Shown here: piece by piece, positions 1-57,317 of the stretch
Numbering within the stretch: position 1 is the first letter of the stretch
Layout: each line of letters starts with the position of its first letter
Notes under the pieces: generated by a model
The model's input: the letters and a program-made list of their open reading frames with translations, nothing else
Told to the model about the DNA's origin: nothing
Database searches by the model: none
Position numbers and translations under genes: made by a program
From: Eubacteriales bacterium
GTDB taxonomy: Bacteria; Bacillota; Clostridia; Lachnospirales; Lachnospiraceae
Length of the DNA: 57,317 nucleotides
Assembly: GCA_030524585.1 (NCBI GenBank)
Contig: JAUNGJ010000007.1
Location: 1 to 57,317, forward strand
Direction: 5' to 3'

Positions 1-45
1 TGCTATTTTGGGGTCGAAATACGGGGAAATTAAGGAGAAATAATC

Positions 46-1131
46 ATGAGATGCAAGATCAAAAGTAAAAAAATATTTTTTGTCATTATGATGATTGCGG
101 TTGCCGTCATTGTCTCTGTCCTATGGGGGATTAAAGAGAGGAATTTTGATAATGGTTTTGATCAAACATCTCAAACAGGTCAAATATTTATATACGGAGA
201 AGCACATGCGGTAGAAAGCATATTGGAGAAAGAACTTCAACTCTGGGATACATATTATTGTCAAGAGGGAATAAGGGATCTGTTTATAGAATATCCGTAT
301 TTTGACGCCCAATTTTTAAATATATGGATGAAGTCGGACAACGATGATATACTGGAACAAGTATATGAGAACTGGGAAGGATCTTTGGGACACTCTGAAG
401 TAGTAAAGCAGTTTTTGAAGAGAATTAAAGAGTATTACCCGGAAACAATTTTTCATGGAACAGATGTGGGACATACCTACCAGACTACTGGGGAACAATA
501 CTTAGAATATCTCAGATCTAATGGAGAAGTAGGCTCTGAAGAGTATAAACTGGCTGAGGAAGCGATTGAGCAGGGGAAATATTATTACGAGAAACAAGAT
601 GATGTATACCGTGAAAACAAGATGACGGAGAACTTGATAAGAGAATTTGATAATTTGGATGGCGCTAGTGCCATGGGGATATACGGAGCAGCGCATACGG
701 ATATTGAAGCAATGGAGTACACAAATACTGTTCCATGTATGGCAAGGCAGCTTAATGAACATTATGGCGCTTCCGTTGTAATCGCAGAGGATTTAACGAA
801 AATTGACGAACCTTTGGAAGTTAGTTCTATTACTGTTTCGGGCAAAGAATACAAAGCTTCATATTTTGGCAGCCAAGATCTATCTTATGTTATGGAGGAG
901 TATGAATACAGAGAATTTTGGAGACTGGAAAATGCATATGAAGATTTAAAGTATAATACAATTACGTATGATACACTTCCTTGTAAGGACTATCCCATGA
1001 AAGTTGAAAAAGGAGAGGTTTTCGTAATTGATTATGTAAGAGCGGATGGTTCGGTTGAACGGAGATATTACCGCTCTGATGGAAATGAATGGTGTGGGAA
1101 TCCTACCACGGATGGCTTTGAGGCTGATTAA
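46..1131 (+). CDS. Membrane-anchored Tiki/TraB/EreA-like protein
   Basis: A 361-residue protein with a Lys/Arg-rich N-terminus and one hydrophobic segment at about residues 10-27, so probably anchored or exported. The body contains IYGEAHAVES near residue 50, a hydrophobic strand ending in LFIEYPYF near 80, and GIYGAAHTDIE near 215. The paired G-E-A-H and G-A-A-H motifs with acidic residues recall the Tiki superfamily (TraB, ChaN, erythromycin-esterase-like), where such motifs line a metal or catalytic pocket. The C-terminal 100 residues look like a separate beta-rich domain. The ribosome binding site AAGGAGAAA stands 5 bases before the ATG. It reads away from the next two genes, and I see no operon partner. 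Family placement is tentative and the substrate is unknown. Confidence 0.6.
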   Translation: MRCKIKSKKIFFVIMMIAVAVIVSVLWGIKERNFDNGFDQTSQTGQIFIYGEAHAVESILEKELQLWDTYYCQEGIRDLFIEYPYFDAQFLNIWMKSDNDDILEQVYENWEGSLGHSEVVKQFLKRIKEYYPETIFHGTDVGHTYQTTGEQYLEYLRSNGEVGSEEYKLAEEAIEQGKYYYEKQDDVYRENKMTENLIREFDNLDGASAMGIYGAAHTDIEAMEYTNTVPCMARQLNEHYGASVVIAEDLTKIDEPLEVSSITVSGKEYKASYFGSQDLSYVMEEYEYREFWRLENAYEDLKYNTITYDTLPCKDYPMKVEKGEVFVIDYVRADGSVERRYYRSDGNEWCGNPTTDGFEAD

Positions 1132-1188
1132 ATATATGCAGGAGATTGTAAAAACATTTCATGGGAATTGATACGGCCTATTTTCGGT

Positions 1189-1710
1189 TCACAACCGCTT
1201 TCCCAAAGCAATTACCTCTGAAAGTTTCGGACAGTCCTTCATACTCCCCTTTTGAGTCATATTTGGTATTGTAATAATCCCCATATCTTCCCAATTCAGA
1301 TAGGAGCTCATCGCTTTGTATTGTGCAATCGCTGCTTCAAAAACATGGTCTGCCCCGGCATCAAGCAAAAGTGCTGTTTTATGAAAATGAAAACCAGTGC
1401 TGCCGCAAGCATATAAGCGGTCTATAACAGTTTTTAATTGTGCAGAGATGTCAAACCAGTAGATTGGCGATGCAAATACTACCATATCGGCATCTTTTAG
1501 TACTTCAAATATTTTCGCCATATCATCTTTTTGGACACATTCCCCTTGGTGTTCATAGCAGTATTGGCACCCCAAACAGCCGCGGATGTTCATAGATGCC
1601 ACATTCAAAATCATAACCTCATTTTTGCTGGAAGCTTCAGCAAATGCTTTTATCATAACTTCTGTATTTCCGCCCTTACGAGGGCTTCCGTTTAATACAA
1701 CAATCTTCAT
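1189..1710 (-). CDS. Flavodoxin-fold NAD(P)H-dependent oxidoreductase
   Basis: A 173-residue cytoplasmic flavoprotein. The N-terminus reads IVVLNGSPRKGGNTEVM, the FMN-phosphate loop of the NADPH-dependent FMN reductase / iron-sulfur flavoprotein group. GCLGCQYC with a further Cys in GECVQKDD at residues 44-60 matches the cysteine cluster seen in many anaerobe members. FASPIYWFDISAQLK near residue 80 is the second flavin-contacting loop. It probably passes electrons from NAD(P)H to small acceptors. It lies 27 bases downstream of a nitroreductase on the same strand, so the two are likely cotranscribed as a flavin redox pair. The physiological acceptor cannot be read from sequence. Confidence 0.88.
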   Translation of the reverse strand: MKIVVLNGSPRKGGNTEVMIKAFAEASSKNEVMILNVASMNIRGCLGCQYCYEHQGECVQKDDMAKIFEVLKDADMVVFASPIYWFDISAQLKTVIDRLYACGSTGFHFHKTALLLDAGADHVFEAAIAQYKAMSSYLNWEDMGIITIPNMTQKGSMKDCPKLSEVIALGKRL

Positions 1711-1737
1711 TGGACATTTCTCTCTTAAATGTTAATT

Positions 1738-2262
1738 TCAAAATTTTCCCCAGTGTACTTTGTTTTGCTCCGTCTCATCCCAATTGCGGGGATCTTCTGC
1801 CTTTTCCGGAATACCAAGAGAAAGTATCGCCTCTACTTCATAATGTTCCGGTATTTCAAGAATTTCTTTTACATATATCCCTGATTCTTCTCCAGACATG
1901 GTCTTTCTTAAGCGTTCCTGAACCCAACAAGCAGCAAGACCCAAATTCTGTGCCATTAAAAGCATATATCCCATCGCCAGGCTGCAGTCCTCAATCCATG
2001 CATCTGCTTTTCCTGCATCACCGATTACAACAATTGCACATGAGGCCTCGGAGAGCATTCCGGCTCCGGACAGTTTGCTTTTGGATAATTTTTCCAGCAT
2101 ATTTTTATCTTCAACTATAATAAATTCCACTGGCCGGATATTTTTGCTGCTTGGCGCCAGTAATCCGGCCTGTATAATAATATCCAATTTACTAGATGGT
2201 ATTTTTTTGCCTGTATATTTTCGGATGCTTCTTCTATTTTTCATAATCTGTAACAATTCCAT
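1738..2262 (-). CDS. Nitroreductase family protein
   Basis: A 174-residue FMN-dependent nitroreductase-fold enzyme. ELLQIMKNRRSIRKYTGKKI at the start is the classic family opening, with the RRSIRKY motif binding the FMN phosphate. LLAPSSKNIRPVEFIIV follows at about 33-50. LGLAACWVQERL near 120 and ILSLGIPEKAED near 150 are typical C-terminal signatures. It would form a dimer and reduce nitroaromatics, quinones or related substrates with NAD(P)H. The start is supported by AGGAGGGG about 7 bases upstream. It is the first gene of a minus-strand pair with the flavodoxin-fold oxidoreductase. The length is slightly short for the family but the gene appears complete. Confidence 0.9.
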   Translation of the reverse strand: MELLQIMKNRRSIRKYTGKKIPSSKLDIIIQAGLLAPSSKNIRPVEFIIVEDKNMLEKLSKSKLSGAGMLSEASCAIVVIGDAGKADAWIEDCSLAMGYMLLMAQNLGLAACWVQERLRKTMSGEESGIYVKEILEIPEHYEVEAILSLGIPEKAEDPRNWDETEQNKVHWGKF

Positions 2263-2741
2263 TTACTGCCCCTCCTATTTTATCCAAAAAGCATACTGGA
2301 ATTAGATCAATATATATCGTTGTCATTCTCTAATTCTGAATACGAAAATGGTAATAAGTTCTAACTAAACGGCTCAATAGAGCGTGGGTGAATTTGTATA
2401 ATTGAAGTATAGCATATTATTTTCTCATCGCCTATTGGGAAATTAATTCATATAATAATAATTAAATCAATTTAAAGAAATATAGGCATTATTAGATGTA
2501 AAAAATAATTGAAACTAGAAAAACGATTGACGAGATAATAAAAACTTCAATTGATTATTGTAAGATAAGTATGTGCGGTATGCGGACAACTGTATGATAT
2601 TCTGCAAGAGTAGGAAAAGTGCAAAGAGGACGCTGAAACACATCGCCCCATACGTACGTGAAGGGCGGCGGGAATGCCGAACGATATGTCAGGTGGGTAG
2701 AAGGGGGACTAATTATCCCCCCTCCGATTACGGATAATCGG
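2263..2741. other. Gene-free interval, AT-rich then GC-richer
   Basis: No convincing gene in these 479 bases. The left part (about 2330-2550) is very AT-rich and probably holds the nitroreductase promoter on the minus strand. From about 2570 the composition becomes GC-richer, including CGTACGTGAAGGGCGGCG near 2654, unlike its surroundings. GGGGGA and TCCCCC around 2703-2722 form a short inverted repeat, followed by the hairpin listed separately. Short open frames on both strands here lack ribosome binding sites and recognisable motifs. Confidence 0.5.
2724..2741 (-). terminator. Hairpin after the lysR pseudogene
   Basis: CCGATTA-CGGA-TAATCGG is a perfect 7-bp stem with a 4-base loop, directly abutting the stop codon of the minus-strand lysR remnant. 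No long U-tract follows on the minus strand, so it may be a weak terminator or a transcript-end stabiliser. A second G5/C5 inverted repeat lies just beyond it. Confidence 0.4.
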
Positions 2742-3364
2742 TTATTTAGATTGATTTCTGTATTGTACATAATCGCGGAACCGCCGCACAGCCAATGGGG
2801 CGGTTTTCCAATCCCGTACGGCCAGACCGATATTGCGGTAAACGGCTTTTTCCATGCTTCTCATAGTAATATTATAGGGAATACGCTGTAAAACCAGCTT
2901 TGGAAGTATAGTAATGCCAAAACCATTTTCCACAAGAGACATAATTGCATAGTCATCCCACGTTGTTATACGAATATTGGGAGTGATATTATTCTGTCTG
3001 AAAATGTCAGAAATCTCAGTATTATCATTTTTTTCTAATAGAAGAAATGGATACTTGCCAAGCAGTTCCATAGGAACGGCGTCATACCTGGATAGAGGAT
3101 GATTCTGTGGCATAACTACCATAAGTTCATCTGGCTCAAGCGAAAGGATATCAAGGTCAGAACGTGTTGGCAGACGTATAAATCCATAGTCTACACGCCC
3201 TTCTTTCCACGTTCAAGAAGCACAACATTCCATTCACTTTCTAAAGCCTGAATACTCCGGCTGATACCGGAATGTGTGTATTTAAGAATTTCTGCTGCTT
3301 TAGTGAAACTTCCATATTCGACAGCAGTAAGAAATGATATATAGTGTTGTATATTTGTTGCCAT
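2742..3364 (-). pseudogene. LysR-type regulator with an internal deletion
   Basis: The first part, from an ATG at 3364 with AAAGGAAAAG upstream, encodes 57 residues of a LysR winged-helix domain (TAVEYGSFTKAAEILKYTHS, then SRSIQALESEW, ending ERGKKGV and a stop). The second part, in another frame, begins KEGRVDYGFIRLPT and runs through the effector-binding domain to residue YRNQSK. About 70 residues normally linking the wing to the effector domain are absent. The overlapping bases GAAAGAAGGGCGTG read GKKGV in one frame and KEGRV in the other, suggesting a deletion between short repeats. It sits divergent to the editing-protein gene at 3486, the usual place for a local regulator, but should not make a full-length protein. 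Confidence 0.85.
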
Positions 3365-3485
3365 CTTTTCTTTTCCTTTCCATGAAAAATAGTCACATAT
3401 AAGTTGATAAATATTCGTTTTTGTAACTGATATTAACATGGTACAATACCTAATAGAAATTTACAATAGGAAGGCAGTGAATAAA

Positions 3486-4025
3486 ATGTTTAATATTAGT
3501 GATATTTATACAACAGAACCTACAAAATTTAAGACTCCGCTTCAGAAAGAGACCTATAAATATTTGAAGAAATTAAGTATTCCCTTTGAACGTGTGGATA
3601 CAGACGAAGCAATTACAATGGAAGATTGCATTTTGATTAATGAGAAATTAGGTATGAAAATGGTTAAGACATTGTTTCTCTGTAATAGGCAGAAAACGGT
3701 TTTCTTTCTCTTTATTACAACAGGGGATAAACCATTTAAAGCAAAAGAATTTGGAAATGCGATGAAATGTTCCAGGGTTTCTTTTGCGCCAGAAGAGCTT
3801 TTTCATGAAATACTTGGGGTTAAGATTGGGGCTGCCACAGTTTTCAGTGCAATTATCGATTTTGACAGAGATGTCCAGATAGTAATTGATAAGGAAGTTT
3901 CAGATGAAGAATATTATGGCTGCAGTGATGGAACAACTACATGCTATATGAAGCTAAAGACGGATGATATTATTAATAAGTTTCTGCCGGATGTGAAGCA
4001 TAAGGCAAGAATTATTGAGGTTTAG
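3486..4025 (+). CDS. YbaK/ProX-type aminoacyl-tRNA deacylase
   Basis: A 179-residue protein with the YbaK/EbsC editing-domain pattern: TPLQKETYKYLKKLSIPFERVDTDEA at the start, KMVKTLFLCNRQKTVFFLFITTGDKPFKAKEF in the middle (the conserved region carrying the family lysine) and GVKIGAATVFSAI near 115. ProX/PrdX-like standalone members hydrolyse Ala- or Cys-tRNA(Pro), protecting proline decoding. The start at 3486 is chosen because AGGAAGG lies 9-15 bases before it, whereas an upstream in-frame ATG at 3438 has no such site. It is divergent from the broken lysR gene. An intrinsic terminator follows. The function is inferred from the family; no substrate-specific residue can be assigned. Confidence 0.85.
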   Translation: MFNISDIYTTEPTKFKTPLQKETYKYLKKLSIPFERVDTDEAITMEDCILINEKLGMKMVKTLFLCNRQKTVFFLFITTGDKPFKAKEFGNAMKCSRVSFAPEELFHEILGVKIGAATVFSAIIDFDRDVQIVIDKEVSDEEYYGCSDGTTTCYMKLKTDDIINKFLPDVKHKARIIEV

Positions 4026-4071
4026 AAAGTTATTTAGTGGGATAGGATTATTAATAAGAAAATACGATTGG

Positions 4072-4102
4072 AGCCTTGTGGAATGATCTGCAGGGCTTTT
4101 TT
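4072..4102 (+). terminator. Intrinsic terminator after the YbaK-type gene
   Basis: AGCCTTG pairs with CAGGGCT (one G-U pair) across a 12-base loop and is followed by six T residues. It separates the editing-protein gene from the sigma-factor operon. Confidence 0.65.
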
Positions 4103-4123
4103 GATATTATATAATAAAAAATT

Positions 4124-4132
4124 TGATATAAT
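4124..4132 (+). promoter_or_regulatory. Extended -10 promoter element of the sigma operon
   Basis: TGATATAAT is a perfect TATAAT preceded by TG at the extended -10 position, about 60 bases before the likely sigma-factor start. The nearest -35-like TTGATA (4101) is 20 bases upstream, which is too far for a standard spacer, so recognition would lean on the extended -10. Confidence 0.45.
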
Positions 4133-4194
4133 GAGACAAAAATACTTTTTGAGTTGTTATATATATGAGTACTCAAAAAAGGGGGATTAACGAG

Positions 4195-4650
4195 TTGGAT
4201 ATTACGCAAGTTTACAATGACAATAAGAATTCGGTCTACCGATTAGCGCTGACATACCTACATTCACAGACGGAAGCGGAAGATGTATGCCATGATGTGT
4301 TTATAAAAATGATGGAACACAAGAATTCTATTTTCCCGGGCAAAGAGCGGGCATGGCTTTTGACTGTGACAGCCAATGAATGCAAGAACCGTCTGAAATT
4401 CTGGAAGCGTCATGCTAACAAAGAAATATGTAATAGTCTCTGCGTGAAGGAAACACAGTCACTGGATATATTAGAAACAGTTATGTCATTGTCTGTAAAA
4501 GAACGAACGGTAATCTACCTTTACTATTATGAGGGATACACTACGGAAGAAATCGCCGGGATTTTGAAAATCACTGCATCTGCAGTAAGGTCCCGGATGG
4601 AACGGGCCCGAAAACATTTGAAATATAAGTTGGAAGGAGAATTATCATGA
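4195..4650 (+). CDS. ECF-type RNA polymerase sigma factor
   Basis: About 151 residues with both ECF sigma regions. Region 2 reads VYRLALTYLHSQTEAEDVCHDVFIKMM, with DVCHDVF matching the -10 recognition helix. Region 4 reads LSVKERTVIYLYYYEGYTTEEIAGIL followed by TASAVRSRMERARKHLK, the -35 recognition helix-turn-helix. I chose the TTG at 4195 because AAAAGGGGGA lies just upstream and the protein then begins at the usual family position; an in-frame ATG at 4165 lacks a ribosome binding site. The stop overlaps the next gene by four bases (ATGA), indicating translational coupling to its presumed anti-sigma factor. Likely target genes include the lipoprotein downstream. Confidence 0.93.
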   Translation: MDITQVYNDNKNSVYRLALTYLHSQTEAEDVCHDVFIKMMEHKNSIFPGKERAWLLTVTANECKNRLKFWKRHANKEICNSLCVKETQSLDILETVMSLSVKERTVIYLYYYEGYTTEEIAGILKITASAVRSRMERARKHLKYKLEGELS

Positions 4651-5795
4651 TGGATGAATATATGAAAAAATATTGTGAGCAGATGGATAAGGTAACATTA
4701 TCTGATTCTGCCAACCAGGCGATTTTGGATGAGATTCTGCAGGCTGATGTTCAGAAAAGAGTAACGCATACGAAAAAGGCAAAAAGAAATATGAGCGCTG
4801 CCATGATTGCTGCAATCCTTACAATAGCTTCTTCTACAGTAGTTGCATGTGTTGCTATCCACGGAGCAATTATTAAGTCGAATAAAGCAGAATCACAGGT
4901 AGAGGGAATCGGAGCCACTGTAGATGTGGGAAAATCTTATTATTATGATTTGCTGGCAGGCGATATGGGAGAGGTCTATGTTCTCACAGATAATGATTAT
5001 GAGGAAGAATTGTCGGAGCATCACGCTGTAGTATGGAAAAGTACGGATCAGGGGGACACCTGGGAAGCAGTCCTGTTTCAGCCGGATGAGCTGAGTGAAA
5101 AAAGCTATCTGTATGCCGGTGATCTTCGGGAGGGAGAAAACGGAGTTGAGGCTATTGTGATCATGGAGGAAGATGATGGTAAATCAGAGGACGGTCATGT
5201 CAACCGGGTATATCAGATTACGGCAAACTCTTACATGGAGTATGATATGGATGAAGTATATACACAGTTAGGAGATCAGGAACATTTGTGGAGCATCAAA
5301 TATGTGAATAATCATGTTGTTGCTCTGCTAGGGACAGAAGAATGCCTGATGTATGACATTAATACACAGAAAGTGGTAAAAAGTCTGCCATACGATCTAA
5401 CCATGGGATGTCTGAAGACTAAGAATCAGTTTCTTATATACGGAAAAGAGATTTACAGGTGCCTGAATGCGGAAACTCTGGAAGAGCAGGAACCGGAAGA
5501 AGGGCTGCAGGAATTTGTGCAAACGATGTGTGAGAAAAATGGCAATGAGATTTTTCCGCCTATGGCTGCGTGGAATGATACTATAGTCTGTGTAACAAGA
5601 GCAGCCATTTACGAATATAAGAATGGAGAAATTATACAGACAAAACAGCTTTCCAATGCTGTAAATGAAGGTCGGGGGTTCAATGGCCTCTTACCAGTTT
5701 GCAAGGCCCAGGATGGCAGGTATTATGTATGTACACTTAGTAACACAGGGATGTCTCTATGGCAGATTGATGATAACAAGGAAGAAATAAAGTAG
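4647..5795 (+). CDS. Membrane anti-sigma-like protein with Asp-box sensor domain
   Basis: A 382-residue protein. Residues 1-50 are charged and cytoplasmic, one transmembrane helix spans about 50-75 (MSAAMIAAILTIASSTVVACVAI), and the remaining 300 residues lie outside. The outer part has strand-rich repeats and one clear Asp-box, KSTDQGDTW, near residue 130, a motif of sialidase-type beta-propellers. Its start overlaps the ECF sigma stop, the normal arrangement for an anti-sigma factor, although I cannot recognise a classic ZAS zinc motif in the N-terminus. I infer that the cytoplasmic tail holds the sigma factor and the propeller-like domain senses an envelope signal or ligand. The ligand is unknown. 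Confidence 0.7.
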   Translation: MMDEYMKKYCEQMDKVTLSDSANQAILDEILQADVQKRVTHTKKAKRNMSAAMIAAILTIASSTVVACVAIHGAIIKSNKAESQVEGIGATVDVGKSYYYDLLAGDMGEVYVLTDNDYEEELSEHHAVVWKSTDQGDTWEAVLFQPDELSEKSYLYAGDLREGENGVEAIVIMEEDDGKSEDGHVNRVYQITANSYMEYDMDEVYTQLGDQEHLWSIKYVNNHVVALLGTEECLMYDINTQKVVKSLPYDLTMGCLKTKNQFLIYGKEIYRCLNAETLEEQEPEEGLQEFVQTMCEKNGNEIFPPMAAWNDTIVCVTRAAIYEYKNGEIIQTKQLSNAVNEGRGFNGLLPVCKAQDGRYYVCTLSNTGMSLWQIDDNKEEIK

Positions 5796-5862
5796 ATTTC
5801 AACGCCTCCATATATGAAAAAGAATCGCCCTATTGTCTAAGCGGAATGAAAGGAGGGAAATT

Positions 5863-6594
5863 ATGAAAAAGAAGAATTATGTATTATCCATGATAATGAT
5901 GCTGGTGGTACTGATATGTTTTGTGTTTTCTGGATGTGGTCAGCAATCTGTCGGCAGTGACTCCGATTCAGAAATGATAGGAGAACACATGAAATTTGGA
6001 ACTTACCAAGGCGAAGAAATCGAGTGGCGTGTGATAGATGCCGATGATAAAAATGGAAAACTGCTGCTGCTCAGTGAATATGGATTGGATGCGAAGCCAT
6101 ATCATGAAGATTCAACATCTGACATTGATTGGGAAGACTGTACCTTACGTCAGTGGCTGAACGGTGAATTTTATGAGAGTGTATTCACTGATGCGGAAAA
6201 GGAAGAAATCGTATTGTCCACATCAGAAGGATTCCCGGAGCACAACTCACGGGTTCCGGGAAGAGAGTATATCTACCTTGAAAGAGAGACAGAAGATAAT
6301 ATATTCCTGCTTAGTTATACAGAGGTATATCATTACATTTCAAATGAAACTGGAGATGAGACGAATCCTGCCAGGCTCTGCTATCCAACGGAATATGCAA
6401 AAAATAATTCCGACATACATATATATAATGACACCTGTGGATGGTGGCTGGGGCCTGCGCATCAGGGATATTCCGACAAACACGATCCGGTTGTTGTTTC
6501 GTCTCATGGTGCAATTCATGTGGAGGACGACGCAGATAGTAGGGAATATGCTGTCCGGCCTGCCATGTGGATTAAATGGCAGAGAGAAAAATGA
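5863..6594 (+). CDS. DUF6273-like lipoprotein
   Basis: A 243-residue predicted lipoprotein: KKKNYVLSMIMMLVVLIC followed by the lipobox FSGC at about residues 22-25. The mature part opens with MKFGTYQGEEIEWRVID, then LLLLSEYGLDAKPYHED, WEDCTLRQWLNG and FTDAEKEEI, the recurrent pattern of DUF6273, a family of surface-exposed domains common in Clostridia. The end reads YAVRPAMWIK, also typical. The start at 5863 has AGGAGGG 6 bases upstream; the upstream in-frame ATG would disrupt the signal peptide. It lies 67 bases after the anti-sigma gene and is probably in the same regulon. Function is unknown. Confidence 0.8.
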   Translation: MKKKNYVLSMIMMLVVLICFVFSGCGQQSVGSDSDSEMIGEHMKFGTYQGEEIEWRVIDADDKNGKLLLLSEYGLDAKPYHEDSTSDIDWEDCTLRQWLNGEFYESVFTDAEKEEIVLSTSEGFPEHNSRVPGREYIYLERETEDNIFLLSYTEVYHYISNETGDETNPARLCYPTEYAKNNSDIHIYNDTCGWWLGPAHQGYSDKHDPVVVSSHGAIHVEDDADSREYAVRPAMWIKWQREK

Positions 6595-6731
6595 TCTGGT
6601 TTCAGGAAAATGAGATATAATATCTATGCTGAGTTGGGACGAATCCTGACAGAGAAGAGGTATGTGGAAAGATATGAATCGATTCCTGAGTAATTTATCA
6701 GAAGCTTCTTTCACCTGAAAGAAGAGATTCC

Positions 6732-6760
6732 CGAAGGAGTTTGACACTCCTTCGATTTTT
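6732..6760 (+). terminator. Intrinsic terminator of the sigma operon
   Basis: CGAAGGAGT-TTGAC-ACTCCTTCG is a perfect 9-bp stem with a 5-base loop followed by ATTTTT. It ends the sigma/anti-sigma/lipoprotein unit before the asparaginase gene. Confidence 0.88.
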
Positions 6761-6803
6761 GATTATTATTAGATAAAGCACTGACAAAAAGGAATAGATA
6801 GTA

Positions 6804-7820
6804 ATGATAGAAAAGAAGAGAATCCTCCTTCTTGGAACCGGAGGAACGATTGCATGTAAAAAAGGAAAAAACGGATTGGTACCGCTTATGATGGGCGAAG
6901 AACTGCTAACTTATGTTCCTGCTGCAAAAAAATTCTGCCAGGTGGAAGCCATTCAGATTTTAAATGTTGACAGCACCAATATGCATCCCAGGCATTGGCA
7001 GATGATTGCCGGGGCAATTGAAGAGCATTATAACTATTATGACGGATTTGTGGTCTGCCATGGAACAGATACGATGGCTTATACGGCGGCTGCATTGTCC
7101 TATTTAATTCAGCATTCAAAAAAACCTGTAATTATTACTGGCGCGCAGCGTCCTATTGATCTGGATGTTACAGATGCAAGGACGAATCTGCTGGACAGCC
7201 TTCGCTTTGCCTGCTGTGAACGTGCGCATGGAGTAAATATTGTTTTTGATGGCAAAGTAATTGCGGGAACAAGGGGCAAAAAAGTTCGCTCCAAAAGTTA
7301 TAATGCATTTTCCAGTATTAATTTTCCTTATCTGGCAGTCATTCAGGATGAGCACATTCTGTTTTATATAGATGATAAAGGTCAGGATAAAGAGAATGTT
7401 CGATTTTATCATGAGCTTGATGACAGAGTTGCACTTCTGAAACTGATTCCGGGCTTAGATTCCGGGGTGTTGGATTATCTTGCAGAGCATTTTGATGCGG
7501 TGGTGATAGAATCTTTTGGTGTGGGTGGACTTCCTGCCTATGAAAAGAATGACTTTTACCATGCGATTGAACGGTGGATTTCTCTGGGAAAGATTGTTGT
7601 GATGTCAACTCAGGTGACGCAGGAAGGCAGCAATATGTCTGTCTATGAAGTGGGAAGAAAGGTAAAGCATATCTTTGACATGATAGAGTCTTATGATATG
7701 ACGCTGGAGGCAGCTATAACAAAATTGATGTGGGTGCTGGGGCAGACGAAAGAACCGGAGAAGGTTAGACGATTATTTTATCAGACGATTAATCACGATA
7801 TTTTGTGGAAGGAAGGGTAG
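6804..7820 (+). CDS. ansA: L-asparaginase, type I (cytoplasmic)
   Basis: A 338-residue asparaginase with no signal peptide. LLLGTGGTIACKKGKNGLVP near residue 8 carries the nucleophilic threonine, and VCHGTDTMAYTAAALSY near 85 the second active-site Thr-Asp pair. ITGAQRP and DARTNLLDSL follow at about 115 and 125, and STQVTQEGSNMSVYEVG near 272 belongs to the C-terminal subdomain. It hydrolyses L-asparagine to aspartate and ammonia, which fits amino-acid use by an anaerobe. The length matches type I enzymes. It stands alone between two strong terminators. Confidence 0.95.
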   Translation: MIEKKRILLLGTGGTIACKKGKNGLVPLMMGEELLTYVPAAKKFCQVEAIQILNVDSTNMHPRHWQMIAGAIEEHYNYYDGFVVCHGTDTMAYTAAALSYLIQHSKKPVIITGAQRPIDLDVTDARTNLLDSLRFACCERAHGVNIVFDGKVIAGTRGKKVRSKSYNAFSSINFPYLAVIQDEHILFYIDDKGQDKENVRFYHELDDRVALLKLIPGLDSGVLDYLAEHFDAVVIESFGVGGLPAYEKNDFYHAIERWISLGKIVVMSTQVTQEGSNMSVYEVGRKVKHIFDMIESYDMTLEAAITKLMWVLGQTKEPEKVRRLFYQTINHDILWKEG

Positions 7821-7843
7821 AAAAATGTATCTTCCCTATGTTA

Positions 7844-7881
7844 AAAACGCATAGTTATCATTTTTGATAACTATGCGTTTT
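7844..7881. terminator. Strong bidirectional-looking terminator
   Basis: AAAACGCATAGTTATCA and its exact complement TGATAACTATGCGTTTT form a 17-bp perfect stem around a TTTT loop. A-rich left and T-rich right edges allow termination in either direction, serving asparaginase on the plus strand and the decayed gene on the minus strand. Confidence 0.85.
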
Positions 7882-7895
7882 GAGCTATTTTCTGA

Positions 7896-8090
7896 TTAAT
7901 CCAAATAGTGTCCTACCGAAGATGTATTATATTGCTTCTTAACCTCAATAATAATAGAACCATCGTCCTGAGTTTCCTCAGAAAGAATCTTATACTGCGT
8001 CTGATTTCTGCTGAGCTGTCCTTTGTATTTTTTACTTTTTCATTAACAAGGGTTACAGCATAATCATGACAGGTCTGCGTTGGCTGGTTA
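7896..8090 (-). pseudogene. Frameshifted remnant of an unidentified gene
   Basis: Reading the minus strand, one frame gives SLNQPTQTCHDYAVTLVNEK and then loses sense, while a second frame continues GQLSRNQTQYKILSEETQDD and ends NTSSVGHYLD and a stop at 7896. The two halves look like one protein C-terminus split by a frameshift near 8020. There is no start or ribosome binding site. I do not recognise the parent family with confidence. It lies between the ECF S-component gene and the asparaginase terminator. Confidence 0.45.
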
Positions 8091-8098
8091 AGCGATAT

Positions 8099-8689
8099 TT
8101 AATATGCTAATCGTCCATATACTTTTCTTACCGGCTGATATAATATTATGATTGCTGCAATCATAAATACTGCGTTGATAACTGTTGCGGGAATTGACAT
8201 GATTGAACCAGCGATTGCGGCAGAAAGTCCGCTTCCTAAGATCAATAATCTCACAGTACCCATAACCAGTTCAATTAAGATATTCATGCAGCCGTAGATC
8301 ACTGCACTTATAACGGCTGCCATATATTCTTTTTTCTTATCATGATCTGCTTTTTCTTTTAGGATGGCAAATATTGCGCCGACAATCAGACATTTGATGA
8401 TTGTTTCGGCAAATACTTGTGGAATGTCCTGAATATATCCGTTTAGAATATCAAAAATAACTAGTCCCAGTGTTCCTGACACTGCCCCTCTTTTTCCACC
8501 CTGAAGCAGAAGTCCCATTACCACAAACACGTGTCCAAAATGTACAAATGGAGTTCCTATAGATGCCGGCAGTGGAATACGAAATGCCTGTATTCCGAGA
8601 AAAGTAATAGCAGCGAAAAAGGCTGTTATCACCAGTTCCCTGACCCTGCTGGTTTCCGTTTTATGATGTTTTATTGTAGCTGTACTCAT
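8099..8689 (-). CDS. ECF transporter S component (substrate-binding membrane subunit)
   Basis: A 196-residue integral membrane protein with about six hydrophobic segments. ELVITAFFAAITFLGIQAFRIPLP, then GTPFVHFGHVFVVMGLLLQGGKRGAVSGTLGLVIFDILNGY is the pattern of ECF-type S components (PF07155/PF12822-like), with the first helix carrying the small-residue face that docks on EcfT. It would bind a vitamin-like substrate and use a shared EcfAT energising module, which is not in this window. AGGAGGT precedes the ATG. No riboswitch is obvious in the short leader, so the vitamin cannot be named. Confidence 0.85.
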   Translation of the reverse strand: MSTATIKHHKTETSRVRELVITAFFAAITFLGIQAFRIPLPASIGTPFVHFGHVFVVMGLLLQGGKRGAVSGTLGLVIFDILNGYIQDIPQVFAETIIKCLIVGAIFAILKEKADHDKKKEYMAAVISAVIYGCMNILIELVMGTVRLLILGSGLSAAIAGSIMSIPATVINAVFMIAAIIILYQPVRKVYGRLAY

Positions 8690-8822
8690 TTTATGTACCT
8701 CCTGAATTTGGCTATTTTTGCTAAAAACAATATTACAGCGAAAGTGGATGGATATGTATAGCCAGTTTTTGAGTCTTTGAACAGGCCAGTTTTAAAGTTT
8801 TTTAAAAAACCTAAAAAACAGA

Positions 8823-8852
8823 TTGACAAAATAGGTTATCTTGGTGTATAGT
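8823..8852 (+). promoter_or_regulatory. Sigma-A promoter of the GNAT/CysK/TRAP cassette
   Basis: TTGACA (8823-8828) and TATAGT (8847-8852) are separated by 18 bases and lie about 65 bases upstream of the first cassette gene. The box quality suggests a strong housekeeping promoter for 8917-18584. Confidence 0.7.
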
Positions 8853-8867
8853 CTTCATCGTAATCAT

Positions 8868-8911
8868 ATCATTCCTATGTGAATGGTAGGAAAGGCAGCG
8901 AAAGGAATGAT
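8868..8911 (+). promoter_or_regulatory. Leader with two mutually exclusive hairpins
   Basis: ATCATTCCT (8868-8876) is complementary to AGGAATGAT (8903-8911), which overlaps the AAAGGA ribosome binding site of the GNAT gene. TTCCTA (8872-8877) can instead pair with TAGGAA (8887-8892), leaving the ribosome site free. The arrangement would suit translational control or a protein operator. I see no known riboswitch fold. This is an inference from base pairing only. Confidence 0.4.
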
Positions 8912-8916
8912 GAAAG

Positions 8917-9351
8917 ATGGAAATGATAAGGGCTAAGGAAACTTATCAGAGAGCAGGCGCTTATTATGTGAGAACAGAGGCTATGGTAAAAGGGTTTCAG
9001 ATCCCGCTGTATGTTGAATTTGATGAGCATGATACTCCGGATACAAAGTATGTTGTTGCAGTGGATGGCGTATTGCCGGTTGGAACATGCAGATTATACA
9101 TATTAGATGGAGAAACAGCGAAGATTGAAAGGGTAGCGGTTCTCGAGAATTATCGCGGGCAGGGCGTTGGAAGCCGCGTGATTTTGGAAGCAGAAAGATG
9201 GCTGAAGGAAATGGGAATTAGGAAAGTGATTATTACAAGCAGGGATGCGGCTGTAGAATTTTACGAAAAAATAGGTTATACGGCCGATTGGTCTAAGAAG
9301 GAAGAAGGTGGCGCCTTTACAACAGTATATACGGAAAAGTATTTGCTATAG
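8917..9351 (+). CDS. GNAT family N-acetyltransferase
   Basis: A 144-residue acetyltransferase. ERVAVLENYRGQGVGSRVILEAERWLKE at about 70-97 is motif A, with RGQGVG binding the acetyl-CoA pyrophosphate; VEFYEKIGYTAD near 115 is motif B. It is the first gene of the cassette reaching to 18584, 47 bases before the cysteine synthase-like gene. GNAT enzymes open some amino-acid or thiol salvage operons, for example in the Bacillus yxe operon for S-(2-succino)cysteine. Acetylating an amino group of the imported substrate or of a product is therefore plausible, but this is inference. Confidence 0.88.
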   Translation: MEMIRAKETYQRAGAYYVRTEAMVKGFQIPLYVEFDEHDTPDTKYVVAVDGVLPVGTCRLYILDGETAKIERVAVLENYRGQGVGSRVILEAERWLKEMGIRKVIITSRDAAVEFYEKIGYTADWSKKEEGGAFTTVYTEKYLL

Positions 9352-9398
9352 AAATAATCAGATACGGGAAAATGAAAGTACGATAGGAGAGAAAGAAC

Positions 9399-10334
9399 AT
9401 GGCAAAAATCGCAGATAGTATCACAGAACTGATAGGGGCAACACCGATTGTTGCATTACACAAATATGAAAACAGGCTGGAGTTTGGCGGCAGGCTGCTT
9501 GCGAAACTGGAATACTTTAATCCAACGGGAAGCGTCAAGGACCGCATTGCAAAAGAAATGATTGAAGCGGCAGAGGAAAAACTGAAGCCGGGAGGAACCA
9601 TTATTGAAGCGACCAGTGGAAATACCGGAATTGGCCTGGCGGCTATCGGCGCCGCAAAGGGATACAGGACAATTATCGTAATGCCGGACAATGTCAGTGT
9701 GGAGCGAAGAAAGATTTTAAAAGCATATGGCGCGGAGGTCGTGCTGACGCCAGGCAAATTAAATATGGGAGGCGCAAATGCGAAAGCAGCCGAAATTCTG
9801 GCAGCTACCGATAATGCGGTTCTTACCGGACAGGGCGGAAACCCGAACAATCCGGCAGCCCACAGGAAAACCACCGGACCGGAAATCTGGAAGGACACGG
9901 ATGGAGGTGTTGATATTCTGATAGCCACGGTAGGCACTGGCGGCACGATCAGCGGAGCGGGAAGGTATTTGAAAGAGAAAAACCCGGATATTCAGGTTAT
10001 CGGGGTTGAACCGGCAGGATGTCCGGTACTGTCCGGAGGAGAGCCCGGACCGCATAAAATCCAGGGAATCGGAAGCGGATCGATCGCACCGGTTACGGAT
10101 GTGGAGTTACTCGATCGGGTTATTGCAGTAACCGATGACGACGCGTACGATACGGCGCGCAGCGCGGCGAAGACAGAGGGATTATTTATTGGCATTTCTT
10201 CCGGCGCGGTACTTTGGGCAGCTATTGAAACAGCAAAGCGTCCGGAAAATGCAGGGAAGACAATCGTAATGATATTCCCGGATTCCGGAGACCGGTATCT
10301 GTCCACAGATCTATTTGACGAATCTTCATTATAA
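9399..10334 (+). CDS. cysK: Cysteine synthase-like PLP enzyme
   Basis: A 311-residue fold-type II PLP enzyme. The PLP lysine is K47 in NPTGSVKDRIA, the substrate loop is EATSGNTGIGLAA near 70, the phosphate loop is GTGGTISGAGRYLK near 177, and the C-terminus carries PDSGDRYLSTDLF typical of CysK. It is classically O-acetylserine + sulfide to cysteine + acetate. Because it sits between an acetyltransferase and a GST-like gene in a TRAP-linked cassette, it could instead perform a beta-replacement or elimination on a related substrate, as SbnA and other CysK homologues do. AGGAGAG precedes the ATG. The family is certain, the biological substrate is not. Confidence 0.9.
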   Translation: MAKIADSITELIGATPIVALHKYENRLEFGGRLLAKLEYFNPTGSVKDRIAKEMIEAAEEKLKPGGTIIEATSGNTGIGLAAIGAAKGYRTIIVMPDNVSVERRKILKAYGAEVVLTPGKLNMGGANAKAAEILAATDNAVLTGQGGNPNNPAAHRKTTGPEIWKDTDGGVDILIATVGTGGTISGAGRYLKEKNPDIQVIGVEPAGCPVLSGGEPGPHKIQGIGSGSIAPVTDVELLDRVIAVTDDDAYDTARSAAKTEGLFIGISSGAVLWAAIETAKRPENAGKTIVMIFPDSGDRYLSTDLFDESSL

Positions 10335-10354
10335 TTTAGGAAGGTATTAGGATT

Positions 10355-11803
10355 ATGAAACAGGGTTTTGAAGGCATTGAATTATTTGAGAGAACCTTTC
10401 AGCAGCAGATACAAAAGAATGGAGAAGTTGGAGAATTAAAATATTTATTTCGGAAAAAATTCGGAGATGGTCCGGATGAATGGCCGGTAGAGCCGAACCG
10501 TTACAGACTGATATGGATGCCGGGATGTCCTTACGCGAATAAGGCAGTTATTTCCTGGAAGATTCTCGGGCTGGATAAGGTGATCAGTCTTGGCACGACC
10601 GGAATATTAAGAAGCCCCAAAGGATGGGTATTCAGCGAAGATCCGGATGAGAAGGATCCTGTGCTGGGAGTACATTATCTGCACGATATTTATACCAGAA
10701 CATATCCGGATTATACGGGGCGGTCAACGGTTCCTACAATCGTAGATACGGTGACGGGAGAGGCGGCTAATAACGACCATTTGTATATTCCGACGTATTT
10801 TGCAACGGCATGGAAAGCGTATCACAAAAAAGGGGCGCCGGAGCTTTATCCGGAGGAATTAAGACCGGAGATAGATGAATTAAATGCATGGATTCTGAAG
10901 CGGATCAACTCCGGGGTATATACTGCAGGATTTGCGAGAAGTCAGGAAGCCTATGAGGCTGGCTACAGAGATTTCTTTGAGGCGATGGATGAGCTGGACA
11001 AAAGACTAGAGGATCGAAGATTTCTGTTCGGAGATTACATTACGCTATCCGATATCCATTTATATGTTACTCTGGTTCGTTTTTTTGTTACATATTATCA
11101 GCTGTTTCGTGTAAATCGCAGCCGATTGCAGGATTTTAAGAACCTGTGGCCCTATGCAAGAGATTTATATCAGACGGAAGGATTCAGAGATTATACCTTT
11201 TTTGATCTGATCAAACGGCACTATCAGACGTCACCGCATTTACGGGCCTTATTTGGCAATGTTTACGGTATTTATGCTAAGGGACCGGATGTCGATGTAT
11301 GGGAACTTCCCCATGGAAGAGAGGCGCTGTCAGGCAAAAAAGAGAAGTTTCTGATTCCCGGTGTCCAGGGCGGACAGGGGGATGCCAATGACAACGGACT
11401 TTCAAAGGTTGAAATGCTGCATCAGGCCATCGAAAGGGCAGGCGCTGCCAGAACTCAGGGTGAATACGAAAATTACTATCAACGGGTATTCTACCTGCTG
11501 GATGATCTGGATGAGCAGTTGGAAAAGAGCAAGTTCCTCAATGGAAATATGCTTACGGAAGCAGATGAAGATTTATATGAGATTCTTGCCAGGTTTGATG
11601 TCATCTATTATTTTGACTACCGTTTAAATCGTAACCATATTAAGGACTTTAAAAACCTGTGGAGATTTGTAAATGAAATTCATGAAATTTCCGAATTTAA
11701 GAAAAATACGGATCTGGGAAAGATCAAAAATGATTATTACAAGGGATTGAGTGATGTGAGAAATCCTTATCATATCGTACCGCTGGGCGGCGAGTATTTA
11801 TAG
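10355..11803 (+). CDS. Glutathionyl-hydroquinone reductase-like GST with duplicated C domain
   Basis: A 482-residue protein of the ECM4/YqjG xi-class GST group. The thioredoxin-like part has IWMPGCPYANKAVISWKIL with the candidate catalytic Cys at residue 58, and VPTIVDTVTGE near 130. The alpha-helical part around 200-300 includes FLFGDYITLSDIHLYVTLVRF and LQDFKNLWPYARDLY. Residues about 370-470 repeat it: FLNGNMLTEADEDLYEILARF and IKDFKNLWRFVNEI. Ordinary family members are about 320-330 residues with one such domain. It follows cysK by 20 bases and precedes the opine dehydrogenase directly. Glutathione is rare in clostridia, so another thiol or a thioether substrate is likely. Function is inferred from family only. 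Confidence 0.82.
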   Translation: MKQGFEGIELFERTFQQQIQKNGEVGELKYLFRKKFGDGPDEWPVEPNRYRLIWMPGCPYANKAVISWKILGLDKVISLGTTGILRSPKGWVFSEDPDEKDPVLGVHYLHDIYTRTYPDYTGRSTVPTIVDTVTGEAANNDHLYIPTYFATAWKAYHKKGAPELYPEELRPEIDELNAWILKRINSGVYTAGFARSQEAYEAGYRDFFEAMDELDKRLEDRRFLFGDYITLSDIHLYVTLVRFFVTYYQLFRVNRSRLQDFKNLWPYARDLYQTEGFRDYTFFDLIKRHYQTSPHLRALFGNVYGIYAKGPDVDVWELPHGREALSGKKEKFLIPGVQGGQGDANDNGLSKVEMLHQAIERAGAARTQGEYENYYQRVFYLLDDLDEQLEKSKFLNGNMLTEADEDLYEILARFDVIYYFDYRLNRNHIKDFKNLWRFVNEIHEISEFKKNTDLGKIKNDYYKGLSDVRNPYHIVPLGGEYL

Positions 11804-11830
11804 ATGAAAGGTGAAGATGGAGGTGTGAAT

Positions 11831-12925
11831 ATGGCACAGATAGCAGTGTTAGGCGGTGGAGGGACAGGATGTTATATTGCAGCAGACTTAAAGCTGCGGG
11901 GATATTCGGTCAACCTCTATGAGGAAAAGAAATACTGGCATGAGAATATCGATGCAATACAGGCGCGGGGAGGCATTGAATTAACCGGGTCTGGCGCAAC
12001 CGGATTTGCACGGCTGGATAAGATTACGGATAATCTGGCAGAGGCAGTGGAGGATGTGGAACTGATTATCGTTTCCATGGTTGCCTGGAGGCATGAAAAA
12101 CTGGCAAAGGATCTGAAGCCGCTGGTGACGGATGATACGGTAATCATACTGTCGGCAGGAAATTTTGGTTCCATTCGTTTTAAACGAATTTTTGGAGAAC
12201 AGAGTAAGGCTGTGGTCGGGGAGACGATGGGCAATATGTTTTCCTGCCGTATGCTGGGAAATGGCGTTGGAATTGCCGCCGGGCCGTATCGTGCGAAAAT
12301 GGCAGCCGCTTTTCCGGCCAGGGATAATGGAAAACTGATCGAACGATATTCAAAATTCTATCCTTGTGTAGAAGCTAAGAATGTGTTTGAAACGGCGCTC
12401 AATGCCCCGAACATCGTGATCCATCTCGCGGGTTCGCTGCTGAATACCTGTGGAGTGGAGAGAAATCCGGAGTTTGCCTTATATAGAGACGGATTATCAG
12501 AAGGGGTCATTAACTGTCAGAAGGCGGTAGAAGCGGAAAAGGCAAAGATCATGGATGTGATGGGATATAAGATGGTCATCCATACGGATCACATGGAAAG
12601 ACTGATTCAATATGACAAATTCCCGGAGCTGGATTGTTTCCGAAGTCTGGCCGGACCGTCGAGTACGCAGCACCGCTATGTGAGGGAGGATGCTACGACG
12701 GGGGATTCCATTCTGGTATGTCTTGGGGAACGGATCGGGGCTCCGGCTCTGACACTGACCGCATTGATTCGGGTTGCCGGGGCAGTGAACCGGGAAGATT
12801 ATTTTAAACAGGGATTGACACTGGCAGATCTTGGTATTACAGGGAGAACGCCGGAGGAAATCAATACATATTTGTATACCGGAGAAAAAGATTATGAGTA
12901 CACACAAAAAGGAGGACAACAATGA
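11831..12925 (+). CDS. NAD(P)-dependent opine (octopine/nopaline) dehydrogenase family
   Basis: A 364-residue dehydrogenase. An N-terminal Rossmann fold starts AQIAVLGGGGTGCYIAADLKLRGY with VNLYEEKK as the cofactor acidic strand. The C-terminal all-helical catalytic domain from about 185 contains FETALNAPNIVIHLAGSLLNTCGVE, with the His-Asn region typical of octopine dehydrogenases. These enzymes join or split an amino acid and a 2-oxo acid through a secondary amine. I chose the ATG at 11831 (AGGTGTG upstream) over 11804. The stop overlaps the TRAP binding-protein start by four bases, so the dehydrogenase is coupled to uptake; in this setting it may oxidatively cleave an imported opine-like compound. 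Confidence 0.85.
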   Translation: MAQIAVLGGGGTGCYIAADLKLRGYSVNLYEEKKYWHENIDAIQARGGIELTGSGATGFARLDKITDNLAEAVEDVELIIVSMVAWRHEKLAKDLKPLVTDDTVIILSAGNFGSIRFKRIFGEQSKAVVGETMGNMFSCRMLGNGVGIAAGPYRAKMAAAFPARDNGKLIERYSKFYPCVEAKNVFETALNAPNIVIHLAGSLLNTCGVERNPEFALYRDGLSEGVINCQKAVEAEKAKIMDVMGYKMVIHTDHMERLIQYDKFPELDCFRSLAGPSSTQHRYVREDATTGDSILVCLGERIGAPALTLTALIRVAGAVNREDYFKQGLTLADLGITGRTPEEINTYLYTGEKDYEYTQKGGQQ

Positions 12926-13986
12926 GAGAAAGAAAGTACAGAGTAATTAGTTTTTTATTGACGGCAGCTTTGATGGTTACGCTGTTGGCAGGCTGCGGTA
13001 AGAGCAGCAGTTCCTCAGAGAACACATCTTCAGAAACTGAGACTAAAGAGGAAACACAGGAAGCCATCACCTTACAGTGGGGATACACCCCTCCGGCCGA
13101 AGGCGAGGATTCGAAATTGCATATGCAGATTGGCGATCTGGTATCAGAGTATACGGACGGAGCAGTAACCTATGAATACTATGCGGGAGGAGCTCTTGGC
13201 AACGAGAAGGTTTCCCTGGAGGGAGTCGTATCAGGAACCATTAATCAGGCGTCTATTTCACCGAACGTTGTGGCTACGGTAGCGCCGGAATTTAACGTAC
13301 TGTGTCTTCCGTTCCTGTTTGATGATGTGAATCATTTTTACCGGGTAATTTCATCCGACGAATATTATGAGAAGATGAATGAAGTGGCAAATTCCGTTGG
13401 CCTTCAGTATCTTGGAGAAGAATTCTTTGCACCCCGGACAATCGGAACCCTGAAACCGGTCTACACTCCGGATGATGCCGACGGACAGATCTTGAGAGTT
13501 ATGGACGGTACCATTTATACGGATATGATGAAGCTGTGGGGATTCGGAAGTTCGGTTATCGCTTATGGAGAGACCTATACAGCAGTTCAGCAGGGTGTAG
13601 TAGATGGTCTGGAAAATTCCAATGACGGAAATCTGAGTATGAAGTTTTATGAGGTTATTGATTACAGTACCAACACCTATCATGTATATCATGGACAGGC
13701 TACCTTTATGAATCTTGACCAGTGGAATGCATTGACAGCAGATACTCAGGAGGCAATTAAGAAAGCCTGGAAAGAGGTAAGTGCAGAGAGTATTAAGAAA
13801 TTTCCGGCGCTGTATGAAGAGCAGGCGCAGCAGATGCGTGACAATGGCGTAGAGGTTATTGATCTTACCGATGAACAGCGGCAGACGTGGAAAGATGCCT
13901 CTGAACCGCTCTATGAGCAGTATCGAGGTGTGATCGGAGAAGATTTTTATGATTGGTTCATGGAGCTGGTTGAGTCACAGCGTTAG
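12922..13986 (+). CDS. dctP: TRAP transporter substrate-binding lipoprotein (DctP family)
   Basis: A 354-residue binding protein with signal peptide and lipobox LLAGC at about 20-24, followed by a Ser/Glu/Thr-rich linker. The mature part has LQWGYTPPAEGEDSKLHMQIGDLVSEYTDGAVTYEYYAGGALGNEKVSLEGVVSGTI, the usual DctP opening, and later YTAVQQGVVDGLENS, the conserved motif near the carboxylate-binding arginine. It delivers an organic anion to the DctQM pair downstream. The start overlaps the opine dehydrogenase stop. A hairpin in the 115-base gap after the gene probably sets higher levels of this subunit. Confidence 0.93.
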   Translation: MRERKYRVISFLLTAALMVTLLAGCGKSSSSSENTSSETETKEETQEAITLQWGYTPPAEGEDSKLHMQIGDLVSEYTDGAVTYEYYAGGALGNEKVSLEGVVSGTINQASISPNVVATVAPEFNVLCLPFLFDDVNHFYRVISSDEYYEKMNEVANSVGLQYLGEEFFAPRTIGTLKPVYTPDDADGQILRVMDGTIYTDMMKLWGFGSSVIAYGETYTAVQQGVVDGLENSNDGNLSMKFYEVIDYSTNTYHVYHGQATFMNLDQWNALTADTQEAIKKAWKEVSAESIKKFPALYEEQAQQMRDNGVEVIDLTDEQRQTWKDASEPLYEQYRGVIGEDFYDWFMELVESQR

Positions 13987-14048
13987 AGCAGATTATCAAT
14001 ATTGTTATAGCAGATACGGGGCTATCGGTTAAGAGATAGTTCTAAACA

Positions 14049-14076
14049 GGGGAAATCGGGATTCGCTGATTTCCCC
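14049..14076 (+). terminator. Intra-operon hairpin after dctP
   Basis: GGGGAAATC pairs perfectly with GATTTCCCC over a 10-base loop, followed by TTGATT. Placed between the binding-protein gene and the membrane subunits, it probably acts as a partial terminator or 3-prime stabiliser giving excess DctP. Confidence 0.65.
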
Positions 14077-14101
14077 TTGATTAGAAGGGATGGATTCACA
14101 T

Positions 14102-14611
14102 ATGAAAAAACTAAAGAAATTATATGAAATCTTCTCCAGCTTTGAAAAATATTTTCTGTTTCTTGTATTTTTTCTGGCAACGATTTTTGTTGTGATTAAT
14201 GTATTCGGGAGAAAGATATTTGGCTTTAGTCTTAACTGGCTGGAAGAACTTAATCGCTATATTCTTGTGTGCTGTACCCTTGTTGGCGCATCGATCGCGG
14301 TCACTGACGGCAGACATCCCAGAATGGACAGCGTGGTCGGAATATTTAAGGGACGGGCCCGTCTGGTAATAGAGACCGTTTCTATGCTGATTTTTGTGAT
14401 CTTCTCCGCATTTATGGCTTACTATGCATTCAGACAGTTTGCCGTCATGCAGAAGCTTGGCGCCATGACGGCAACGCTGAACGTACCGGTGTATGTATTT
14501 TTCGTATTTATACCGATCGGTTTTCTGGGAATGACAGTACGCTCGGCGCTTAAGCTTATTATGATGGTAAAAGAAACGGCCGATGAGGAAAAGACGGAAG
14601 AAGGGAAGTGA
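14102..14611 (+). CDS. dctQ: TRAP transporter small permease (DctQ)
   Basis: A 169-residue protein with four hydrophobic segments, the normal DctQ plan. Typical features are FVVINVFGRKIFGFSLNWLEELNRYILVCCTLVGASIAVTDGRHPRMD: the N-W-x-E-E motif near residue 50 and a G-R-H signature in the loop. The start at 14102 is preferred because GAAGGGATGG lies upstream at usable spacing; an in-frame ATG at 14090 falls inside that site. It is followed 6 bases later by the large permease. Confidence 0.9.
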   Translation: MKKLKKLYEIFSSFEKYFLFLVFFLATIFVVINVFGRKIFGFSLNWLEELNRYILVCCTLVGASIAVTDGRHPRMDSVVGIFKGRARLVIETVSMLIFVIFSAFMAYYAFRQFAVMQKLGAMTATLNVPVYVFFVFIPIGFLGMTVRSALKLIMMVKETADEEKTEEGK

Positions 14612-14617
14612 AGGTAG

Positions 14618-15886
14618 ATGACAGTCGTTATAGGCTTTTTTATATTACTGATGCTGGGACTGCCCATTTTTTCGGTGGTTTTGATCTGTGCATCGGCGGG
14701 CGTGCTTCTATATAGCAGTGTCAGCCTGCAGGTGATTTCACAGCAGATATTTACAGGATTGGATTCCACAACATTGCTTGCGGTGCCATTTTTTATTGTG
14801 GCAGGTGCAATTGCATCGAAGGGAAAGACGTCGGAGTGTCTGCTGAAATGTATGAATGTAATTTTTGGACGGCTGCCCGGAGGTCCGGTTATTGCTACCA
14901 TTGCAACCTGTGCGTTTTTTGCGGCGATCAGCGGCTCGTCGATGGCTACGGTAGTTGCGGTCGGAGGTCTGATGATTCCGGCGTTAAAAGAAGAAGGATA
15001 TCCGGAAGAGATGAACGTAGGCGCCGTTTGTTCCGGGGGAACCCTTGGAATCTTGATTCCGCCAAGCGCCCCGATGGTCATGTTCTGTGTGGCCATGGGA
15101 ACTTCGGTGGGGAAACAGTTTATGGCGGGATTTGTTCCGGGAATTCTGGTGGCCATAGCATGGTGTATTTATGTGCTCCTGAAATGTTCGAAAGATAAGC
15201 TTGGCTCTCGTGTACGGTATACGGGGCAGGAGGCCCTGAAGATTTTTATCCAGGGGATTCCGGCGCTTTTGTTCCCGGTGATCGTTCTGGGATCGATCTA
15301 CAGCGGGTGGGCGACGCCGACAGAGGCGGCGGCAATTTCTACCATTTATGTGCTGCTTATTGAGAAATTTGTTTACAAAACGCTTAAATTCCAGAATGTG
15401 GTTCAGTATTTCTATGACGGCGTTGTGCAGGCGGCCACCCTTCTGTTGATTATCGGTTCTGCCACAGCATTAAGCTATCTGATCACGACCAAACAGATTC
15501 CGGCGATGGCTGTTGAAGCAATTTCGAATCTGGTCAGCTCACAGGCAATGCTGATACTGGTGGTTATGATTGCGCTGTTCATTGCCGGATGCTTTGTTGA
15601 TACGATTGCGCTGATCGTCATCCTGGCGCCTATTCTGGTGCCGTTGCTGAATCTGTATCAGGTAGATCTGATTCATTTTGGGATCATGGCCGTTCTGGCT
15701 TCCCAGGTGGGATATATTTCACCGCCCTTTGGAACGAATCTGTTTGTTACGATGCAGGTTTCGGGCAAGAATTTTGGATTTGTGGCAAAATCAATCATTC
15801 CCTATATTCTCATTCTGATCGTAATGACGTTACTGATCTGTTTTGTGCCGCAGATTTCATTATTCCTGCCTGGCTTGATGAAATAA
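14618..15886 (+). CDS. dctM: TRAP transporter large permease (DctM)
   Basis: A 422-residue membrane protein with about 12 hydrophobic helices. Family signatures are FFIVAGAIASKG, GRLPGGPVIATIATCAFFAAISGSSMATVVAVGGLMIPALKEEGY and LGILIPPSAPMVMF in the first half, and GWATPTEAAAISTIYVLL in the second, with QVGYISPPFGTNLFV near the end. It carries out sodium-coupled uptake of the ligand handed over by DctP. Position between dctQ and the MmgE/PrpD gene ties the ligand to those enzymes. Confidence 0.95.
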   Translation: MTVVIGFFILLMLGLPIFSVVLICASAGVLLYSSVSLQVISQQIFTGLDSTTLLAVPFFIVAGAIASKGKTSECLLKCMNVIFGRLPGGPVIATIATCAFFAAISGSSMATVVAVGGLMIPALKEEGYPEEMNVGAVCSGGTLGILIPPSAPMVMFCVAMGTSVGKQFMAGFVPGILVAIAWCIYVLLKCSKDKLGSRVRYTGQEALKIFIQGIPALLFPVIVLGSIYSGWATPTEAAAISTIYVLLIEKFVYKTLKFQNVVQYFYDGVVQAATLLLIIGSATALSYLITTKQIPAMAVEAISNLVSSQAMLILVVMIALFIAGCFVDTIALIVILAPILVPLLNLYQVDLIHFGIMAVLASQVGYISPPFGTNLFVTMQVSGKNFGFVAKSIIPYILILIVMTLLICFVPQISLFLPGLMK

Positions 15887-15922
15887 TGTAAAAAAAGATA
15901 TTAAATGTAAAGGAGAAAAAAT

Positions 15923-17344
15923 ATGGGCTTTCGTGTAAATGCAGATGAAATCAAGACGAATTATACAGAGACACTTTCCCGTTTTACCGCGGAATTGAAA
16001 TATGAAGATATTCCACAGGAGGTGCGTGAAAGGGCAAAATATATTGCAATGCAGACCATCGGCGTAAGTCTTGCCGCAAAGGGAACGCTGATTGCAGACC
16101 GGGCCGTAGAGCTGGGAAAGTTCAGCGGAGGAGTAACCAGTGAGGGAGGAGCGACCCTTTGGACAACAGGAGAGAAATCTTCCGTAGTGGGAGCTGTTTT
16201 TTGCAACAGCACACTGGCGGATGCGCTGGATTGGGAAGACTGCTCCTGGACCGGACATCCTTCTGCCGGCATTATTCCGGTTGCGTTTGCGGTGGCAGAA
16301 GCGGAGCATAAGAGCGGAAAGGACTTTATTACTGCAATTGTAGCCGGTTATGAGGTATATCAGCGCATTGCTATGGCAGTTCAGCCGCCGGAGAACTGGC
16401 CGAACTATAAGGGCTGGGGCTTAACTTCCTGGCAGGTGTTTGCCGGAGTGATCCCGGCAGCCTGGCTTTATAATCTAAATGCGGAGCAGGTGAACCAGGC
16501 AATCGGCTTTGGCGTGACCCAGTGTCCGATTCCGGGACAGCTGCATCATGTAACCATGAGTGACGCTTACCACTATGAGCATGGATATCGTTCTGTGGAC
16601 GGTGTGCTTGCCGCCAAGAATGCCAAACTGGGTGTTTCTAACTATACCGAGGCTCTGGATGATCCCTGGAGCTTTGAGAACCATATGAGTGTGTCGCCTT
16701 CTCCGGAATGGTACACGAAGGATCTGGGAAAACGCTGGCTGACGCTGGAAACACTGTTAAAGCACTGGCCGGCCAATATGTGGATCCAGACTCCGCTGGA
16801 ATTAACAGAAAAACTGCTTGAGCAGCATCAGATTCAGAAAGATGATATTGCGGAGATTATTGTCGATCCTCCGACATTTATGCGTATGTATTATTCTGAT
16901 GAGGGATATTCTTCTATGATGCAGGCACAGTTCAGTATTCCGTTTATGCTTGCATCCCTGATTCTCGACCGCGTTCCGGGGGCAAACTGGTGTGACGAAC
17001 AGAAGCTTCACGACGCCGAAATCCTGAATCTTGCATCTAAGATCCACGGAGGACCGAGTGAGATGCTGTATATGCCGAAGTGCTTTAAAAACTTCCAGAA
17101 AGGAAAGCATCCGGTCATTACGGTTACCATTAAGACCAATGATGGGAAGGAGTATTCGGAAACGATGGAAGGTCATCTCGGCCATCCGCGGATGATGATG
17201 ACTCCGGAGCAGTTCAAGGAACGCTTCCGGATCCAGGCGGCGCCGGCCCTAAAGGGAGATGTACTGGAACAGGTTATCGAGGTACTGGCTGATATTGAGA
17301 ACTGTGAAGATATCGCAGAAGTCGGAGCGCTGCTGCGCAGTTAA
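15923..17344 (+). CDS. MmgE/PrpD family protein
   Basis: A 473-residue cytoplasmic protein of the MmgE/PrpD family. N-terminal helical domain signatures are AVFCNSTLADALDWEDCSWTGHPSAGIIPVAFAVAE (about 90-130) and YEVYQRIAMAV. GWGLTSWQVFAGVIPAAWLYNLN follows, and the alpha/beta lid lies at about 270-400. Known members are 2-methylcitrate dehydratase, cis-aconitate decarboxylase and epimerases of iminodisuccinate-type compounds, all acting at a carbon next to carboxylates. Here it probably dehydrates or epimerises a succinyl-type group of the imported compound. AAGGAGAAA precedes the start 36 bases after dctM. The exact reaction cannot be told from sequence. Confidence 0.9.
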   Translation: MGFRVNADEIKTNYTETLSRFTAELKYEDIPQEVRERAKYIAMQTIGVSLAAKGTLIADRAVELGKFSGGVTSEGGATLWTTGEKSSVVGAVFCNSTLADALDWEDCSWTGHPSAGIIPVAFAVAEAEHKSGKDFITAIVAGYEVYQRIAMAVQPPENWPNYKGWGLTSWQVFAGVIPAAWLYNLNAEQVNQAIGFGVTQCPIPGQLHHVTMSDAYHYEHGYRSVDGVLAAKNAKLGVSNYTEALDDPWSFENHMSVSPSPEWYTKDLGKRWLTLETLLKHWPANMWIQTPLELTEKLLEQHQIQKDDIAEIIVDPPTFMRMYYSDEGYSSMMQAQFSIPFMLASLILDRVPGANWCDEQKLHDAEILNLASKIHGGPSEMLYMPKCFKNFQKGKHPVITVTIKTNDGKEYSETMEGHLGHPRMMMTPEQFKERFRIQAAPALKGDVLEQVIEVLADIENCEDIAEVGALLRS

Positions 17345-17406
17345 ACGGGTTGCAGGAGCAGAAGTATCGTTACGAAGTCAACTGGGTTTCGGAAGGTAGG
17401 TATCAT

Positions 17407-17847
17407 GTGAAAAGAGTATGTATATTAGGATGCGGCAGACTGGCAGATATTGTGGCACAGGCGATTGCCCGCGGGGAGATCGATGAATTGGAGTTAGCCG
17501 GAGTTTACAGCCGTTCCAGGGATAAGACAATAAATTTTGCCAAAAAAGTATCCTGCAGGGCGGCAGAAAGCTTTGAAGAGCTGATGAAAGTCCGGCCGGA
17601 TTATGTGGTTGAGGCGGCTACGGGAAAGGCCCTGCGTGAATATGCGGTTCCAGCGCTGGCGACCAATGGCGTGGAGCATACCCCGGTGAAGGTAGAAACG
17701 GGAGACCGGGTAAGCTTTCAGACAGAACTTGCCGGGGATTTTGGAAAAGCCCTGATTTATACGGAGCTTGGGACCGTCGGGCCCGATATGGCGGCATGGA
17801 GCGTGCTGAGAATCCTTCAGCGGTTAAACAGCAGAATTGTTTTTTGA
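17407..17847 (+). pseudogene. Aspartate dehydrogenase-like gene with missing middle domain
   Basis: A 146-residue open frame starting at a GTG with GGAAGGTAGG upstream. It opens with KRVCILGCGRLADIVAQAI, a Rossmann NAD-binding fold, and continues to YVVEAATGKALREYAVPALATNGVE, as in aspartate dehydrogenases of the NadX type. It then jumps to HTPVKVETGDRVSF and GPDMAAWSVLRILQRL, which resemble the extreme C-terminus. Family members are about 240-280 residues, so roughly 110-120 residues with the substrate domain appear deleted in frame. A non-catalytic NAD-binding protein is possible, but a decayed gene is more likely. It sits between the MmgE/PrpD and maleate-isomerase-like genes. Confidence 0.6.
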
Positions 17848-17873
17848 CGATTACAGGTGGCAGGAGGTAGACC

Positions 17874-18584
17874 ATGTATTACGGATGGAGAGCAAAAATC
17901 GGTCTTATTATGCCGGCAAACGGCACAAATCCCGAGTGCGAATTTCACAGATTTGCACCGGAAGGGGTAGCAGTTATGACACAGAGGGTTCTTTTTGAAC
18001 GCGTTGATGTGAAGGGCCTGAAGGAAATGGGCGAGCGGGTAGATGACGCCGCCGGATTGCTGGCAACCGGCAAGCCGGATCTGATTCTTTTTGGGTGTAC
18101 CAGCGGCAGTCTGATCGGAGGAGCCGGCTATGATCAGGAGCTGATTAGACGTATAGAAAAGCGGTCAGGTGCAAAGGCATTTACAACATCTTCGGCAGTT
18201 ATTATGGCGCTCAGAGCGTTAGGAGCCAGGCGGATCGTTGTGTCCACACCCTATGTGGATGAGGTGAACAAGATTGAGAAAAAGTTCCTGGAGGATAATG
18301 GGTTTGAGGTCTTAAATATCAAAGGCCTTCAGAATCTGGATCCAAATTGTATGCCGCAGACCACCCTGCGGGAAATGTATCATCTGACGAAGGGGGTGCT
18401 GGATCCGTCGGCGGATGCAGTTTTCGTCAGCTGTACGGGTCTGGGGATCGTTCACGGCATCAACATGATGGAGCAGGACTTTGGAGTGCCGGTGATTACC
18501 AGCAATCAGGCCTCTCTCTGGGGAGCGCTGCGCAGCCTGGATATCAACGACAATGTAGGACTCGGAAAGTTATTTACGTTATAA
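17874..18584 (+). CDS. Maleate isomerase / arylmalonate decarboxylase family protein
   Basis: A 236-residue member of the Asp/Glu racemase superfamily. LIMPANGTNPECEFHRFAPEGV lies at the start, LILFGCTSGSLIGG near residue 70 carries the first catalytic Cys, and DAVFVSCTGLGIVHGINMME near 185 the second. Retaining both cysteines fits maleate cis-trans isomerase or a racemase rather than arylmalonate decarboxylase, which has one. Acting on a C4 dicarboxylate such as maleate would link the cassette to fumarate. GGAGGTAG precedes the ATG. It is the last gene before a strong terminator. Confidence 0.88.
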   Translation: MYYGWRAKIGLIMPANGTNPECEFHRFAPEGVAVMTQRVLFERVDVKGLKEMGERVDDAAGLLATGKPDLILFGCTSGSLIGGAGYDQELIRRIEKRSGAKAFTTSSAVIMALRALGARRIVVSTPYVDEVNKIEKKFLEDNGFEVLNIKGLQNLDPNCMPQTTLREMYHLTKGVLDPSADAVFVSCTGLGIVHGINMMEQDFGVPVITSNQASLWGALRSLDINDNVGLGKLFTL

Positions 18585-18603
18585 AACTATAGAACAGATT
18601 ATA

Positions 18604-18639
18604 AAAATCCTGTAGACATCCGTGTTTGCAGGATTTTTT
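18604..18639 (+). terminator. Intrinsic terminator of the TRAP/opine cassette
   Basis: AAAATCCTG pairs with CAGGATTTT across 16 bases and runs into a T-tract. It closes the plus-strand cassette that begins at 8917. Confidence 0.8.
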
Positions 18640-18793
18640 GAAAGTATGGTGCGTCATGTGTGTTTCCTGAGCCTGTTTATAGATAAAACAAATAAATGAA
18701 CTTATATATATGTATCATCGATTGGACAAGGTGGATGAATCGAGAATATAATATAACAGAGTATGTCATTATATGAAGAAATGAGGAGAAAAT

Positions 18794-19612
18794 TTGATTG
18801 AAATATGTAAAGTAAACAAGTCATTCAAAGAAACAGCAGTTTTGACAGACATCAGTCTTACGATTCAGGATAATGAGATATTTGGATTGGTTGGTCCGAG
18901 CGGTGTAGGGAAGTCAACGCTTCTAAACTGCCTGACCGGGTTGGAAAAGTACCAATCGGGAAGCATATGCATTGATGGAGTCAGGCTTGAAGAATTGAAA
19001 GAATTGGAGATGCGGAAGTTCAGAAAGAATATGGGGATGATTTTCCAGAATTTTTCCCTGATTGGAAGGAAAGATATTTTTCATAACATCTCTCTTCCAA
19101 TGGAGTGCTGGAAGTATCCTAAGGCAGATATTAAAGCCCGGGTAGAGGAGCTTGCCGAGCTTACTGGAATCCAGGATAAGCTGAAGAGCCGTCCGGCGGA
19201 GCTTAGCGGCGGGCAGAAACAGAGGGTGGCGATCGCAAGGGCGTTGACGATGAATCCCAGGTATCTGCTGTGCGACGAATGCACGTCTGCATTGGATCCC
19301 AAATCTACGGCGTCTATCCTGGAATTGCTGAAAAGCCTGAAGAAACAGTTTGAAATTACAATTATCGTTGTTACACATGAAATGTCTGTAGTTCAAAATC
19401 TTTGCCAGAAAATGGCGATTCTCGAAAAAGGAAACGTATCTCTTGTCGGAGAGGTTCAGCAGATTTTCAGGGAGAAACCGGAACAGCTGAAGACTCTTTT
19501 GGGAGATAGCGAAAGAAAAGTATCCATTACATTAGATGTTGAAGATCTTGCAAAATGCAGGGAATATCTTGACATGCAGGGCACAAAGTATAAGATCACC
19601 GGAGGTTATTAG
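18794..19612 (+). CDS. MetN-like ABC importer ATPase
   Basis: A 272-residue ATPase starting at a TTG with AGGAGAAAA before it. Walker A is GPSGVGKSTL near 35, the signature LSGGQKQRVAIARAL near 136, and Walker B LLCDECTSALD near 158. A tail from about 220 (VSITLDVEDLAKCREYLDMQG) may be a shortened regulatory segment in place of the NIL domain of MetN. It abuts the permease gene at 19613 with no gap. It powers a MetI-type importer of unknown ligand. Confidence 0.9.
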   Translation: MIEICKVNKSFKETAVLTDISLTIQDNEIFGLVGPSGVGKSTLLNCLTGLEKYQSGSICIDGVRLEELKELEMRKFRKNMGMIFQNFSLIGRKDIFHNISLPMECWKYPKADIKARVEELAELTGIQDKLKSRPAELSGGQKQRVAIARALTMNPRYLLCDECTSALDPKSTASILELLKSLKKQFEITIIVVTHEMSVVQNLCQKMAILEKGNVSLVGEVQQIFREKPEQLKTLLGDSERKVSITLDVEDLAKCREYLDMQGTKYKITGGY

Positions 19613-20296
19613 ATGTCACAGATTGATATTGCATTAAAAAATTCTAACTTAGTACGTTATCTTCCCACGGTTATCATTCCGGCAATTGGAGATACCTTGA
19701 AGATGGTATTGATTTCGGCGGTATTGTCGATTTTTTTCGGCATTATTTTGGGAATTGTCCTGGTGATGACAGCAGATGACGGCCTTTCGCCGCATCCCGT
19801 CATTCATGGAATTCTTGGTAAGATAACGGATATCGTCAGATCCTTTCCCATGATGATTTTAATTGTTGCCATAGCGCCGATCACCCGATTCTTTATAGGA
19901 ACGAAAATAGGGGTGAAGGCGGCAATTTTTGCGATTACATTGGGAAGCACTCCCTTTGCAACCAGAATGACAGAGAACTCTCTGAATACGGTGGATCCAC
20001 AGCTTGTAAAAATGGCCCGCTCCATTGGAGCGTCCAAAATCCAGATTATTTTCAAGGTCATGCTTGTAGAGGCACTTCCGACCCTGATCTCAAATTTTAC
20101 AATTATGATGATTAATATGCTGAATACTTCGGCAATGGCGGGAGCTGTCGGCGCAGGCGGACTCGGCGCCGTAGCACTTACATATGGATATCAGAGATTT
20201 GATTATCTGATCATGTATTTTATCGTTGTCATCTTGATATTTCTTGTGCTGCTGATTCAGGGAATCGGCAACAAGTTATATAAACTAACTAAATAA
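19613..20296 (+). CDS. MetI-like ABC importer permease
   Basis: A 227-residue membrane protein with five hydrophobic helices. LGSTPFATRMTENSLNTVDPQLVKMARSIGASKIQIIFKVMLVEALPTLI is the EAA coupling loop, and GAVGAGGLGAVALTYGYQRF is the MetI-type C-terminal signature. MetI-like permeases work as homodimers with a MetN-like ATPase and an NlpA-type lipoprotein, all three of which are adjacent here. The methionine assignment is not safe, because the linked DUF169 gene is unusual for methionine uptake. Confidence 0.9.
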   Translation: MSQIDIALKNSNLVRYLPTVIIPAIGDTLKMVLISAVLSIFFGIILGIVLVMTADDGLSPHPVIHGILGKITDIVRSFPMMILIVAIAPITRFFIGTKIGVKAAIFAITLGSTPFATRMTENSLNTVDPQLVKMARSIGASKIQIIFKVMLVEALPTLISNFTIMMINMLNTSAMAGAVGAGGLGAVALTYGYQRFDYLIMYFIVVILIFLVLLIQGIGNKLYKLTK

Positions 20297-20319
20297 TATT
20301 ACATCAGGAGGAAAAGAAA

Positions 20320-21189
20320 ATGAAGAGAAGACTACTTGGAATGCTTCTTTCCGCTGCAATGCTCAGCGCTTTGGTTATGGGATGCAGCAGCGGAGCTAGT
20401 GAAACAGAAGAGGCGGAGCAGACAGAACAGACGGAACAGCAGGATACCCAGGAAACGAAAACGGTAAAGATTGCCGGTACAGCAGTTTCTCAGGTTTTCT
20501 ATGAGGCTTTCAAGGAGAAATATGAGGCGATGGGTTATGAAACAGAGTTTATAGCTTTTGATTCAAATCCGGTATGCCTTGAGGCCTGCGCAAGCGGCGA
20601 GGCCGACATATCGTTGGGACAGCAGAAGAAGTTTGTGTTAAGCTATAATGAAAGTAATGGATCAGATCTCGATATGGTAAAACCATATGGTATGTATACC
20701 GGAATCGGATTATATTCCGAAAAATATGCATCCGTCGATGAAATTCCGGACGGCTCACAGATTGCCGTAATGAATGATGCTACGAATGAAGATGTTTCTC
20801 TGAAAATCCTTGAGTCCGCCGGGTTGATTCAGCTTTCGGACGATGTGGAATTTGCTACGGTTGCGGATATTACAGATAATCCGAAAAATCTTGAAATCAT
20901 TGAAATGGAACAGGCACAGACCGTGACAGCGCTTGAAGATATGGCGGCAGCCTGCTGTTGGTTCACGCATATGTCAGCGTCCGGCAAAGATCCGTCTACG
21001 TATCTTATCAGGGATGATGTGATGATCAACTATCCAATGGGAGTAATCACAAACAGCGAGGATCTTGAGGCAGAGTGGGCAGTAGATATGGCAGAGTGTC
21101 TTCGTGATCCGGAGGTTCAGGATAAGATTGCAGAAACTTATCCGAACGTGTTTGAATTCTACACAAGTGATGATCAGGTTGAGGAATAA
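20320..21189 (+). CDS. NlpA/MetQ-like substrate-binding lipoprotein
   Basis: A 289-residue protein with signal peptide and lipobox LVMGC at about 18-22, then a Glu/Thr/Gln-rich linker. KTVKIAGTAVSQVFYEAFKEKYEAMGYETEFIAFD begins the binding fold, and LYSEKYASVDEIPDGSQIAVMNDATNEDVSLKILESAGLIQL is the NlpA-family pattern. It lacks the canonical FFQHxPY ligand loop of MetQ; that region reads ADISLGQQKKFVLSY, so the ligand is probably not methionine. The stop overlaps the DUF169 start by one base, so ligand binding is coupled to DUF169 expression. Confidence 0.85.
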   Translation: MKRRLLGMLLSAAMLSALVMGCSSGASETEEAEQTEQTEQQDTQETKTVKIAGTAVSQVFYEAFKEKYEAMGYETEFIAFDSNPVCLEACASGEADISLGQQKKFVLSYNESNGSDLDMVKPYGMYTGIGLYSEKYASVDEIPDGSQIAVMNDATNEDVSLKILESAGLIQLSDDVEFATVADITDNPKNLEIIEMEQAQTVTALEDMAAACCWFTHMSASGKDPSTYLIRDDVMINYPMGVITNSEDLEAEWAVDMAECLRDPEVQDKIAETYPNVFEFYTSDDQVEE

Positions 21190-21968
21190 TGAGCAGAGAG
21201 TGGAAGGGTGTTGTGGATAAGCTGTACTGTTCGCTGGAACTAGGCCGGAGGATCGTCGGAATTAAACTGCTGAAAAGTCCGGACGAATTTGAGCAGGCAG
21301 ATGCCGTCAGGCTGAAAGGGGCTATTAATTATTGCCAAATGGTTGCGGCGGCCGTAAGAGGGAATCGCATTAAGGCGAAGGACGAGAATTTTTTGTGCAG
21401 AAGCGGGGCAAGAGTGCTTGGAATTGATCCGGCAGACCCAAAAAACAGCCGGGGAGAAAGGTGGGCTCAGCTTGGATTGTACAAAGATGAGGACCTCTCG
21501 GGAAATATCAGAAAAGAACTGGTATATTCGGAGGAAAAACAATATGGGGTGCTGGTTTCACCGATTGAGCAGATGGATGATTTCCCGGATGTTGTTCAGA
21601 TTATAGCAAATCCATATAACTGTATGAGGATCGTACAGGGATATGCCTATCATTATGGTATGCCGAAGTCTGTTAATTTGATCGGGAACCAGGCCGTTTG
21701 TCTGGAATGTACCGGGCGTCCTTATGTATTAAAGGATATGAATCTGTCGCTGCTGTGCATTGGAACACGTCACAGGGCAGGGTGGAATGATGACGAGATG
21801 GCCGTGGGGATCCCCGGGGAACAGATTGCGGATGTTGCCGATGGCCTGATCAGAACCATCAATCTTATGGAAAATGATCAGAATAAAGCGGTCATTGAAA
21901 AGAAACTCAGAGAAAAAAACATCCCTCTTGAAATACGTTATCATTATAATTATTATATGGATTGTTGA
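21189..21968 (+). CDS. DUF169 family protein
   Basis: A 259-residue soluble protein of DUF169 (PF02596). Features are GRRIVGIKLLKSPDEF near 18, a Cys in INYCQMVAAAVRG, a Cys in NFLCRSGARVLGI, VQIIANPYNCMRIVQGYAYHYG near 138, AVCLECTGRPY near 165 and LCIGTRHRAGWNDDEMAVGIP near 190. The spread cysteines suggest a metal or Fe-S site, though none is proven for the family. Its role is unknown. Genetic coupling to the MetNIQ-like importer suggests it acts on or senses the imported molecule. Confidence 0.8.
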   Translation: MSREWKGVVDKLYCSLELGRRIVGIKLLKSPDEFEQADAVRLKGAINYCQMVAAAVRGNRIKAKDENFLCRSGARVLGIDPADPKNSRGERWAQLGLYKDEDLSGNIRKELVYSEEKQYGVLVSPIEQMDDFPDVVQIIANPYNCMRIVQGYAYHYGMPKSVNLIGNQAVCLECTGRPYVLKDMNLSLLCIGTRHRAGWNDDEMAVGIPGEQIADVADGLIRTINLMENDQNKAVIEKKLREKNIPLEIRYHYNYYMDC

Positions 21969-21974
21969 AATCAG

Positions 21975-21999
21975 GGCGGCCCGAAAATAACGGGCCGCC
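21975..21999. terminator. Terminator between convergent genes
   Basis: GGCGGCCCG-AAAATAA-CGGGCCGCC is a perfect 9-bp, very GC-rich stem. It lies between the DUF169 and AraC stop codons and could stop transcription from either side; the T-tract is short. Confidence 0.7.
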
Positions 22000-22038
22000 T
22001 TGTAGCTGTCAGGAATCCGAAGGAAGCTGTGGTCGATC

Positions 22039-23073
22039 TTACAGCATATTTTCATTTTTAACACGTTCTCTGTATTCTCCGGGAGTTTCCCCGTATTTCT
22101 TTTTGAAAAGAGTGTAAAAGTGTGTCCGGTTTGTAAAATTCAATCTGGCAGCGATCGAAACAATGGATTCGTTTGTTGTAGATAAAAGTAACGCCGCCTT
22201 TTTTAAACAGAAGGTCATTCCGTAATCATAGAGACACATTCCGGTATGCCGCTTTACGATTGTATTTATATAACTTCCGTTGTAGTTGAGTAGTCCTTCT
22301 AATTCCGACCGGGAAAGACGGCCGTCGGTATCTTCCAGCAGATGGGTAATGCGGGAAAACAGCAGCAGATCTGTATGGGAGTCCAGCCTGACTAGCGTAT
22401 GGTGATAAACGGATTCATCACTTAAATGCCGCATCAGAGAACAGATCAGTCCCTTCACCATATAAGTGCTGCCAAGCTGCGGGAGGAAGGCTGTGCTGAC
22501 CAGGCTGTCTGAAATTCGATATAAGTTTGCGTCTGCAAAGCTCTGGCGGGGATGTTTTGGAAAAAAATCCAGATGGCATTTGTCGTGGTCTGAATAAAAA
22601 CGTGCTTTTAAAAACCGGAACACAACATTTTCATTTAATTCTTTTTCCTGCTGAAAATATACGGTCTTATCTAAATCCAGAAGCTCTGTGACCAAATCCC
22701 TGGATAGCCCGATGAAGAGTAAATGAGCTTCCTGTGAAAATGTTTCCATATGAGACAGGTTCGGGCTGATCAGACAGCAGGAGCCTGATGGATATATAAA
22801 TTCTTTTCCCTCAATTTTTTGATAGACGCTTCCCTTTAACACCATTAACAGTTCAAAGTAATTATGCTTATGTGCCGGCCGGGCGTTAAATTCTTCAGAA
22901 GAGCAGGTCCGGTAATGGGAACCCAGAGGAGAGATCATCAAAACATTACAGAAATCACCGGGGGAGCTGCCGCGGCAATATTCGTATGTCAGTTGAAAAG
23001 GGGTGAGAATGTCGTACCAGGGCTCCTTTTCGGTAGGGTGTATTTCGACAACTTTATCAAATGTTTTGGACAT
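22039..23073 (-). CDS. AraC family transcriptional regulator
   Basis: A 344-residue regulator. The N-terminal part has a cupin-like pattern (ARPAHKHNYFELLMVLKGSVYQKIEGKEFIYPSGSCCLISPNLSHMETF at about 65-115), the ligand-sensing domain. The C-terminal pair of helix-turn-helices from about 240 includes LEGLLNYNGSYINTIVKRHTG and ESIVSIAARLNFTNRTHFYTLFKKKYGETPGEYR, the canonical AraC signature. It is convergent with the MetNIQ-like/DUF169 operon and divergent from the ABC exporter at 23241, which is the more likely target by position. The ligand is unknown. Confidence 0.93.
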   Translation of the reverse strand: MSKTFDKVVEIHPTEKEPWYDILTPFQLTYEYCRGSSPGDFCNVLMISPLGSHYRTCSSEEFNARPAHKHNYFELLMVLKGSVYQKIEGKEFIYPSGSCCLISPNLSHMETFSQEAHLLFIGLSRDLVTELLDLDKTVYFQQEKELNENVVFRFLKARFYSDHDKCHLDFFPKHPRQSFADANLYRISDSLVSTAFLPQLGSTYMVKGLICSLMRHLSDESVYHHTLVRLDSHTDLLLFSRITHLLEDTDGRLSRSELEGLLNYNGSYINTIVKRHTGMCLYDYGMTFCLKKAALLLSTTNESIVSIAARLNFTNRTHFYTLFKKKYGETPGEYRERVKNENML

Positions 23074-23240
23074 ATTTTAAACCTTCCTAAATGCGAATAT
23101 GATACAGATTGCGGAGTAAATACTTTCTTCGTGTCATTGCAATTTGCCATATGGTATAGCTAAAATAATAATGAAATAAAATAATGATGATTACTTTCTT
23201 AATTATAGGAGAGTGGCAGGAAAAAGTAAAGGAGGGGAAC

Positions 23241-24956
23241 ATGAGACTGATCATACAATACATACGAAGACATCTTGGACTTTTTTGTACGGCGCTTCTT
23301 TTCCTGACAATAGAAACAATGGCGGACCTGCTGCAGCCGACGTTCATGGCGCACATCGTGGATGACGGGGTGAAAAACATGGATGTGAAGCAGATCCTGT
23401 TCTACGGGGCAATTATGTTTGCAATTGCGCTGGCAGGGGCCTGCGGGGCCGTTATGCGGAATATATTTGCCAGTTATACATCTCAGACCATTGGGAAAGA
23501 GCTTCGCTCGGATATATTTCGAAAGGTACAGACCCTTTCGCTTGAGAACATTGACCGCCTGCAGCCGGCGTCGATCATTACACGCATCACGAATGACGTG
23601 ACGCAGGTTCAGGAGTTTATTAACGGATGTATGCGTATTATGGTGAAGGCCCCGATTACCGGTATCGGCGCGATCATACTGGTCGTCGTTCAGACGCCGA
23701 AGCAGATTCCGGTTATGGTGGTCATCGTGTTTGCCGCACTTGCGATGGTTGTGGCAAATATGAAGCTTGGATATCCGCTGTTTGGACGTATGCAGAGAAA
23801 GCTGGACCGGTTAAATAATGTAAGCCGGGAATTTCTTTCTTCCATTCGGGTGGTTAAGGCGTTTCACGCAGAAGGCCAGGAGCAGTCCAAATTTGAAACC
23901 GCTTCACTGGAACTGGCGGATGCAAGCACTTCGGCAATGCGTGTTATGGCGGTATTCTCGCCGATGATCAATCTGACCGTGAATTTTGGCATTGTCGTTC
24001 TGCTGTGGCTTTCGCGGAATCAAAACAGTATGGAGATTGGCCGGCTGATGGCGTCCGTAAATTATATGACGCAGGTTTTGTTCGCCATGGGAATGATTTC
24101 GAATATTTTAAACTCGGCGGTACGTGCGATGGCGTCTTCCGAGCGGATCAGAGAGGTCCTCGATGAAGAGGCGGCTCAGAAAATGGCGGAGAATCCCTGC
24201 AGTCCGGAATGGAAAGGGGAAATTGAATTCAGAAATGTTTCATTTACCTATGCCGGCGCCGGGAAAGAGACGCTGAAGGAAGTCAGCTTCTGCGCAAAGC
24301 CCGGGGAGACGATTGGAATTATCGGTCCTACCGGCTCGGGAAAAACAACACTGGTCAACCTGATTCCCAGGTTTTATGATGTGGAAAAAGGAACCGTTTG
24401 TGTTGACGGCATCGACGTAACGCGGGTTCGTGAAGAAGAGCTTCGCTCGGCCGTGACGGTGGTTCCGCAAAAGGCGCTTTTGTTTTCCGGAACAATTCTG
24501 GAGAATTTGCGATGGGGAAGGGAAGATGCAGAGGATGCGGATCTGAAAAGAGCAGCCGAAATCGCGTGCGCAGACTCTTTTATATCAAAAACAGAAAAGG
24601 GATATGATACGCTTTTGGGACAGGGAGGAGTCAACCTGTCCGGCGGCCAGAAACAGCGTCTTGCCCTGGCAAGAGCTCTGGCGCGCGATCCCAGGATTTT
24701 GATACTGGATGATTGCACCAGCGCTTTGGATGCTGAAACGGAAGCGGCCGTATTGTCCGGGTTGAGACAATGGCTGCAGAATGTAACGGTGCTGTTGATC
24801 AGTCAGAGGATTTCAACAGTGCGAAAGGCAGACCGGATTCTTTGCCTGGAAAATGGGATCGTACAGGGAATTGGCTCTCACGAGGAGCTGATGGCGGAGT
24901 GTTCCACTTATCAGGCGATATACCGTTCTCAGCTTGGAGGTGATAATAATGGCTAA
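23241..24956 (+). CDS. ABC exporter half-transporter, first subunit
   Basis: A 571-residue exporter: six transmembrane helices over about 1-310, then a nucleotide-binding domain with GPTGSGKTTLVNLIPRFYD, LSGGQKQRLALARAL and ILILDDCTSALD. The residue after Walker B is Asp where the catalytic Glu normally sits, giving a degenerate ATP site as in the weaker half of heterodimers such as BmrCD or TmrAB. The start at 23241 has AAAGGAGGGG upstream; an ORF-initial ATG 57 bases earlier has none. It overlaps the second subunit by 8 bases, so the two form a heterodimeric multidrug-type exporter. The divergent AraC gene may control it. Confidence 0.9.
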   Translation: MRLIIQYIRRHLGLFCTALLFLTIETMADLLQPTFMAHIVDDGVKNMDVKQILFYGAIMFAIALAGACGAVMRNIFASYTSQTIGKELRSDIFRKVQTLSLENIDRLQPASIITRITNDVTQVQEFINGCMRIMVKAPITGIGAIILVVVQTPKQIPVMVVIVFAALAMVVANMKLGYPLFGRMQRKLDRLNNVSREFLSSIRVVKAFHAEGQEQSKFETASLELADASTSAMRVMAVFSPMINLTVNFGIVVLLWLSRNQNSMEIGRLMASVNYMTQVLFAMGMISNILNSAVRAMASSERIREVLDEEAAQKMAENPCSPEWKGEIEFRNVSFTYAGAGKETLKEVSFCAKPGETIGIIGPTGSGKTTLVNLIPRFYDVEKGTVCVDGIDVTRVREEELRSAVTVVPQKALLFSGTILENLRWGREDAEDADLKRAAEIACADSFISKTEKGYDTLLGQGGVNLSGGQKQRLALARALARDPRILILDDCTSALDAETEAAVLSGLRQWLQNVTVLLISQRISTVRKADRILCLENGIVQGIGSHEELMAECSTYQAIYRSQLGGDNNG

Positions 24957-26706
24957 ATTTAATCTTCAGCCGGTGGTGAAGCCCCGTGACTGGAAGGGGA
25001 CTCTGGGGCGATTGTGGACACTGACGAAAGGAAGCCGAAAAGGCCTGGGCTGGATCCTTTTTTTGTCCGCATTGGCTTCGGGCTCGGCGATCGGTTCGCC
25101 TCTGGTCATCGGACGTGCGATGAATGCGGTGGATCGCGGCGATGCGGTTACGTCTATTCTTATTTTCCTGCTGTGTATTTATCTGTGCGACTGGCTGGTG
25201 CGCTTTGGGCAGCAGTTTTTGATGGCGGCTGTTGGACAGAAAATGATTCACCAGATCCGCACGGCTTTATTCGGAAAGATGAAAAAACTGCCGCTGGCAT
25301 TTTTTGACCAGCGTCAGCACGGGGAACTGATGAGCCGGCTGACCAATGACGTGGATAATATCAGTACGACGATATCCAATTCTTTGACCCAGCTTTTGAC
25401 CTATATATTTACGATCATCGGCATCTTTTGCATTATGCTGGCCTTAAGCCCTCTGCTCACAGTAGTTACGCTTATAGGCGTAGGGCTGATTTTCCTGCTC
25501 ACGCGTCTGGTTACGACCCATACCCGAAAACTGTTTTCCAGGCAGCAGCAGATTCTCGGAAAGCTGAATGGTCAGATAGAGGAAACGATTTCCGGTGAAA
25601 ATGTAGTCAAAGCGTTCTGCCGCGAAAATCAGATGATAGAGCAATTTGAGAGGAGCAATGAGGAATTGCGCAAAGTGGCCACCCGCGCATTGATCTGGTC
25701 CGGTTATTTAATGCCATTGACCAATGTTATTAATAATCTGAGCTATGTGGGGGTATCTATTGTCAGCGGTATACTGGCGGTCAACGGATATATATCCATC
25801 GGGATGATTTCAAGCTTTCTTCTCTATGTCCGTCAGTTTTCCAGGCCCTTTGTGGATATCGCGAACATTTACAATAGCTTCCAGACTGCCGTCGCAGGTG
25901 CGGAACGGATTCTGGATATTCTGGATGAATCGCCGGAACCGGCGGACGCTCCGGATGCCCTGCCGTTAATATCACCGGCAGGAGAGATCGAATTGCAGAA
26001 TGTGGTGTTTGGCTACAGGCCGGACGCACCGGTTCTAAAGGGAATCTCTTTGAAAATTCCTGCCGGCACAAAAATGGCTATTGTAGGAACTACCGGCGCG
26101 GGGAAGACTACCATTATTAATCTGCTGACTCGGTTTTATGATATAAATGCCGGAAGAATCCTGCTTGACGGTCATGATCTGAGGGAATACCGGATGAAGG
26201 ACTTGAGAAATTCTTTCGGAGTTGTTCTGCAGGATTCGGCGCTGTTTGCAGCTTCCGTCCGGGAAAATATCGGCTATGGAAAGGAAACGGCAGATTTAGA
26301 GGATATCAAGGCTGCCGCCCGTATTGCAGGGGCAGATACTTTTATTGAAAGATTGCCGAAAGGATATGATACGATCCTGACGCAGGGAGGCATGGAACTC
26401 AGCCAGGGAGAACGTCAGCTGTTGACGATCGCGCGGGCGGTGTTGAACGACGCGCCGATTCTGATTTTGGACGAAGCCACCAGTTCGGTAGATACGGTGA
26501 CGGAGCAGCGGATACGGGAAGCGGTATTGAAGATTACCAAAAGGCGGACTTCGTTTATCATTGCCCACCGTCTGTCTACGATTAAAGATTCAGACCTGAT
26601 TATTTTGCTGGAAAACGGACATATTGCCGAGCAGGGAACCCATGAAGAACTGATGAGGCAGAATGGAAAGTACGCGGCTATGTACAGAACTCAGACCGGA
26701 GTCTGA
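24949..26706 (+). CDS. ABC exporter half-transporter, second subunit
   Basis: A 585-residue exporter half with six transmembrane helices to about 330 and an ATPase domain carrying GTTGAGKTTIINLLTRFYD, LSQGERQLLTIARAV and ILILDEATSSVD. The consensus catalytic Glu is present, while the signature has GER in place of GGQ/GQR. It pairs with the degenerate partner, placing one consensus ATPase site at the dimer interface. GGAGGTGATA precedes the ATG at 24949, inside the end of the previous gene. Substrate is unknown. Confidence 0.92.
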   Translation: MAKFNLQPVVKPRDWKGTLGRLWTLTKGSRKGLGWILFLSALASGSAIGSPLVIGRAMNAVDRGDAVTSILIFLLCIYLCDWLVRFGQQFLMAAVGQKMIHQIRTALFGKMKKLPLAFFDQRQHGELMSRLTNDVDNISTTISNSLTQLLTYIFTIIGIFCIMLALSPLLTVVTLIGVGLIFLLTRLVTTHTRKLFSRQQQILGKLNGQIEETISGENVVKAFCRENQMIEQFERSNEELRKVATRALIWSGYLMPLTNVINNLSYVGVSIVSGILAVNGYISIGMISSFLLYVRQFSRPFVDIANIYNSFQTAVAGAERILDILDESPEPADAPDALPLISPAGEIELQNVVFGYRPDAPVLKGISLKIPAGTKMAIVGTTGAGKTTIINLLTRFYDINAGRILLDGHDLREYRMKDLRNSFGVVLQDSALFAASVRENIGYGKETADLEDIKAAARIAGADTFIERLPKGYDTILTQGGMELSQGERQLLTIARAVLNDAPILILDEATSSVDTVTEQRIREAVLKITKRRTSFIIAHRLSTIKDSDLIILLENGHIAEQGTHEELMRQNGKYAAMYRTQTGV

Positions 26707-26777
26707 GCATAATATGGGCAGCCGGCAGATACTTTGGCAATATTGTTATTCTTTTGTCATCATTTCTTTTCAGGACA

Positions 26778-26806
26778 TTGAAAAAAGAGGTAAATTTTAG
26801 TATACT
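26778..26806 (+). promoter_or_regulatory. Promoter of glucose-6-phosphate isomerase
   Basis: TTGAAA (26778-26783), a 17-base spacer and TATACT (26801-26806), about 50 bases upstream of the ATG. It is the best promoter match in the 150-base gap after the exporter. Confidence 0.7.
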
Positions 26807-26856
26807 TATAAAAAACAGATCGTGCCTGATCCGTAATTAAGAAGGAGAGATAGGAA

Positions 26857-28437
26857 ATGGAATGGAAAAATTTTGACCAACTAGAGTCATATGCAAAGCT
26901 GGGCAGTCTTGAGCCGGTAGATGTGAAAGTTGCTATGGCAGGAGAGAACGGTGCAAAACGTGTGGAAGAGTACAAGGTGCCGATGTCTAACGGAATGGTA
27001 TACAGCTACGCGGCAAAACAGGTAGATGACAAGCTGTTGGAGGTGCTGCAGGAGCTTGCAGATGAGGCTTCTCTTACGGAGAAGTATGCGGAATTATATA
27101 ACGGAGCTGTTATTAATACAGGTGAAAAGAGATTGGTTCTTCATCAGCTGACCCGCGGACAGCTTGGCGAAGATGTGATCGCAGACGGAGTGAATAAGAG
27201 GGAGTTCTATGTCGGACAGCAGGCAAGAGCAGCAGAGTTCGCAAATAAAGTACATGCAGGCGAAATCGTGAACGAAGCAGGCGAGAAGTATACAACCGTA
27301 GTACAGATTGGTATTGGCGGAAGTGATCTTGGTCCTCGCGCATTATACTTAAGTCTTGAGAATTGGGCAAAGGTGAACGATACGCTTAAGATGGAGGCAA
27401 AGTTTATTAGTAACGTGGATCCGGATGATGCTTCAGCAGTTCTTGCATCTGTTGATATCGCACATACGATTTTCACACTGGTATCAAAATCAGGAACCAC
27501 ACTGGAGACTTTGACCAATGAATCTTTTGTAAAGAATGCAATCAGAGAAGCTGGCCTGGATCCGTCTAAGCATATGGTTGCGGTTACAAGCGAGACATCA
27601 CCGCTTGCAGGAAATCCTGACTATATGGATTCATTCTATATGGACGATTATATCGGCGGAAGATATTCTTCCTCATCAGCAGTTGGAGGAGTAGTTCTTT
27701 CTCTTGCTTTTGGACCGGAGGTATATGCCCGTATCCTGAACGGCGGTGCAGCAGAAGATATTTTGGCGAAGAATACAGATATCCGGAAGAACCCGGCAAT
27801 GTTAGATGCCCTGATTGGTGTGTATGAGCGCAATTTCCTTGGATATGAGGCAACAGCAGTGCTTCCATATTCTCAGGCATTAAGCCGCTTCCCAGCACAT
27901 TTACAGCAGCTTGATATGGAGTCAAACGGCAAGAGTGTGAATCGTTTCGGAGAGCCGGTCAATTATCAGACAGGACCGATTATTTTCGGAGAGCCTGGAA
28001 CCAATGGACAGCATTCCTTCTATCAGCTGTTACATCAGGGAACCACAATTGTACCATTACAGTTTGTTGGATTTAAGAACAATCAGATGGGAAATGATGT
28101 TGTGATTCAGGATACCACCAGCCAGCAGAAGCTCTGCGCGAATGTGGCTGCACAGATTATGGCATTTGCATGTGGTAAGGATGATGAGAATCCGAATAAG
28201 TATTTCGCAGGCAGCAGGCCGTCAAGTATCATCGTAGGAGAACAGCTGGTACCGGAATCACTGGGTGCGCTTCTTGCACATTTTGAGAACAAGGTTATGT
28301 TCCAGGGATTTGTATGGAATGTAAACAGCTTCGACCAGGAGGGTGTACAGCTGGGTAAGCTTCTTGCTAAGAAGGTCCTTGCAAAGGATACCGATGGCGC
28401 CCTTACCGTATACAGTGAGCTGCTGGGAATTTTTTAA
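26857..28437 (+). CDS. pgi: Glucose-6-phosphate isomerase
   Basis: A 526-residue PGI. IGIGGSDLGPRALYLSLE near 150 and TLVSKSGTTLETLTNE near 208 form the phosphate-binding sites, IGGRYSSSSAVGGVVLS near 267 the sugar isomerase loop, and GTNGQHSFYQLLHQGT near 380 contains the conserved His. It interconverts glucose-6-phosphate and fructose-6-phosphate in the cytoplasm. AAGGAGAGA precedes the ATG. It stands alone with its own promoter and terminator, as expected for a core glycolytic gene. Confidence 0.97.
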   Translation: MEWKNFDQLESYAKLGSLEPVDVKVAMAGENGAKRVEEYKVPMSNGMVYSYAAKQVDDKLLEVLQELADEASLTEKYAELYNGAVINTGEKRLVLHQLTRGQLGEDVIADGVNKREFYVGQQARAAEFANKVHAGEIVNEAGEKYTTVVQIGIGGSDLGPRALYLSLENWAKVNDTLKMEAKFISNVDPDDASAVLASVDIAHTIFTLVSKSGTTLETLTNESFVKNAIREAGLDPSKHMVAVTSETSPLAGNPDYMDSFYMDDYIGGRYSSSSAVGGVVLSLAFGPEVYARILNGGAAEDILAKNTDIRKNPAMLDALIGVYERNFLGYEATAVLPYSQALSRFPAHLQQLDMESNGKSVNRFGEPVNYQTGPIIFGEPGTNGQHSFYQLLHQGTTIVPLQFVGFKNNQMGNDVVIQDTTSQQKLCANVAAQIMAFACGKDDENPNKYFAGSRPSSIIVGEQLVPESLGALLAHFENKVMFQGFVWNVNSFDQEGVQLGKLLAKKVLAKDTDGALTVYSELLGIF

Positions 28438-28470
28438 AGATAGATAATTATATAAAGGTCAAACAATAAA

Positions 28471-28509
28471 AAGAGCTTACAAAATCCGGATGGAGAGTAG
28501 TAAGCTCTT
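28471..28509. terminator. Terminator after pgi
   Basis: AAGAGCTTAC pairs perfectly with GTAAGCTCTT over a 19-base loop, flanked by A-rich sequence on the left and CTTGG on the right. It ends pgi and may also serve read-through from the minus-strand tetR gene. Confidence 0.65.
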
Positions 28510-28627
28510 CTTGGTTATTTGTACAAAAAAGTACAATGGTTATCTTGCTTTTATACGAAACCATCTAAAGGTAAAAGCAGGGTCAGCCTCTTACAATCGG
28601 TTATATTTCTGCTCATAGCCGATTTGG

Positions 28628-29245
28628 CTAATATTTTGAGAGTTCTTCATCTATTTCTTCTAGTGTAAATCGATATTCGGGAGCTACATCATAAAGTGTT
28701 TCAAGTGATGATAATTTTGCCTGTCTCAAATCAAATTCTCCGTTTTGAAAACACCAGGATGTGCAATATCCCAAGATTTGTAGCCAGCCAACCTCTACAA
28801 GTGTTTCTGCGTCGGACTGATTTCTTATTTCTCCTGCTGCTTGTGCTTTTTGCACCAATGGAAGTGAAATGTTAAGAAGATCATTGGTTAATGGCTGAAA
28901 GGTCTGGCAATTGCGAGACAGATTTGCCTTAATAACCAGAGACAGAAAGTCAGACCCTTTGTCTGTAATAGTTTTTAAGGTATGGTCAGTCAACAGCCAT
29001 ATTTGTTTCCAGTAACTATCCATAGAAAAAACAAGACGTAATATATCATAAGAGGCTACTTCTGGAGGTGTCAGATACTGATCCAGAAGCGATTCTTTAG
29101 AGGTGAAATAATAGTAAAAAGTCGTTTTGGTAATATTTGCTTTGTCGCAAATATCTTGAATAGAAACACTATCGAATCCTTGAGTGCTGAACAACTCATC
29201 AGCAATATCGAGAATACGTTTTTGGGTAGTATTTGTTTTGCCCAT
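28628..29245 (-). CDS. TetR family regulator of the SDR/reductase pair
   Basis: A 205-residue TetR regulator. The N-terminal helix-turn-helix reads TQKRILDIADELFSTQGFDSVSIQDICDKANITKTTFYYYFTSKESLLDQYL (about 6-57). The variable C-terminal domain would bind a small hydrophobic ligand. The start at 29245 has GGAAGGAGAG upstream; an in-frame ATG 18 bases earlier overlaps that site. It is divergent from the SDR/OYE operon, and a repeated 18-bp palindrome lies between, so it most likely represses both itself and the operon. Confidence 0.92.
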   Translation of the reverse strand: MGKTNTTQKRILDIADELFSTQGFDSVSIQDICDKANITKTTFYYYFTSKESLLDQYLTPPEVASYDILRLVFSMDSYWKQIWLLTDHTLKTITDKGSDFLSLVIKANLSRNCQTFQPLTNDLLNISLPLVQKAQAAGEIRNQSDAETLVEVGWLQILGYCTSWCFQNGEFDLRQAKLSSLETLYDVAPEYRFTLEEIDEELSKY

Positions 29246-29324
29246 ATAACTCTCCTTCCGCACTATAATCTTATATTAAATAGTATATCCTATTTTTGAC
29301 AAACTTGCAATTGATAGAACTTTT

Positions 29325-29364
29325 ATAATATAATTATATTACTAAGGTAATATAATTATATTAC
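29325..29364. promoter_or_regulatory. Tandem palindromic TetR operators
   Basis: GTAATATAATTATATTAC (29347-29364) is an 18-bp perfect palindrome. A second copy, ATAATATAATTATATTAC (29325-29342), differs by one base and lies exactly 22 bp away, about two helical turns. The pair abuts the -35 box of the rightward promoter and lies just upstream of the leftward tetR promoter, so one regulator could cover both. Such spacing favours cooperative binding of two dimers. Confidence 0.75.
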
Positions 29365-29366
29365 TA

Positions 29367-29395
29367 TTGACAAAAATAAAGCTTATATATATAAT
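29367..29395 (+). promoter_or_regulatory. Consensus promoter of the SDR/OYE operon
   Basis: TTGACA (29367-29372), a 17-base spacer and TATAAT (29390-29395) form a perfect sigma-A promoter. It adjoins the tandem palindromes, consistent with tight repression of an intrinsically strong promoter. A leftward promoter (TTGCAA, 17 bases, TATACT) for tetR can be read on the other strand near 29283-29312. Confidence 0.8.
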
Positions 29396-29473
29396 AAAAA
29401 TCAATCGATGAAATATCTGAAAGCTTTTGGAAAAGTAACAAATAATATGAATTGCCTGAAAAAGGAGGAAAAT

Positions 29474-30241
29474 ATGGGAAGATTAGATGGAAAGGTTGCG
29501 GTTATTACAGGAGCTTCTTCAGGCATGGGATTTGAAGAGGCAAAGGCGATTGCGCTAGAAGGCGCAAAGATTACAATGGTGGCACGAACAGAAGCAAATA
29601 TACTGGCAAAGGCAGAAGAAATAAGAGCGCTAGGATGTGAAGTTCTTGCTTTCTCGGCGGATGTTTCAAGGGAAGAGGATTGGAAGCGAATTGTAACAGA
29701 AACACTGAATGCGTACGGGAAGGTAGATATTCTGGTGAATAATGCAGGTTTTGGTGGGAAAGTGCCAGAATCATATATTGCTGAAGGATATGACAGGAGC
29801 GAGTGGGATCGTGTTCTGGCAACAAATTTATTTGGCGAAGTTAATGGAATGCAGTATCTGATTCCCGTTATGATTAAAAATGGAGGGGGAGCCATTGTAA
29901 ACTGTGGATCAGAGACAGCAATTCGGGCCATGGGAGCGAATGCATATACCGCAGCAAAAGGAGCCGTACATGCATTAACAAGAGCGGTTGCTGGGCAATA
30001 TGGAAAGCAGGGGATTCGATGCAATGTTATTATACCCGGAATCATAGATACAGGCTTGATTCCATTTATTAAAGATGACACGAATCCACGTACCATTGCA
30101 TGGAAGGCAAAACTTGCAACCAATAACTTCGGAACACCAGAAGAAGTCGCAAAAACAGTAGTATTTTTGGTGTCGGATGAAGCATCTCATATTACAGGAG
30201 CAGAAATTGTAATTGATGGTGGATACCAGTTGGGGTTATAA
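29474..30241 (+). CDS. Short-chain dehydrogenase/reductase (BaiA/HSDH-like)
   Basis: A 255-residue classical SDR. VAVITGASSGMGFEEAKAIALEGA binds the nucleotide, DILVNNAGFGG is the stabilising motif, and the catalytic triad is Ser in NCGSETAIRA, Tyr and Lys in AYTAAKGAVHAL. The C-terminus HITGAEIVIDGGYQ is typical. AAAGGAGGA precedes the ATG at 29474; the longer ORF start has no site. It precedes a BaiCD-like enoate reductase by 21 bases. SDR plus BaiCD-like reductase is the arrangement used for hydroxysteroid and enone metabolism, so a steroid, bile acid or other cyclic ketone substrate is plausible but unproven. Confidence 0.9.
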   Translation: MGRLDGKVAVITGASSGMGFEEAKAIALEGAKITMVARTEANILAKAEEIRALGCEVLAFSADVSREEDWKRIVTETLNAYGKVDILVNNAGFGGKVPESYIAEGYDRSEWDRVLATNLFGEVNGMQYLIPVMIKNGGGAIVNCGSETAIRAMGANAYTAAKGAVHALTRAVAGQYGKQGIRCNVIIPGIIDTGLIPFIKDDTNPRTIAWKAKLATNNFGTPEEVAKTVVFLVSDEASHITGAEIVIDGGYQLGL

Positions 30242-30262
30242 GGAAAGGAAGGAACGTATATA

Positions 30263-32194
30263 ATGAGTAAATATGAACCGTTATTTCAACCATTAATGAT
30301 AGGGAGAATGGAAATAAAGAACCGAATAATATTTTCGCCTATGACAACTTTTCTGACCGATGTGGATGATACACTTTCGCAAGCGTCGATTGCTTATTTT
30401 GAGGCGCGGGCCAAAGGAGGAGCGGGGATGCTGATTACAGAAGCCTGTTTTATTGATCCGAATGAAAATGCCAATTCCATGGGATTAAATTTTCAATCCA
30501 AACGTGGAACGGTACAATTTGCCCGGTTAGCAGACGTTGCCCATCGGTATGGGGCAAAATTGTGTATTCAGGTCAGTGCAGGGAGTGGACGCACAGCGTC
30601 GCCTGAGCAGGGTCAGATTCCTTACAGTGCTTCTGCAGTGCCGGCTTTATCTAGTCCGAAAATAATTTGCCGTGAATTGACAAAGGAAGAGATCGGACAA
30701 ATTATCCAAAAAATTACCGAATCTGCTATGAAAGCTGTAATTGCTGGCGCAGATGCGATTGAAATTCATGCACATAATGGATATCTTCTGGATCAGTTTA
30801 TTTCTCCTCAGTGGAATATTCGTACAGATGAGTATGGTGGAGAGCTGGAAAATCGCATGAGAATGCCGAAAGAACTGATTTCTTCTATACGTGCTACAGT
30901 GGGACCGTCAATTCCTATTATTTTCCGTATCTCTGTAGATCACAAGTATCCGGGCGGACGTACACTAGAAGACACAGAAGAGATTTTGAAAGCTTTGGAG
31001 CCGGTTGTAGATGCTTTTGATGTTGATTTTGGAGCATATGAAAGCATTGATTATATGTTTCCTTCTTATTACATGGGAAGTGCCTGTAGCGTAGACTTGG
31101 CTAAAGCTGTGCGTAAGATGGGAATACAAAAGCCCATTATGAATGCAGGTAATCATACGCCGGATAGCGCTTTGGAGTTTGTCCGCAATGGAACGCTGGA
31201 TGCGGTAATGTTTGGAAGAAGTATGCTGGCGGATCCAGATTTACCGAATAAGTTAAGAGAGGACAGAGACAAGGAAGTGAAACCATGTATCCGCTGCAAT
31301 GAATTTTGCTTAAAAGGAGTTCTCACCCGAACTGGAATCCGGTGCGCAGTGAATGCAGAAGCTGGAGAAGAAATATATCAGAAGTTGGAGCCAGCGACTA
31401 ATAAGAAAAAGGTGTTGGTTATTGGAGGAGGACCAGGAGGCTGCGAAGCGGCAATAACGGCGGCTATGAGAGGTCATGAAGTTGTTCTTTGTGAGGCAAA
31501 TGAAGCGTTGGGGGGAATGCTTCAGGTTGCGGCAACGCCGGATTTTAAAATGCAGTTAAAGAATTTAATAACATGGGATGAAGTCATGTTGAAAAAGTAT
31601 GGAGTGGATGTCCGGTTAGGGGAACGAGTGGATGAAAATAGTGAAATCTTGAGCAAAGTGGATGAAATAATAGTAGCAACCGGTGCGAAAGAGCTTGTTC
31701 CGCCAATTCCTGGAATTGATTCTCCGGGTGTGATTCGAATTGCGGATGCCCATCGAAATCAGGATAAGTTGAAAGGAGAGAATATTGTAATTGCAGGCGG
31801 AGGTTTGTCGGGGTGCGATTTTGCTATAGAGCTGGTCGATAAAGGCAAAAAGGTAACGATAATAGAGATGAGAGAAAAAGTTGCAGCAGATGTATTCCCG
31901 ATTAATGCCATAACTCTCTTTAGAACACTGGGACAAAAGCAGGTGACGATGATGACGGGTGCAAAAATCACCTCAATGGAGAGCGGAAAAGTGATTGTTC
32001 AGACTACAGAAGGAGAAAAATGTGTAGAAGCGGATACAATTGTTTTGGCGCTGGGTATGAGGGCAGATAAAGATCTGGCAGAAAAGCTTCGGATAAAATT
32101 TGGCACGCGTGTTCGTAAAATTGGAGATTGTGAAAAACCTGGAAAAGTTGGAAATGCAGTAAGAGAAGGATACTATGCAGGAGCAACCGTATAA
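30263..32194 (+). CDS. FMN/FAD/Fe-S enoate reductase (BaiCD / 2,4-dienoyl-CoA reductase family)
   Basis: A 643-residue fusion enzyme. The N-terminal FMN barrel starts EPLFQPLMIGRMEIKNRIIFSPMTTF and has the hallmark EIHAHNGYLLDQFISPQWN with RTDEYGGELENRMR near 170-200. The 4Fe-4S motif is CIRCNEFC plus a later Cys in IRCAVNAEAG near 340. The FAD/NAD domain begins KVLVIGGGPGGCEAAITAAMRGHEV near 375 and has a second GGGLSGCDFAIEL. Electrons pass from NAD(P)H through FAD and the cluster to FMN and on to an activated C=C bond. Length and layout match BaiCD/BaiH. It is controlled with the SDR by the divergent TetR. The exact substrate is unknown. Confidence 0.92.
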   Translation: MSKYEPLFQPLMIGRMEIKNRIIFSPMTTFLTDVDDTLSQASIAYFEARAKGGAGMLITEACFIDPNENANSMGLNFQSKRGTVQFARLADVAHRYGAKLCIQVSAGSGRTASPEQGQIPYSASAVPALSSPKIICRELTKEEIGQIIQKITESAMKAVIAGADAIEIHAHNGYLLDQFISPQWNIRTDEYGGELENRMRMPKELISSIRATVGPSIPIIFRISVDHKYPGGRTLEDTEEILKALEPVVDAFDVDFGAYESIDYMFPSYYMGSACSVDLAKAVRKMGIQKPIMNAGNHTPDSALEFVRNGTLDAVMFGRSMLADPDLPNKLREDRDKEVKPCIRCNEFCLKGVLTRTGIRCAVNAEAGEEIYQKLEPATNKKKVLVIGGGPGGCEAAITAAMRGHEVVLCEANEALGGMLQVAATPDFKMQLKNLITWDEVMLKKYGVDVRLGERVDENSEILSKVDEIIVATGAKELVPPIPGIDSPGVIRIADAHRNQDKLKGENIVIAGGGLSGCDFAIELVDKGKKVTIIEMREKVAADVFPINAITLFRTLGQKQVTMMTGAKITSMESGKVIVQTTEGEKCVEADTIVLALGMRADKDLAEKLRIKFGTRVRKIGDCEKPGKVGNAVREGYYAGATV

Positions 32195-32293
32195 GAAGAA
32201 AATCGGGTAAATATAGTTATTCGAAGTAAACTGGAGCCGCAATCTGCGTATATAAGGGAAATAGTAAGCATAACAACAATATAAAGTTGAAAT

Positions 32294-32350
32294 AAGAACA
32301 CCCCTAGAGAGTCATATGCTGAAAAGCACGGACTTTTGCAGGGTGTTCTT
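32294..32350. terminator. Bidirectional terminator between convergent genes
   Basis: AAGAACACCC pairs with GGGTGTTCTT, with an inner CTGAAAAGCACG-containing loop and a following ATTTTAT. It separates the reductase operon from the oppositely oriented glycogen synthase gene. Confidence 0.65.
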
Positions 32351-32407
32351 ATTTTATAAAAAGGATTAAAGCCGATATTGCTCAATGTCTCATAGTAGAT
32401 GTGTATC

Positions 32408-33979
32408 TCACCAGGTCAATTCTAAATATAAATCTTTATATTGCTTCGCAGAATTATCCCAGGAGAAATTCTTATCCATATCTCTCTGAACGATTTCATC
32501 CCAGCACCAGCGGTTTGTGAAATACAGGGTCTTGGCCCGGTTGATGGCGTCCAGGAGCAGACCGGCGTCGTAATTATCAAAGGTAAATCCATTTCCTGTA
32601 TTAGAAAACATATTATATGGTTCTACAGTGTCTTTTAATCCACCTGTCTCGCGCACGATCGGTACGGTACCGTAATGCATGGCGATCAGCTGGGTTAATC
32701 CACAGGGCTCGAACTGCGAAGGTACTAATAAGGCGTCTGCACCGGCGTAGATTTTGTGAGCTCTAGTTTCATCATACATAATATTAGAGCAAATATTTCC
32801 TTTATAGGCATTTTCATAGTACCGGAAGGAATCCTCATAAACGGCATCGCCAGTACCCAGTACGACGATCTGGGTGTGCTCGTCCATGATCTCAGGGATG
32901 ATGGCATTTACCAGATCCAGCCCCTTTTGGTCGGTTAGTCTGGAAATCAGGCCAATGACGAATTTGTGGTCATCCTGAACCAGACCCAGCTCTTCCTGCA
33001 GATTCCGCTTATTTTCCTTTTTCTTATCTAATACATTGGTAATATCATAATTTGCATATAACCTGCTGTCTGTATATGTATTCCAGATATCGTAATCGAT
33101 ACCATTTACAATACCGCGCAGCTTGTTGGAATGATATCTCAAATGGGCATCCAGCTTTTCACCGTAATATGGGGTCTGGATTTCCCCGGCATAAGTATTG
33201 CTGACGGTGGTAATGACATTGGAATAGGTTAAACCGCCCTTTAACATATTTGCATCTTCATAGCCTTCTTTTAATGCATCTTTATTAAATACATAATCCG
33301 GCAGTCCTGACCAATATTGAATTGTAGGAATATTGTAAATTCCCTGGAACCGTAAATTGTGGATGGTCAGAATCGTCTTTGCGGAAGACAGCCTGGTGCC
33401 TTCGAAGAGGGTTCTCAAATATACAGGAACCAGAGCCGCCTGCCAGTCGTGACAGTGAATGATGTCCGGAATCCAATCCATATAGTTCAGTGCTGCCAAT
33501 GCGGCCTTCGCAAAGTAGCAGAACTTTGGAATATCGTCAATGAGGTTAATGTAAGGCTTTTCGCCGCCAAAGAACTCTTCATTATCGATGAAATCATATA
33601 CGACTCCGTCCCAGACATATTCCATAATACCTACATAGTAAGATCTGCCGTCAGCGCACAGATTCATGTCAAAGGCTCCCTTATAAATCATCTTTTCCTG
33701 ATACTTCCATGGAATACATTTATAGCGGGGAAGGATAACCTTTACGTCACAGTTCTGTTTTACCAGCGCCTTTGGAAGCGCATACATAACGTCTCCCAGA
33801 CCGCCGGTCTTTACAAAGGGGTAGCACTCGGAACCAATAAATGCAATGCTTCTTCGGGGAGTTGTATATACCTCGGTGCTTTCTTCTACTATAGTTGCTT
33901 CTGTCGGAACTTTCGGTGTATTCTTTTTTGCAGGAGCTTTTTTCCTGCCTGTAGTTTTTTTTGTTTTTTTCTGGGTCAT
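32408..33979 (-). CDS. glgA: Glycogen synthase (ADP-glucose type) with basic N-terminal extension
   Basis: A 523-residue GT5 glycogen synthase. The catalytic start is RRSIAFIGSECYPFVKTGGLGDVMYALPKAL, with KTGGLGD binding ADP-glucose. HCHDWQAALVPVYL near 175 and SQFEPCGLTQLIAMHYGTVPIVRETGGLKDTV near 425 are the second signature set. Unlike usual GlgA, about 40 residues precede the fold, rich in Lys, Thr, Ala and Pro (KKTKKTTGRKKAPAKKN), probably disordered. It extends alpha-1,4-glucan from ADP-glucose. A site for translation lies upstream (GGAGGTAT). Other glg genes are not adjacent. Confidence 0.95.
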   Translation of the reverse strand: MTQKKTKKTTGRKKAPAKKNTPKVPTEATIVEESTEVYTTPRRSIAFIGSECYPFVKTGGLGDVMYALPKALVKQNCDVKVILPRYKCIPWKYQEKMIYKGAFDMNLCADGRSYYVGIMEYVWDGVVYDFIDNEEFFGGEKPYINLIDDIPKFCYFAKAALAALNYMDWIPDIIHCHDWQAALVPVYLRTLFEGTRLSSAKTILTIHNLRFQGIYNIPTIQYWSGLPDYVFNKDALKEGYEDANMLKGGLTYSNVITTVSNTYAGEIQTPYYGEKLDAHLRYHSNKLRGIVNGIDYDIWNTYTDSRLYANYDITNVLDKKKENKRNLQEELGLVQDDHKFVIGLISRLTDQKGLDLVNAIIPEIMDEHTQIVVLGTGDAVYEDSFRYYENAYKGNICSNIMYDETRAHKIYAGADALLVPSQFEPCGLTQLIAMHYGTVPIVRETGGLKDTVEPYNMFSNTGNGFTFDNYDAGLLLDAINRAKTLYFTNRWCWDEIVQRDMDKNFSWDNSAKQYKDLYLELTW

Positions 33980-34130
33980 ATTATACCTCCAAGATTAATC
34001 CTGATTATCCGTTATCATATAAAAGAAATGATAATTGACACGGACATCTGTTTTTAAAACATGTTTTGCTTGTTTCAAAAAGTAATTATAGCAGAAATGT
34101 CATGTATAGGCAAATATCGTGATTCATAGT

Positions 34131-34159
34131 GTGCAATCACAGGAAAATCATGGTACACT
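34131..34159 (+). promoter_or_regulatory. Probable promoter of the pyruvate kinase-like gene
   Basis: GTGCAA (34131-34136), 17 bases and TACACT (34154-34159). The -35 is weak. Transcription would begin about 10 bases before the chosen start codon, giving a very short leader. Confidence 0.4.
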
Positions 34160-34175
34160 GTAACTGGTGATGTGT

Positions 34176-35189
34176 ATGTTGGAAATATTTGGGACACTGG
34201 GACCAGCCTGCTCCGAGCGAGATATACTGGAGCGGATGTTTCTGGAAGGAATGACCGGAATGCGGCTTAATATGTCACATTCCGGGTTGAAGGAAAGTGA
34301 AGCATTGATTGATAATTTTCATCAGGCGGCCAGGAAGGCAGGGGTAAAACCGGAGCTGCTGATCGATATGCAGGGGCCGGAGCTTCGTATTGGCAGATTG
34401 TCTCAGCCGCTGGTATTGAAGGAAAGCGAAGAAATCCGACTGGTGGATCAGAAGGAACCGACAGGGGATTCTTTGGAGATCCCGGTTCCGGACAGTGTTT
34501 TTCCCGTATTGGAAGCAGGAGATCAGATTCTGCTGGATGATGGGAAAATGGAGTTGGCTGTGACGGAAGTAAAACCAAAGGTAATTGCAAAAGTGATACG
34601 CGCCGGAACCTTGGAGAGCAGAAAGAGCCTAAAGGTTGTGAATAAGTATATTTCAGGGCCGGCAGTTACTGCTCGGGACAAAGAAAATATCCGGCTGGCG
34701 AAGGAATATGGGGTTACTTCTCTGATGCAGCCTTTTGTAACCAGAGGCGAAGAATTGATAGAAGTCAGGGAAGCACTGCAGAAGAATCAGGTGGATCATG
34801 TGCGTATCTTTGCCAAGATTGAGAATTGCCAGGGAATGAGGAATATCGAAGATATTATTCCTTACGCGGATATGATCGTGATCGCCAGAGGAGATCTTGG
34901 AAATGATATGCCGTTATGGAAGCTGCCTGTGGCCCAAAAGGAGCTGGCAGAGATTTGTACGGAGCGGGGCAGGCCGTTTCTGGTCGTGACACAGATGCTG
35001 GCATCTATGGTGCAGAATCCGGTGCCTACCAGGGCGGAGGTTTCTGATATTTTCCATGCGGTAGCGGACGGCGCAAAAGCTGTTATGGTCACGAATGAGA
35101 CCGCCGTAGGGAGATATCCGGTTGAAGTGATCCGGTATTTGAAAAGAACGGCCGAGGAAGCGGCAGAATGGAAAAAATGTACCATATAG
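34176..35189 (+). CDS. Pyruvate kinase-like protein lacking the C-terminal domain
   Basis: A 337-residue protein with the catalytic A and B domains of pyruvate kinase. FGTLGPACSERDILERMFLEGMTGMRLNMSHSG is the opening, IDMQGPELRIG the substrate loop, FAKIENCQGMRNIEDII with the catalytic Lys, and ARGDLGNDMPLWKLPVAQKELAEIC, TQMLASM, NPVPTRAEVSD, VMVTNETAVGRYP follow. Full enzymes are about 470-590 residues; the allosteric C domain is absent and the protein ends soon after the ETA motif. ETA is preceded by VTN in place of the usual LSG. It lies 27 bases before a GH43 gene, suggesting a specialised sugar-linked role. Activity is not certain. In-frame GTG/ATG codons lie slightly upstream. Confidence 0.8.
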   Translation: MLEIFGTLGPACSERDILERMFLEGMTGMRLNMSHSGLKESEALIDNFHQAARKAGVKPELLIDMQGPELRIGRLSQPLVLKESEEIRLVDQKEPTGDSLEIPVPDSVFPVLEAGDQILLDDGKMELAVTEVKPKVIAKVIRAGTLESRKSLKVVNKYISGPAVTARDKENIRLAKEYGVTSLMQPFVTRGEELIEVREALQKNQVDHVRIFAKIENCQGMRNIEDIIPYADMIVIARGDLGNDMPLWKLPVAQKELAEICTERGRPFLVVTQMLASMVQNPVPTRAEVSDIFHAVADGAKAVMVTNETAVGRYPVEVIRYLKRTAEEAAEWKKCTI

Positions 35190-35216
35190 CAAAGAATGAA
35201 TAAGCAGGAAAAGATT

Positions 35217-36863
35217 ATGATTCAGAATCCGATTTTTCCGGGGTTTAACCCGGACCCCTGCATTTGCAGAAAAGGGGAAGATTATTATGTTGCAGTGTCA
35301 ACCTTTGAATGGTTTCCGGGAATCCCGGTTTATCATTCCAGGGATATGAAAAACTGGGAGCTGTATACCCATGTGCTGACAGATGATAAAAAAGTAGATT
35401 TGAAAAAGCTGCCCAGTGCAAAAGGAATCTGGGCGCCATGCCTGACCTACTGTGAGGCAGAAGATTTATTCTATGTAATATATGGAGTGATGAACTCCAT
35501 GAATGCGCGGTATTTTGATGTGGATAATTACCTGATTACGGCCCGGGACATCCGGGGACCGTGGAGTGAACCGGTATATCTGCATTCGTCAGGCTTTGAC
35601 GCGTCGATTTTTCATGATGATGATGGCAGAAAGTATGTGGTTTCTCTGGAATGGGAAACCAGAGAAGGCTATGAGAAGCCGGGAGCTATTTGTATGGCGG
35701 AGTATTCTCCTGAGAAAAAGAAGATTATCGGTTATCCAAAGAGAATGTGGCGGGGCGGAACAGACCGGGGATGCATTGAAGCTCCCCATCTTACCAAAAG
35801 AGGGAAGTATTACTATATCATGTGCGCAGAAGGCGGCACCGGATATAATCACTGTGTAACGATGGGGCGTTCTCAAAATGTGTGGGGACCCTATGAAAGA
35901 GATCCTCAGAACCCGATTGTCACAAGCTCGCCGGGAGAATCCTATGAACGTCAGGATCCGGATCATCTAAAACCGAAATACTATAATCCGGAAACGGTTC
36001 TGCAGAAGTCCGGGCATGGAAGCTATGTGGAGCTCCCTACGAAAGAAGTGTACCTGGTACATCTCTGCGCAAGGCCGTTTGTTCCGGAACTTCGGTGTAC
36101 GCTTGGACGGGAAACCGCTATTCAAAAGATGATGTGGACTGAGGATGGATGGCTTCGTATGGCCGATGGAGGTAATCTGGCGAGATTGGAGACGCCGGAA
36201 AGCTTACTGGCGGAAGCGCCGATGTCAGCGGCACCGGTTTTTGACGATTTTGATGGTGAAGAATTGGGAAATTATTATTATGCGCCCCGGATGATGCCCC
36301 AGCGCTTTGCCGATTTAAAGGCAAGACCGGGCTATGTGAGGATCCGGGGGCAGGAGTCAAGAACTTCGCTGAATAAAGTGAGTATTCTTGCGCGGAAGCT
36401 GACCAGTGTATATGCGCGTGTTACTACAAAGATGGAATTTGTTCCGGAAGTCTATCAGCACAGTGCAGGGCTGATTCTTTATTATGACAATATGAATTAT
36501 CTTAATCTGAGAAAATATTACAGTGAAACCCTGGGCCAGAGCGCTATTTCCATTGTTCATCTGGAAAACGGAGAAAAAACAGAGTTTGTTGACACAAGAG
36601 TTCCGGTGAAGGATATACCGATTTATTTAAGAATTTATATTGAGGGAAGAAAGATCTGGTTTGAGTGGAGCTATGATAATGATAATTATAAAAAAATCGG
36701 CCAGGTATTTGATACTGCAAAATTCTCGGACGAATATTGTAAATATGGTGAATTTACCGGAACCATGGTTGGCATTACCTGCGCAGACAGGGTGAAGCAT
36801 CAGCAGTATGCGGATTTTGATTTCTTTGAGTATATTGCAGATGAGACGAAGGGCGTGGATTAA
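35217..36863 (+). CDS. Glycoside hydrolase family 43 beta-xylosidase-like enzyme
   Basis: A 548-residue GH43 enzyme without signal peptide, so it probably acts on imported oligosaccharides. NPIFPGFNPDPCICRKGEDYYVAVSTFEWFPGIPVYHSRDMKNWEL is the five-bladed propeller start with catalytic Asp in NPDPC; GFDASIFHDDDGRKYVV carries the pKa-modulating Asp and GCIEAPHLTKRGKYYYI the acid Glu. Residues about 350-545 form a beta-sandwich (VYQHSAGLILYYDNMNYLNL) as in beta-1,4-xylosidases. The start at 35217 has AGGAAAAG upstream. It follows the pyruvate kinase-like gene closely, likely one transcript. Xylosidase versus arabinofuranosidase activity cannot be settled. Confidence 0.92.
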   Translation: MIQNPIFPGFNPDPCICRKGEDYYVAVSTFEWFPGIPVYHSRDMKNWELYTHVLTDDKKVDLKKLPSAKGIWAPCLTYCEAEDLFYVIYGVMNSMNARYFDVDNYLITARDIRGPWSEPVYLHSSGFDASIFHDDDGRKYVVSLEWETREGYEKPGAICMAEYSPEKKKIIGYPKRMWRGGTDRGCIEAPHLTKRGKYYYIMCAEGGTGYNHCVTMGRSQNVWGPYERDPQNPIVTSSPGESYERQDPDHLKPKYYNPETVLQKSGHGSYVELPTKEVYLVHLCARPFVPELRCTLGRETAIQKMMWTEDGWLRMADGGNLARLETPESLLAEAPMSAAPVFDDFDGEELGNYYYAPRMMPQRFADLKARPGYVRIRGQESRTSLNKVSILARKLTSVYARVTTKMEFVPEVYQHSAGLILYYDNMNYLNLRKYYSETLGQSAISIVHLENGEKTEFVDTRVPVKDIPIYLRIYIEGRKIWFEWSYDNDNYKKIGQVFDTAKFSDEYCKYGEFTGTMVGITCADRVKHQQYADFDFFEYIADETKGVD

Positions 36864-36886
36864 TTCTAAAAAGAAAAGCAAAATAG

Positions 36887-36912
36887 AAGAAGCACCAATG
36901 CGGCGCTTCTTC
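36887..36912. terminator. Hairpin after the GH43 gene
   Basis: GAAGAAGC and GCTTCTTC pair around CACCAATGCGGC within A-rich left sequence. The T-tract is on the minus-strand side, so it would also stop a leftward transcript from the tetR gene at 37082. The rest of the 218-base gap shows no gene. Confidence 0.5.
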
Positions 36913-37081
36913 ATCTATGTAAAGGTAATTATTTTTAGTCGAAGTCCGGTAACCATACTCACTCCCCTGTAAAGCACAACTACCGTCTTCATTTGATATT
37001 ATTACTATAACAGGGAAATATGAATGGAATGTGTCCGTCAATTAAAATAATTGTAAAAAACCTTAATTAAACCTGAAGGAA

Positions 37082-37663
37082 TTAATTTTGCTTTACCGGA
37101 AACATTTCAACAAAATAGTTCGTATATGCCCGGATTGCATCTACGATCCGGTCGGTCATTTCATCGGGTGAGCAGGGGAAATCCTGATGAACCCACTGCA
37201 TAATTAAAGCGATAGAGCCCTGGGAGGAAAAGAATGCCATATCATGGAGCAACTGTTCATCCTGAATAGCATCCTGCTTCTGAAAACGATGCATTAACAG
37301 TGGATGCAGAGCCGCTTCAATATAACGGGAAGAGGTCGCGGCAAGTTCTTCGCAGAAAAGGAGCGGGGCCAGTTGGCGATGGTTCCAGATATATTCGAGC
37401 ATACTCAGAAAAAGCTGGCGGTTGCCGTGACGAAGCGTTGTAAAATCTTCTTTCAAAAATTCAGACATGTCTCTGGTATATTCCTCCAGATACTCACTGA
37501 TTACATCGTTAATACTGTGATAATGCAGATAAAAGGTACTTCTTGGAATGTCTGCTTCTTCTGCCAGCTCCCGGACAGAGATAGCGGAGAGACTCTTTTT
37601 TGCGCTGAGACGAAGCAGCGCGTCGATAATAGCAGATCTGGTTTTTCTTATTCTTCGATCCAT
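37082..37663 (-). CDS. TetR family regulator of the aconitase X operon
   Basis: A 193-residue TetR-like regulator. The DNA-binding part reads IRKTRSAIIDALLRLSAKKSLSAISVRELAEEADIPRSTFYLHYHSINDVISEYL. Its opening resembles the TetR/AcrR subgroup with a DhaS-like C-terminal domain. AAAGGATA precedes the ATG at 37663; a longer in-frame start lacks a site. It is divergent from the flavin-reductase/AcnX operon and shares a 174-base intergenic region containing a palindrome at the predicted transcription start, so it is the likely repressor. Confidence 0.9.
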   Translation of the reverse strand: MDRRIRKTRSAIIDALLRLSAKKSLSAISVRELAEEADIPRSTFYLHYHSINDVISEYLEEYTRDMSEFLKEDFTTLRHGNRQLFLSMLEYIWNHRQLAPLLFCEELAATSSRYIEAALHPLLMHRFQKQDAIQDEQLLHDMAFFSSQGSIALIMQWVHQDFPCSPDEMTDRIVDAIRAYTNYFVEMFPVKQN

Positions 37664-37731
37664 AAGATATCCTTTCTTGTACAAATCATGGCATTATGTC
37701 CATGAGTGGAATATTCTCTGTAAATGGTAGC

Positions 37732-37760
37732 TTGTTAAAAATTTGTTTATAAGATATTAT
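37732..37760 (+). promoter_or_regulatory. Promoter of the reductase/AcnX operon
   Basis: TTGTTA (37732-37737), a 17-base spacer and TATTAT (37755-37760). Transcription would start about 37767, close to the palindromic operator. Confidence 0.6.
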
Positions 37761-37770
37761 AAAATAAAGA

Positions 37771-37784
37771 TGGACAGTTGTCCA
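37771..37784. promoter_or_regulatory. Candidate TetR operator
   Basis: TGGACA-GT-TGTCCA is a palindrome with perfect 6-bp arms, 10 bases beyond the -10 box, where a bound repressor would block initiation. The divergent tetR gene at 37082-37663 is the likely binder. Confidence 0.6.
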
Positions 37785-37837
37785 GTAATGAATGGATGTA
37801 CAATAATCATAAAGTGTGATCCGGGAAGGGGGATTTT

Positions 37838-39892
37838 ATGGAACCGAGATTAGAACCTTTATTTACACCGTGGAAGATAGGAAACTGTGAGATCAAGAAC
37901 AGAATCGTACTGACTTCTATGGGCGGAACCGATTTGTTTGGGTGGATGGAGAAAAACCACTTTGATAAGGAAGGAGCCAATTTTATCTTAGAGGTAGCGA
38001 AGAACAATGCGGGACTTGTGCTGCCGGGCTGTCAGCCGGTTTACAATCCGATGTTTGGACAATGGCTGCACAAGAATGACAGGATGTACAAGGAGCTGGC
38101 GGCATGGATGCCGGAATTTCACAAGACAGGAGCGAAACTGTTTGTGCAGCTGACAGCCGGCTTCGGACGTTCCTTTACCGTTAGCGAGATGATGGAGAAG
38201 CTGTATACAAATAAGGCTCTGAGAGTGCTGTCGAAGCCGTTTATGGATCTTGACAAGATTACCGCTTCGGCGAGCCCTTCGCCCAATCGCTGGTCGGATA
38301 AGATTCCTTCCAGGGAAATGACGGTTGCCGAGATCAGGGAGTTTGTAGAAGCATTTGCCAGAAGCGCAAGAAAATTAAAGGACGCCGGAGTGGACGGCGT
38401 GGAAGTTCATGCGGTTCATGAGGGGTATTTGCTGGATCAGTTTACGTTGAAGTATGTGAATCACAGAACGGATCAGTACGGCGGGTCCTTTGAGAACAGA
38501 TATCGTTTTGCAGTAGAGATTGTGAAAGCGATTAAAAAGGCCTGTGGGCAGGACTTTCCGGTATCCTTACGCTACAGTGTGGTATCAAAGACCAAGGGCT
38601 TCCGGGAAGGCGCGCTGCCGGGAGAAGAGTTTGTTGAGGCCGGGCGGGATATGGAAGAGTCTGAGAAGGCGGCAAGATACCTGCAGGATGCCGGATACGA
38701 TATGCTGAACTGTGATAATGGAACCTATGATGCCTGGTATTGGGCGCATCCGCCTATTTATATGCCGGAGAACTGTAATCTGGCAGATGTGGAGCATATT
38801 AAGAAGTTTGTGGATATTCCGGTGGTCTGTGCGGGGCGAATGGATCCGCGGGTAGCAGCAGACTCCATAAAAGCAGGGAAGCTGGACGGCGCCGGATTTG
38901 CAAGGAACTTTCTGGCTGACCGGGCCTGGGTAACCAAGCTTATGAACGGCCAGGAGGAAGAGATCCGTCCCTGCATCCTGTGTCACAGCGGATGCTTTAA
39001 TATGTGCCATTATAAAGGGGTCCCCAATGACCAGGAGCTTTCCGACAGCCTGCATCTTGCAAGATGCGCTGTGAATGCGGAGACCATGCAGACGGATAAG
39101 CACTATGTGAAAAAGACGGATTCCCCGAAGAAAGTGATCATCATCGGCGGCGGTATCGGCGGCATGGAGGCGGCGCGGGTGTTGAAGCTTCGCGGGCACG
39201 AACCGGTAATTTACGAAAAATCAGATACACTTGGGGGAACCTTTATTGCGGCAAGTGCGGAGTCCTATAAGGGAAAGCTGCGAGATCTGTTGGCGTGGTA
39301 CAGACGTCAGATGGAAAAGCTGGGGATTGAGATACATCTGGGCGAAGAGGTAAAGGATTTAGCCAGATTTGCAGGAGCTGAAATTATCGTTGCCACCGGG
39401 GCAACAGCGAGAGTGCTGAAAAAGGTTCCCGGACACGAGAAAATGATCGAGGCCTGCGAATATCTGACCGGTACGCCGGTTGGCAATAAGGTGGCGGTCG
39501 TAGGCGGCGGCCTGACCGGAAGTGAGATTGCCTATGAGCTTGCGCTGCAGGGAAAGCAGCCGGTAATCGTGGAAATGAAGGATGACCTGGTGTCGCAGAA
39601 GGGAGTCTGTCTGGCGAACAGCTCATATTTAAGAGAATGGTTTGCGTTACATAAGATTCCGGTATATTTGGAGACCAGTTTAAAAGAAGTGCGGGATGAT
39701 AAGATCATCTGCCGTACCAGAGACGGGAAAGAGATTGAGATTGCCTGTGATTCCGTAATCAGCTCGGCGGGATATATCCCAACGCCGCTGGCAAAGGAAG
39801 GAAAGAAGATCCACCTGGTTGGGGACTGCAGGCAGGTAGGCAATCTGCGCACGGTTATCTGGAGGGCATATGAGGTGGCAATGAAGATTTAA
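37838..39892 (+). CDS. FMN/FAD/Fe-S enoate reductase (BaiH/FldZ-like)
   Basis: A 684-residue fusion of the 2-enoate reductase family. The FMN barrel opens EPLFTPWKIGNCEIKNRIVLTSMGG and has HAVHEGYLLDQFTLKYVNHRTDQYGGSFENRYRF near 190-225. The cluster motif is CILCHSGC, then further Cys including ARCAVNAE near 410. KKVIIIGGGIGGMEAARVLKLRGHEP near 430 and AVVGGGLTGSEIAYELAL near 555 are the FAD and NAD sites. Relative to the 30263 paralogue it has longer insertions. Twenty bases later come the aconitase X genes, so it probably reduces the C=C bond that AcnX forms by dehydration. GGAAGGGGGA precedes the start. Confidence 0.9.
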   Translation: MEPRLEPLFTPWKIGNCEIKNRIVLTSMGGTDLFGWMEKNHFDKEGANFILEVAKNNAGLVLPGCQPVYNPMFGQWLHKNDRMYKELAAWMPEFHKTGAKLFVQLTAGFGRSFTVSEMMEKLYTNKALRVLSKPFMDLDKITASASPSPNRWSDKIPSREMTVAEIREFVEAFARSARKLKDAGVDGVEVHAVHEGYLLDQFTLKYVNHRTDQYGGSFENRYRFAVEIVKAIKKACGQDFPVSLRYSVVSKTKGFREGALPGEEFVEAGRDMEESEKAARYLQDAGYDMLNCDNGTYDAWYWAHPPIYMPENCNLADVEHIKKFVDIPVVCAGRMDPRVAADSIKAGKLDGAGFARNFLADRAWVTKLMNGQEEEIRPCILCHSGCFNMCHYKGVPNDQELSDSLHLARCAVNAETMQTDKHYVKKTDSPKKVIIIGGGIGGMEAARVLKLRGHEPVIYEKSDTLGGTFIAASAESYKGKLRDLLAWYRRQMEKLGIEIHLGEEVKDLARFAGAEIIVATGATARVLKKVPGHEKMIEACEYLTGTPVGNKVAVVGGGLTGSEIAYELALQGKQPVIVEMKDDLVSQKGVCLANSSYLREWFALHKIPVYLETSLKEVRDDKIICRTRDGKEIEIACDSVISSAGYIPTPLAKEGKKIHLVGDCRQVGNLRTVIWRAYEVAMKI

Positions 39893-39912
39893 AGCAGAGA
39901 GAAGGTGACAGG

Positions 39913-41190
39913 ATGAAACTGACGAGAGAACAGCAGGATATTCTTGAGGGCAAAAGCGGGGAGACGATGGCAAAGGTCATGGAAACAATGATCCGGTACG
40001 GAGAACTGTTCGGAGCAGATTCGATGGTAAAGATTACCGGGAAATATAACCATCTGGTTACCTCCTTCGGTTTAAAGGGATTGGCTTCTATCTATACGCT
40101 GTTAGATCAGCTGATTGAAGAGGCGGCGTTTTCCAAACAGCAATTTTCAGTGGACCCAAGACCAATGGACCCGAATGTGCCAAGCTCATTTTTGCAGAAC
40201 TTTGTATTTAAAAAAATCATGTACACGAAGCAGGAGGAATATGAACAGCAGCTTAAGAAACTGGGAGTGCTGAATGATAAGGCATATACCTGTACCTGCT
40301 ATATGGACGAGGTTGGCAACACTCCCGGACAGGGAGACATTCTCTCCTGGTCAGAGTCTTCAGCGGTTGTTTATGCCAATTCAGTGCTTGGAGCACGGTG
40401 TAACCGGAATTCCGGAATTATCGATTTGATGGGAGCAATCGTAGGATATGTTCCAAACTTTGGATTGCTGAAGGATGAAGGAAGAAAAGCAAAGTGGATT
40501 GTTGAAATTAAAACCAGCAAAAAACCGGAAGCACAGTTACTTGGTTCGGCGATTGGAATGAAGGTCATGGAGGATGTGCCGTATGTGACCGGCCTGGATA
40601 AATGGCTGGGAGTCCTGGATGATGCGGCGAAGACCTATCTGAAGGATTTTGGTGCGGCAACGGCCTCCAATGGGGCAGTTGGCCTATATCATATTGAGGG
40701 AATTACACCGGAGGCCGTACAATCAGGCAGGAGTCTGATTGCAGAAGGAGCAGAAACCTACGTGATCGACGATGCGGAATTGCAGAGGGTGTATGACAGC
40801 TATCCTGTAATCTGGAAAAAGAAGGATGCGACGCCAAAGCTTTGTTTCATGGGATGTCCGCATATGAGCTTTGAGCAGCTGGTTGACTGGACGAAGAAAA
40901 TTGACGGGGAATTAAAGAAGGCGAAGCGAAAGAAGGTTGCCATTCCGACCGTATTTACGGCGGCGCCGCAAGTGCTCGAACGGTTTCAGAACACCAGGTA
41001 CAGCGCCGTGCTGAAGGACGCCGGAGTGACCGTGTCCTATATCTGTCCTCTGATGTATATGAATAATCCATTGTGCGCAAGTATGCCGGTTATTACTTCA
41101 AGCAATAAGCTGCGCACATACACCAGCGCGAGATATTACACGGATGAAGAAATCCTGCGGCAGATTACGACGGGAGGGATGAGATCATGA
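39913..41190 (+). CDS. Aconitase X catalytic (large) subunit
   Basis: A 425-residue protein matching aconitase X (PF04412, former DUF521). LTREQQDILEGKSGETMAKVMETMIRYGELFGADSMVKITGKYNHLVTSFG starts the family pattern; LSWSESSAVVYANSVLGARCNRNSG near 140, CFMGCPHMSFEQL near 315 and NPLCASMPVITSSNKLRTYTSARYYT near 395 hold candidate Fe-S ligands. Known AcnX enzymes are cis-3-hydroxy-L-proline dehydratase and archaeal phosphomevalonate dehydratase. This one overlaps the swivel-subunit gene by four bases, so the enzyme is of the split two-subunit type. Association with an enoate reductase is not described for either known pathway as far as I recall. The substrate is unassigned. Confidence 0.9.
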   Translation: MKLTREQQDILEGKSGETMAKVMETMIRYGELFGADSMVKITGKYNHLVTSFGLKGLASIYTLLDQLIEEAAFSKQQFSVDPRPMDPNVPSSFLQNFVFKKIMYTKQEEYEQQLKKLGVLNDKAYTCTCYMDEVGNTPGQGDILSWSESSAVVYANSVLGARCNRNSGIIDLMGAIVGYVPNFGLLKDEGRKAKWIVEIKTSKKPEAQLLGSAIGMKVMEDVPYVTGLDKWLGVLDDAAKTYLKDFGAATASNGAVGLYHIEGITPEAVQSGRSLIAEGAETYVIDDAELQRVYDSYPVIWKKKDATPKLCFMGCPHMSFEQLVDWTKKIDGELKKAKRKKVAIPTVFTAAPQVLERFQNTRYSAVLKDAGVTVSYICPLMYMNNPLCASMPVITSSNKLRTYTSARYYTDEEILRQITTGGMRS

Positions 41191-41630
41191 AGAAATTTAA
41201 AGGAAGAGTGGTAGCGTCCGGGAAGGCAGAAGCGCCTGCACTGGTATCACGGGTTGGAGTGAATACGCTGGCTTCATTTCAGAAGGCATTGCAGTTTGGA
41301 GATAAAAAGGCTACATGCGGCGACCAGAACAATCCGGATCTGTACGGAAAACAGATGGCAGGAAAAGCCTTGTGCCTGCCACGGACAATTGGTTCAACGA
41401 CCGGAGGCCTGGTACTGTATTGCGCATGTTCTATGCACAGACAGCCGGCGTGTATGCTGTTTTCAGAGCCGATTGATTCCCTGGCGGCAGCAGGGGCGGT
41501 TTTGGCAGATGTATGGCTGGAGGATGTGACGATGCCGGTCATTGATTCCCTGGGCGGGGAATTTCTTCAATATGTGAAGGACGGAATGAAGATAACGGTC
41601 AAAGACGACGGAGTAGTGGTTGTAGAATAG
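41187..41630 (+). CDS. Aconitase X swivel (small) subunit
   Basis: A 147-residue protein of the DUF126/AcnX swivel domain (PF01989). FKGRVVASGKAEAPALVSRVGVNTLASF lies at the start, NPDLYGKQMAGKALCLPRTIGSTTGGLVLYCACS near 50-85, where GSTTG is the conserved Ser-bearing catalytic loop, and AGAVLADVWLEDVTMPVIDSL later. It closes over the large subunit to complete the active site. Four-base overlap with the large-subunit gene implies coupled translation. An intrinsic terminator follows immediately, so the operon is reductase, large, small. Confidence 0.9.
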   Translation: MKKFKGRVVASGKAEAPALVSRVGVNTLASFQKALQFGDKKATCGDQNNPDLYGKQMAGKALCLPRTIGSTTGGLVLYCACSMHRQPACMLFSEPIDSLAAAGAVLADVWLEDVTMPVIDSLGGEFLQYVKDGMKITVKDDGVVVVE

Positions 41631-41634
41631 TTCA

Positions 41635-41670
41635 AAAAAACGGGTGATTATCATCAATCGCCCGTTTTTT
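41635..41670 (+). terminator. Terminator of the AcnX operon
   Basis: AAAAACGGGTGATT pairs with AATCGCCCGTTTTT (one G-U pair) over a 6-base loop and ends in a T-tract. Confidence 0.85.
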
Positions 41671-41694
41671 CTGTTATAATGATTTATCATAGAA

Positions 41695-41716
41695 ACATGA
41701 CATACAGATGTCGTGT
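41695..41716. promoter_or_regulatory. Inverted repeat upstream of the WYL regulator
   Basis: ACATGACAT-ACAG-ATGTCGTGT is a near-perfect inverted repeat (one mismatch) about 40 bases before the WYL regulator start, a likely autoregulatory operator. TATAAT occurs just upstream at 41675-41680. Confidence 0.5.
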
Positions 41717-41753
41717 TTGAAATGTTATTCTTTAATTAGCGAGGAAATAAATT

Positions 41754-42671
41754 ATGAAGATTGAAAGGCTGATCGGGATTCTTTCAATTCTGCTTCAGAA
41801 GGAGACGGTTACGGCGCCGGAACTGGCGGAGCGGTTTGAGGTTTCCAGACGAACCATTAACCGTGATATTGAGGATTTGTGCAGAGCCGGGATTCCTGTT
41901 GTGACAAGACAGGGGATCAACGGCGGTATTTCCATTATGGATAACTACAAGATTGACCGCACACTTCTTACAAATGCAGAAATGACGGATATTCTTGCGG
42001 GACTCCGGAGCTTGGACAGCATTAACGGCACAAGCCGCTATGAACTGCTGATGGAGAAGCTGTCGGTGGGATCTTCCGATTTTATGAAAGGGGATCAATC
42101 CATACTGATTGATCTGTCCTCATGGTATAAGAGTTCTCTTGCGCCGAAGATTGAACTCATTCGAACTGCCATTGACCATATGATGGAATTGAAATTTTTT
42201 TATTATTCTCCAAGGGGAGAGGCCGAAAGGATCATTGAGCCATATTATCTGATTTTCAGATGGTCAAGCTGGTATGTGTGGGGATGGTGTAAAACGCGAG
42301 AGGACTATCGTTTGTTCAAGCTCAATCGTATGGATAAGCTGGAGATATCCGGCCAGAAGTTTAAAAAGCGGTCGGTTCCCCTGCCGGATCTGAGTAATGA
42401 GCGTATTTTTCCCGGAGGGATTCAGGTGAAAGCGCTTTTTGAACCCTCCTGTAAATGGCGTCTGGTAGAAGAGTTTGGCGCAGGCTGTTTTGAGGAACAG
42501 CCCGATAGGAAGCTTTTATTTCATGCAGATTACACGGATAAGGAGAATCTGATTTCCTGGCTGATCAGCTTTCGGGAGCAGGTGGTTCTTTTAGAGCCCG
42601 ACGCTGTCCGGGAAGAAATACGGCTGACACTGGAATATATGCTGGAACAATATGAAACAAAAGAACCATAA
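41754..42671 (+). CDS. HTH-WYL domain transcriptional regulator
   Basis: A 305-residue DeoR-like/WYL regulator of the YobV type. The N-terminal winged helix reads MKIERLIGILSILLQKETVTAPELAERFEVSRRTINRDIEDLCRAGIPVVTRQGINGGISI. A helical linker follows, then the WYL domain from about 140 (FFYYSPRGEAERIIEPYYLIFRWSSWYVWGWCKTREDYRLFKLNRMDKL). It probably senses a nucleotide-like or small ligand and controls its neighbours, the YjbR and GyrI-like genes just downstream. A site AGCGAGGAAA lies before the ATG. Confidence 0.92.
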   Translation: MKIERLIGILSILLQKETVTAPELAERFEVSRRTINRDIEDLCRAGIPVVTRQGINGGISIMDNYKIDRTLLTNAEMTDILAGLRSLDSINGTSRYELLMEKLSVGSSDFMKGDQSILIDLSSWYKSSLAPKIELIRTAIDHMMELKFFYYSPRGEAERIIEPYYLIFRWSSWYVWGWCKTREDYRLFKLNRMDKLEISGQKFKKRSVPLPDLSNERIFPGGIQVKALFEPSCKWRLVEEFGAGCFEEQPDRKLLFHADYTDKENLISWLISFREQVVLLEPDAVREEIRLTLEYMLEQYETKEP

Positions 42672-42717
42672 AGACCGGGAATTTAAGGAGTAGAGGAATT
42701 AGGAAAGGAGGAGGGAG

Positions 42718-43095
42718 ATGCGGTATTTGTGGATGGATGAATACTTAATGAGTAAAAAAGGAGTAACGAAGGATCTGCAGCCTGTCTGGAACTGGATTCG
42801 CTATCATGTGGGAGGAAAAATGTTTGCGGCGATCTGTCTGGACGACCGGAACGAGCCATATTATATTAATCTGAAGCTGGAGCCTCTGGAAGGAGATTTC
42901 CTGAGAAAGCAGTATGAGGATATTATTCCCGGATATTATTCGAACAAGAAGCACTGGAATTCCGTGAAGCCAGACGGCAAGGTTCCGGATGCACTTATGA
43001 AGCATATGCTGGATGAGTCTTATCAGCTTGTATTGGCCGGATTTAGTAAGAAACGGCAGAAAGAAATACTGGGAAATGGAGGAGAACAGGCATGA
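42718..43095 (+). CDS. MmcQ/YjbR family protein
   Basis: A 125-residue protein of the MmcQ/YjbR group. WNWIRYHVGGKMFAAICLDDRNEPYYINLKLEPLEGDFLRKQYEDIIPGYYSNKKHWNSV contains the family pattern of a double-wing fold with the conserved W-N region, and LMKHMLDESYQLVLAGFSKKRQKE ends it. DNA binding has been proposed for the family. AGGAGGGAG precedes the ATG. The stop overlaps the GyrI-like gene by four bases, so they are coupled. Confidence 0.85.
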   Translation: MRYLWMDEYLMSKKGVTKDLQPVWNWIRYHVGGKMFAAICLDDRNEPYYINLKLEPLEGDFLRKQYEDIIPGYYSNKKHWNSVKPDGKVPDALMKHMLDESYQLVLAGFSKKRQKEILGNGGEQA

Positions 43096-43721
43096 CATTC
43101 GATTATAAAAAGGAATACAGGGAGTTCTATCTGCCGCCTAAAAAGCCGGGATTGATCGAGATACCGGAGATGAGTTATGTGGCGGTCAGGGGGAAGGGCG
43201 ATCCTAATGAGCCGGATGGAGAGTACAAGGCTGCTATGCAGCTGTTATATGGGATTGCATTTACCATTAAGATGAGTTATAAGGGAAGCCGTCAGATAGA
43301 AGGATACTTTCCTTATGTGGTTCCGCCCCTGGAAGGTCTGTGGTGGCAGAAGGGTGTGGAAGGGATTGACTATGGGCATAAAGAGTTGTTTGAATGGATT
43401 TCCATGATCCGGCTGCCGGAATTTGTAACCAGGGAAGTGTTTGAGTGGGCGGTGAATGAGGCAACAGAGAAGAAGAAATGTGATTATTTCAAAGCAGAGT
43501 TTTTCACATATAAAGAAGGGCTTTGTGTCCAGTGCATGCATATCGGAAGCTATGATCATGAACCGGCAACTATACGGATGATGGGGGAATTTATTCGGGA
43601 GCAGGGATATAGGGCAGACTGGTCCGGGGGCCGTTATCATCACGAAATCTACCTTAGTGATCCGAGGCGGACAAAAGAAGATCGGCTGCGGACGGTCATC
43701 CGCCAGCCGATATGTATATGA
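43092..43721 (+). CDS. GyrI-like small-molecule-binding protein
   Basis: A 209-residue protein with the GyrI-like (SOUL/BmrR effector) fold: YVAVRGKGDPNEPDGEYKAAMQLLYGIAFTIKMSYKG near 28-65, GLWWQKG near 85, and AEFFTYKEGLCVQCMHIGSYDHEPATIRMMGEFI near 135, the last holding a conserved ligand-pocket pattern. Many such proteins hydrolyse or sequester xenobiotics. It has no attached DNA-binding domain. Coupled to yjbR and downstream of the WYL regulator, it is likely part of a small detoxification or sensing set. Confidence 0.88.
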   Translation: MTFDYKKEYREFYLPPKKPGLIEIPEMSYVAVRGKGDPNEPDGEYKAAMQLLYGIAFTIKMSYKGSRQIEGYFPYVVPPLEGLWWQKGVEGIDYGHKELFEWISMIRLPEFVTREVFEWAVNEATEKKKCDYFKAEFFTYKEGLCVQCMHIGSYDHEPATIRMMGEFIREQGYRADWSGGRYHHEIYLSDPRRTKEDRLRTVIRQPICI

Positions 43722-43780
43722 AGCGCGAATGCTGGTACATGAAAAATCAGACCTCTTGCGGCGAGCGGAATAAGAAATGG

Positions 43781-44449
43781 TCAGAAGCCGTATATTTTTC
43801 GATAGAAGAAGGCGATGAGCGGACTGCCGATAAAAAAGTATCCGAGAAATACCAGCAATAGTGTGAAATGGGCGCTGTACCGGACCCATTTACTGTGATT
43901 TTGATTATTTACCTGAAGCAGAGTTAATTTTCTAAAAATCAGCTTGTATACCAAAAAGCCCAGCATAGCTCCAAGAGTATTCATGATCAGGTCATCAATA
44001 TCGGTAGCTCTCCGGTCGAACAGCTGGCTGATTTCAATCAGGAGCGAAAATTCAAAGCCGGCAATCGCCGTCTGCAAAAAAGAGGCTCCGTCTTTCCAGA
44101 GCAGGGGAATGAGCACGCCCAGAGGAAGGAACATGAGCAGATTCATGATGAGACCGAAAATATCACTAAGCCCCCAGCCGACAAAAGGAATCAGATTGAT
44201 TTCCTCAAGCCGGATGATTTCATTTCCGTATCGGCCAATGTCCCGGATGCTGCCGGCGCCTGTTACTGTGAGTATGATAGCCAGCAGATACATAAATAGC
44301 TGCTGCCCCGCGATGAACCAGGGAGTAATAGGAATCCTGTTCTTTTTGTAAAGAAAACAGAACAGGATGCTGATGGGAATAAAAACCGGCAGCATGAACA
44401 GATAGTGCCTAAGGCCTTCTTGTAAATATGAAAATATTAATGAAAGCAT
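43781..44449 (-). CDS. VanZ family membrane protein
   Basis: A 222-residue protein with about five transmembrane helices. ITGAGSIRDIGRYGNEIIRLEEINLIPFVGWGLSDIFGLIMNLLMFLPLGVLIPLLW with GFEFSLLIEISQLFDRRATDIDDLIMNTLGAMLGFLVYKL is the VanZ-like core, with the conserved acidic E-I-x-Q and D-x-D-D-x-x-x-N-x-x-G motif. VanZ gives low-level teicoplanin resistance in enterococci; chromosomal homologues in clostridia have no proven role. I chose the ATG at 44449 because GGGAGGTT is 7 bases upstream. It stands alone. Confidence 0.9.
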   Translation of the reverse strand: MLSLIFSYLQEGLRHYLFMLPVFIPISILFCFLYKKNRIPITPWFIAGQQLFMYLLAIILTVTGAGSIRDIGRYGNEIIRLEEINLIPFVGWGLSDIFGLIMNLLMFLPLGVLIPLLWKDGASFLQTAIAGFEFSLLIEISQLFDRRATDIDDLIMNTLGAMLGFLVYKLIFRKLTLLQVNNQNHSKWVRYSAHFTLLLVFLGYFFIGSPLIAFFYRKIYGF

Positions 44450-44654
44450 ATGATAACCTCCCGTATTTTGTATTTGGGAAAACAGTAACACAGAAACTTT
44501 AATATACGGCGGGGATTTTGTTTAAGATTTTATGAAATTGATATAGCATTTATACAGCAAATACCAGCAAGCACATCCTTATTGCAAGAGCTGGCGGAAT
44601 GGAACAGGGTATGCTATAATTTTTCCAGACTTAGAAGGATTGAAGGTGGAATAT

Positions 44655-45092
44655 ATGCTGGAAGTAAAATTTTATGATGCGGTAAATGACAATCTGCTGA
44701 AGTTTGCGGTAATTATTGCCAGGCATGAAGGAAAGTGGGTGTTTTGTAAACACAGAGAACGGGATACCTATGAAGTGCCGGGCGGACATAGAGAGGACGG
44801 CGAAGAAATTCTGGATACGGCAAAGCGGGAGCTGGCAGAAGAAACCGGAGCAGTTGACTTTGAGATCAGTCCGGTATGCGTCTATTCTGTTACCGGGAAA
44901 AACCGTGTAAATGAAACGGGAGAAGAGACCTTCGGAATGCTTTACTATGCGGATATTTTGTCATTTGATCAGGAGCTGCACAGTGAGATGGAGAGGGTAG
45001 AGCTTTTTCGGGAGCTGCCGGAGAAATGGACCTATCCGCTGATCCAGCCATTGCTGATCCAGGAATACCAAAGAAGGAGACGGGCACAGTGA
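44655..45092 (+). CDS. Nudix hydrolase
   Basis: A 145-residue Nudix enzyme. The Nudix box GGHREDGEEILDTAKRELAEE, followed by TGA, has the full G-x5-E-x7-R-E-x2-E-E metal-binding pattern at about residues 43-66. The opening (FYDAVNDNLLKFAVIIARHEGKWVFCKH) is that of a nucleotide-sanitising or broad Nudix member. The ATG at 44655 with GAAGGTGG upstream is preferred to the TTG 15 bases earlier. Its stop overlaps the GTG start of the following oxidoreductase gene by four bases. Confidence 0.92.
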   Translation: MLEVKFYDAVNDNLLKFAVIIARHEGKWVFCKHRERDTYEVPGGHREDGEEILDTAKRELAEETGAVDFEISPVCVYSVTGKNRVNETGEETFGMLYYADILSFDQELHSEMERVELFRELPEKWTYPLIQPLLIQEYQRRRRAQ

Positions 45093-46069
45093 GCAGAACA
45101 ATTAATTGGGGAGTACTTGGAACAGCTTCCATTGCAAAAGGACAGGTAATACCGGGAATGATGAAGGCTGAGAATGCAAATCTCTATGCCATTGCAGGAC
45201 GTAATTCAAATAAAGTAAAAGCTTTTAAAGAAGAATTTGGATTTGAAAAAGGATATGATTCCCTGGATGAGCTTCTGGAGGATGAAGATGTGGACGCCGT
45301 GTATATTCCGCTGCCGAACAATCTTCACAGAGAATGGATTCTAAAAGCAGCAGAAAAGAAGAAGCATATTTTGTGTGAGAAACCTTTGGTGCCCTCGCCG
45401 GAGGAAGCAGAAGAGGTGGTTGCATTCTGCCGGAAGCAGGGGGTGATACTGGCAGAAGCATTTGCTTATCTGCACAATCCGATGACACGGGAAATCATCA
45501 ATATCGTCAGGGAGGGACAGATTGGAACACCGGTGCTGATTGAGGCGCATTTCTTTTCTAAGAAATGGCCGGAGGATAATATTCGTCTCCGGAAAGATTT
45601 GTATGGCGGCTGTACTTATGATCTGGCCTGCTATAATATCAGCATGATATTGCAGCTGATGGGAGAGATGCCATGCCAAATTGATGCAATGGCACATTTT
45701 TTGGAGAGTGGCGTGGATGATTACAGCAATCTGTTTCTGAAATTCCCGTCGGGAGCTTATGCTTCCGCAACCTGTGGCATGTGTTCCAGCGAACGGGCAA
45801 CCAGATTGTATGTACATGGTTCGGAAGGAACTGTGGAGACAGAGATTGCCTATAATGGGGAAGGAGAACTGAGCTATTATCTGACGAAAGGAAAAGAACG
45901 AAACCTGCATAAGGTGCAGGTCCCGAGTAATTATATGCTGGAGATAGAGCAGTTCGGACGATGCGTGCTGGGGGAAGAGGCGGAGCCGTTAGTAAGTAAT
46001 GCATTTACCTTGCAGGTAGCCCGGATAGTGCAGGAGGCTTTGAAAAAAATCGGATATGAAAGCTTTTGA
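45089..46069 (+). CDS. Gfo/Idh/MocA family oxidoreductase
   Basis: A 326-residue NAD(P)-dependent sugar-type oxidoreductase. The Rossmann part reads INWGVLGTASIAKGQVIPGMMKAENANLYAIAGRN, with VDAVYIPLPNNLHREWILKAAEKKKHILCEKPL near 80-112 holding the conserved EKP lysine. The C-terminal sheet domain follows from about 125 (GTPVLIEAHFFSKKW; YGGCTYDLACYNISMI). The start is a GTG preceded by AAGGAGACGG and overlapping the Nudix stop; a longer in-frame start inside the Nudix gene lacks a site. Substrate is unknown. Confidence 0.92.
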   Translation: MSRTINWGVLGTASIAKGQVIPGMMKAENANLYAIAGRNSNKVKAFKEEFGFEKGYDSLDELLEDEDVDAVYIPLPNNLHREWILKAAEKKKHILCEKPLVPSPEEAEEVVAFCRKQGVILAEAFAYLHNPMTREIINIVREGQIGTPVLIEAHFFSKKWPEDNIRLRKDLYGGCTYDLACYNISMILQLMGEMPCQIDAMAHFLESGVDDYSNLFLKFPSGAYASATCGMCSSERATRLYVHGSEGTVETEIAYNGEGELSYYLTKGKERNLHKVQVPSNYMLEIEQFGRCVLGEEAEPLVSNAFTLQVARIVQEALKKIGYESF

Positions 46070-46074
46070 TGATA

Positions 46075-46392
46075 TTATATGAATCGCACTACGATATTCT
46101 CACAGACGAATACGACTATGCAGCACAGTGCGGCAATTCCCACCATATTGACTCCGCGCCAGGCGGCGACAATTCCAACGATTAATGCGAGGATTCCGGC
46201 AAGCGGTATCTGAGGCGCTGTAATGATTGCCGGAAAAGTCATGACCGCAAGAGTCACATAGGGTACATAGTAAAGAAAGGACCGGATAAACGGATTCTTG
46301 ATCTTTCTTCGGATTAAGGTCAGAGGAAGCACGCGGATGAGAGTGGAAACAATACCCGCTACCAGTATATAAAGATAGATATTATGCGTCAT
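46075..46392 (-). CDS. azlD: AzlD family branched-chain amino acid exporter subunit
   Basis: A 105-residue membrane protein with three to four hydrophobic helices: LVAGIVSTLIRVLPLTLIRRKIKNPFIRSFLYYVPYVTLAVMTFPAII is the AzlD pattern with the conserved R-x-L-P-L motif. It pairs with AzlC, whose gene it overlaps by 11 bases, as in the azlCD exporters of branched-chain amino acids. It is convergent with the Gfo/Idh gene, whose stop lies 5 bases away. Confidence 0.92.
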   Translation of the reverse strand: MTHNIYLYILVAGIVSTLIRVLPLTLIRRKIKNPFIRSFLYYVPYVTLAVMTFPAIITAPQIPLAGILALIVGIVAAWRGVNMVGIAALCCIVVFVCENIVVRFI

Positions 46393-47134
46393 ATTCAGGG
46401 TCCTCCTTATCTGTTACTGTATGGGATTCTTCATCCTCCCGAAGAGGAAATAAAATAGCGGCAGCACCGGCAATCAGTACGGTCAAAAGGCTGATTTTCA
46501 TGCTGTCGGACAGATGGCTGAACAAGGAAATTTTGGATACGGCAAAGCTCACCAGAAAGCTTATGATGATTACGCCGCAAACAACCTTGTCAGTCTTGGC
46601 AGCAGGAATGATGATTGCAACAAACATACCGTACAATGCCACACTTAAGGCACTGACAATCGCTGTCGGCAGAATATTACCTGCGACGATTCCCATGGCA
46701 GTTCCCAGCGACCAGCTTGGAATTGCGATGGCTATTGCGCCGTAGCTGTAATAAGGGTTCAGAGAACCAACCCTTGCAATACTGATCCCGAAGATTTCAT
46801 CCGTGATTCCAAATCCGACCAGAAATCTGTGAATAAGGGAAGTTTCGGAATCAATTCGCTGGCTCAGTGCACAGCTCATAAGCAGATATCTGATATTGGT
46901 AACCAGAATGACAAATGCCATTTCAAAGTAGGAAGCATTTGCCATAATAACGGTAAATTCAGCATATTCACCTGCGGAGGCATGGTTTAATATACTGGAT
47001 ATGAATCCCTGAATGGGAGTTAATCCGGCCTTTTTTGCTACGATTCCCAGAGAAAATGCTACTGCGAAGTATCCGAGAGCAATAGGAATTCCGTCGCGTA
47101 TTCCGTTGATAAAAGCGTTTTTGCTGCGGTTCAT
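46382..47134 (-). CDS. azlC: AzlC family branched-chain amino acid exporter subunit
   Basis: A 250-residue protein with about six to eight helices. AFINGIRDGIPIALGYFAVAFSLGIVAKKAGLTPIQGFISSILNHASAGEYAEF opens the AzlC family pattern, and LVTNIRYLLMSCALSQRI plus LVGFGITDEIFGI follow. With AzlD it exports branched-chain amino acids or analogues. It is first in the minus-strand pair; AGGTGACG lies near the start. Confidence 0.93.
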   Translation of the reverse strand: MNRSKNAFINGIRDGIPIALGYFAVAFSLGIVAKKAGLTPIQGFISSILNHASAGEYAEFTVIMANASYFEMAFVILVTNIRYLLMSCALSQRIDSETSLIHRFLVGFGITDEIFGISIARVGSLNPYYSYGAIAIAIPSWSLGTAMGIVAGNILPTAIVSALSVALYGMFVAIIIPAAKTDKVVCGVIIISFLVSFAVSKISLFSHLSDSMKISLLTVLIAGAAAILFPLREDEESHTVTDKEDPEYDA

Positions 47135-47204
47135 CTTTCGTCACCTCGTGATAATGTATACTGATTGGACTGCTGATATTTCATAAGGTATAGAGTTTTG
47201 CAGT

Positions 47205-47747
47205 CTACAAATGAAACTCTCTGTAGGATTTCCCTTCCAGATTTTTCCAGGTAAATGTGCCGTCTCCCAGTATCATATAGCTGTGCTCACTGCCATTCTT
47301 CGGAATGGAGACGGAACCAGGATTCAGATAGTATTTGCCATCGAATTCTTCCAGCGCCGGAATGTGTGTGTGTCCATGGAGCAGGATATCTCCGCGTTTA
47401 AGCATGGGGGGATTGGAAGTATTATAGTTGTGACCGTGAGTAGCAAATATCATATGTCCCTGCTCGTACAGAATACAGTAATCCGCAAGAATGGGGAATG
47501 CTAACACCATCTGATCCACTTCCGTATCGCAATTTCCGCGGACGCATAAGAGCTCTTCCTTCATGTCGTTGAGCAGGGTAATGACCTCTTTGGGTGCATA
47601 GCCTTCCGGCAGATCATTTCTTGGACCGTGATAGAGAATATCTCCAAGGAGCAGCAGTTTATCCGGCTGTTCCAATCTATACTGTTCCAGAAGCCTGCGA
47701 AGGTAATATGCGCTTCCGTGAATGTCAGATGCAATCATTAATTTCAT
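47205..47747 (-). CDS. yfcE: YfcE-type metallophosphodiesterase
   Basis: A 180-residue calcineurin-like phosphoesterase. Metal-binding motifs are LMIASDIHGSAYYL (D-x-H), LLLGDILYHGPRN (GD), CVRGNCDTEVD (GNCD, the YfcE variant of GNHD), ATHGHNY and LLHGHTHIPALEEFDGKYYLNPGS. The family hydrolyses phosphodiesters with Mn. Length and start (GGAT site upstream) are normal. It stands alone. Confidence 0.93.
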   Translation of the reverse strand: MKLMIASDIHGSAYYLRRLLEQYRLEQPDKLLLLGDILYHGPRNDLPEGYAPKEVITLLNDMKEELLCVRGNCDTEVDQMVLAFPILADYCILYEQGHMIFATHGHNYNTSNPPMLKRGDILLHGHTHIPALEEFDGKYYLNPGSVSIPKNGSEHSYMILGDGTFTWKNLEGKSYREFHL

Positions 47748-47952
47748 GGTAAAAATCCTTTCTGTGAATCACAATTAAATAATAACAAATAATTATTTGC
47801 CATATTAGTATATCTTTTCCGGAAGGGAGATTCAAGTGTCTGAATTATCAGATATTGAGTTATCATGGAGCGGTTTTAAGACTTGCAATAGACGGGGGTA
47901 TCGATTAAACTATTAAATGAATACGATTTGGAGAATGCTAGGAGAAAATAGG

Positions 47953-48747
47953 ATGATTAGGCTGATTATTACAGATGTAGATGATACGTTAGTTCCGGAG
48001 TCCTGCAGCGTGATTAATCCGGAATATTATGATATTATCCGGGAATGCAGGAAAAAGGGGATATTTTTTGGAGTGGCAAGCGGCAGACAGAAGCCCTGCG
48101 TGAAAAATCTGTTTCGTCCGGTTCTGGACGAGATATTTATTCTGGCAGACAATGGGACGGATATTTGGGCAAAGGATTATACAATATCTATGAAAATTCC
48201 GAATGAAGATTATCAGGGGCTTGCAAGAGAGTATTATGAGCTGGGCGATGAATATAATATCATGTCCTGCAAGCCGGATATTGCATATATTGAGAATGGG
48301 CATGAAGAATATTATGAGCATATGCGAAGCTATCCATATGAGTTGGAATATGTGGAGAATGCCGCGGATTTAACCGATATCTGCAAGGTGTCCATATGGC
48401 GTAGGGAAGGCATCGAGCAGGATGTGGAAGAAAGAATGAGGAGGAGCTGGTCAGACAGGATGGAGGTCTGCCTTGGCGGAGAGTGCTTTCTCGACTTTAT
48501 GAATAAAGGCTGCAATAAGGGAAAAGCGCTGTCCATTATTCAGGAACATTATGGAATAAAACCAGAGGAGACAGCTGCCTTTGGTAATGCAGATAATGAT
48601 ATTCCAATGCTCCGGCAGGCGAAATACAGCTATGCAGTTGCCGGCGCCAGCGATAATCTGAAGGCGGTTGCCAGTGAGGTGATCGGTGAGATGAAGGACG
48701 ATGCAGTGCTGAAGAAGATCCGGGAGATACTGGACGAGCAGAAATAA
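47953..48747 (+). CDS. Cof-type HAD-superfamily hydrolase
   Basis: A 264-residue HAD phosphatase. Motif I is ITDVDDTLVPES at the N-terminus with nucleophile Asp, motif II GVASGRQKPCVKNLF, then ILADNGTDIWAKD. Motif III/IV lies near 205-225, NKGCNKGKALSIIQEHYGIKPEETAAFGNADNDIPMLRQAKYSYAVAGA, with GNADND coordinating Mg. C2-cap members dephosphorylate sugar phosphates or flavin precursors. AGGAGAAAATAGG precedes the ATG at 47953; the earlier in-frame start lacks such a site. Confidence 0.93.
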   Translation: MIRLIITDVDDTLVPESCSVINPEYYDIIRECRKKGIFFGVASGRQKPCVKNLFRPVLDEIFILADNGTDIWAKDYTISMKIPNEDYQGLAREYYELGDEYNIMSCKPDIAYIENGHEEYYEHMRSYPYELEYVENAADLTDICKVSIWRREGIEQDVEERMRRSWSDRMEVCLGGECFLDFMNKGCNKGKALSIIQEHYGIKPEETAAFGNADNDIPMLRQAKYSYAVAGASDNLKAVASEVIGEMKDDAVLKKIREILDEQK

Positions 48748-48829
48748 AAGGTATCCAGACAAAGGATTTCCGGATAAATGGTTTCACAGGAGAAGAGATC
48801 CAAATGGCACAGATCGGGATAAGAGTTTC

Positions 48830-48858
48830 TTGATTTGGCGGGAGTGTTTGGGTATACT
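48830..48858 (+). promoter_or_regulatory. Promoter of the CsoR-family gene
   Basis: TTGATT (48830-48835), a 17-base spacer and TATACT (48853-48858), about 40 bases before the ATG. The GC-rich spacer GGCGGGAGTGTTTGGG may be the metal-repressor operator, since CsoR family sites carry G-tracts; this is inference. Confidence 0.55.
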
Positions 48859-48899
48859 TTAGATATATAAGATTAGATAAAGAGGCGAAGTTACAAACA

Positions 48900-49268
48900 A
48901 TGAAGAATGAACAGATACACGAACATACTCATGGACCGGGACACGAGCATGCTCACGAGCACATTCATGGGCATTCTCATAGCCATGAAGCTCATAAGCA
49001 TGTGCACAGCATGGAAGAGAAAAAGGCGGTCATTAACCGTCTGTCCAAGGCGATCGGACATCTGGAGGCCGTTAAGCGAATGGTGGAGCGGGATGAAGAC
49101 TGCAGTGAGGTTCTGATTCAGCTGGCGGCGGTGCGCTCCGCAATCAATAATACGGGAAAGGTGATACTGAAAAATCATATCAATCACTGTATTGTCGAGG
49201 CGGTAGAAGAGGGAGATCAGGAGGCCATTGAGCTTTTGAATCAGGCCATTGATAAGTTTATGAAATAA
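48900..49268 (+). CDS. CsoR/RcnR-family metal sensor with His-rich N-terminus
   Basis: A 122-residue all-helical repressor. Residues about 7-37 form a His-rich tail (HEHTHGPGHEHAHEHIHGHS and beyond, at least 13 His). The core reads VINRLSKAIGHLEAVKRMVERDEDCSEVLIQLAAVRSAINNTGKVILKNHINHCIVEA. It keeps the C-(x24-25)-H-x3-C copper-site pattern (Cys in EDCSE, His and Cys in NHINHC). RcnR/InrS-type nickel sensors use N-terminal His as well, so Ni, Co or Cu is possible. It lies directly upstream of the ACS-like/CooC-like operon, divided from it by a terminator. Metal identity is inferred, not shown. Confidence 0.88.
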   Translation: MKNEQIHEHTHGPGHEHAHEHIHGHSHSHEAHKHVHSMEEKKAVINRLSKAIGHLEAVKRMVERDEDCSEVLIQLAAVRSAINNTGKVILKNHINHCIVEAVEEGDQEAIELLNQAIDKFMK

Positions 49269-49305
49269 AACAGATATATGCGGTAAGTAATAGATATAGA
49301 CATAG

Positions 49306-49360
49306 ACGGATTGCTAAATTCGTGCCAAAATGACACGGATTTAACAATCCGTTTCTTTTT
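49306..49360 (+). terminator. Strong terminator after the metal sensor
   Basis: ACGGATTGCTAAATTCGTG pairs with CACGGATTTAACAATCCGT (18 of 19 positions, allowing G-U) over a 9-base loop and ends in TTTCTTTTT. It separates the sensor gene from the operon at 49421. Confidence 0.88.
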
Positions 49361-49420
49361 GTATACAGTTCTCTCGTGATACCATAACTGTGAGAAAATA
49401 ATGGTCTGCGGGAGGAAGAT

Positions 49421-50137
49421 ATGAAACTATTTGATGAAATTATCCGACAGACAAAAGAGGTTCTGGCAGGTCAGACATTTCGTTCCTTTTCTTATGAGGC
49501 GGAATTGGCATGGCCATGTGGGAAATCTCTGGAAATGGTGCTTCTTAGGGACGCGGCCTTTGAGCTGGGAGGAGATGGAAAGGATTCGGTAAATTATACT
49601 TGTATTACAGATACCCGGGGGTTGATCCCGAAGAATGAGATTTTATTGTACGGACCGGATCTTTCAGAAATCAGAGGAGACGTTTCATTTGCGCGGATTA
49701 CCCATTTGTCGGTAAAAGATATGGATGAGATGGAGAGTGATGAACTGTACCGCTTTATCCGGGAGATGGAATATGTGAAATATCATATGTTTCCTGAGGG
49801 ATATATGGTGCGGGTTTCCGCAAAAAGCAGCAGAGAGCAGGCAAGGGTCAGCAGACAGGCGATTCGGCGGGGAATCAGCTTTGCGCAGATTGGAAATGCC
49901 TACATAGAAAACTATCTGAAGAATCCTAAAGTGAAGGCCGTACAGATGATATTTGTCACGGACCGGGAGTCTCTGAGAAAATTGCAGAAGCTTGCGGGGC
50001 AGGCGAATGAGATCACCCTGGCGCTTGACCATATTCTGCAGGGGCTGGAGATGAACTGTGCAGCCTGCGATCTGAAAGCAATCTGTACGGAGGTAGAAGG
50101 GATGCGGAAGATGCACAGAGAACAAATGAGGAGGTAA
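49421..50137 (+). CDS. Orphan acetyl-CoA synthase (ACS/CdhC)-like domain protein
   Basis: A 238-residue cytoplasmic protein. LEMVLLRDAAFELGGDGKDSVNYTCITDTRGLIPKNEILLYGPDLSEIRGDVSFARITHLSV (about 38-100), YVKYHMFPEGYMVRVSAKSSREQARVSRQAIRRGISFAQIGNAYIENYLKNPKVKAVQMIFVTD (about 112-175) and HILQGLEMNCAACDLKAICTEVEGMRKMHRE at the end are the pattern of a conserved segment of acetyl-CoA synthase / CdhC beta subunits. The C-terminal catalytic part that holds cluster A is absent. NCAACDLKAIC offers three Cys for metal binding. It starts the operon with CooC-like, 2-hydroxyacyl-CoA dehydratase-like and activator genes. GGGAGGAAG precedes the ATG. The function is not known. Confidence 0.8.
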   Translation: MKLFDEIIRQTKEVLAGQTFRSFSYEAELAWPCGKSLEMVLLRDAAFELGGDGKDSVNYTCITDTRGLIPKNEILLYGPDLSEIRGDVSFARITHLSVKDMDEMESDELYRFIREMEYVKYHMFPEGYMVRVSAKSSREQARVSRQAIRRGISFAQIGNAYIENYLKNPKVKAVQMIFVTDRESLRKLQKLAGQANEITLALDHILQGLEMNCAACDLKAICTEVEGMRKMHREQMRR

Positions 50138-50141
50138 AAGG

Positions 50142-50897
50142 ATGGGACAGAACACGAAGATCATAGCGGTAGTGGGAAAAGGCGGTGTCGGAAAAACCGC
50201 GTTGGCAGCAGCGCTGGTAAGAAGTCTGGTGGAGAACCGGCCGGGATCAAGGATTCTTGCTATTGACGCAGATCCGGCGGTAGGGCTTGCAACAGCGCTG
50301 CAGGTACAGGTGAAGGAAACGCTGGATGATATCCGTCAGGAGATTACAAAAGAAGTGGGGACGGATTTGAAGGATGTGCAGGATATTTTATCAGAAGCCA
50401 GATTCCGGCTGCTGGATATGATGGAGGAAAAGAGGGATTTTGCATTTGTGGCTATCGGAAGACCGGAATCATCCGGCTGCTATTGTGCGATTAATTCCTA
50501 TCTGCGGGATACGATCACCGTACTGGCAGAACAGTTTGATTATGTTGTCATTGACGGAGAGGCCGGAATTGAACAGGTAAACCGGAGAGTTATGGAGAAG
50601 GTGAGCCATCTTCTTCTGGTCAGTGACCAGAGCCGTAAGGGGATTCAGGTAATCCGCACCATCCAGGGAGTGGCAAAAGACCTGGTGCAGTATGAGAGAC
50701 TTGGCGTGGTGATCAACCGGGTTCCTGTAGGAGGTATCCGGATTCCGGAGCCGGTAGAACATGCAGAGACTATTTACATTACGGAGGATCACTCCCAGAT
50801 GATGAACGATATAGAGGGAAAGAGCGTCTTTGAGCTTCCAGAGGATTCGGCGCTGATTACAGGGGCGGAGGAAATTCTTCGGAAACTGGACGTTTAA
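50142..50897 (+). CDS. CooC/AcsF-like nickel-maturation ATPase
   Basis: A 251-residue MinD-type P-loop ATPase. The deviant Walker A is VVGKGGVGKTALAAALVR near 10-28, switch I includes IDADPAVGLATAL near 47, and YVVIDGEAGIEQVNRRV near 128 is Walker B/switch II. GRPESSGCYCAINSYLRDTI near 112 holds the CxC motif that in CooC binds Ni(II) at the dimer interface. CooC and AcsF insert nickel into CODH and ACS. Here it lies 4 bases after the ACS-like gene and 19 before dehydratase-family genes, with no CODH nearby. I infer metal loading of the ACS-like protein or of a dehydratase-like partner. Confidence 0.88.
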   Translation: MGQNTKIIAVVGKGGVGKTALAAALVRSLVENRPGSRILAIDADPAVGLATALQVQVKETLDDIRQEITKEVGTDLKDVQDILSEARFRLLDMMEEKRDFAFVAIGRPESSGCYCAINSYLRDTITVLAEQFDYVVIDGEAGIEQVNRRVMEKVSHLLLVSDQSRKGIQVIRTIQGVAKDLVQYERLGVVINRVPVGGIRIPEPVEHAETIYITEDHSQMMNDIEGKSVFELPEDSALITGAEEILRKLDV

Positions 50898-50916
50898 CAA
50901 GGAGGGATGAAAATAT

Positions 50917-52101
50917 ATGAAGGACTTGAAGCATTTGTATTATCTGGAGAATCTTCTCACAGAGGCAAATAATGATCTGGTCAGGCAGGCCCAGGACGCG
51001 GGAAGGATTGCGGTTGGAAATGTGTGTAGCCTGATTCCGGAGGTACTGATGGACCTTCCGGGCTGTTTCTCAGTCAGGCTGCGGGCGCCCAGAACCGGGT
51101 CCATAGAAATCGGGACCTATTATATGACTAGTCTTCTCTGTGAGTTCTGCCGGGCGTTGGTGGAGCGTGCGGTAGAGGGCGGATATGAATTTCTGGATTG
51201 TATCATGGCGCCGGATGCATGTGCGGCGATGAACCGGGCGGTAGAGAACATGGAGCTTTTAAGGACCTGTAATAAGGAAAAGTTTTTTATCACCTATTCG
51301 GATGTGCCGATGAAGTCGGATGAGACTGCGCTGAAGCACTATGTGAAGCAGATGCGTATCCGCGTGTTGGAACCCCTTCGGGATGTGTACGGAATTGATG
51401 TATCCGATGAGGCCCTCCGCAAGACGGTGGAGCGGCATAACCGGATGTGCAGATTGATTCGCAGGATTGGAGAATTTCGTAAGGAAGAAAATCCCCGGAT
51501 CACTGGCTATGAGTTTCATGTGCTCTGTCTGGCAACCTATGTCTGTCCAAAGGAATCATTGATTCCGATTTTAGAGGAGACGCTGGAAGAAATAAAAACG
51601 CGGGAGCCGGAGGCGAAAAATCCCTTCCGGGCGCGGGTGGTATTGGCCGGTTCTGAGATCGATGACCTTGATTTCATTAAGCTGATTGAGGAAAACGGGG
51701 CGATGGTGGTGGCGGACAGACATTGTTTTGGCTCCTTCCCGGGAAGGGACGAGATCCCGTTGAATGAAAAAGAGGATATGCTGACCCAGATCTGCAGGCA
51801 TTACATTACCGTTGGACAGTGTCCGCGTTATATGAATACGGAGAAGATCAATGAGCGGAAAGACTATGTCGACAGGCTGGCAAGAGAGTACGGAGCGGAC
51901 GGAATCATTTATGAACAGATGAAATTCTGCGATTACTGGGGGTATGAACGCATGGCTGCAAGCTATATCATGCATCACGATTACGGATACCCGGTTCTGT
52001 CGCTAGACCGGCCTTATGTGGTGGGAACGTCCGGCCAGCTCCGCACCCGGGTGCAGGCATTTGTAGAAAGTCTTGAGATTAAGAAGATACAGAGGAGGTA
52101 A
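50917..52101 (+). CDS. 2-Hydroxyacyl-CoA dehydratase family subunit A (HgdB/BcrC-like)
   Basis: A 394-residue protein of the benzoyl-CoA reductase / 2-hydroxyglutaryl-CoA dehydratase family (PF06050). GYEFLDCIMAPDACAAMNRAVEN near 90 carries one Cys-rich loop typical of cluster ligands; RARVVLAGSEIDDLDFIKLIEENGAMVVADRHCFGS near 245-280 is the second-domain signature, and GADGIIYEQMKFCDYWGYERM near 325 includes another candidate ligand Cys. Such subunits hold a 4Fe-4S or, in double-cubane proteins, an 8Fe-9S cluster. It follows the CooC-like gene and pairs with the 512-residue subunit. No CoA-transferase or ligase is near. The substrate is unknown. Confidence 0.85.
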   Translation: MKDLKHLYYLENLLTEANNDLVRQAQDAGRIAVGNVCSLIPEVLMDLPGCFSVRLRAPRTGSIEIGTYYMTSLLCEFCRALVERAVEGGYEFLDCIMAPDACAAMNRAVENMELLRTCNKEKFFITYSDVPMKSDETALKHYVKQMRIRVLEPLRDVYGIDVSDEALRKTVERHNRMCRLIRRIGEFRKEENPRITGYEFHVLCLATYVCPKESLIPILEETLEEIKTREPEAKNPFRARVVLAGSEIDDLDFIKLIEENGAMVVADRHCFGSFPGRDEIPLNEKEDMLTQICRHYITVGQCPRYMNTEKINERKDYVDRLAREYGADGIIYEQMKFCDYWGYERMAASYIMHHDYGYPVLSLDRPYVVGTSGQLRTRVQAFVESLEIKKIQRR

Positions 52102-52104
52102 GCA

Positions 52105-53643
52105 ATGGGAAAGAAGATAAACAGCGAAAAACTTGGTAATTTCTATTATGGAAATAAGACCAAGAAGCGCAGAGAATGGCGCGGCGTGACCGATACCTGG
52201 TACGATTATACCCGTTGGCTTGCCAACTGGAAGGTCATGGCCAAATTTATGATGAAGCCGGCAAATTTAAAGGGCTTTTTCCGTTACCGCTGGATGGGAA
52301 GCTACCTGGCGGTGCCGGATTTTGTAGACCGTCATACGGAAGGACTGCGCGGGCCCCAGCTTCGGATTGCCCACAAGGAATTTGACTTTATTGTGGAGCA
52401 TGTGTGCGAGACCATTGGAAATCTGTTCCGGGCAGATCCGGAGTGTGGGAATGATGTGGAATTTAATAAGAAGATCGTCGTGTTTGATGAGAATATGATG
52501 TCACAGATCATGAATGGTTTTCCGAACCTTCAGATGGTATGCCGGGAAATTCCGGTGGTATATACGCCGTCTACCGTTCTTCAGGAAGGGGTGCTGCATT
52601 ATATTGATGTGGCCGAGGAATTTGGACTGCCCTCCGACGTCTGTCCGATGCCGGCGGCAGAGCTTGGATGCGCTATTGACGATGATTTTCCGCAGGTTGG
52701 CGTCTGCGCGGTAAACTGTAATACGACCTGTGACGGAAGTCTGATGGGAAATGGTGTGGAGGCCAGGAGATTTGATATTCCGACCTTCCAGCTTGCTGTG
52801 CCGATCCGGCACATGCAGGAGAGCGTACAGGAGTACGGAGCAGAGGAGATAAAGAATTGCATTCATTTTATTGAAGAACAGACGGGAGAGAAATTTGATT
52901 GGGATCACTATTTCAAATGTATGAAAACATTTAATGGCGAGACAAAGCTGTTTCGGGAGTGGCTGGATATGTCCAGGACCGATTATCCGCAGATTATCGG
53001 CAATAATGTGGCGCTTTACCGGGATGCCTACTATCAGGTTGGCGGAGGCCGCGACGAAAGATTTCTGGAAAATGACCGGGAGATCACGGAGCTTGGATAT
53101 CAGGGCTATGAGAATAAAACATCCTGTGTATCGGAAGTTCGCCATCGCGCCATTTTGTGGGGTGTACAGGCACAGTATTATACGGCGTTTCCGATTTGGC
53201 TGCAGAATTGCTGGGGAATCCTGCCGCTGATCGACATGCTCAGTCTTACCTCCACCAGCTATTACAGCGAGGATGATAAGGAACAGGCCTATCTGGATAT
53301 GGCAGATCTGTATATGAAGATGAATATGCGGAACCGTTCCAACGGAGGATACGAGGTGGGAGTGGATGATCTCTGGAGGTTCTGTGAAGAATTTCGCGCG
53401 GATATGGTCATTATGTATGAACATATCGGGTGTAAAGCGATGGCCGGATATCATGGGATTTTTGAAGAGCAGGCAAGAGAACGGGGGATTCATCTGATCT
53501 GGGTAACTCATGGATTGATGGATCCGAGAAAAGCTTCCAGAAAAGATATGCGCGGGGAGGTAAACCGCTATATGCGGGCTGTTCTTCAGGAAGAACCGCT
53601 GGATCCGACATTGGAAGACTTTGCGGATGAGAATAACTGGTAG
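52105..53643 (+). CDS. 2-Hydroxyacyl-CoA dehydratase family subunit B
   Basis: A 512-residue protein of the same PF06050-type superfamily, longer than its partner. The first 100 residues are basic and Trp/Tyr-rich. Cys-rich segments are LPSDVCPMPAAELGCAIDDDFPQVGVCAVNCNTTCDGSLMG near 180-218, where CAVNCNTTCDG is the candidate cluster or substrate loop, and IMYEHIGCKAMAGYHGIFEEQARERGI near 430, the second-domain signature. It begins 3 bases after the previous stop, so the two are an obligate pair. The activator gene is 18 bases downstream. No known dehydratase of defined substrate resembles it closely enough for me to name one. Confidence 0.85.
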   Translation: MGKKINSEKLGNFYYGNKTKKRREWRGVTDTWYDYTRWLANWKVMAKFMMKPANLKGFFRYRWMGSYLAVPDFVDRHTEGLRGPQLRIAHKEFDFIVEHVCETIGNLFRADPECGNDVEFNKKIVVFDENMMSQIMNGFPNLQMVCREIPVVYTPSTVLQEGVLHYIDVAEEFGLPSDVCPMPAAELGCAIDDDFPQVGVCAVNCNTTCDGSLMGNGVEARRFDIPTFQLAVPIRHMQESVQEYGAEEIKNCIHFIEEQTGEKFDWDHYFKCMKTFNGETKLFREWLDMSRTDYPQIIGNNVALYRDAYYQVGGGRDERFLENDREITELGYQGYENKTSCVSEVRHRAILWGVQAQYYTAFPIWLQNCWGILPLIDMLSLTSTSYYSEDDKEQAYLDMADLYMKMNMRNRSNGGYEVGVDDLWRFCEEFRADMVIMYEHIGCKAMAGYHGIFEEQARERGIHLIWVTHGLMDPRKASRKDMRGEVNRYMRAVLQEEPLDPTLEDFADENNW

Positions 53644-53661
53644 ACAAAGGAGGGCGAAGTA

Positions 53662-54462
53662 ATGAGCAAATATTTTGGAGGATGTGACGTCGGTTCTACT
53701 TATACAAAATGTGTGATCATTGATGAGAAAGGAAACATGGCTGCAAATACCACTATAAGGAGTAAAATTAACGCGGAAAAGAGCTCGGCGCTTGCTCTTC
53801 AGGAGACGGTTGCCCAGGTTCCAGGGCTTTCATCGGCGAAGGAGCTTACTTATCTGGTGGGAACCGGTTATGGGCGCAATAAAGTTCCGTCAGCGGATGA
53901 GAATATCAGCGAGATCAGCTGTCATGCAATGGGCGTGCATGTAACCGATCCCGGTGTACGTGCGATTATTGATATTGGCGGACAGGATATTAAAGGAATT
54001 GCAATTGATACGGATGGAACGGTGAAGAATTTTGCGATGAATGACAAGTGTGCGGCCGGAACCGGACGGTTTTATGAGGCGATGGCGAATGCCTTTGAAT
54101 TGTCGCTGGAAGAGTTCTCTAATCTGTCGCTTTCAGCAAAGAATGTGATTCCGATTACCGCCCAGTGTACTGTTTTCGCAGAAAGTGAAGTCATCACGCT
54201 GGTAGGGGAAGGAAAACCGATGAACGAGAATGCGGCGGGAATCCAGAAATCGGTGGCAAAAAGATGCTTTGTTATGGCAAAAAAGGCGGGAGCCGTAAGC
54301 AGTATTACCCTGACCGGAGGCTGTGCCAAAAACGCGGGACTCAAGAAGGCAATTGAACAGGTGCTGAAGCTGAAAGTCATAGAGCTTGCGATCGATCCGC
54401 AGCTAATGGGAGCTTTGGGAGCGGCAGAATACGCAAGACAAAAGGGAATGGCAAAGTCATAG
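53662..54462 (+). CDS. BadF/HgdC-type ATP-dependent activator
   Basis: A 266-residue ASKHA-fold ATPase. GGCDVGSTYTKCVIIDEKG opens, then VGTGYGRNKVPSADE, IIDIGGQDIKGIAIDTDG near 108, NDKCAAGTGRFYEAMA near 130 and TAQCTVFAESEVITL near 168. The two Cys (NDKC and TAQC) are the ligands of the 4Fe-4S cluster shared across the activator homodimer. LTGGCAKNAGLKKAI and LMGALGAAEYA are the C-terminal ATPase motifs. It injects a low-potential electron into the dehydratase-family partner at the cost of ATP. All key residues are intact, so the system should be functional. Confidence 0.95.
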   Translation: MSKYFGGCDVGSTYTKCVIIDEKGNMAANTTIRSKINAEKSSALALQETVAQVPGLSSAKELTYLVGTGYGRNKVPSADENISEISCHAMGVHVTDPGVRAIIDIGGQDIKGIAIDTDGTVKNFAMNDKCAAGTGRFYEAMANAFELSLEEFSNLSLSAKNVIPITAQCTVFAESEVITLVGEGKPMNENAAGIQKSVAKRCFVMAKKAGAVSSITLTGGCAKNAGLKKAIEQVLKLKVIELAIDPQLMGALGAAEYARQKGMAKS

Positions 54463-54481
54463 CATGGAAGGAGGAACGTCT

Positions 54482-54649
54482 GTGAAAAAGATAAAAAAGA
54501 TAATAAAGTTTGTACTGATTGCATTTGTAATTGTGTTTTTCCTGAGCTGGATCATTTATTTCTTCAATCTGGATATGAAAGCGTCCGTGTATTTGAAAAA
54601 GTTGATGGATAAGGTCTATGATATGAGGAAGAGAGACCGGAGATTATAA
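54482..54649 (+). CDS. Small single-pass membrane peptide
   Basis: A 55-residue peptide from a GTG with GGAAGGAGGAA upstream (which itself contains an in-frame ATG at 54464). It has a Lys-rich N-terminus (KKIKKII), a hydrophobic helix at about 8-28 (FVLIAFVIVFFLSWIIYFF) and a charged tail ending RKRDRRL. Charge on both ends suggests an inner-membrane peptide. It is 20 bases after the activator gene and before the operon terminator, so it likely belongs to the same transcript. I recognise no family; it may tether or stabilise the redox complex. Confidence 0.65.
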   Translation: MKKIKKIIKFVLIAFVIVFFLSWIIYFFNLDMKASVYLKKLMDKVYDMRKRDRRL

Positions 54650-54673
54650 ATTAAGGGAGAAGGGTCACGAAAC

Positions 54674-54707
54674 AACAAAAGCAGCTTCGCATGAGGCTGC
54701 TTTTGTT
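54674..54707. terminator. Bidirectional terminator after the ACS-like/dehydratase operon
   Basis: AACAAAAGCAGC pairs perfectly with GCTGCTTTTGTT around a 10-base loop. It lies between convergent genes and overlaps the tetR stop, and A- and T-rich stem edges allow use in both directions. Confidence 0.85.
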
Positions 54708-55254
54708 ATGCTTCCGGCCATGTGTCCTTCAGATAATCGGGCATGGCTTCGTAAAAGATGTCCGCCATCTGCTGCGGCGTCAGGATATCCGGCTCATTCA
54801 GCCAGTCCTGCAGGATGCCTACGCAGCCATGACAATAATGGCTGATGACATAGCGGTCATGGATTGACAGAACTTCGGATTTTGTGGACACTAGATAACG
54901 GTTCTCCACAATACTAAAGGAATAGGCAAACAGGAATCCGGAATGTGAATTCTGCCCGGAAGAGCGGAATGCCTTGCGGTAGTAGGTCAGATTCTGGCTG
55001 ATTGCAATGAACATATTTTCCAGAAATTCTTTCCAGTCCCGGCAGATCTTAGGGCCGATCAAATGCTCGGCAATCTCCATGGAATGGTAGTTCAATACAT
55101 CGTATTTATCCCGGAAATGGCGGTAAAACGTGGATTTGGATACCCTGCTTTCCCGGATGATCATCTCGACGGTTATTTTTTCGAAAGGAGTCGTACGCAT
55201 CAATCTGCTGAAGGACTGCCATATATGCTGTTTGGTAGTTGATGAGGAACCCAT
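54706..55254 (-). CDS. TetR family regulator next to MATE
   Basis: A 182-residue TetR-like regulator. TKQHIWQSFSRLMRTTPFEKITVEMIIRESRVSKSTFYRHFRDKYDVLNYHSMEIAEHLI is the DNA-binding domain, and the rest resembles the TetR C-terminal DhaS/YxaF-type bundle. GGGAGGG lies before the ATG at 55254. It is divergent from the MATE transporter gene with 134 bases between, the usual arrangement for a repressor of a drug efflux pump. Confidence 0.9.
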   Translation of the reverse strand: MGSSSTTKQHIWQSFSRLMRTTPFEKITVEMIIRESRVSKSTFYRHFRDKYDVLNYHSMEIAEHLIGPKICRDWKEFLENMFIAISQNLTYYRKAFRSSGQNSHSGFLFAYSFSIVENRYLVSTKSEVLSIHDRYVISHYCHGCVGILQDWLNEPDILTPQQMADIFYEAMPDYLKDTWPEA

Positions 55255-55322
55255 AAAACCCTCCCACAATGGATCTGTTAATAAATTAATTATACAGAAT
55301 CCGACGTTTTTTTACAATTGTG

Positions 55323-55351
55323 TTGCAAACAATTTTATATTGTTTTACCAT
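55323..55351 (+). promoter_or_regulatory. Possible promoter of the MATE gene
   Basis: TTGCAA (55323-55328), a 17-base spacer and TACCAT (55346-55351). The -10 is poor. ACAATTGT at 55314-55321 and AACAATTTTATATTGTTT form overlapping inverted repeats around it that could be the TetR operator. Confidence 0.4.
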
Positions 55352-55388
55352 TGGATGTAGATGCTGTAGAGAAAAGGATGAGATTGAG

Positions 55389-56768
55389 ATGAATAGGTTG
55401 AAGAAATTATTTGCGCCTGTAGATATGACCGTTGGCAGGCCCTGGGAGGATATCGCCGTTTTTACTGTGCCGATGCTGATCGGCAATGTTGCACAGCAGC
55501 TTTATAATACGGTGGACAGTGTGGTGGTCGGTCAATTTGTGGGCGATAACGCTCTGGCGGCGGTTGGAAGCGCCGGACCGATTTTAAATTTATTGATTGT
55601 GCTTTTTGTGGGAATCAGCGTGGGAGCCAGTATTATGGTCTCCCAGTATTTGGGCGCAAAAAACCGGGAGGCGCTGTCCCAGACCATCGGAACCTCTATT
55701 GTGCTGACAGGAATCGCGTCGCTGTTTGTTATGGTGGCGGCTACACTGGCGGCGAGACCGCTGCTGGAGCTTTTGAGCACTCCGGATACTATCATCGATT
55801 GGTGTACCTCTTATCTGAGGATTCTCTTCATCGGTGTTGCAGGTCTGGCTTATTATAATATTTTGAGCGGGATACTCAGAGGCCTTGGTGATTCGATGTC
55901 GGCGCTGCTGTATCTGCTGGTTGCCAGTGGTCTGAATATTGTACTGGATTTACTGTTTGTGGCGAAGTTGAATATGGGAGTTTCAGGCGTGGCGCTGGCC
56001 ACGGCAATTGCCCAGGGACTTTCTGCGCTTCTTTGCCTTCGGAGATTGACGAAGCTGAAGGAGCTGTTTGAGTTAAAGTGGAAGTATGTACGGCTGTCAA
56101 AGAACCATGCATACAATGTTGTCCGGCTGGGAGTGCCGTCTGGTTTGACCCAGGCAATTCTTTCTATGGCGATGCTGGTTGTACAGTCATTAACGAACAG
56201 CTTTGGAGAACTGTTTATTGCTGCAAATGTCATCGTTATGCGTGTGGATGGTTTTGCCATGATGCCGAATTTTTCCTTTGGTACGGCAATGACGACCTAT
56301 GCAGGACAGAATGTGGGAGCGGGAGAGTATGAGCGTGTATCCAAAGGGGCGAAGCAGGGAACGATGATGGCGATGGGAACTTCAGGGGTGATCGTCGTGC
56401 TGATTCTTTTATTTGGCAGAAATCTGATGAGAATTTTTACAAATACACCGGAGCTGGTTACGCTGAGTATGAATATGATGCGGATCCTGGCTGTGGGATA
56501 CGTCGCCGTAGCAGTAACCCAGACCCTGTCCGGAGTAATGCGCGGAGCTGGAGATACCATGACTCCCATGTGGATTTCTCTGGTTTCTACCATTGTAATT
56601 CGCGTGCCGGTGGCATACGGATTGGTATACTTAACCAGAACACCGCAGCTTCCCCAGGGAGAGAGAGCCTGTATCTTCATTTCGCTGCTGATTTCCTGGG
56701 TAATGGGGGCTGTGCTTACAAGCATTTTTTATAAGAGAGGAAAATGGAAGGAGAAAGCAGTGAAATAA
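55389..56768 (+). CDS. MATE family multidrug efflux transporter
   Basis: A 459-residue protein with 12 hydrophobic helices in two related halves. IAVFTVPMLIGNVAQQLYNTVDSVVVGQFVGDNALAAVGSAGPILNLLIVLFVGISVGASIMVSQYLGA is the MATE N-half opening, and FGTAMTTYAGQNVGAGEYERVSKGAKQG lies in the second half. It exports cationic drugs or metabolites driven by Na or proton gradients. The ATG at 55389 is used because the upstream ORF extension has no membrane-protein character. It is probably controlled by the divergent TetR. Confidence 0.93.
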   Translation: MNRLKKLFAPVDMTVGRPWEDIAVFTVPMLIGNVAQQLYNTVDSVVVGQFVGDNALAAVGSAGPILNLLIVLFVGISVGASIMVSQYLGAKNREALSQTIGTSIVLTGIASLFVMVAATLAARPLLELLSTPDTIIDWCTSYLRILFIGVAGLAYYNILSGILRGLGDSMSALLYLLVASGLNIVLDLLFVAKLNMGVSGVALATAIAQGLSALLCLRRLTKLKELFELKWKYVRLSKNHAYNVVRLGVPSGLTQAILSMAMLVVQSLTNSFGELFIAANVIVMRVDGFAMMPNFSFGTAMTTYAGQNVGAGEYERVSKGAKQGTMMAMGTSGVIVVLILLFGRNLMRIFTNTPELVTLSMNMMRILAVGYVAVAVTQTLSGVMRGAGDTMTPMWISLVSTIVIRVPVAYGLVYLTRTPQLPQGERACIFISLLISWVMGAVLTSIFYKRGKWKEKAVK

Positions 56769-56841
56769 AAAATCGCTTGATTTTTCCTGAAAATTTATGG
56801 TAAATTAATTTTCGCAAATAAAATATAGAAAGCATAAACGA

Positions 56842-56924
56842 CACAAGTAGTGCTGAGCACGTAAATCTGATCACGGTACATATGGGTATCTCGTAATCAG
56901 ACATCAGCATTACTTGTGTTTTTT
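56842..56924 (+). promoter_or_regulatory. Long structured leader ending in a terminator-like hairpin
   Basis: ACACAAGTAGTGCTGA (56842-56857) pairs with TCAGCATTACTTGTGT (56904-56919), 16 pairs with one G-U, directly followed by six T residues. Inside, TCTGAT (56867-56872) pairs with ATCAGA (56896-56901) and a further short helix is possible. It may be the terminator of the MATE transcript or a riboswitch/attenuator controlling the gene that begins 22 bases later. I cannot match it to a known class by eye. Confidence 0.6.
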
Positions 56925-56946
56925 GTGTCTAAAGGAGGAAAAAATT

Positions 56947-57317
56947 ATGCCAAGAAATCAATTTCAAAGGATGGTCTTTGCCTTCCTTACTGTATTAGTA
57001 ACCGTACATGCCTATGTTTTTTATAGTCTGTATGTAGTAAATGGAACTGTACTTATGAGTGTCACGGGGGCAGACTCCGTAATCCATGCAATCCATACCC
57101 AGGGAGGCGTTTACATGTTTGGGAAAATGCTGCCAATATGGGCAGTCATTGTAATTGAATTTTGCTTTGCTTATGGATTGGAGTGTATCATGGGAAGTCC
57201 CTGCTCATTCAAATTAGCCTGCAGGGTTTTTGATCCGCGGAAAAATCATCCGATGATATTTGAGAGTGCAATTATCTGCGCAACCGTTGGGCTGATGTGT
57301 CCGGCAATGAGTTTTCT
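56947..57317 (+). CDS. DUF2798-like membrane protein, partial at window end
   Basis: The first 123 residues of a membrane protein, cut by the window end. NQFQRMVFAFLTVLVTVHAYVFYSLYVVNGTV gives a first transmembrane helix with the N-terminal pattern common to DUF2798 proteins; GKMLPIWAVIVIEFCFAYGLECIMGSPCSFKLACRVFDPRKN is the second helix and loop, and IICATVGLMCPAMSF begins a third. AAAGGAGGA precedes the ATG. Function is unknown. It follows a long structured leader, so its expression may be conditional. Confidence 0.75.
   Translation, partial: MPRNQFQRMVFAFLTVLVTVHAYVFYSLYVVNGTVLMSVTGADSVIHAIHTQGGVYMFGKMLPIWAVIVIEFCFAYGLECIMGSPCSFKLACRVFDPRKNHPMIFESAIICATVGLMCPAMSF

Follow-up and report, generated by a model that had tools for sequence, protein, structure and literature searches.

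The question raised by this locus is what an operon does that joins a domain related to acetyl-CoA synthase (ACS) and a CooC-like ATPase to two subunits of the 2-hydroxyacyl-CoA dehydratase/benzoyl-CoA reductase family and their activator. It lies in the window, the whole stretch of DNA that was analysed, which comprises positions 1–57,317 of the forward strand (57,317 nucleotides) of contig JAUNGJ010000007.1 in assembly GCA_030524585.1 of a Eubacteriales bacterium (Lachnospiraceae). An initial annotation had proposed a nickel-linked, ATP-driven redox system here, and all of its genes were found in place (Table 1). Six genes run in the order CdhC-like protein, CooC-like ATPase, DhA, DhB, activator and small peptide, separated by only 4, 19, 3, 18 and 1 nt. 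A distance of 152 nt separates the sensor gene from the CdhC-like gene downstream; a consensus scan placed a terminator-like hairpin in the space between them (the scan gave four hairpins against 0.4 expected), and promoter-like sites showed no excess over chance (two found, 1.9 expected). The His-rich sensor had been counted as part of the system, a claim that did not hold: a CsoR-type gene was found at one of 23 relatives' loci (L046), and it was rejected as the module's regulator on that ground. MATE-type genes, 20–38% identical, occurred at three of the 23 loci, and none of the sensor, HAD, TetR and MATE neighbours was conserved across them. A second copy of the module, adjoined by flavoenzymes of the IsrA-like or old-yellow-enzyme kind, is present in the same genome.

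Table 1 Features of the locus, with positions in the window
Feature	Position	Strand	Evidence
His-rich CsoR/RcnR-family regulator	48900..49268	+	PF02583 E 1.1e-26
Terminator-like hairpin	49335-49352	+	consensus scan only
Promoter-like site, overlaps hairpin	49341-49369	+	consensus scan only
CdhC-like protein, 238 aa	49421..50137	+	CdhC PF03598 E 7.8e-5
CooC-like ATPase, 251 aa	50142..50897	+	MinD/CooC type; CooC 3kje E 8.1e-12
DhA, 394 aa, HGD-D subunit	50917..52101	+	PF06050 E 2.7e-91
DhB, 512 aa, putative catalytic HGD-D subunit	52105..53643	+	PF06050 E 7.5e-38
Activator, 266 aa, BadF/HgdC-type ATPase	53662..54462	+	TIGR00241 E 3.4e-60, above cut-off
Small membrane peptide, 61 aa, apparently single-span	54464..54649	+	one hydrophobic stretch, by eye

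The CdhC-like protein and DhB marked the identical 24 of 299 genomes of the same family (hypergeometric P 6e-36), so the association of the genes goes beyond chance; a 25th genome (G262), which lacks the module, gave a very weak CdhC match (E 8.6e-4). The complete gene set was found at 19 of the 23 same-family relatives' loci, and the remaining four end at a contig edge. Further loci were collected with a 103-residue sub-alignment of the CooC-like ATPase. At least 441 stretches encode a relative of that CooC stretch, module membership not being certain for all 441, and the counts for named loci below refer to the best 80 of these (the best-80 set). Of the named loci whose contig continues far enough past DhB, 50 of 51 kept the activator and the CdhC-like protein, the exception being a single long locus (L103) without a match to either, whose largest downstream frames lie on the opposite strand. 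The small peptide of the initial annotation is likewise a member of the operon: it was present at 53 of the 80 named loci, many of those without it being truncated by a contig edge, and three of its residues (N35-x-D37-x-K39) were kept in at least 97% of 54 sequences. Carriers among the best 80 belong to Lachnospiraceae, Oscillospiraceae, Clostridium, Emergencia, Vallitalea and Treponema, and the synteny expected of a real system is seen in many genera. Outside its own family the gene set is rare. In an even draw of 398 genomes from the phylum, a short CdhC-like gene (E <= 1e-10) occurred only in the genome studied here and in G457, the other eight matches at this threshold being ACS-sized, and none of the 80 pattern matches from a single-sequence scan of genome contigs with the CdhC-like protein was a relative. 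Sequence distances of five module genes co-varied (r 0.59–0.94, above all 999 permutations, in a comparison of linked genes only). These results confirm that the six genes form a real co-inherited system, beyond one odd operon. A full-text literature search found no earlier description joining CooC with HGD-D proteins and, as far as that search reaches, the system is undescribed.

The two PF06050 subunits and the complete TIGR00241 activator place the module in the HGD-D/BCR-I superfamily with ASKHA activator, as the initial annotation had stated. Among solved chains, DhA was closest to BzdN (E 1.8e-28), and six of its Cys residues (C37, C75, C102, C270, C302 and C338) align with the [8Fe-9S] double-cubane ligands of BzdN, given as Cys36/73/100/263/293/327 in the available text of PMC11971306. 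Five of the six were conserved in 77 of 77 sequences and C270 in 76 of 77 (best-80 set). The top NCBIfam model for DhA was the double-cubane model NF040772 (146.4 bits, cut-off 350), against which DhB scored 45.3 bits. For DhB, C180, C209 and C443 are candidate [4Fe-4S] ligands of the BzdO/MbdO type. They align with MbdO Cys residues spaced 33 and 254 apart, and the BzdO ligands (Cys95/128/380 in the same available text, PMC11971306) are spaced 33 and 252 apart; the assignment uses the MbdO alignment and the BzdO spacing rather than a displayed BzdO alignment. All three were invariant in the best-80 set (70/70, 70/70 and 69/69). DhB also has C201 (61/70) and C369 (69/70), which were considered as a hetero-metal site and rejected, both being absent from deep relatives of the module. 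The activator was closest to MbdQ among solved chains (E 2.4e-59); its C130 and C169, present in all 55 sequences of the best-80 set, align with MbdQ Cys residues and are presumably the ligands of the inter-subunit [4Fe-4S] cluster.

The initial annotation had taken the double-cubane cluster protein (DCCP) and its reductase as the nearest precedent, which is a fair comparison. In the available text of PMC11971306, DCCP reduces small molecules in vitro. Among solved chains it was the best profile match of DhB (3e-9, against 1.1e-7 for MbdO and 9.3e-7 for BzdO), and its double-cubane ligands and single activator are common to the module. However, DCCP is a one-gene homodimer, whereas the module has two unlike subunits together with the CooC-like and CdhC-like proteins, a two-subunit layout that is better matched by class I benzoyl-CoA reductase (BzdNOPQ, MbdONQP), with which it shares the six-Cys double-cubane subunit, the three-Cys catalytic subunit and the ASKHA activator. 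It differs from that enzyme in turn: class I benzoyl-CoA reductase has two unlike activators and the window holds one, the CooC-like and CdhC-like proteins are added, no CoA ligase was found alongside, and scores fall far under the NCBIfam equivalog cut-offs (bzdN 106.6 against 453.8 bits, bzdO 14.7 against 448.6, bzdQ 159.1 against 380.2).

The CdhC-like protein links the operon to ACS. Its profile matched ACS structures (E 8.7e-9 to PDB 3git), and hhalign gave E 4.3e-6 with two independently found ACS sequences and 7.6e-12 with ten, while the PF03598 score of 23.0 bits is just under the 24-bit cut-off. Sequence comparison supports the homology to the middle domain of ACS/CdhC, and the claim of an ACS-like domain stands to that extent: the protein comprises the middle (A2) domain and a short C-terminal stub carrying C213-x2-C216-x5-C222 and H232, and stops at residue 238, before the A-cluster domain that forms the C terminus of ACS. 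The three Cys residues were conserved in 54 of 54 sequences (best-80 set). They match three of the six A-cluster Cys residues by position only, in a forced alignment (confidence in the alignment to ACS extends only to about residue 197), and the fourth A-cluster Cys is missing. Cys-Gly-Cys binds nickel in ACS; this site is absent from the CdhC-like protein in the alignment to ACS.

The CooC-like ATPase has CooC (3kje) as its best solved relative. The intact Walker A and CxC motifs reported earlier were both located (GKGGVGKT at residues 12–19; C113-Y-C115, aligned with the CYC of CooC), and CxC was found in all 80 of the best 80 sequences. We consider the protein to be of the CooC type and probably a nickel metallochaperone. 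Its identity to the CooC-like proteins encoded at a CODH/ACS locus (L155) is only 28–33%. Like that system, the module combines a CxC CooC-type ATPase with ACS middle-domain homology, but the enzymes themselves are missing, as the initial annotation had supposed: the draft genome (91.8% complete) gave no match to PF03063 (CODH/HCP) or PF19436 (the ACS catalytic domain), both of which matched control genomes, nor to the corrinoid Fe-S protein (PF03599) or a NiFe hydrogenase. In its own genome the module's CooC is thus without a familiar client. Among the 24 module genomes, PF03063 (CODH or HCP) was matched in ten and PF19436 in one.

Nickel is suggested by the homology to CooC and by statistical company. 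Strong HypA matches (E < 1e-20) were found in 20 of the 24 module genomes and 62 of 275 others (3.6e-9), and IsrA-like reductases (E <= 1e-100) in 19 of 24 and 43 of 275 (Fisher 1.6e-10), both uncorrected for ancestry. Nickel has been proposed for IsrA-like reductases (PMC10134865). The putative isoprene reductase operon isrA-hypAB of Acetobacterium wieringae combines nickel chaperones with an anaerobic reductase, and the module has relatives of IsrA and HypA beside it or elsewhere in the same genomes. In the isrA-hypAB operon, however, a FAD/Fe-S oxidoreductase goes with HypA/HypB, whereas the module has a different enzyme and CooC. Against nickel, CooC-family ATPases need not carry it, and the CdhC-like protein appears from its sequence to lack both the fourth A-cluster Cys and Cys-Gly-Cys. 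The IsrA/HypA association is, moreover, a genome-wide one: at only 14 of 47 complete loci does an IsrA-like or old-yellow-enzyme gene stand among the three genes next downstream.

A relative of the module in another bacterial class keeps the core and carries two activators together with two acyl-CoA-dehydrogenase-like genes. The signature Cys residues of the module proteins were also kept in deep relatives, including the three of the CdhC-like protein (6/6) and the CxC of CooC (6/6). For a 594-residue protein encoded at locus L160, neither PDB (searched at E 1) nor Pfam (at 1e-8) yielded a match.

We propose that the operon encodes an ATP-driven, very-low-potential double-cubane reductase with an ACS-derived subunit and CooC metal loading, a mechanism that, taken as a whole, we lean towards with nearly as much doubt as confidence. 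The signature Cys residues of DhA, DhB, CooC, the CdhC-like protein and the activator are invariant or nearly so, which counts for this reading; the ATP-driven redox chemistry foreseen by the initial annotation is supported, and its special Fe-S cofactor finds a counterpart in the six ligands of DhA. The electron flow, complex, metal and substrate class that we infer would be as follows. A ferredoxin-like donor would supply electrons to the activator homodimer, which would use ATP hydrolysis to pass them one by one into the [8Fe-9S] cluster of DhA, from where they would reach the three-Cys [4Fe-4S] site of DhB and reduce the substrate there. The CdhC-like protein would be a truncated ACS whose three-Cys site may hold an Fe-S or Ni-Fe-S cluster. 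AcsF loads metal onto ACS; the CooC-like ATPase would similarly load a metal, most probably nickel, onto the CdhC-like protein or, by way of that protein, onto DhB. Membrane anchoring of the complex may fall to the small peptide, and in some Clostridia a substrate or product is probably common to the module and old-yellow-enzyme or IsrA-like flavin reductases. More tentatively, the module may represent a new class of nickel enzyme, in which a CooC-loaded, trimmed ACS domain gives a Ni-Fe-S site to a double-cubane reductase of the benzoyl-CoA reductase fold, so that anaerobes in the gut and elsewhere could reduce a chemically very inert compound, be it an arene, an alkene, an ether or even CO2; we take this possibility seriously while doubting it.

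It is also conceivable, if rather unlikely, that no nickel is involved and that the CooC-like and CdhC-like proteins are Fe-S assembly factors, either for the double-cubane cluster, by reductive fusion of two [4Fe-4S] clusters, or for the cluster of DhB. NifH fuses two [4Fe-4S] clusters reductively into the nitrogenase P-cluster, CooC is a NifH/MinD-fold ATPase, and MinD- and NifH-type models matched the CooC-like ATPase. Such factors would find the double-cubane ligand set in DhA, and the CdhC-like protein keeps only cubane-type Cys residues with no Ni site. On the other hand, the CxC of the module matches that of CooC, and DCCP is not known to come with CooC. Moreover, in the available text of PMC11971306, BzdNO was produced in E. 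coli, the plasmid being described as one that encodes BzdNO, and the double-cubane cluster is reported in BzdNO, so the cluster seems not to need such a helper.

The company of IsrA-like and HypA genes could instead mean that the module does not itself reduce a small molecule but matures or reductively activates another enzyme, with IsrA-like or old-yellow-enzyme reductases as the foremost candidates. One of these flavoenzymes lies among the first three downstream genes at 14 of 47 complete named loci (best-80 set), as well as beside the second copy in the genome studied here, and the activation of a nickel enzyme by an ATP-driven machine is already exemplified by the MCR activation complex, as described in the available text of PMC12176620. 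This role is improbable in view of the 43 module-free genomes that have IsrA-like genes, the five of 24 module genomes without an IsrA-like match at E <= 1e-100, and the acyl-CoA-dehydrogenase-like genes that take the place of flavoenzymes beside the deep relatives.

Those same acyl-CoA-dehydrogenase-like genes, together with the HGD-D subunits and the single HgdC-type activator, would suit an ordinary 2-hydroxyacyl-CoA dehydratase or CoA-ester reductase with its CoA partners elsewhere and CooC and the CdhC-like protein as passengers. The module does share the HGD-D fold pair and activator of the dehydratases (HgdAB/HgdC, HadBC/HadI), which come with CoA transferases. The CooC-like and CdhC-like proteins, however, stay with the DhA/DhB pair in two bacterial classes and are therefore hardly passengers. 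The absence of CoA-partner genes noted in the initial annotation stood for transferases and ligases: none was among the ten proteins at the operon and ten beyond the window end, where 9.6 kb of contig hold sugar-metabolism genes, nor among the listed families found in at least three of 73 downstream or at least two of 62 upstream genes of relatives, in which flavoenzymes, HypA and a miscellany recur; it did not extend to the acyl-CoA-dehydrogenase-like genes of the deep relatives. In addition, the dehydratases are described in the available text of PMC11971306 as being without a double-cubane cluster, whereas DhA keeps all six ligands. We regard this explanation as quite improbable.

PF03599 was matched to some degree in 14 of the 24 module genomes, passing the cut-off in five, but strongly only in G026 (E 2.8e-76), a genome with an ordinary ACS; the other matches lie within larger proteins and span no more than about 125 of the 387 positions. 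Replacement of CODH/ACS by a non-canonical C1 enzyme, with CO2/CO or acetyl-CoA chemistry, would recall 'Ca. Galacturonibacter soehngenii', a member of the Lachnospiraceae with acetate formation from CO2 and CO dehydrogenase activity but no CODH/ACS genes in the available text of PMC7000372. Despite that case, and although genomes lacking CODH and ACS carry CooC and a subunit derived from ACS, we rejected a CODH/ACS stand-in as very improbable, since no strong corrinoid Fe-S protein match was found except in G026 and none in the genome studied here, the nickel-binding Cys-Gly-Cys is absent, and the families tallied for the 73 downstream and 62 upstream genes include no recurrent C1-pathway family.

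The conserved gene set described here joins double-cubane chemistry with parts of the nickel enzyme ACS. ATP-driven double-cubane enzymes carry out some of the most demanding reductions outside nitrogenase, and few have been characterised. Should nickel be involved, the module would add to the known nickel enzymes and illustrate how ACS pieces were reused. The gene set is a testable candidate for a reductive ability of gut anaerobes that still lacks an explanation, and it is also worth considering in those Lachnospiraceae that show CO chemistry but lack CODH/ACS.

The family assignments that the initial annotation had made at the operon were borne out by family scans, and the six genes follow one another with intergenic gaps of 4, 19, 3, 18 and 1 nt. 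The CdhC match of the first gene is real, if slightly below the Pfam cut-off. A His-rich CsoR/RcnR-type gene lies upstream, 152 nt from the operon, with a terminator-like hairpin in between; a promoter-like site in this interval is no more than chance would give. The initial annotation had counted a CoA ligase or transferase partner always encoded just beyond the window as a refutation of its reading; none was found at the operon or among the ten genes for sugar metabolism that follow the window end. Immediately 3' of the operon lie a TetR/DhaS-like regulator (54706-55269, minus strand) and a MATE exporter (55320-56768), without conservation alongside the operon. Elsewhere, the window encodes a type I asparaginase (6804-7820; TIGR00519, above cut-off) and a TRAP transporter large permease (DctM; 14618-15886).

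Genes of the six-gene module in the window
Gene	Position	Strand	Basis
CdhC-like	49421-50137	+	family scan, CdhC match 23.0 bits (Pfam cut-off 24), E 7.8e-5
CooC-like ATPase	50142-50897	+	family scan
DhA, HGD-D protein	50917-52101	+	family scan
DhB, HGD-D protein	52105-53643	+	family scan
Activator, BadF/HgdC-type	53662-54462	+	family scan
Membrane peptide, 61 aa	54464-54649	+	

The window's family was searched in 299 genomes (298 genera); 25 had the CdhC-like gene, though in one of them (genome G262, E 8.6e-4) the match was very weak and no module surrounded it. A DhB profile at E <= 1e-60 selected 24 of the 299 genomes, identical to the 24 with a CdhC-like gene when G262 is excluded (hypergeometric P 6e-36). 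CooC, DhA, DhB, activator and CdhC-like genes stand together in 19 of the 23 relatives' loci, the other four being cut by contig ends; the small peptide was undetected in six of those 19 complete loci. Named genomes were scanned with a CooC sub-alignment, and the best 80 of at least 441 matching stretches were taken as loci; besides the CooC query (80), these best 80 contained DhA (80), DhB (76), the activator (62), the CdhC-like gene (54) and the peptide (53). In 51 of them the contig continues for at least 2.7 kb past DhB, and 50 of these carry the activator as well as the CdhC-like gene, the single exception (L103) lacking both. The conserved synteny that the initial annotation had named as support for a real system is seen in many genera. 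The two locus sets have six contigs in common. The commonest gene order is CooC-DhA-DhB-activator-peptide-CdhC-like; the CdhC-like gene comes first in the window and in the Faecalicatena loci L054 and L055, and the order is also rearranged in L040, L046 and L052. Pairwise sequence distances of five of the module genes correlated at r 0.59-0.94 (window and 53 loci), above all 999 permutations, which could partly be explained by species ancestry alone. Among 398 genomes spread evenly over the phylum (E <= 1e-10), the short CdhC-like gene occurred only in the window's own genome and G457, the eight further CdhC matches being ACS-sized frames of 731-748 aa; the module is rare outside its family.

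A second, diverged DhA/DhB pair adjoins the module in L031, L034, L065, L080, L081, L084 (on the same contig as L031), L090, L113 and L128. It has no CooC or CdhC-like gene of its own, and in six of these nine loci it runs on the strand opposite to the module; in L031 and L034 it shows about 52% and 37-39% identity to the window pair. In L104, L108 and L116, a 1.7-2.6 kb spacer between DhB and activator encodes a P-loop protein with a GVTSAGKTS motif.

The window's own genome carries a second module, split over two contig ends: C5 (L159) holds CooC-DhA-DhB and the start of the activator, and C109 (L029) the end of the activator, the peptide and the CdhC-like gene. Next on C109 come a flavoprotein of the old-yellow-enzyme type, then a TetR-type frame on the other strand, recognized by eye, and after it a DUF5692 protein. 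Within the same phylum but in a different class, 6 of 97 genomes have a short CdhC-like frame. The order in L160, L178 and L179 is two acyl-CoA-dehydrogenase-like genes, unknown protein(s), DhA, DhB, two activators, CdhC-like and CooC, and L175-L177 are contig fragments carrying the corresponding part of this arrangement. The core common to both lineages is DhA, DhB, activator, CooC and CdhC-like. In L179 (5632-14706), two consecutive DhA-DhB sets and three activators surround a single CdhC-like and a single CooC gene. L160 encodes two proteins without a Pfam match at 1e-8 (14187-15971 and 16003-16686); relatives of its 594-aa protein sit before DhA in L178 and L179.

Conservation was counted after truncated proteins had been removed by length. 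According to excerpts of PMC11971306, the double-cubane [8Fe-9S] ligands of BzdN are Cys36/73/100/263/293/327 and the catalytic [4Fe-4S] ligands of BzdO are Cys95/128/380. Alignment of DhA with BzdN (E 1.8e-28) placed C37, C75, C102, C270, C302 and C338 at the six ligand positions named there; they are kept in 77/77 sequences (C270 in 76/77) and in 4/4 deep relatives from three loci. In NCBIfam, the double-cubane reductase model scored above bzdN for DhA (146 and 107 bits), all below cut-off. The best solved relative of DhB was the double-cubane cluster protein (3e-9), followed by MbdO (1.1e-7) and BzdO (9.3e-7). Its C180, C209 and C443 align with MbdO cysteines spaced 33 + 254, the BzdO ligands being spaced 33 + 252. 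These three DhB cysteines occur in 70/70, 70/70 and 69/69 sequences, respectively, and in 4/4 deep relatives; the additional C201 (61/70) and C369 (69/70) are absent from deep relatives. The CxC of CooC, aligned to the CYC of CooC 3kje, was present in 80/80 sequences (the best 80 of at least 441) and 6/6 deep relatives. Activator C130 and C169 were kept in 55/55; its best solved relative was MbdQ (2.4e-59), followed by the activators of 2-hydroxyisocaproyl-CoA (8.7e-56) and 2-hydroxyglutaryl-CoA dehydratase (1.5e-53).

A profile of 52 CdhC-like members matched ACS structures (E ~1e-8) in their middle domain, ACS residues 331-484. In hhalign, comparison with two independently found ACS gave E 4.3e-6 (probability 87%), and addition of eight ACS that had been found by the same CdhC-like profile gave E 7.6e-12 (97.5%) over profile columns 33-197. 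C-terminal to this domain, C213-x2-C216-x5-C222 is present in 54/54 sequences and 6/6 deep relatives. Six cysteines of the A-cluster are invariant in 10/10 ACS, the first three forming C-x2-C-x8-C. A forced full-length alignment with these ten ACS set the three CdhC-like cysteines opposite the first three, and found no counterpart of the fourth cysteine or of Cys-Gly-Cys; correspondence past residue 197 is suggestive only. Of the ACS-like domain that the initial annotation had placed here, the middle-domain homology therefore stands and the fourth cysteine and Cys-Gly-Cys are missing, a combination that marks the protein, as judged from sequence, as a trimmed ACS and not an acetyl-CoA synthase. 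It is likely to hold an Fe-S or mixed cluster.

The window's own genome (91.8% complete) yielded no match to CODH/HCP (PF03063), the ACS C-terminal domain (PF19436), the corrinoid Fe-S protein (PF03599) or NiFe hydrogenase (PF00374), each of which was found in some of 14 control genomes; its CooC is therefore without a known client there. Among the 24 module genomes, the ACS C-terminal domain occurred in one, PF03063 in ten and some PF00374 match in six, five of which span just 69 positions. In G049:C12, G233:C153, G238:C19, G153:C18 and G081:C19 (genome:contig), proteins of ~370 aa align with the NiFe-hydrogenase large-subunit family over its first 69 positions alone; those of G049, G233 and G238 have a HypA gene within ~5 kb.

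For IsrA-like reductases, nickel has been proposed (excerpts of PMC10134865). IsrA-like proteins at E <= 1e-100 occurred in 19/24 module genomes versus 43/275 others (P 1.6e-10) and strong HypA matches in 20/24 versus 62/275 (P 3.6e-9), statistics that ignore shared ancestry. All three HypA genes of the window's own genome adjoin IsrA-like genes. The 73 downstream genes of 44 loci included seven IsrA-like (Fer4_20), six old-yellow-enzyme-type and five HypA genes, and 14 of 47 complete loci had an IsrA-like or old-yellow-enzyme gene within the first three downstream genes. As a pointer to nickel, this association is suggestive, not proof. Upstream of the operon, at distances of ~17 and ~9.5 kb, the window encodes two FadH/OYE-type flavoenzymes (30263-32194 and 37838-39892) that closely resemble BaiCD and long-form bilirubin reductase (E ~1e-126 and ~1e-102, both short of the equivalog cut-offs).

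If the module works as BzdNO is proposed to do with its activator, ATP hydrolysis would push electrons from the activator to the DhA double-cubane and from there to the three-cysteine cluster of DhB. On the favoured reading, CooC would load nickel onto the CdhC-like protein, or via it onto DhB. No paper describing this gene set was found in open-licence full texts, though other literature may already describe it; the excerpts of PMC13056359, PMC10418091, PMC7306483, PMC13101534, PMC13416013 and PMC11574389 describe no such set. The acetogenesis puzzle in Lachnospiraceae, as excerpted from PMC7000372, bears on one rival explanation and lends no support to an ATP-driven double-cubane reductase. 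Hints at the substrate come from neighbouring genes: in the deep relatives, those of acyl-CoA-dehydrogenase type suggest CoA esters, and in Clostridia the flavin reductases suggest C=C or ring reduction. The new element is the fixed partnership of DhA, DhB and the activator with CooC and an ACS-derived protein.
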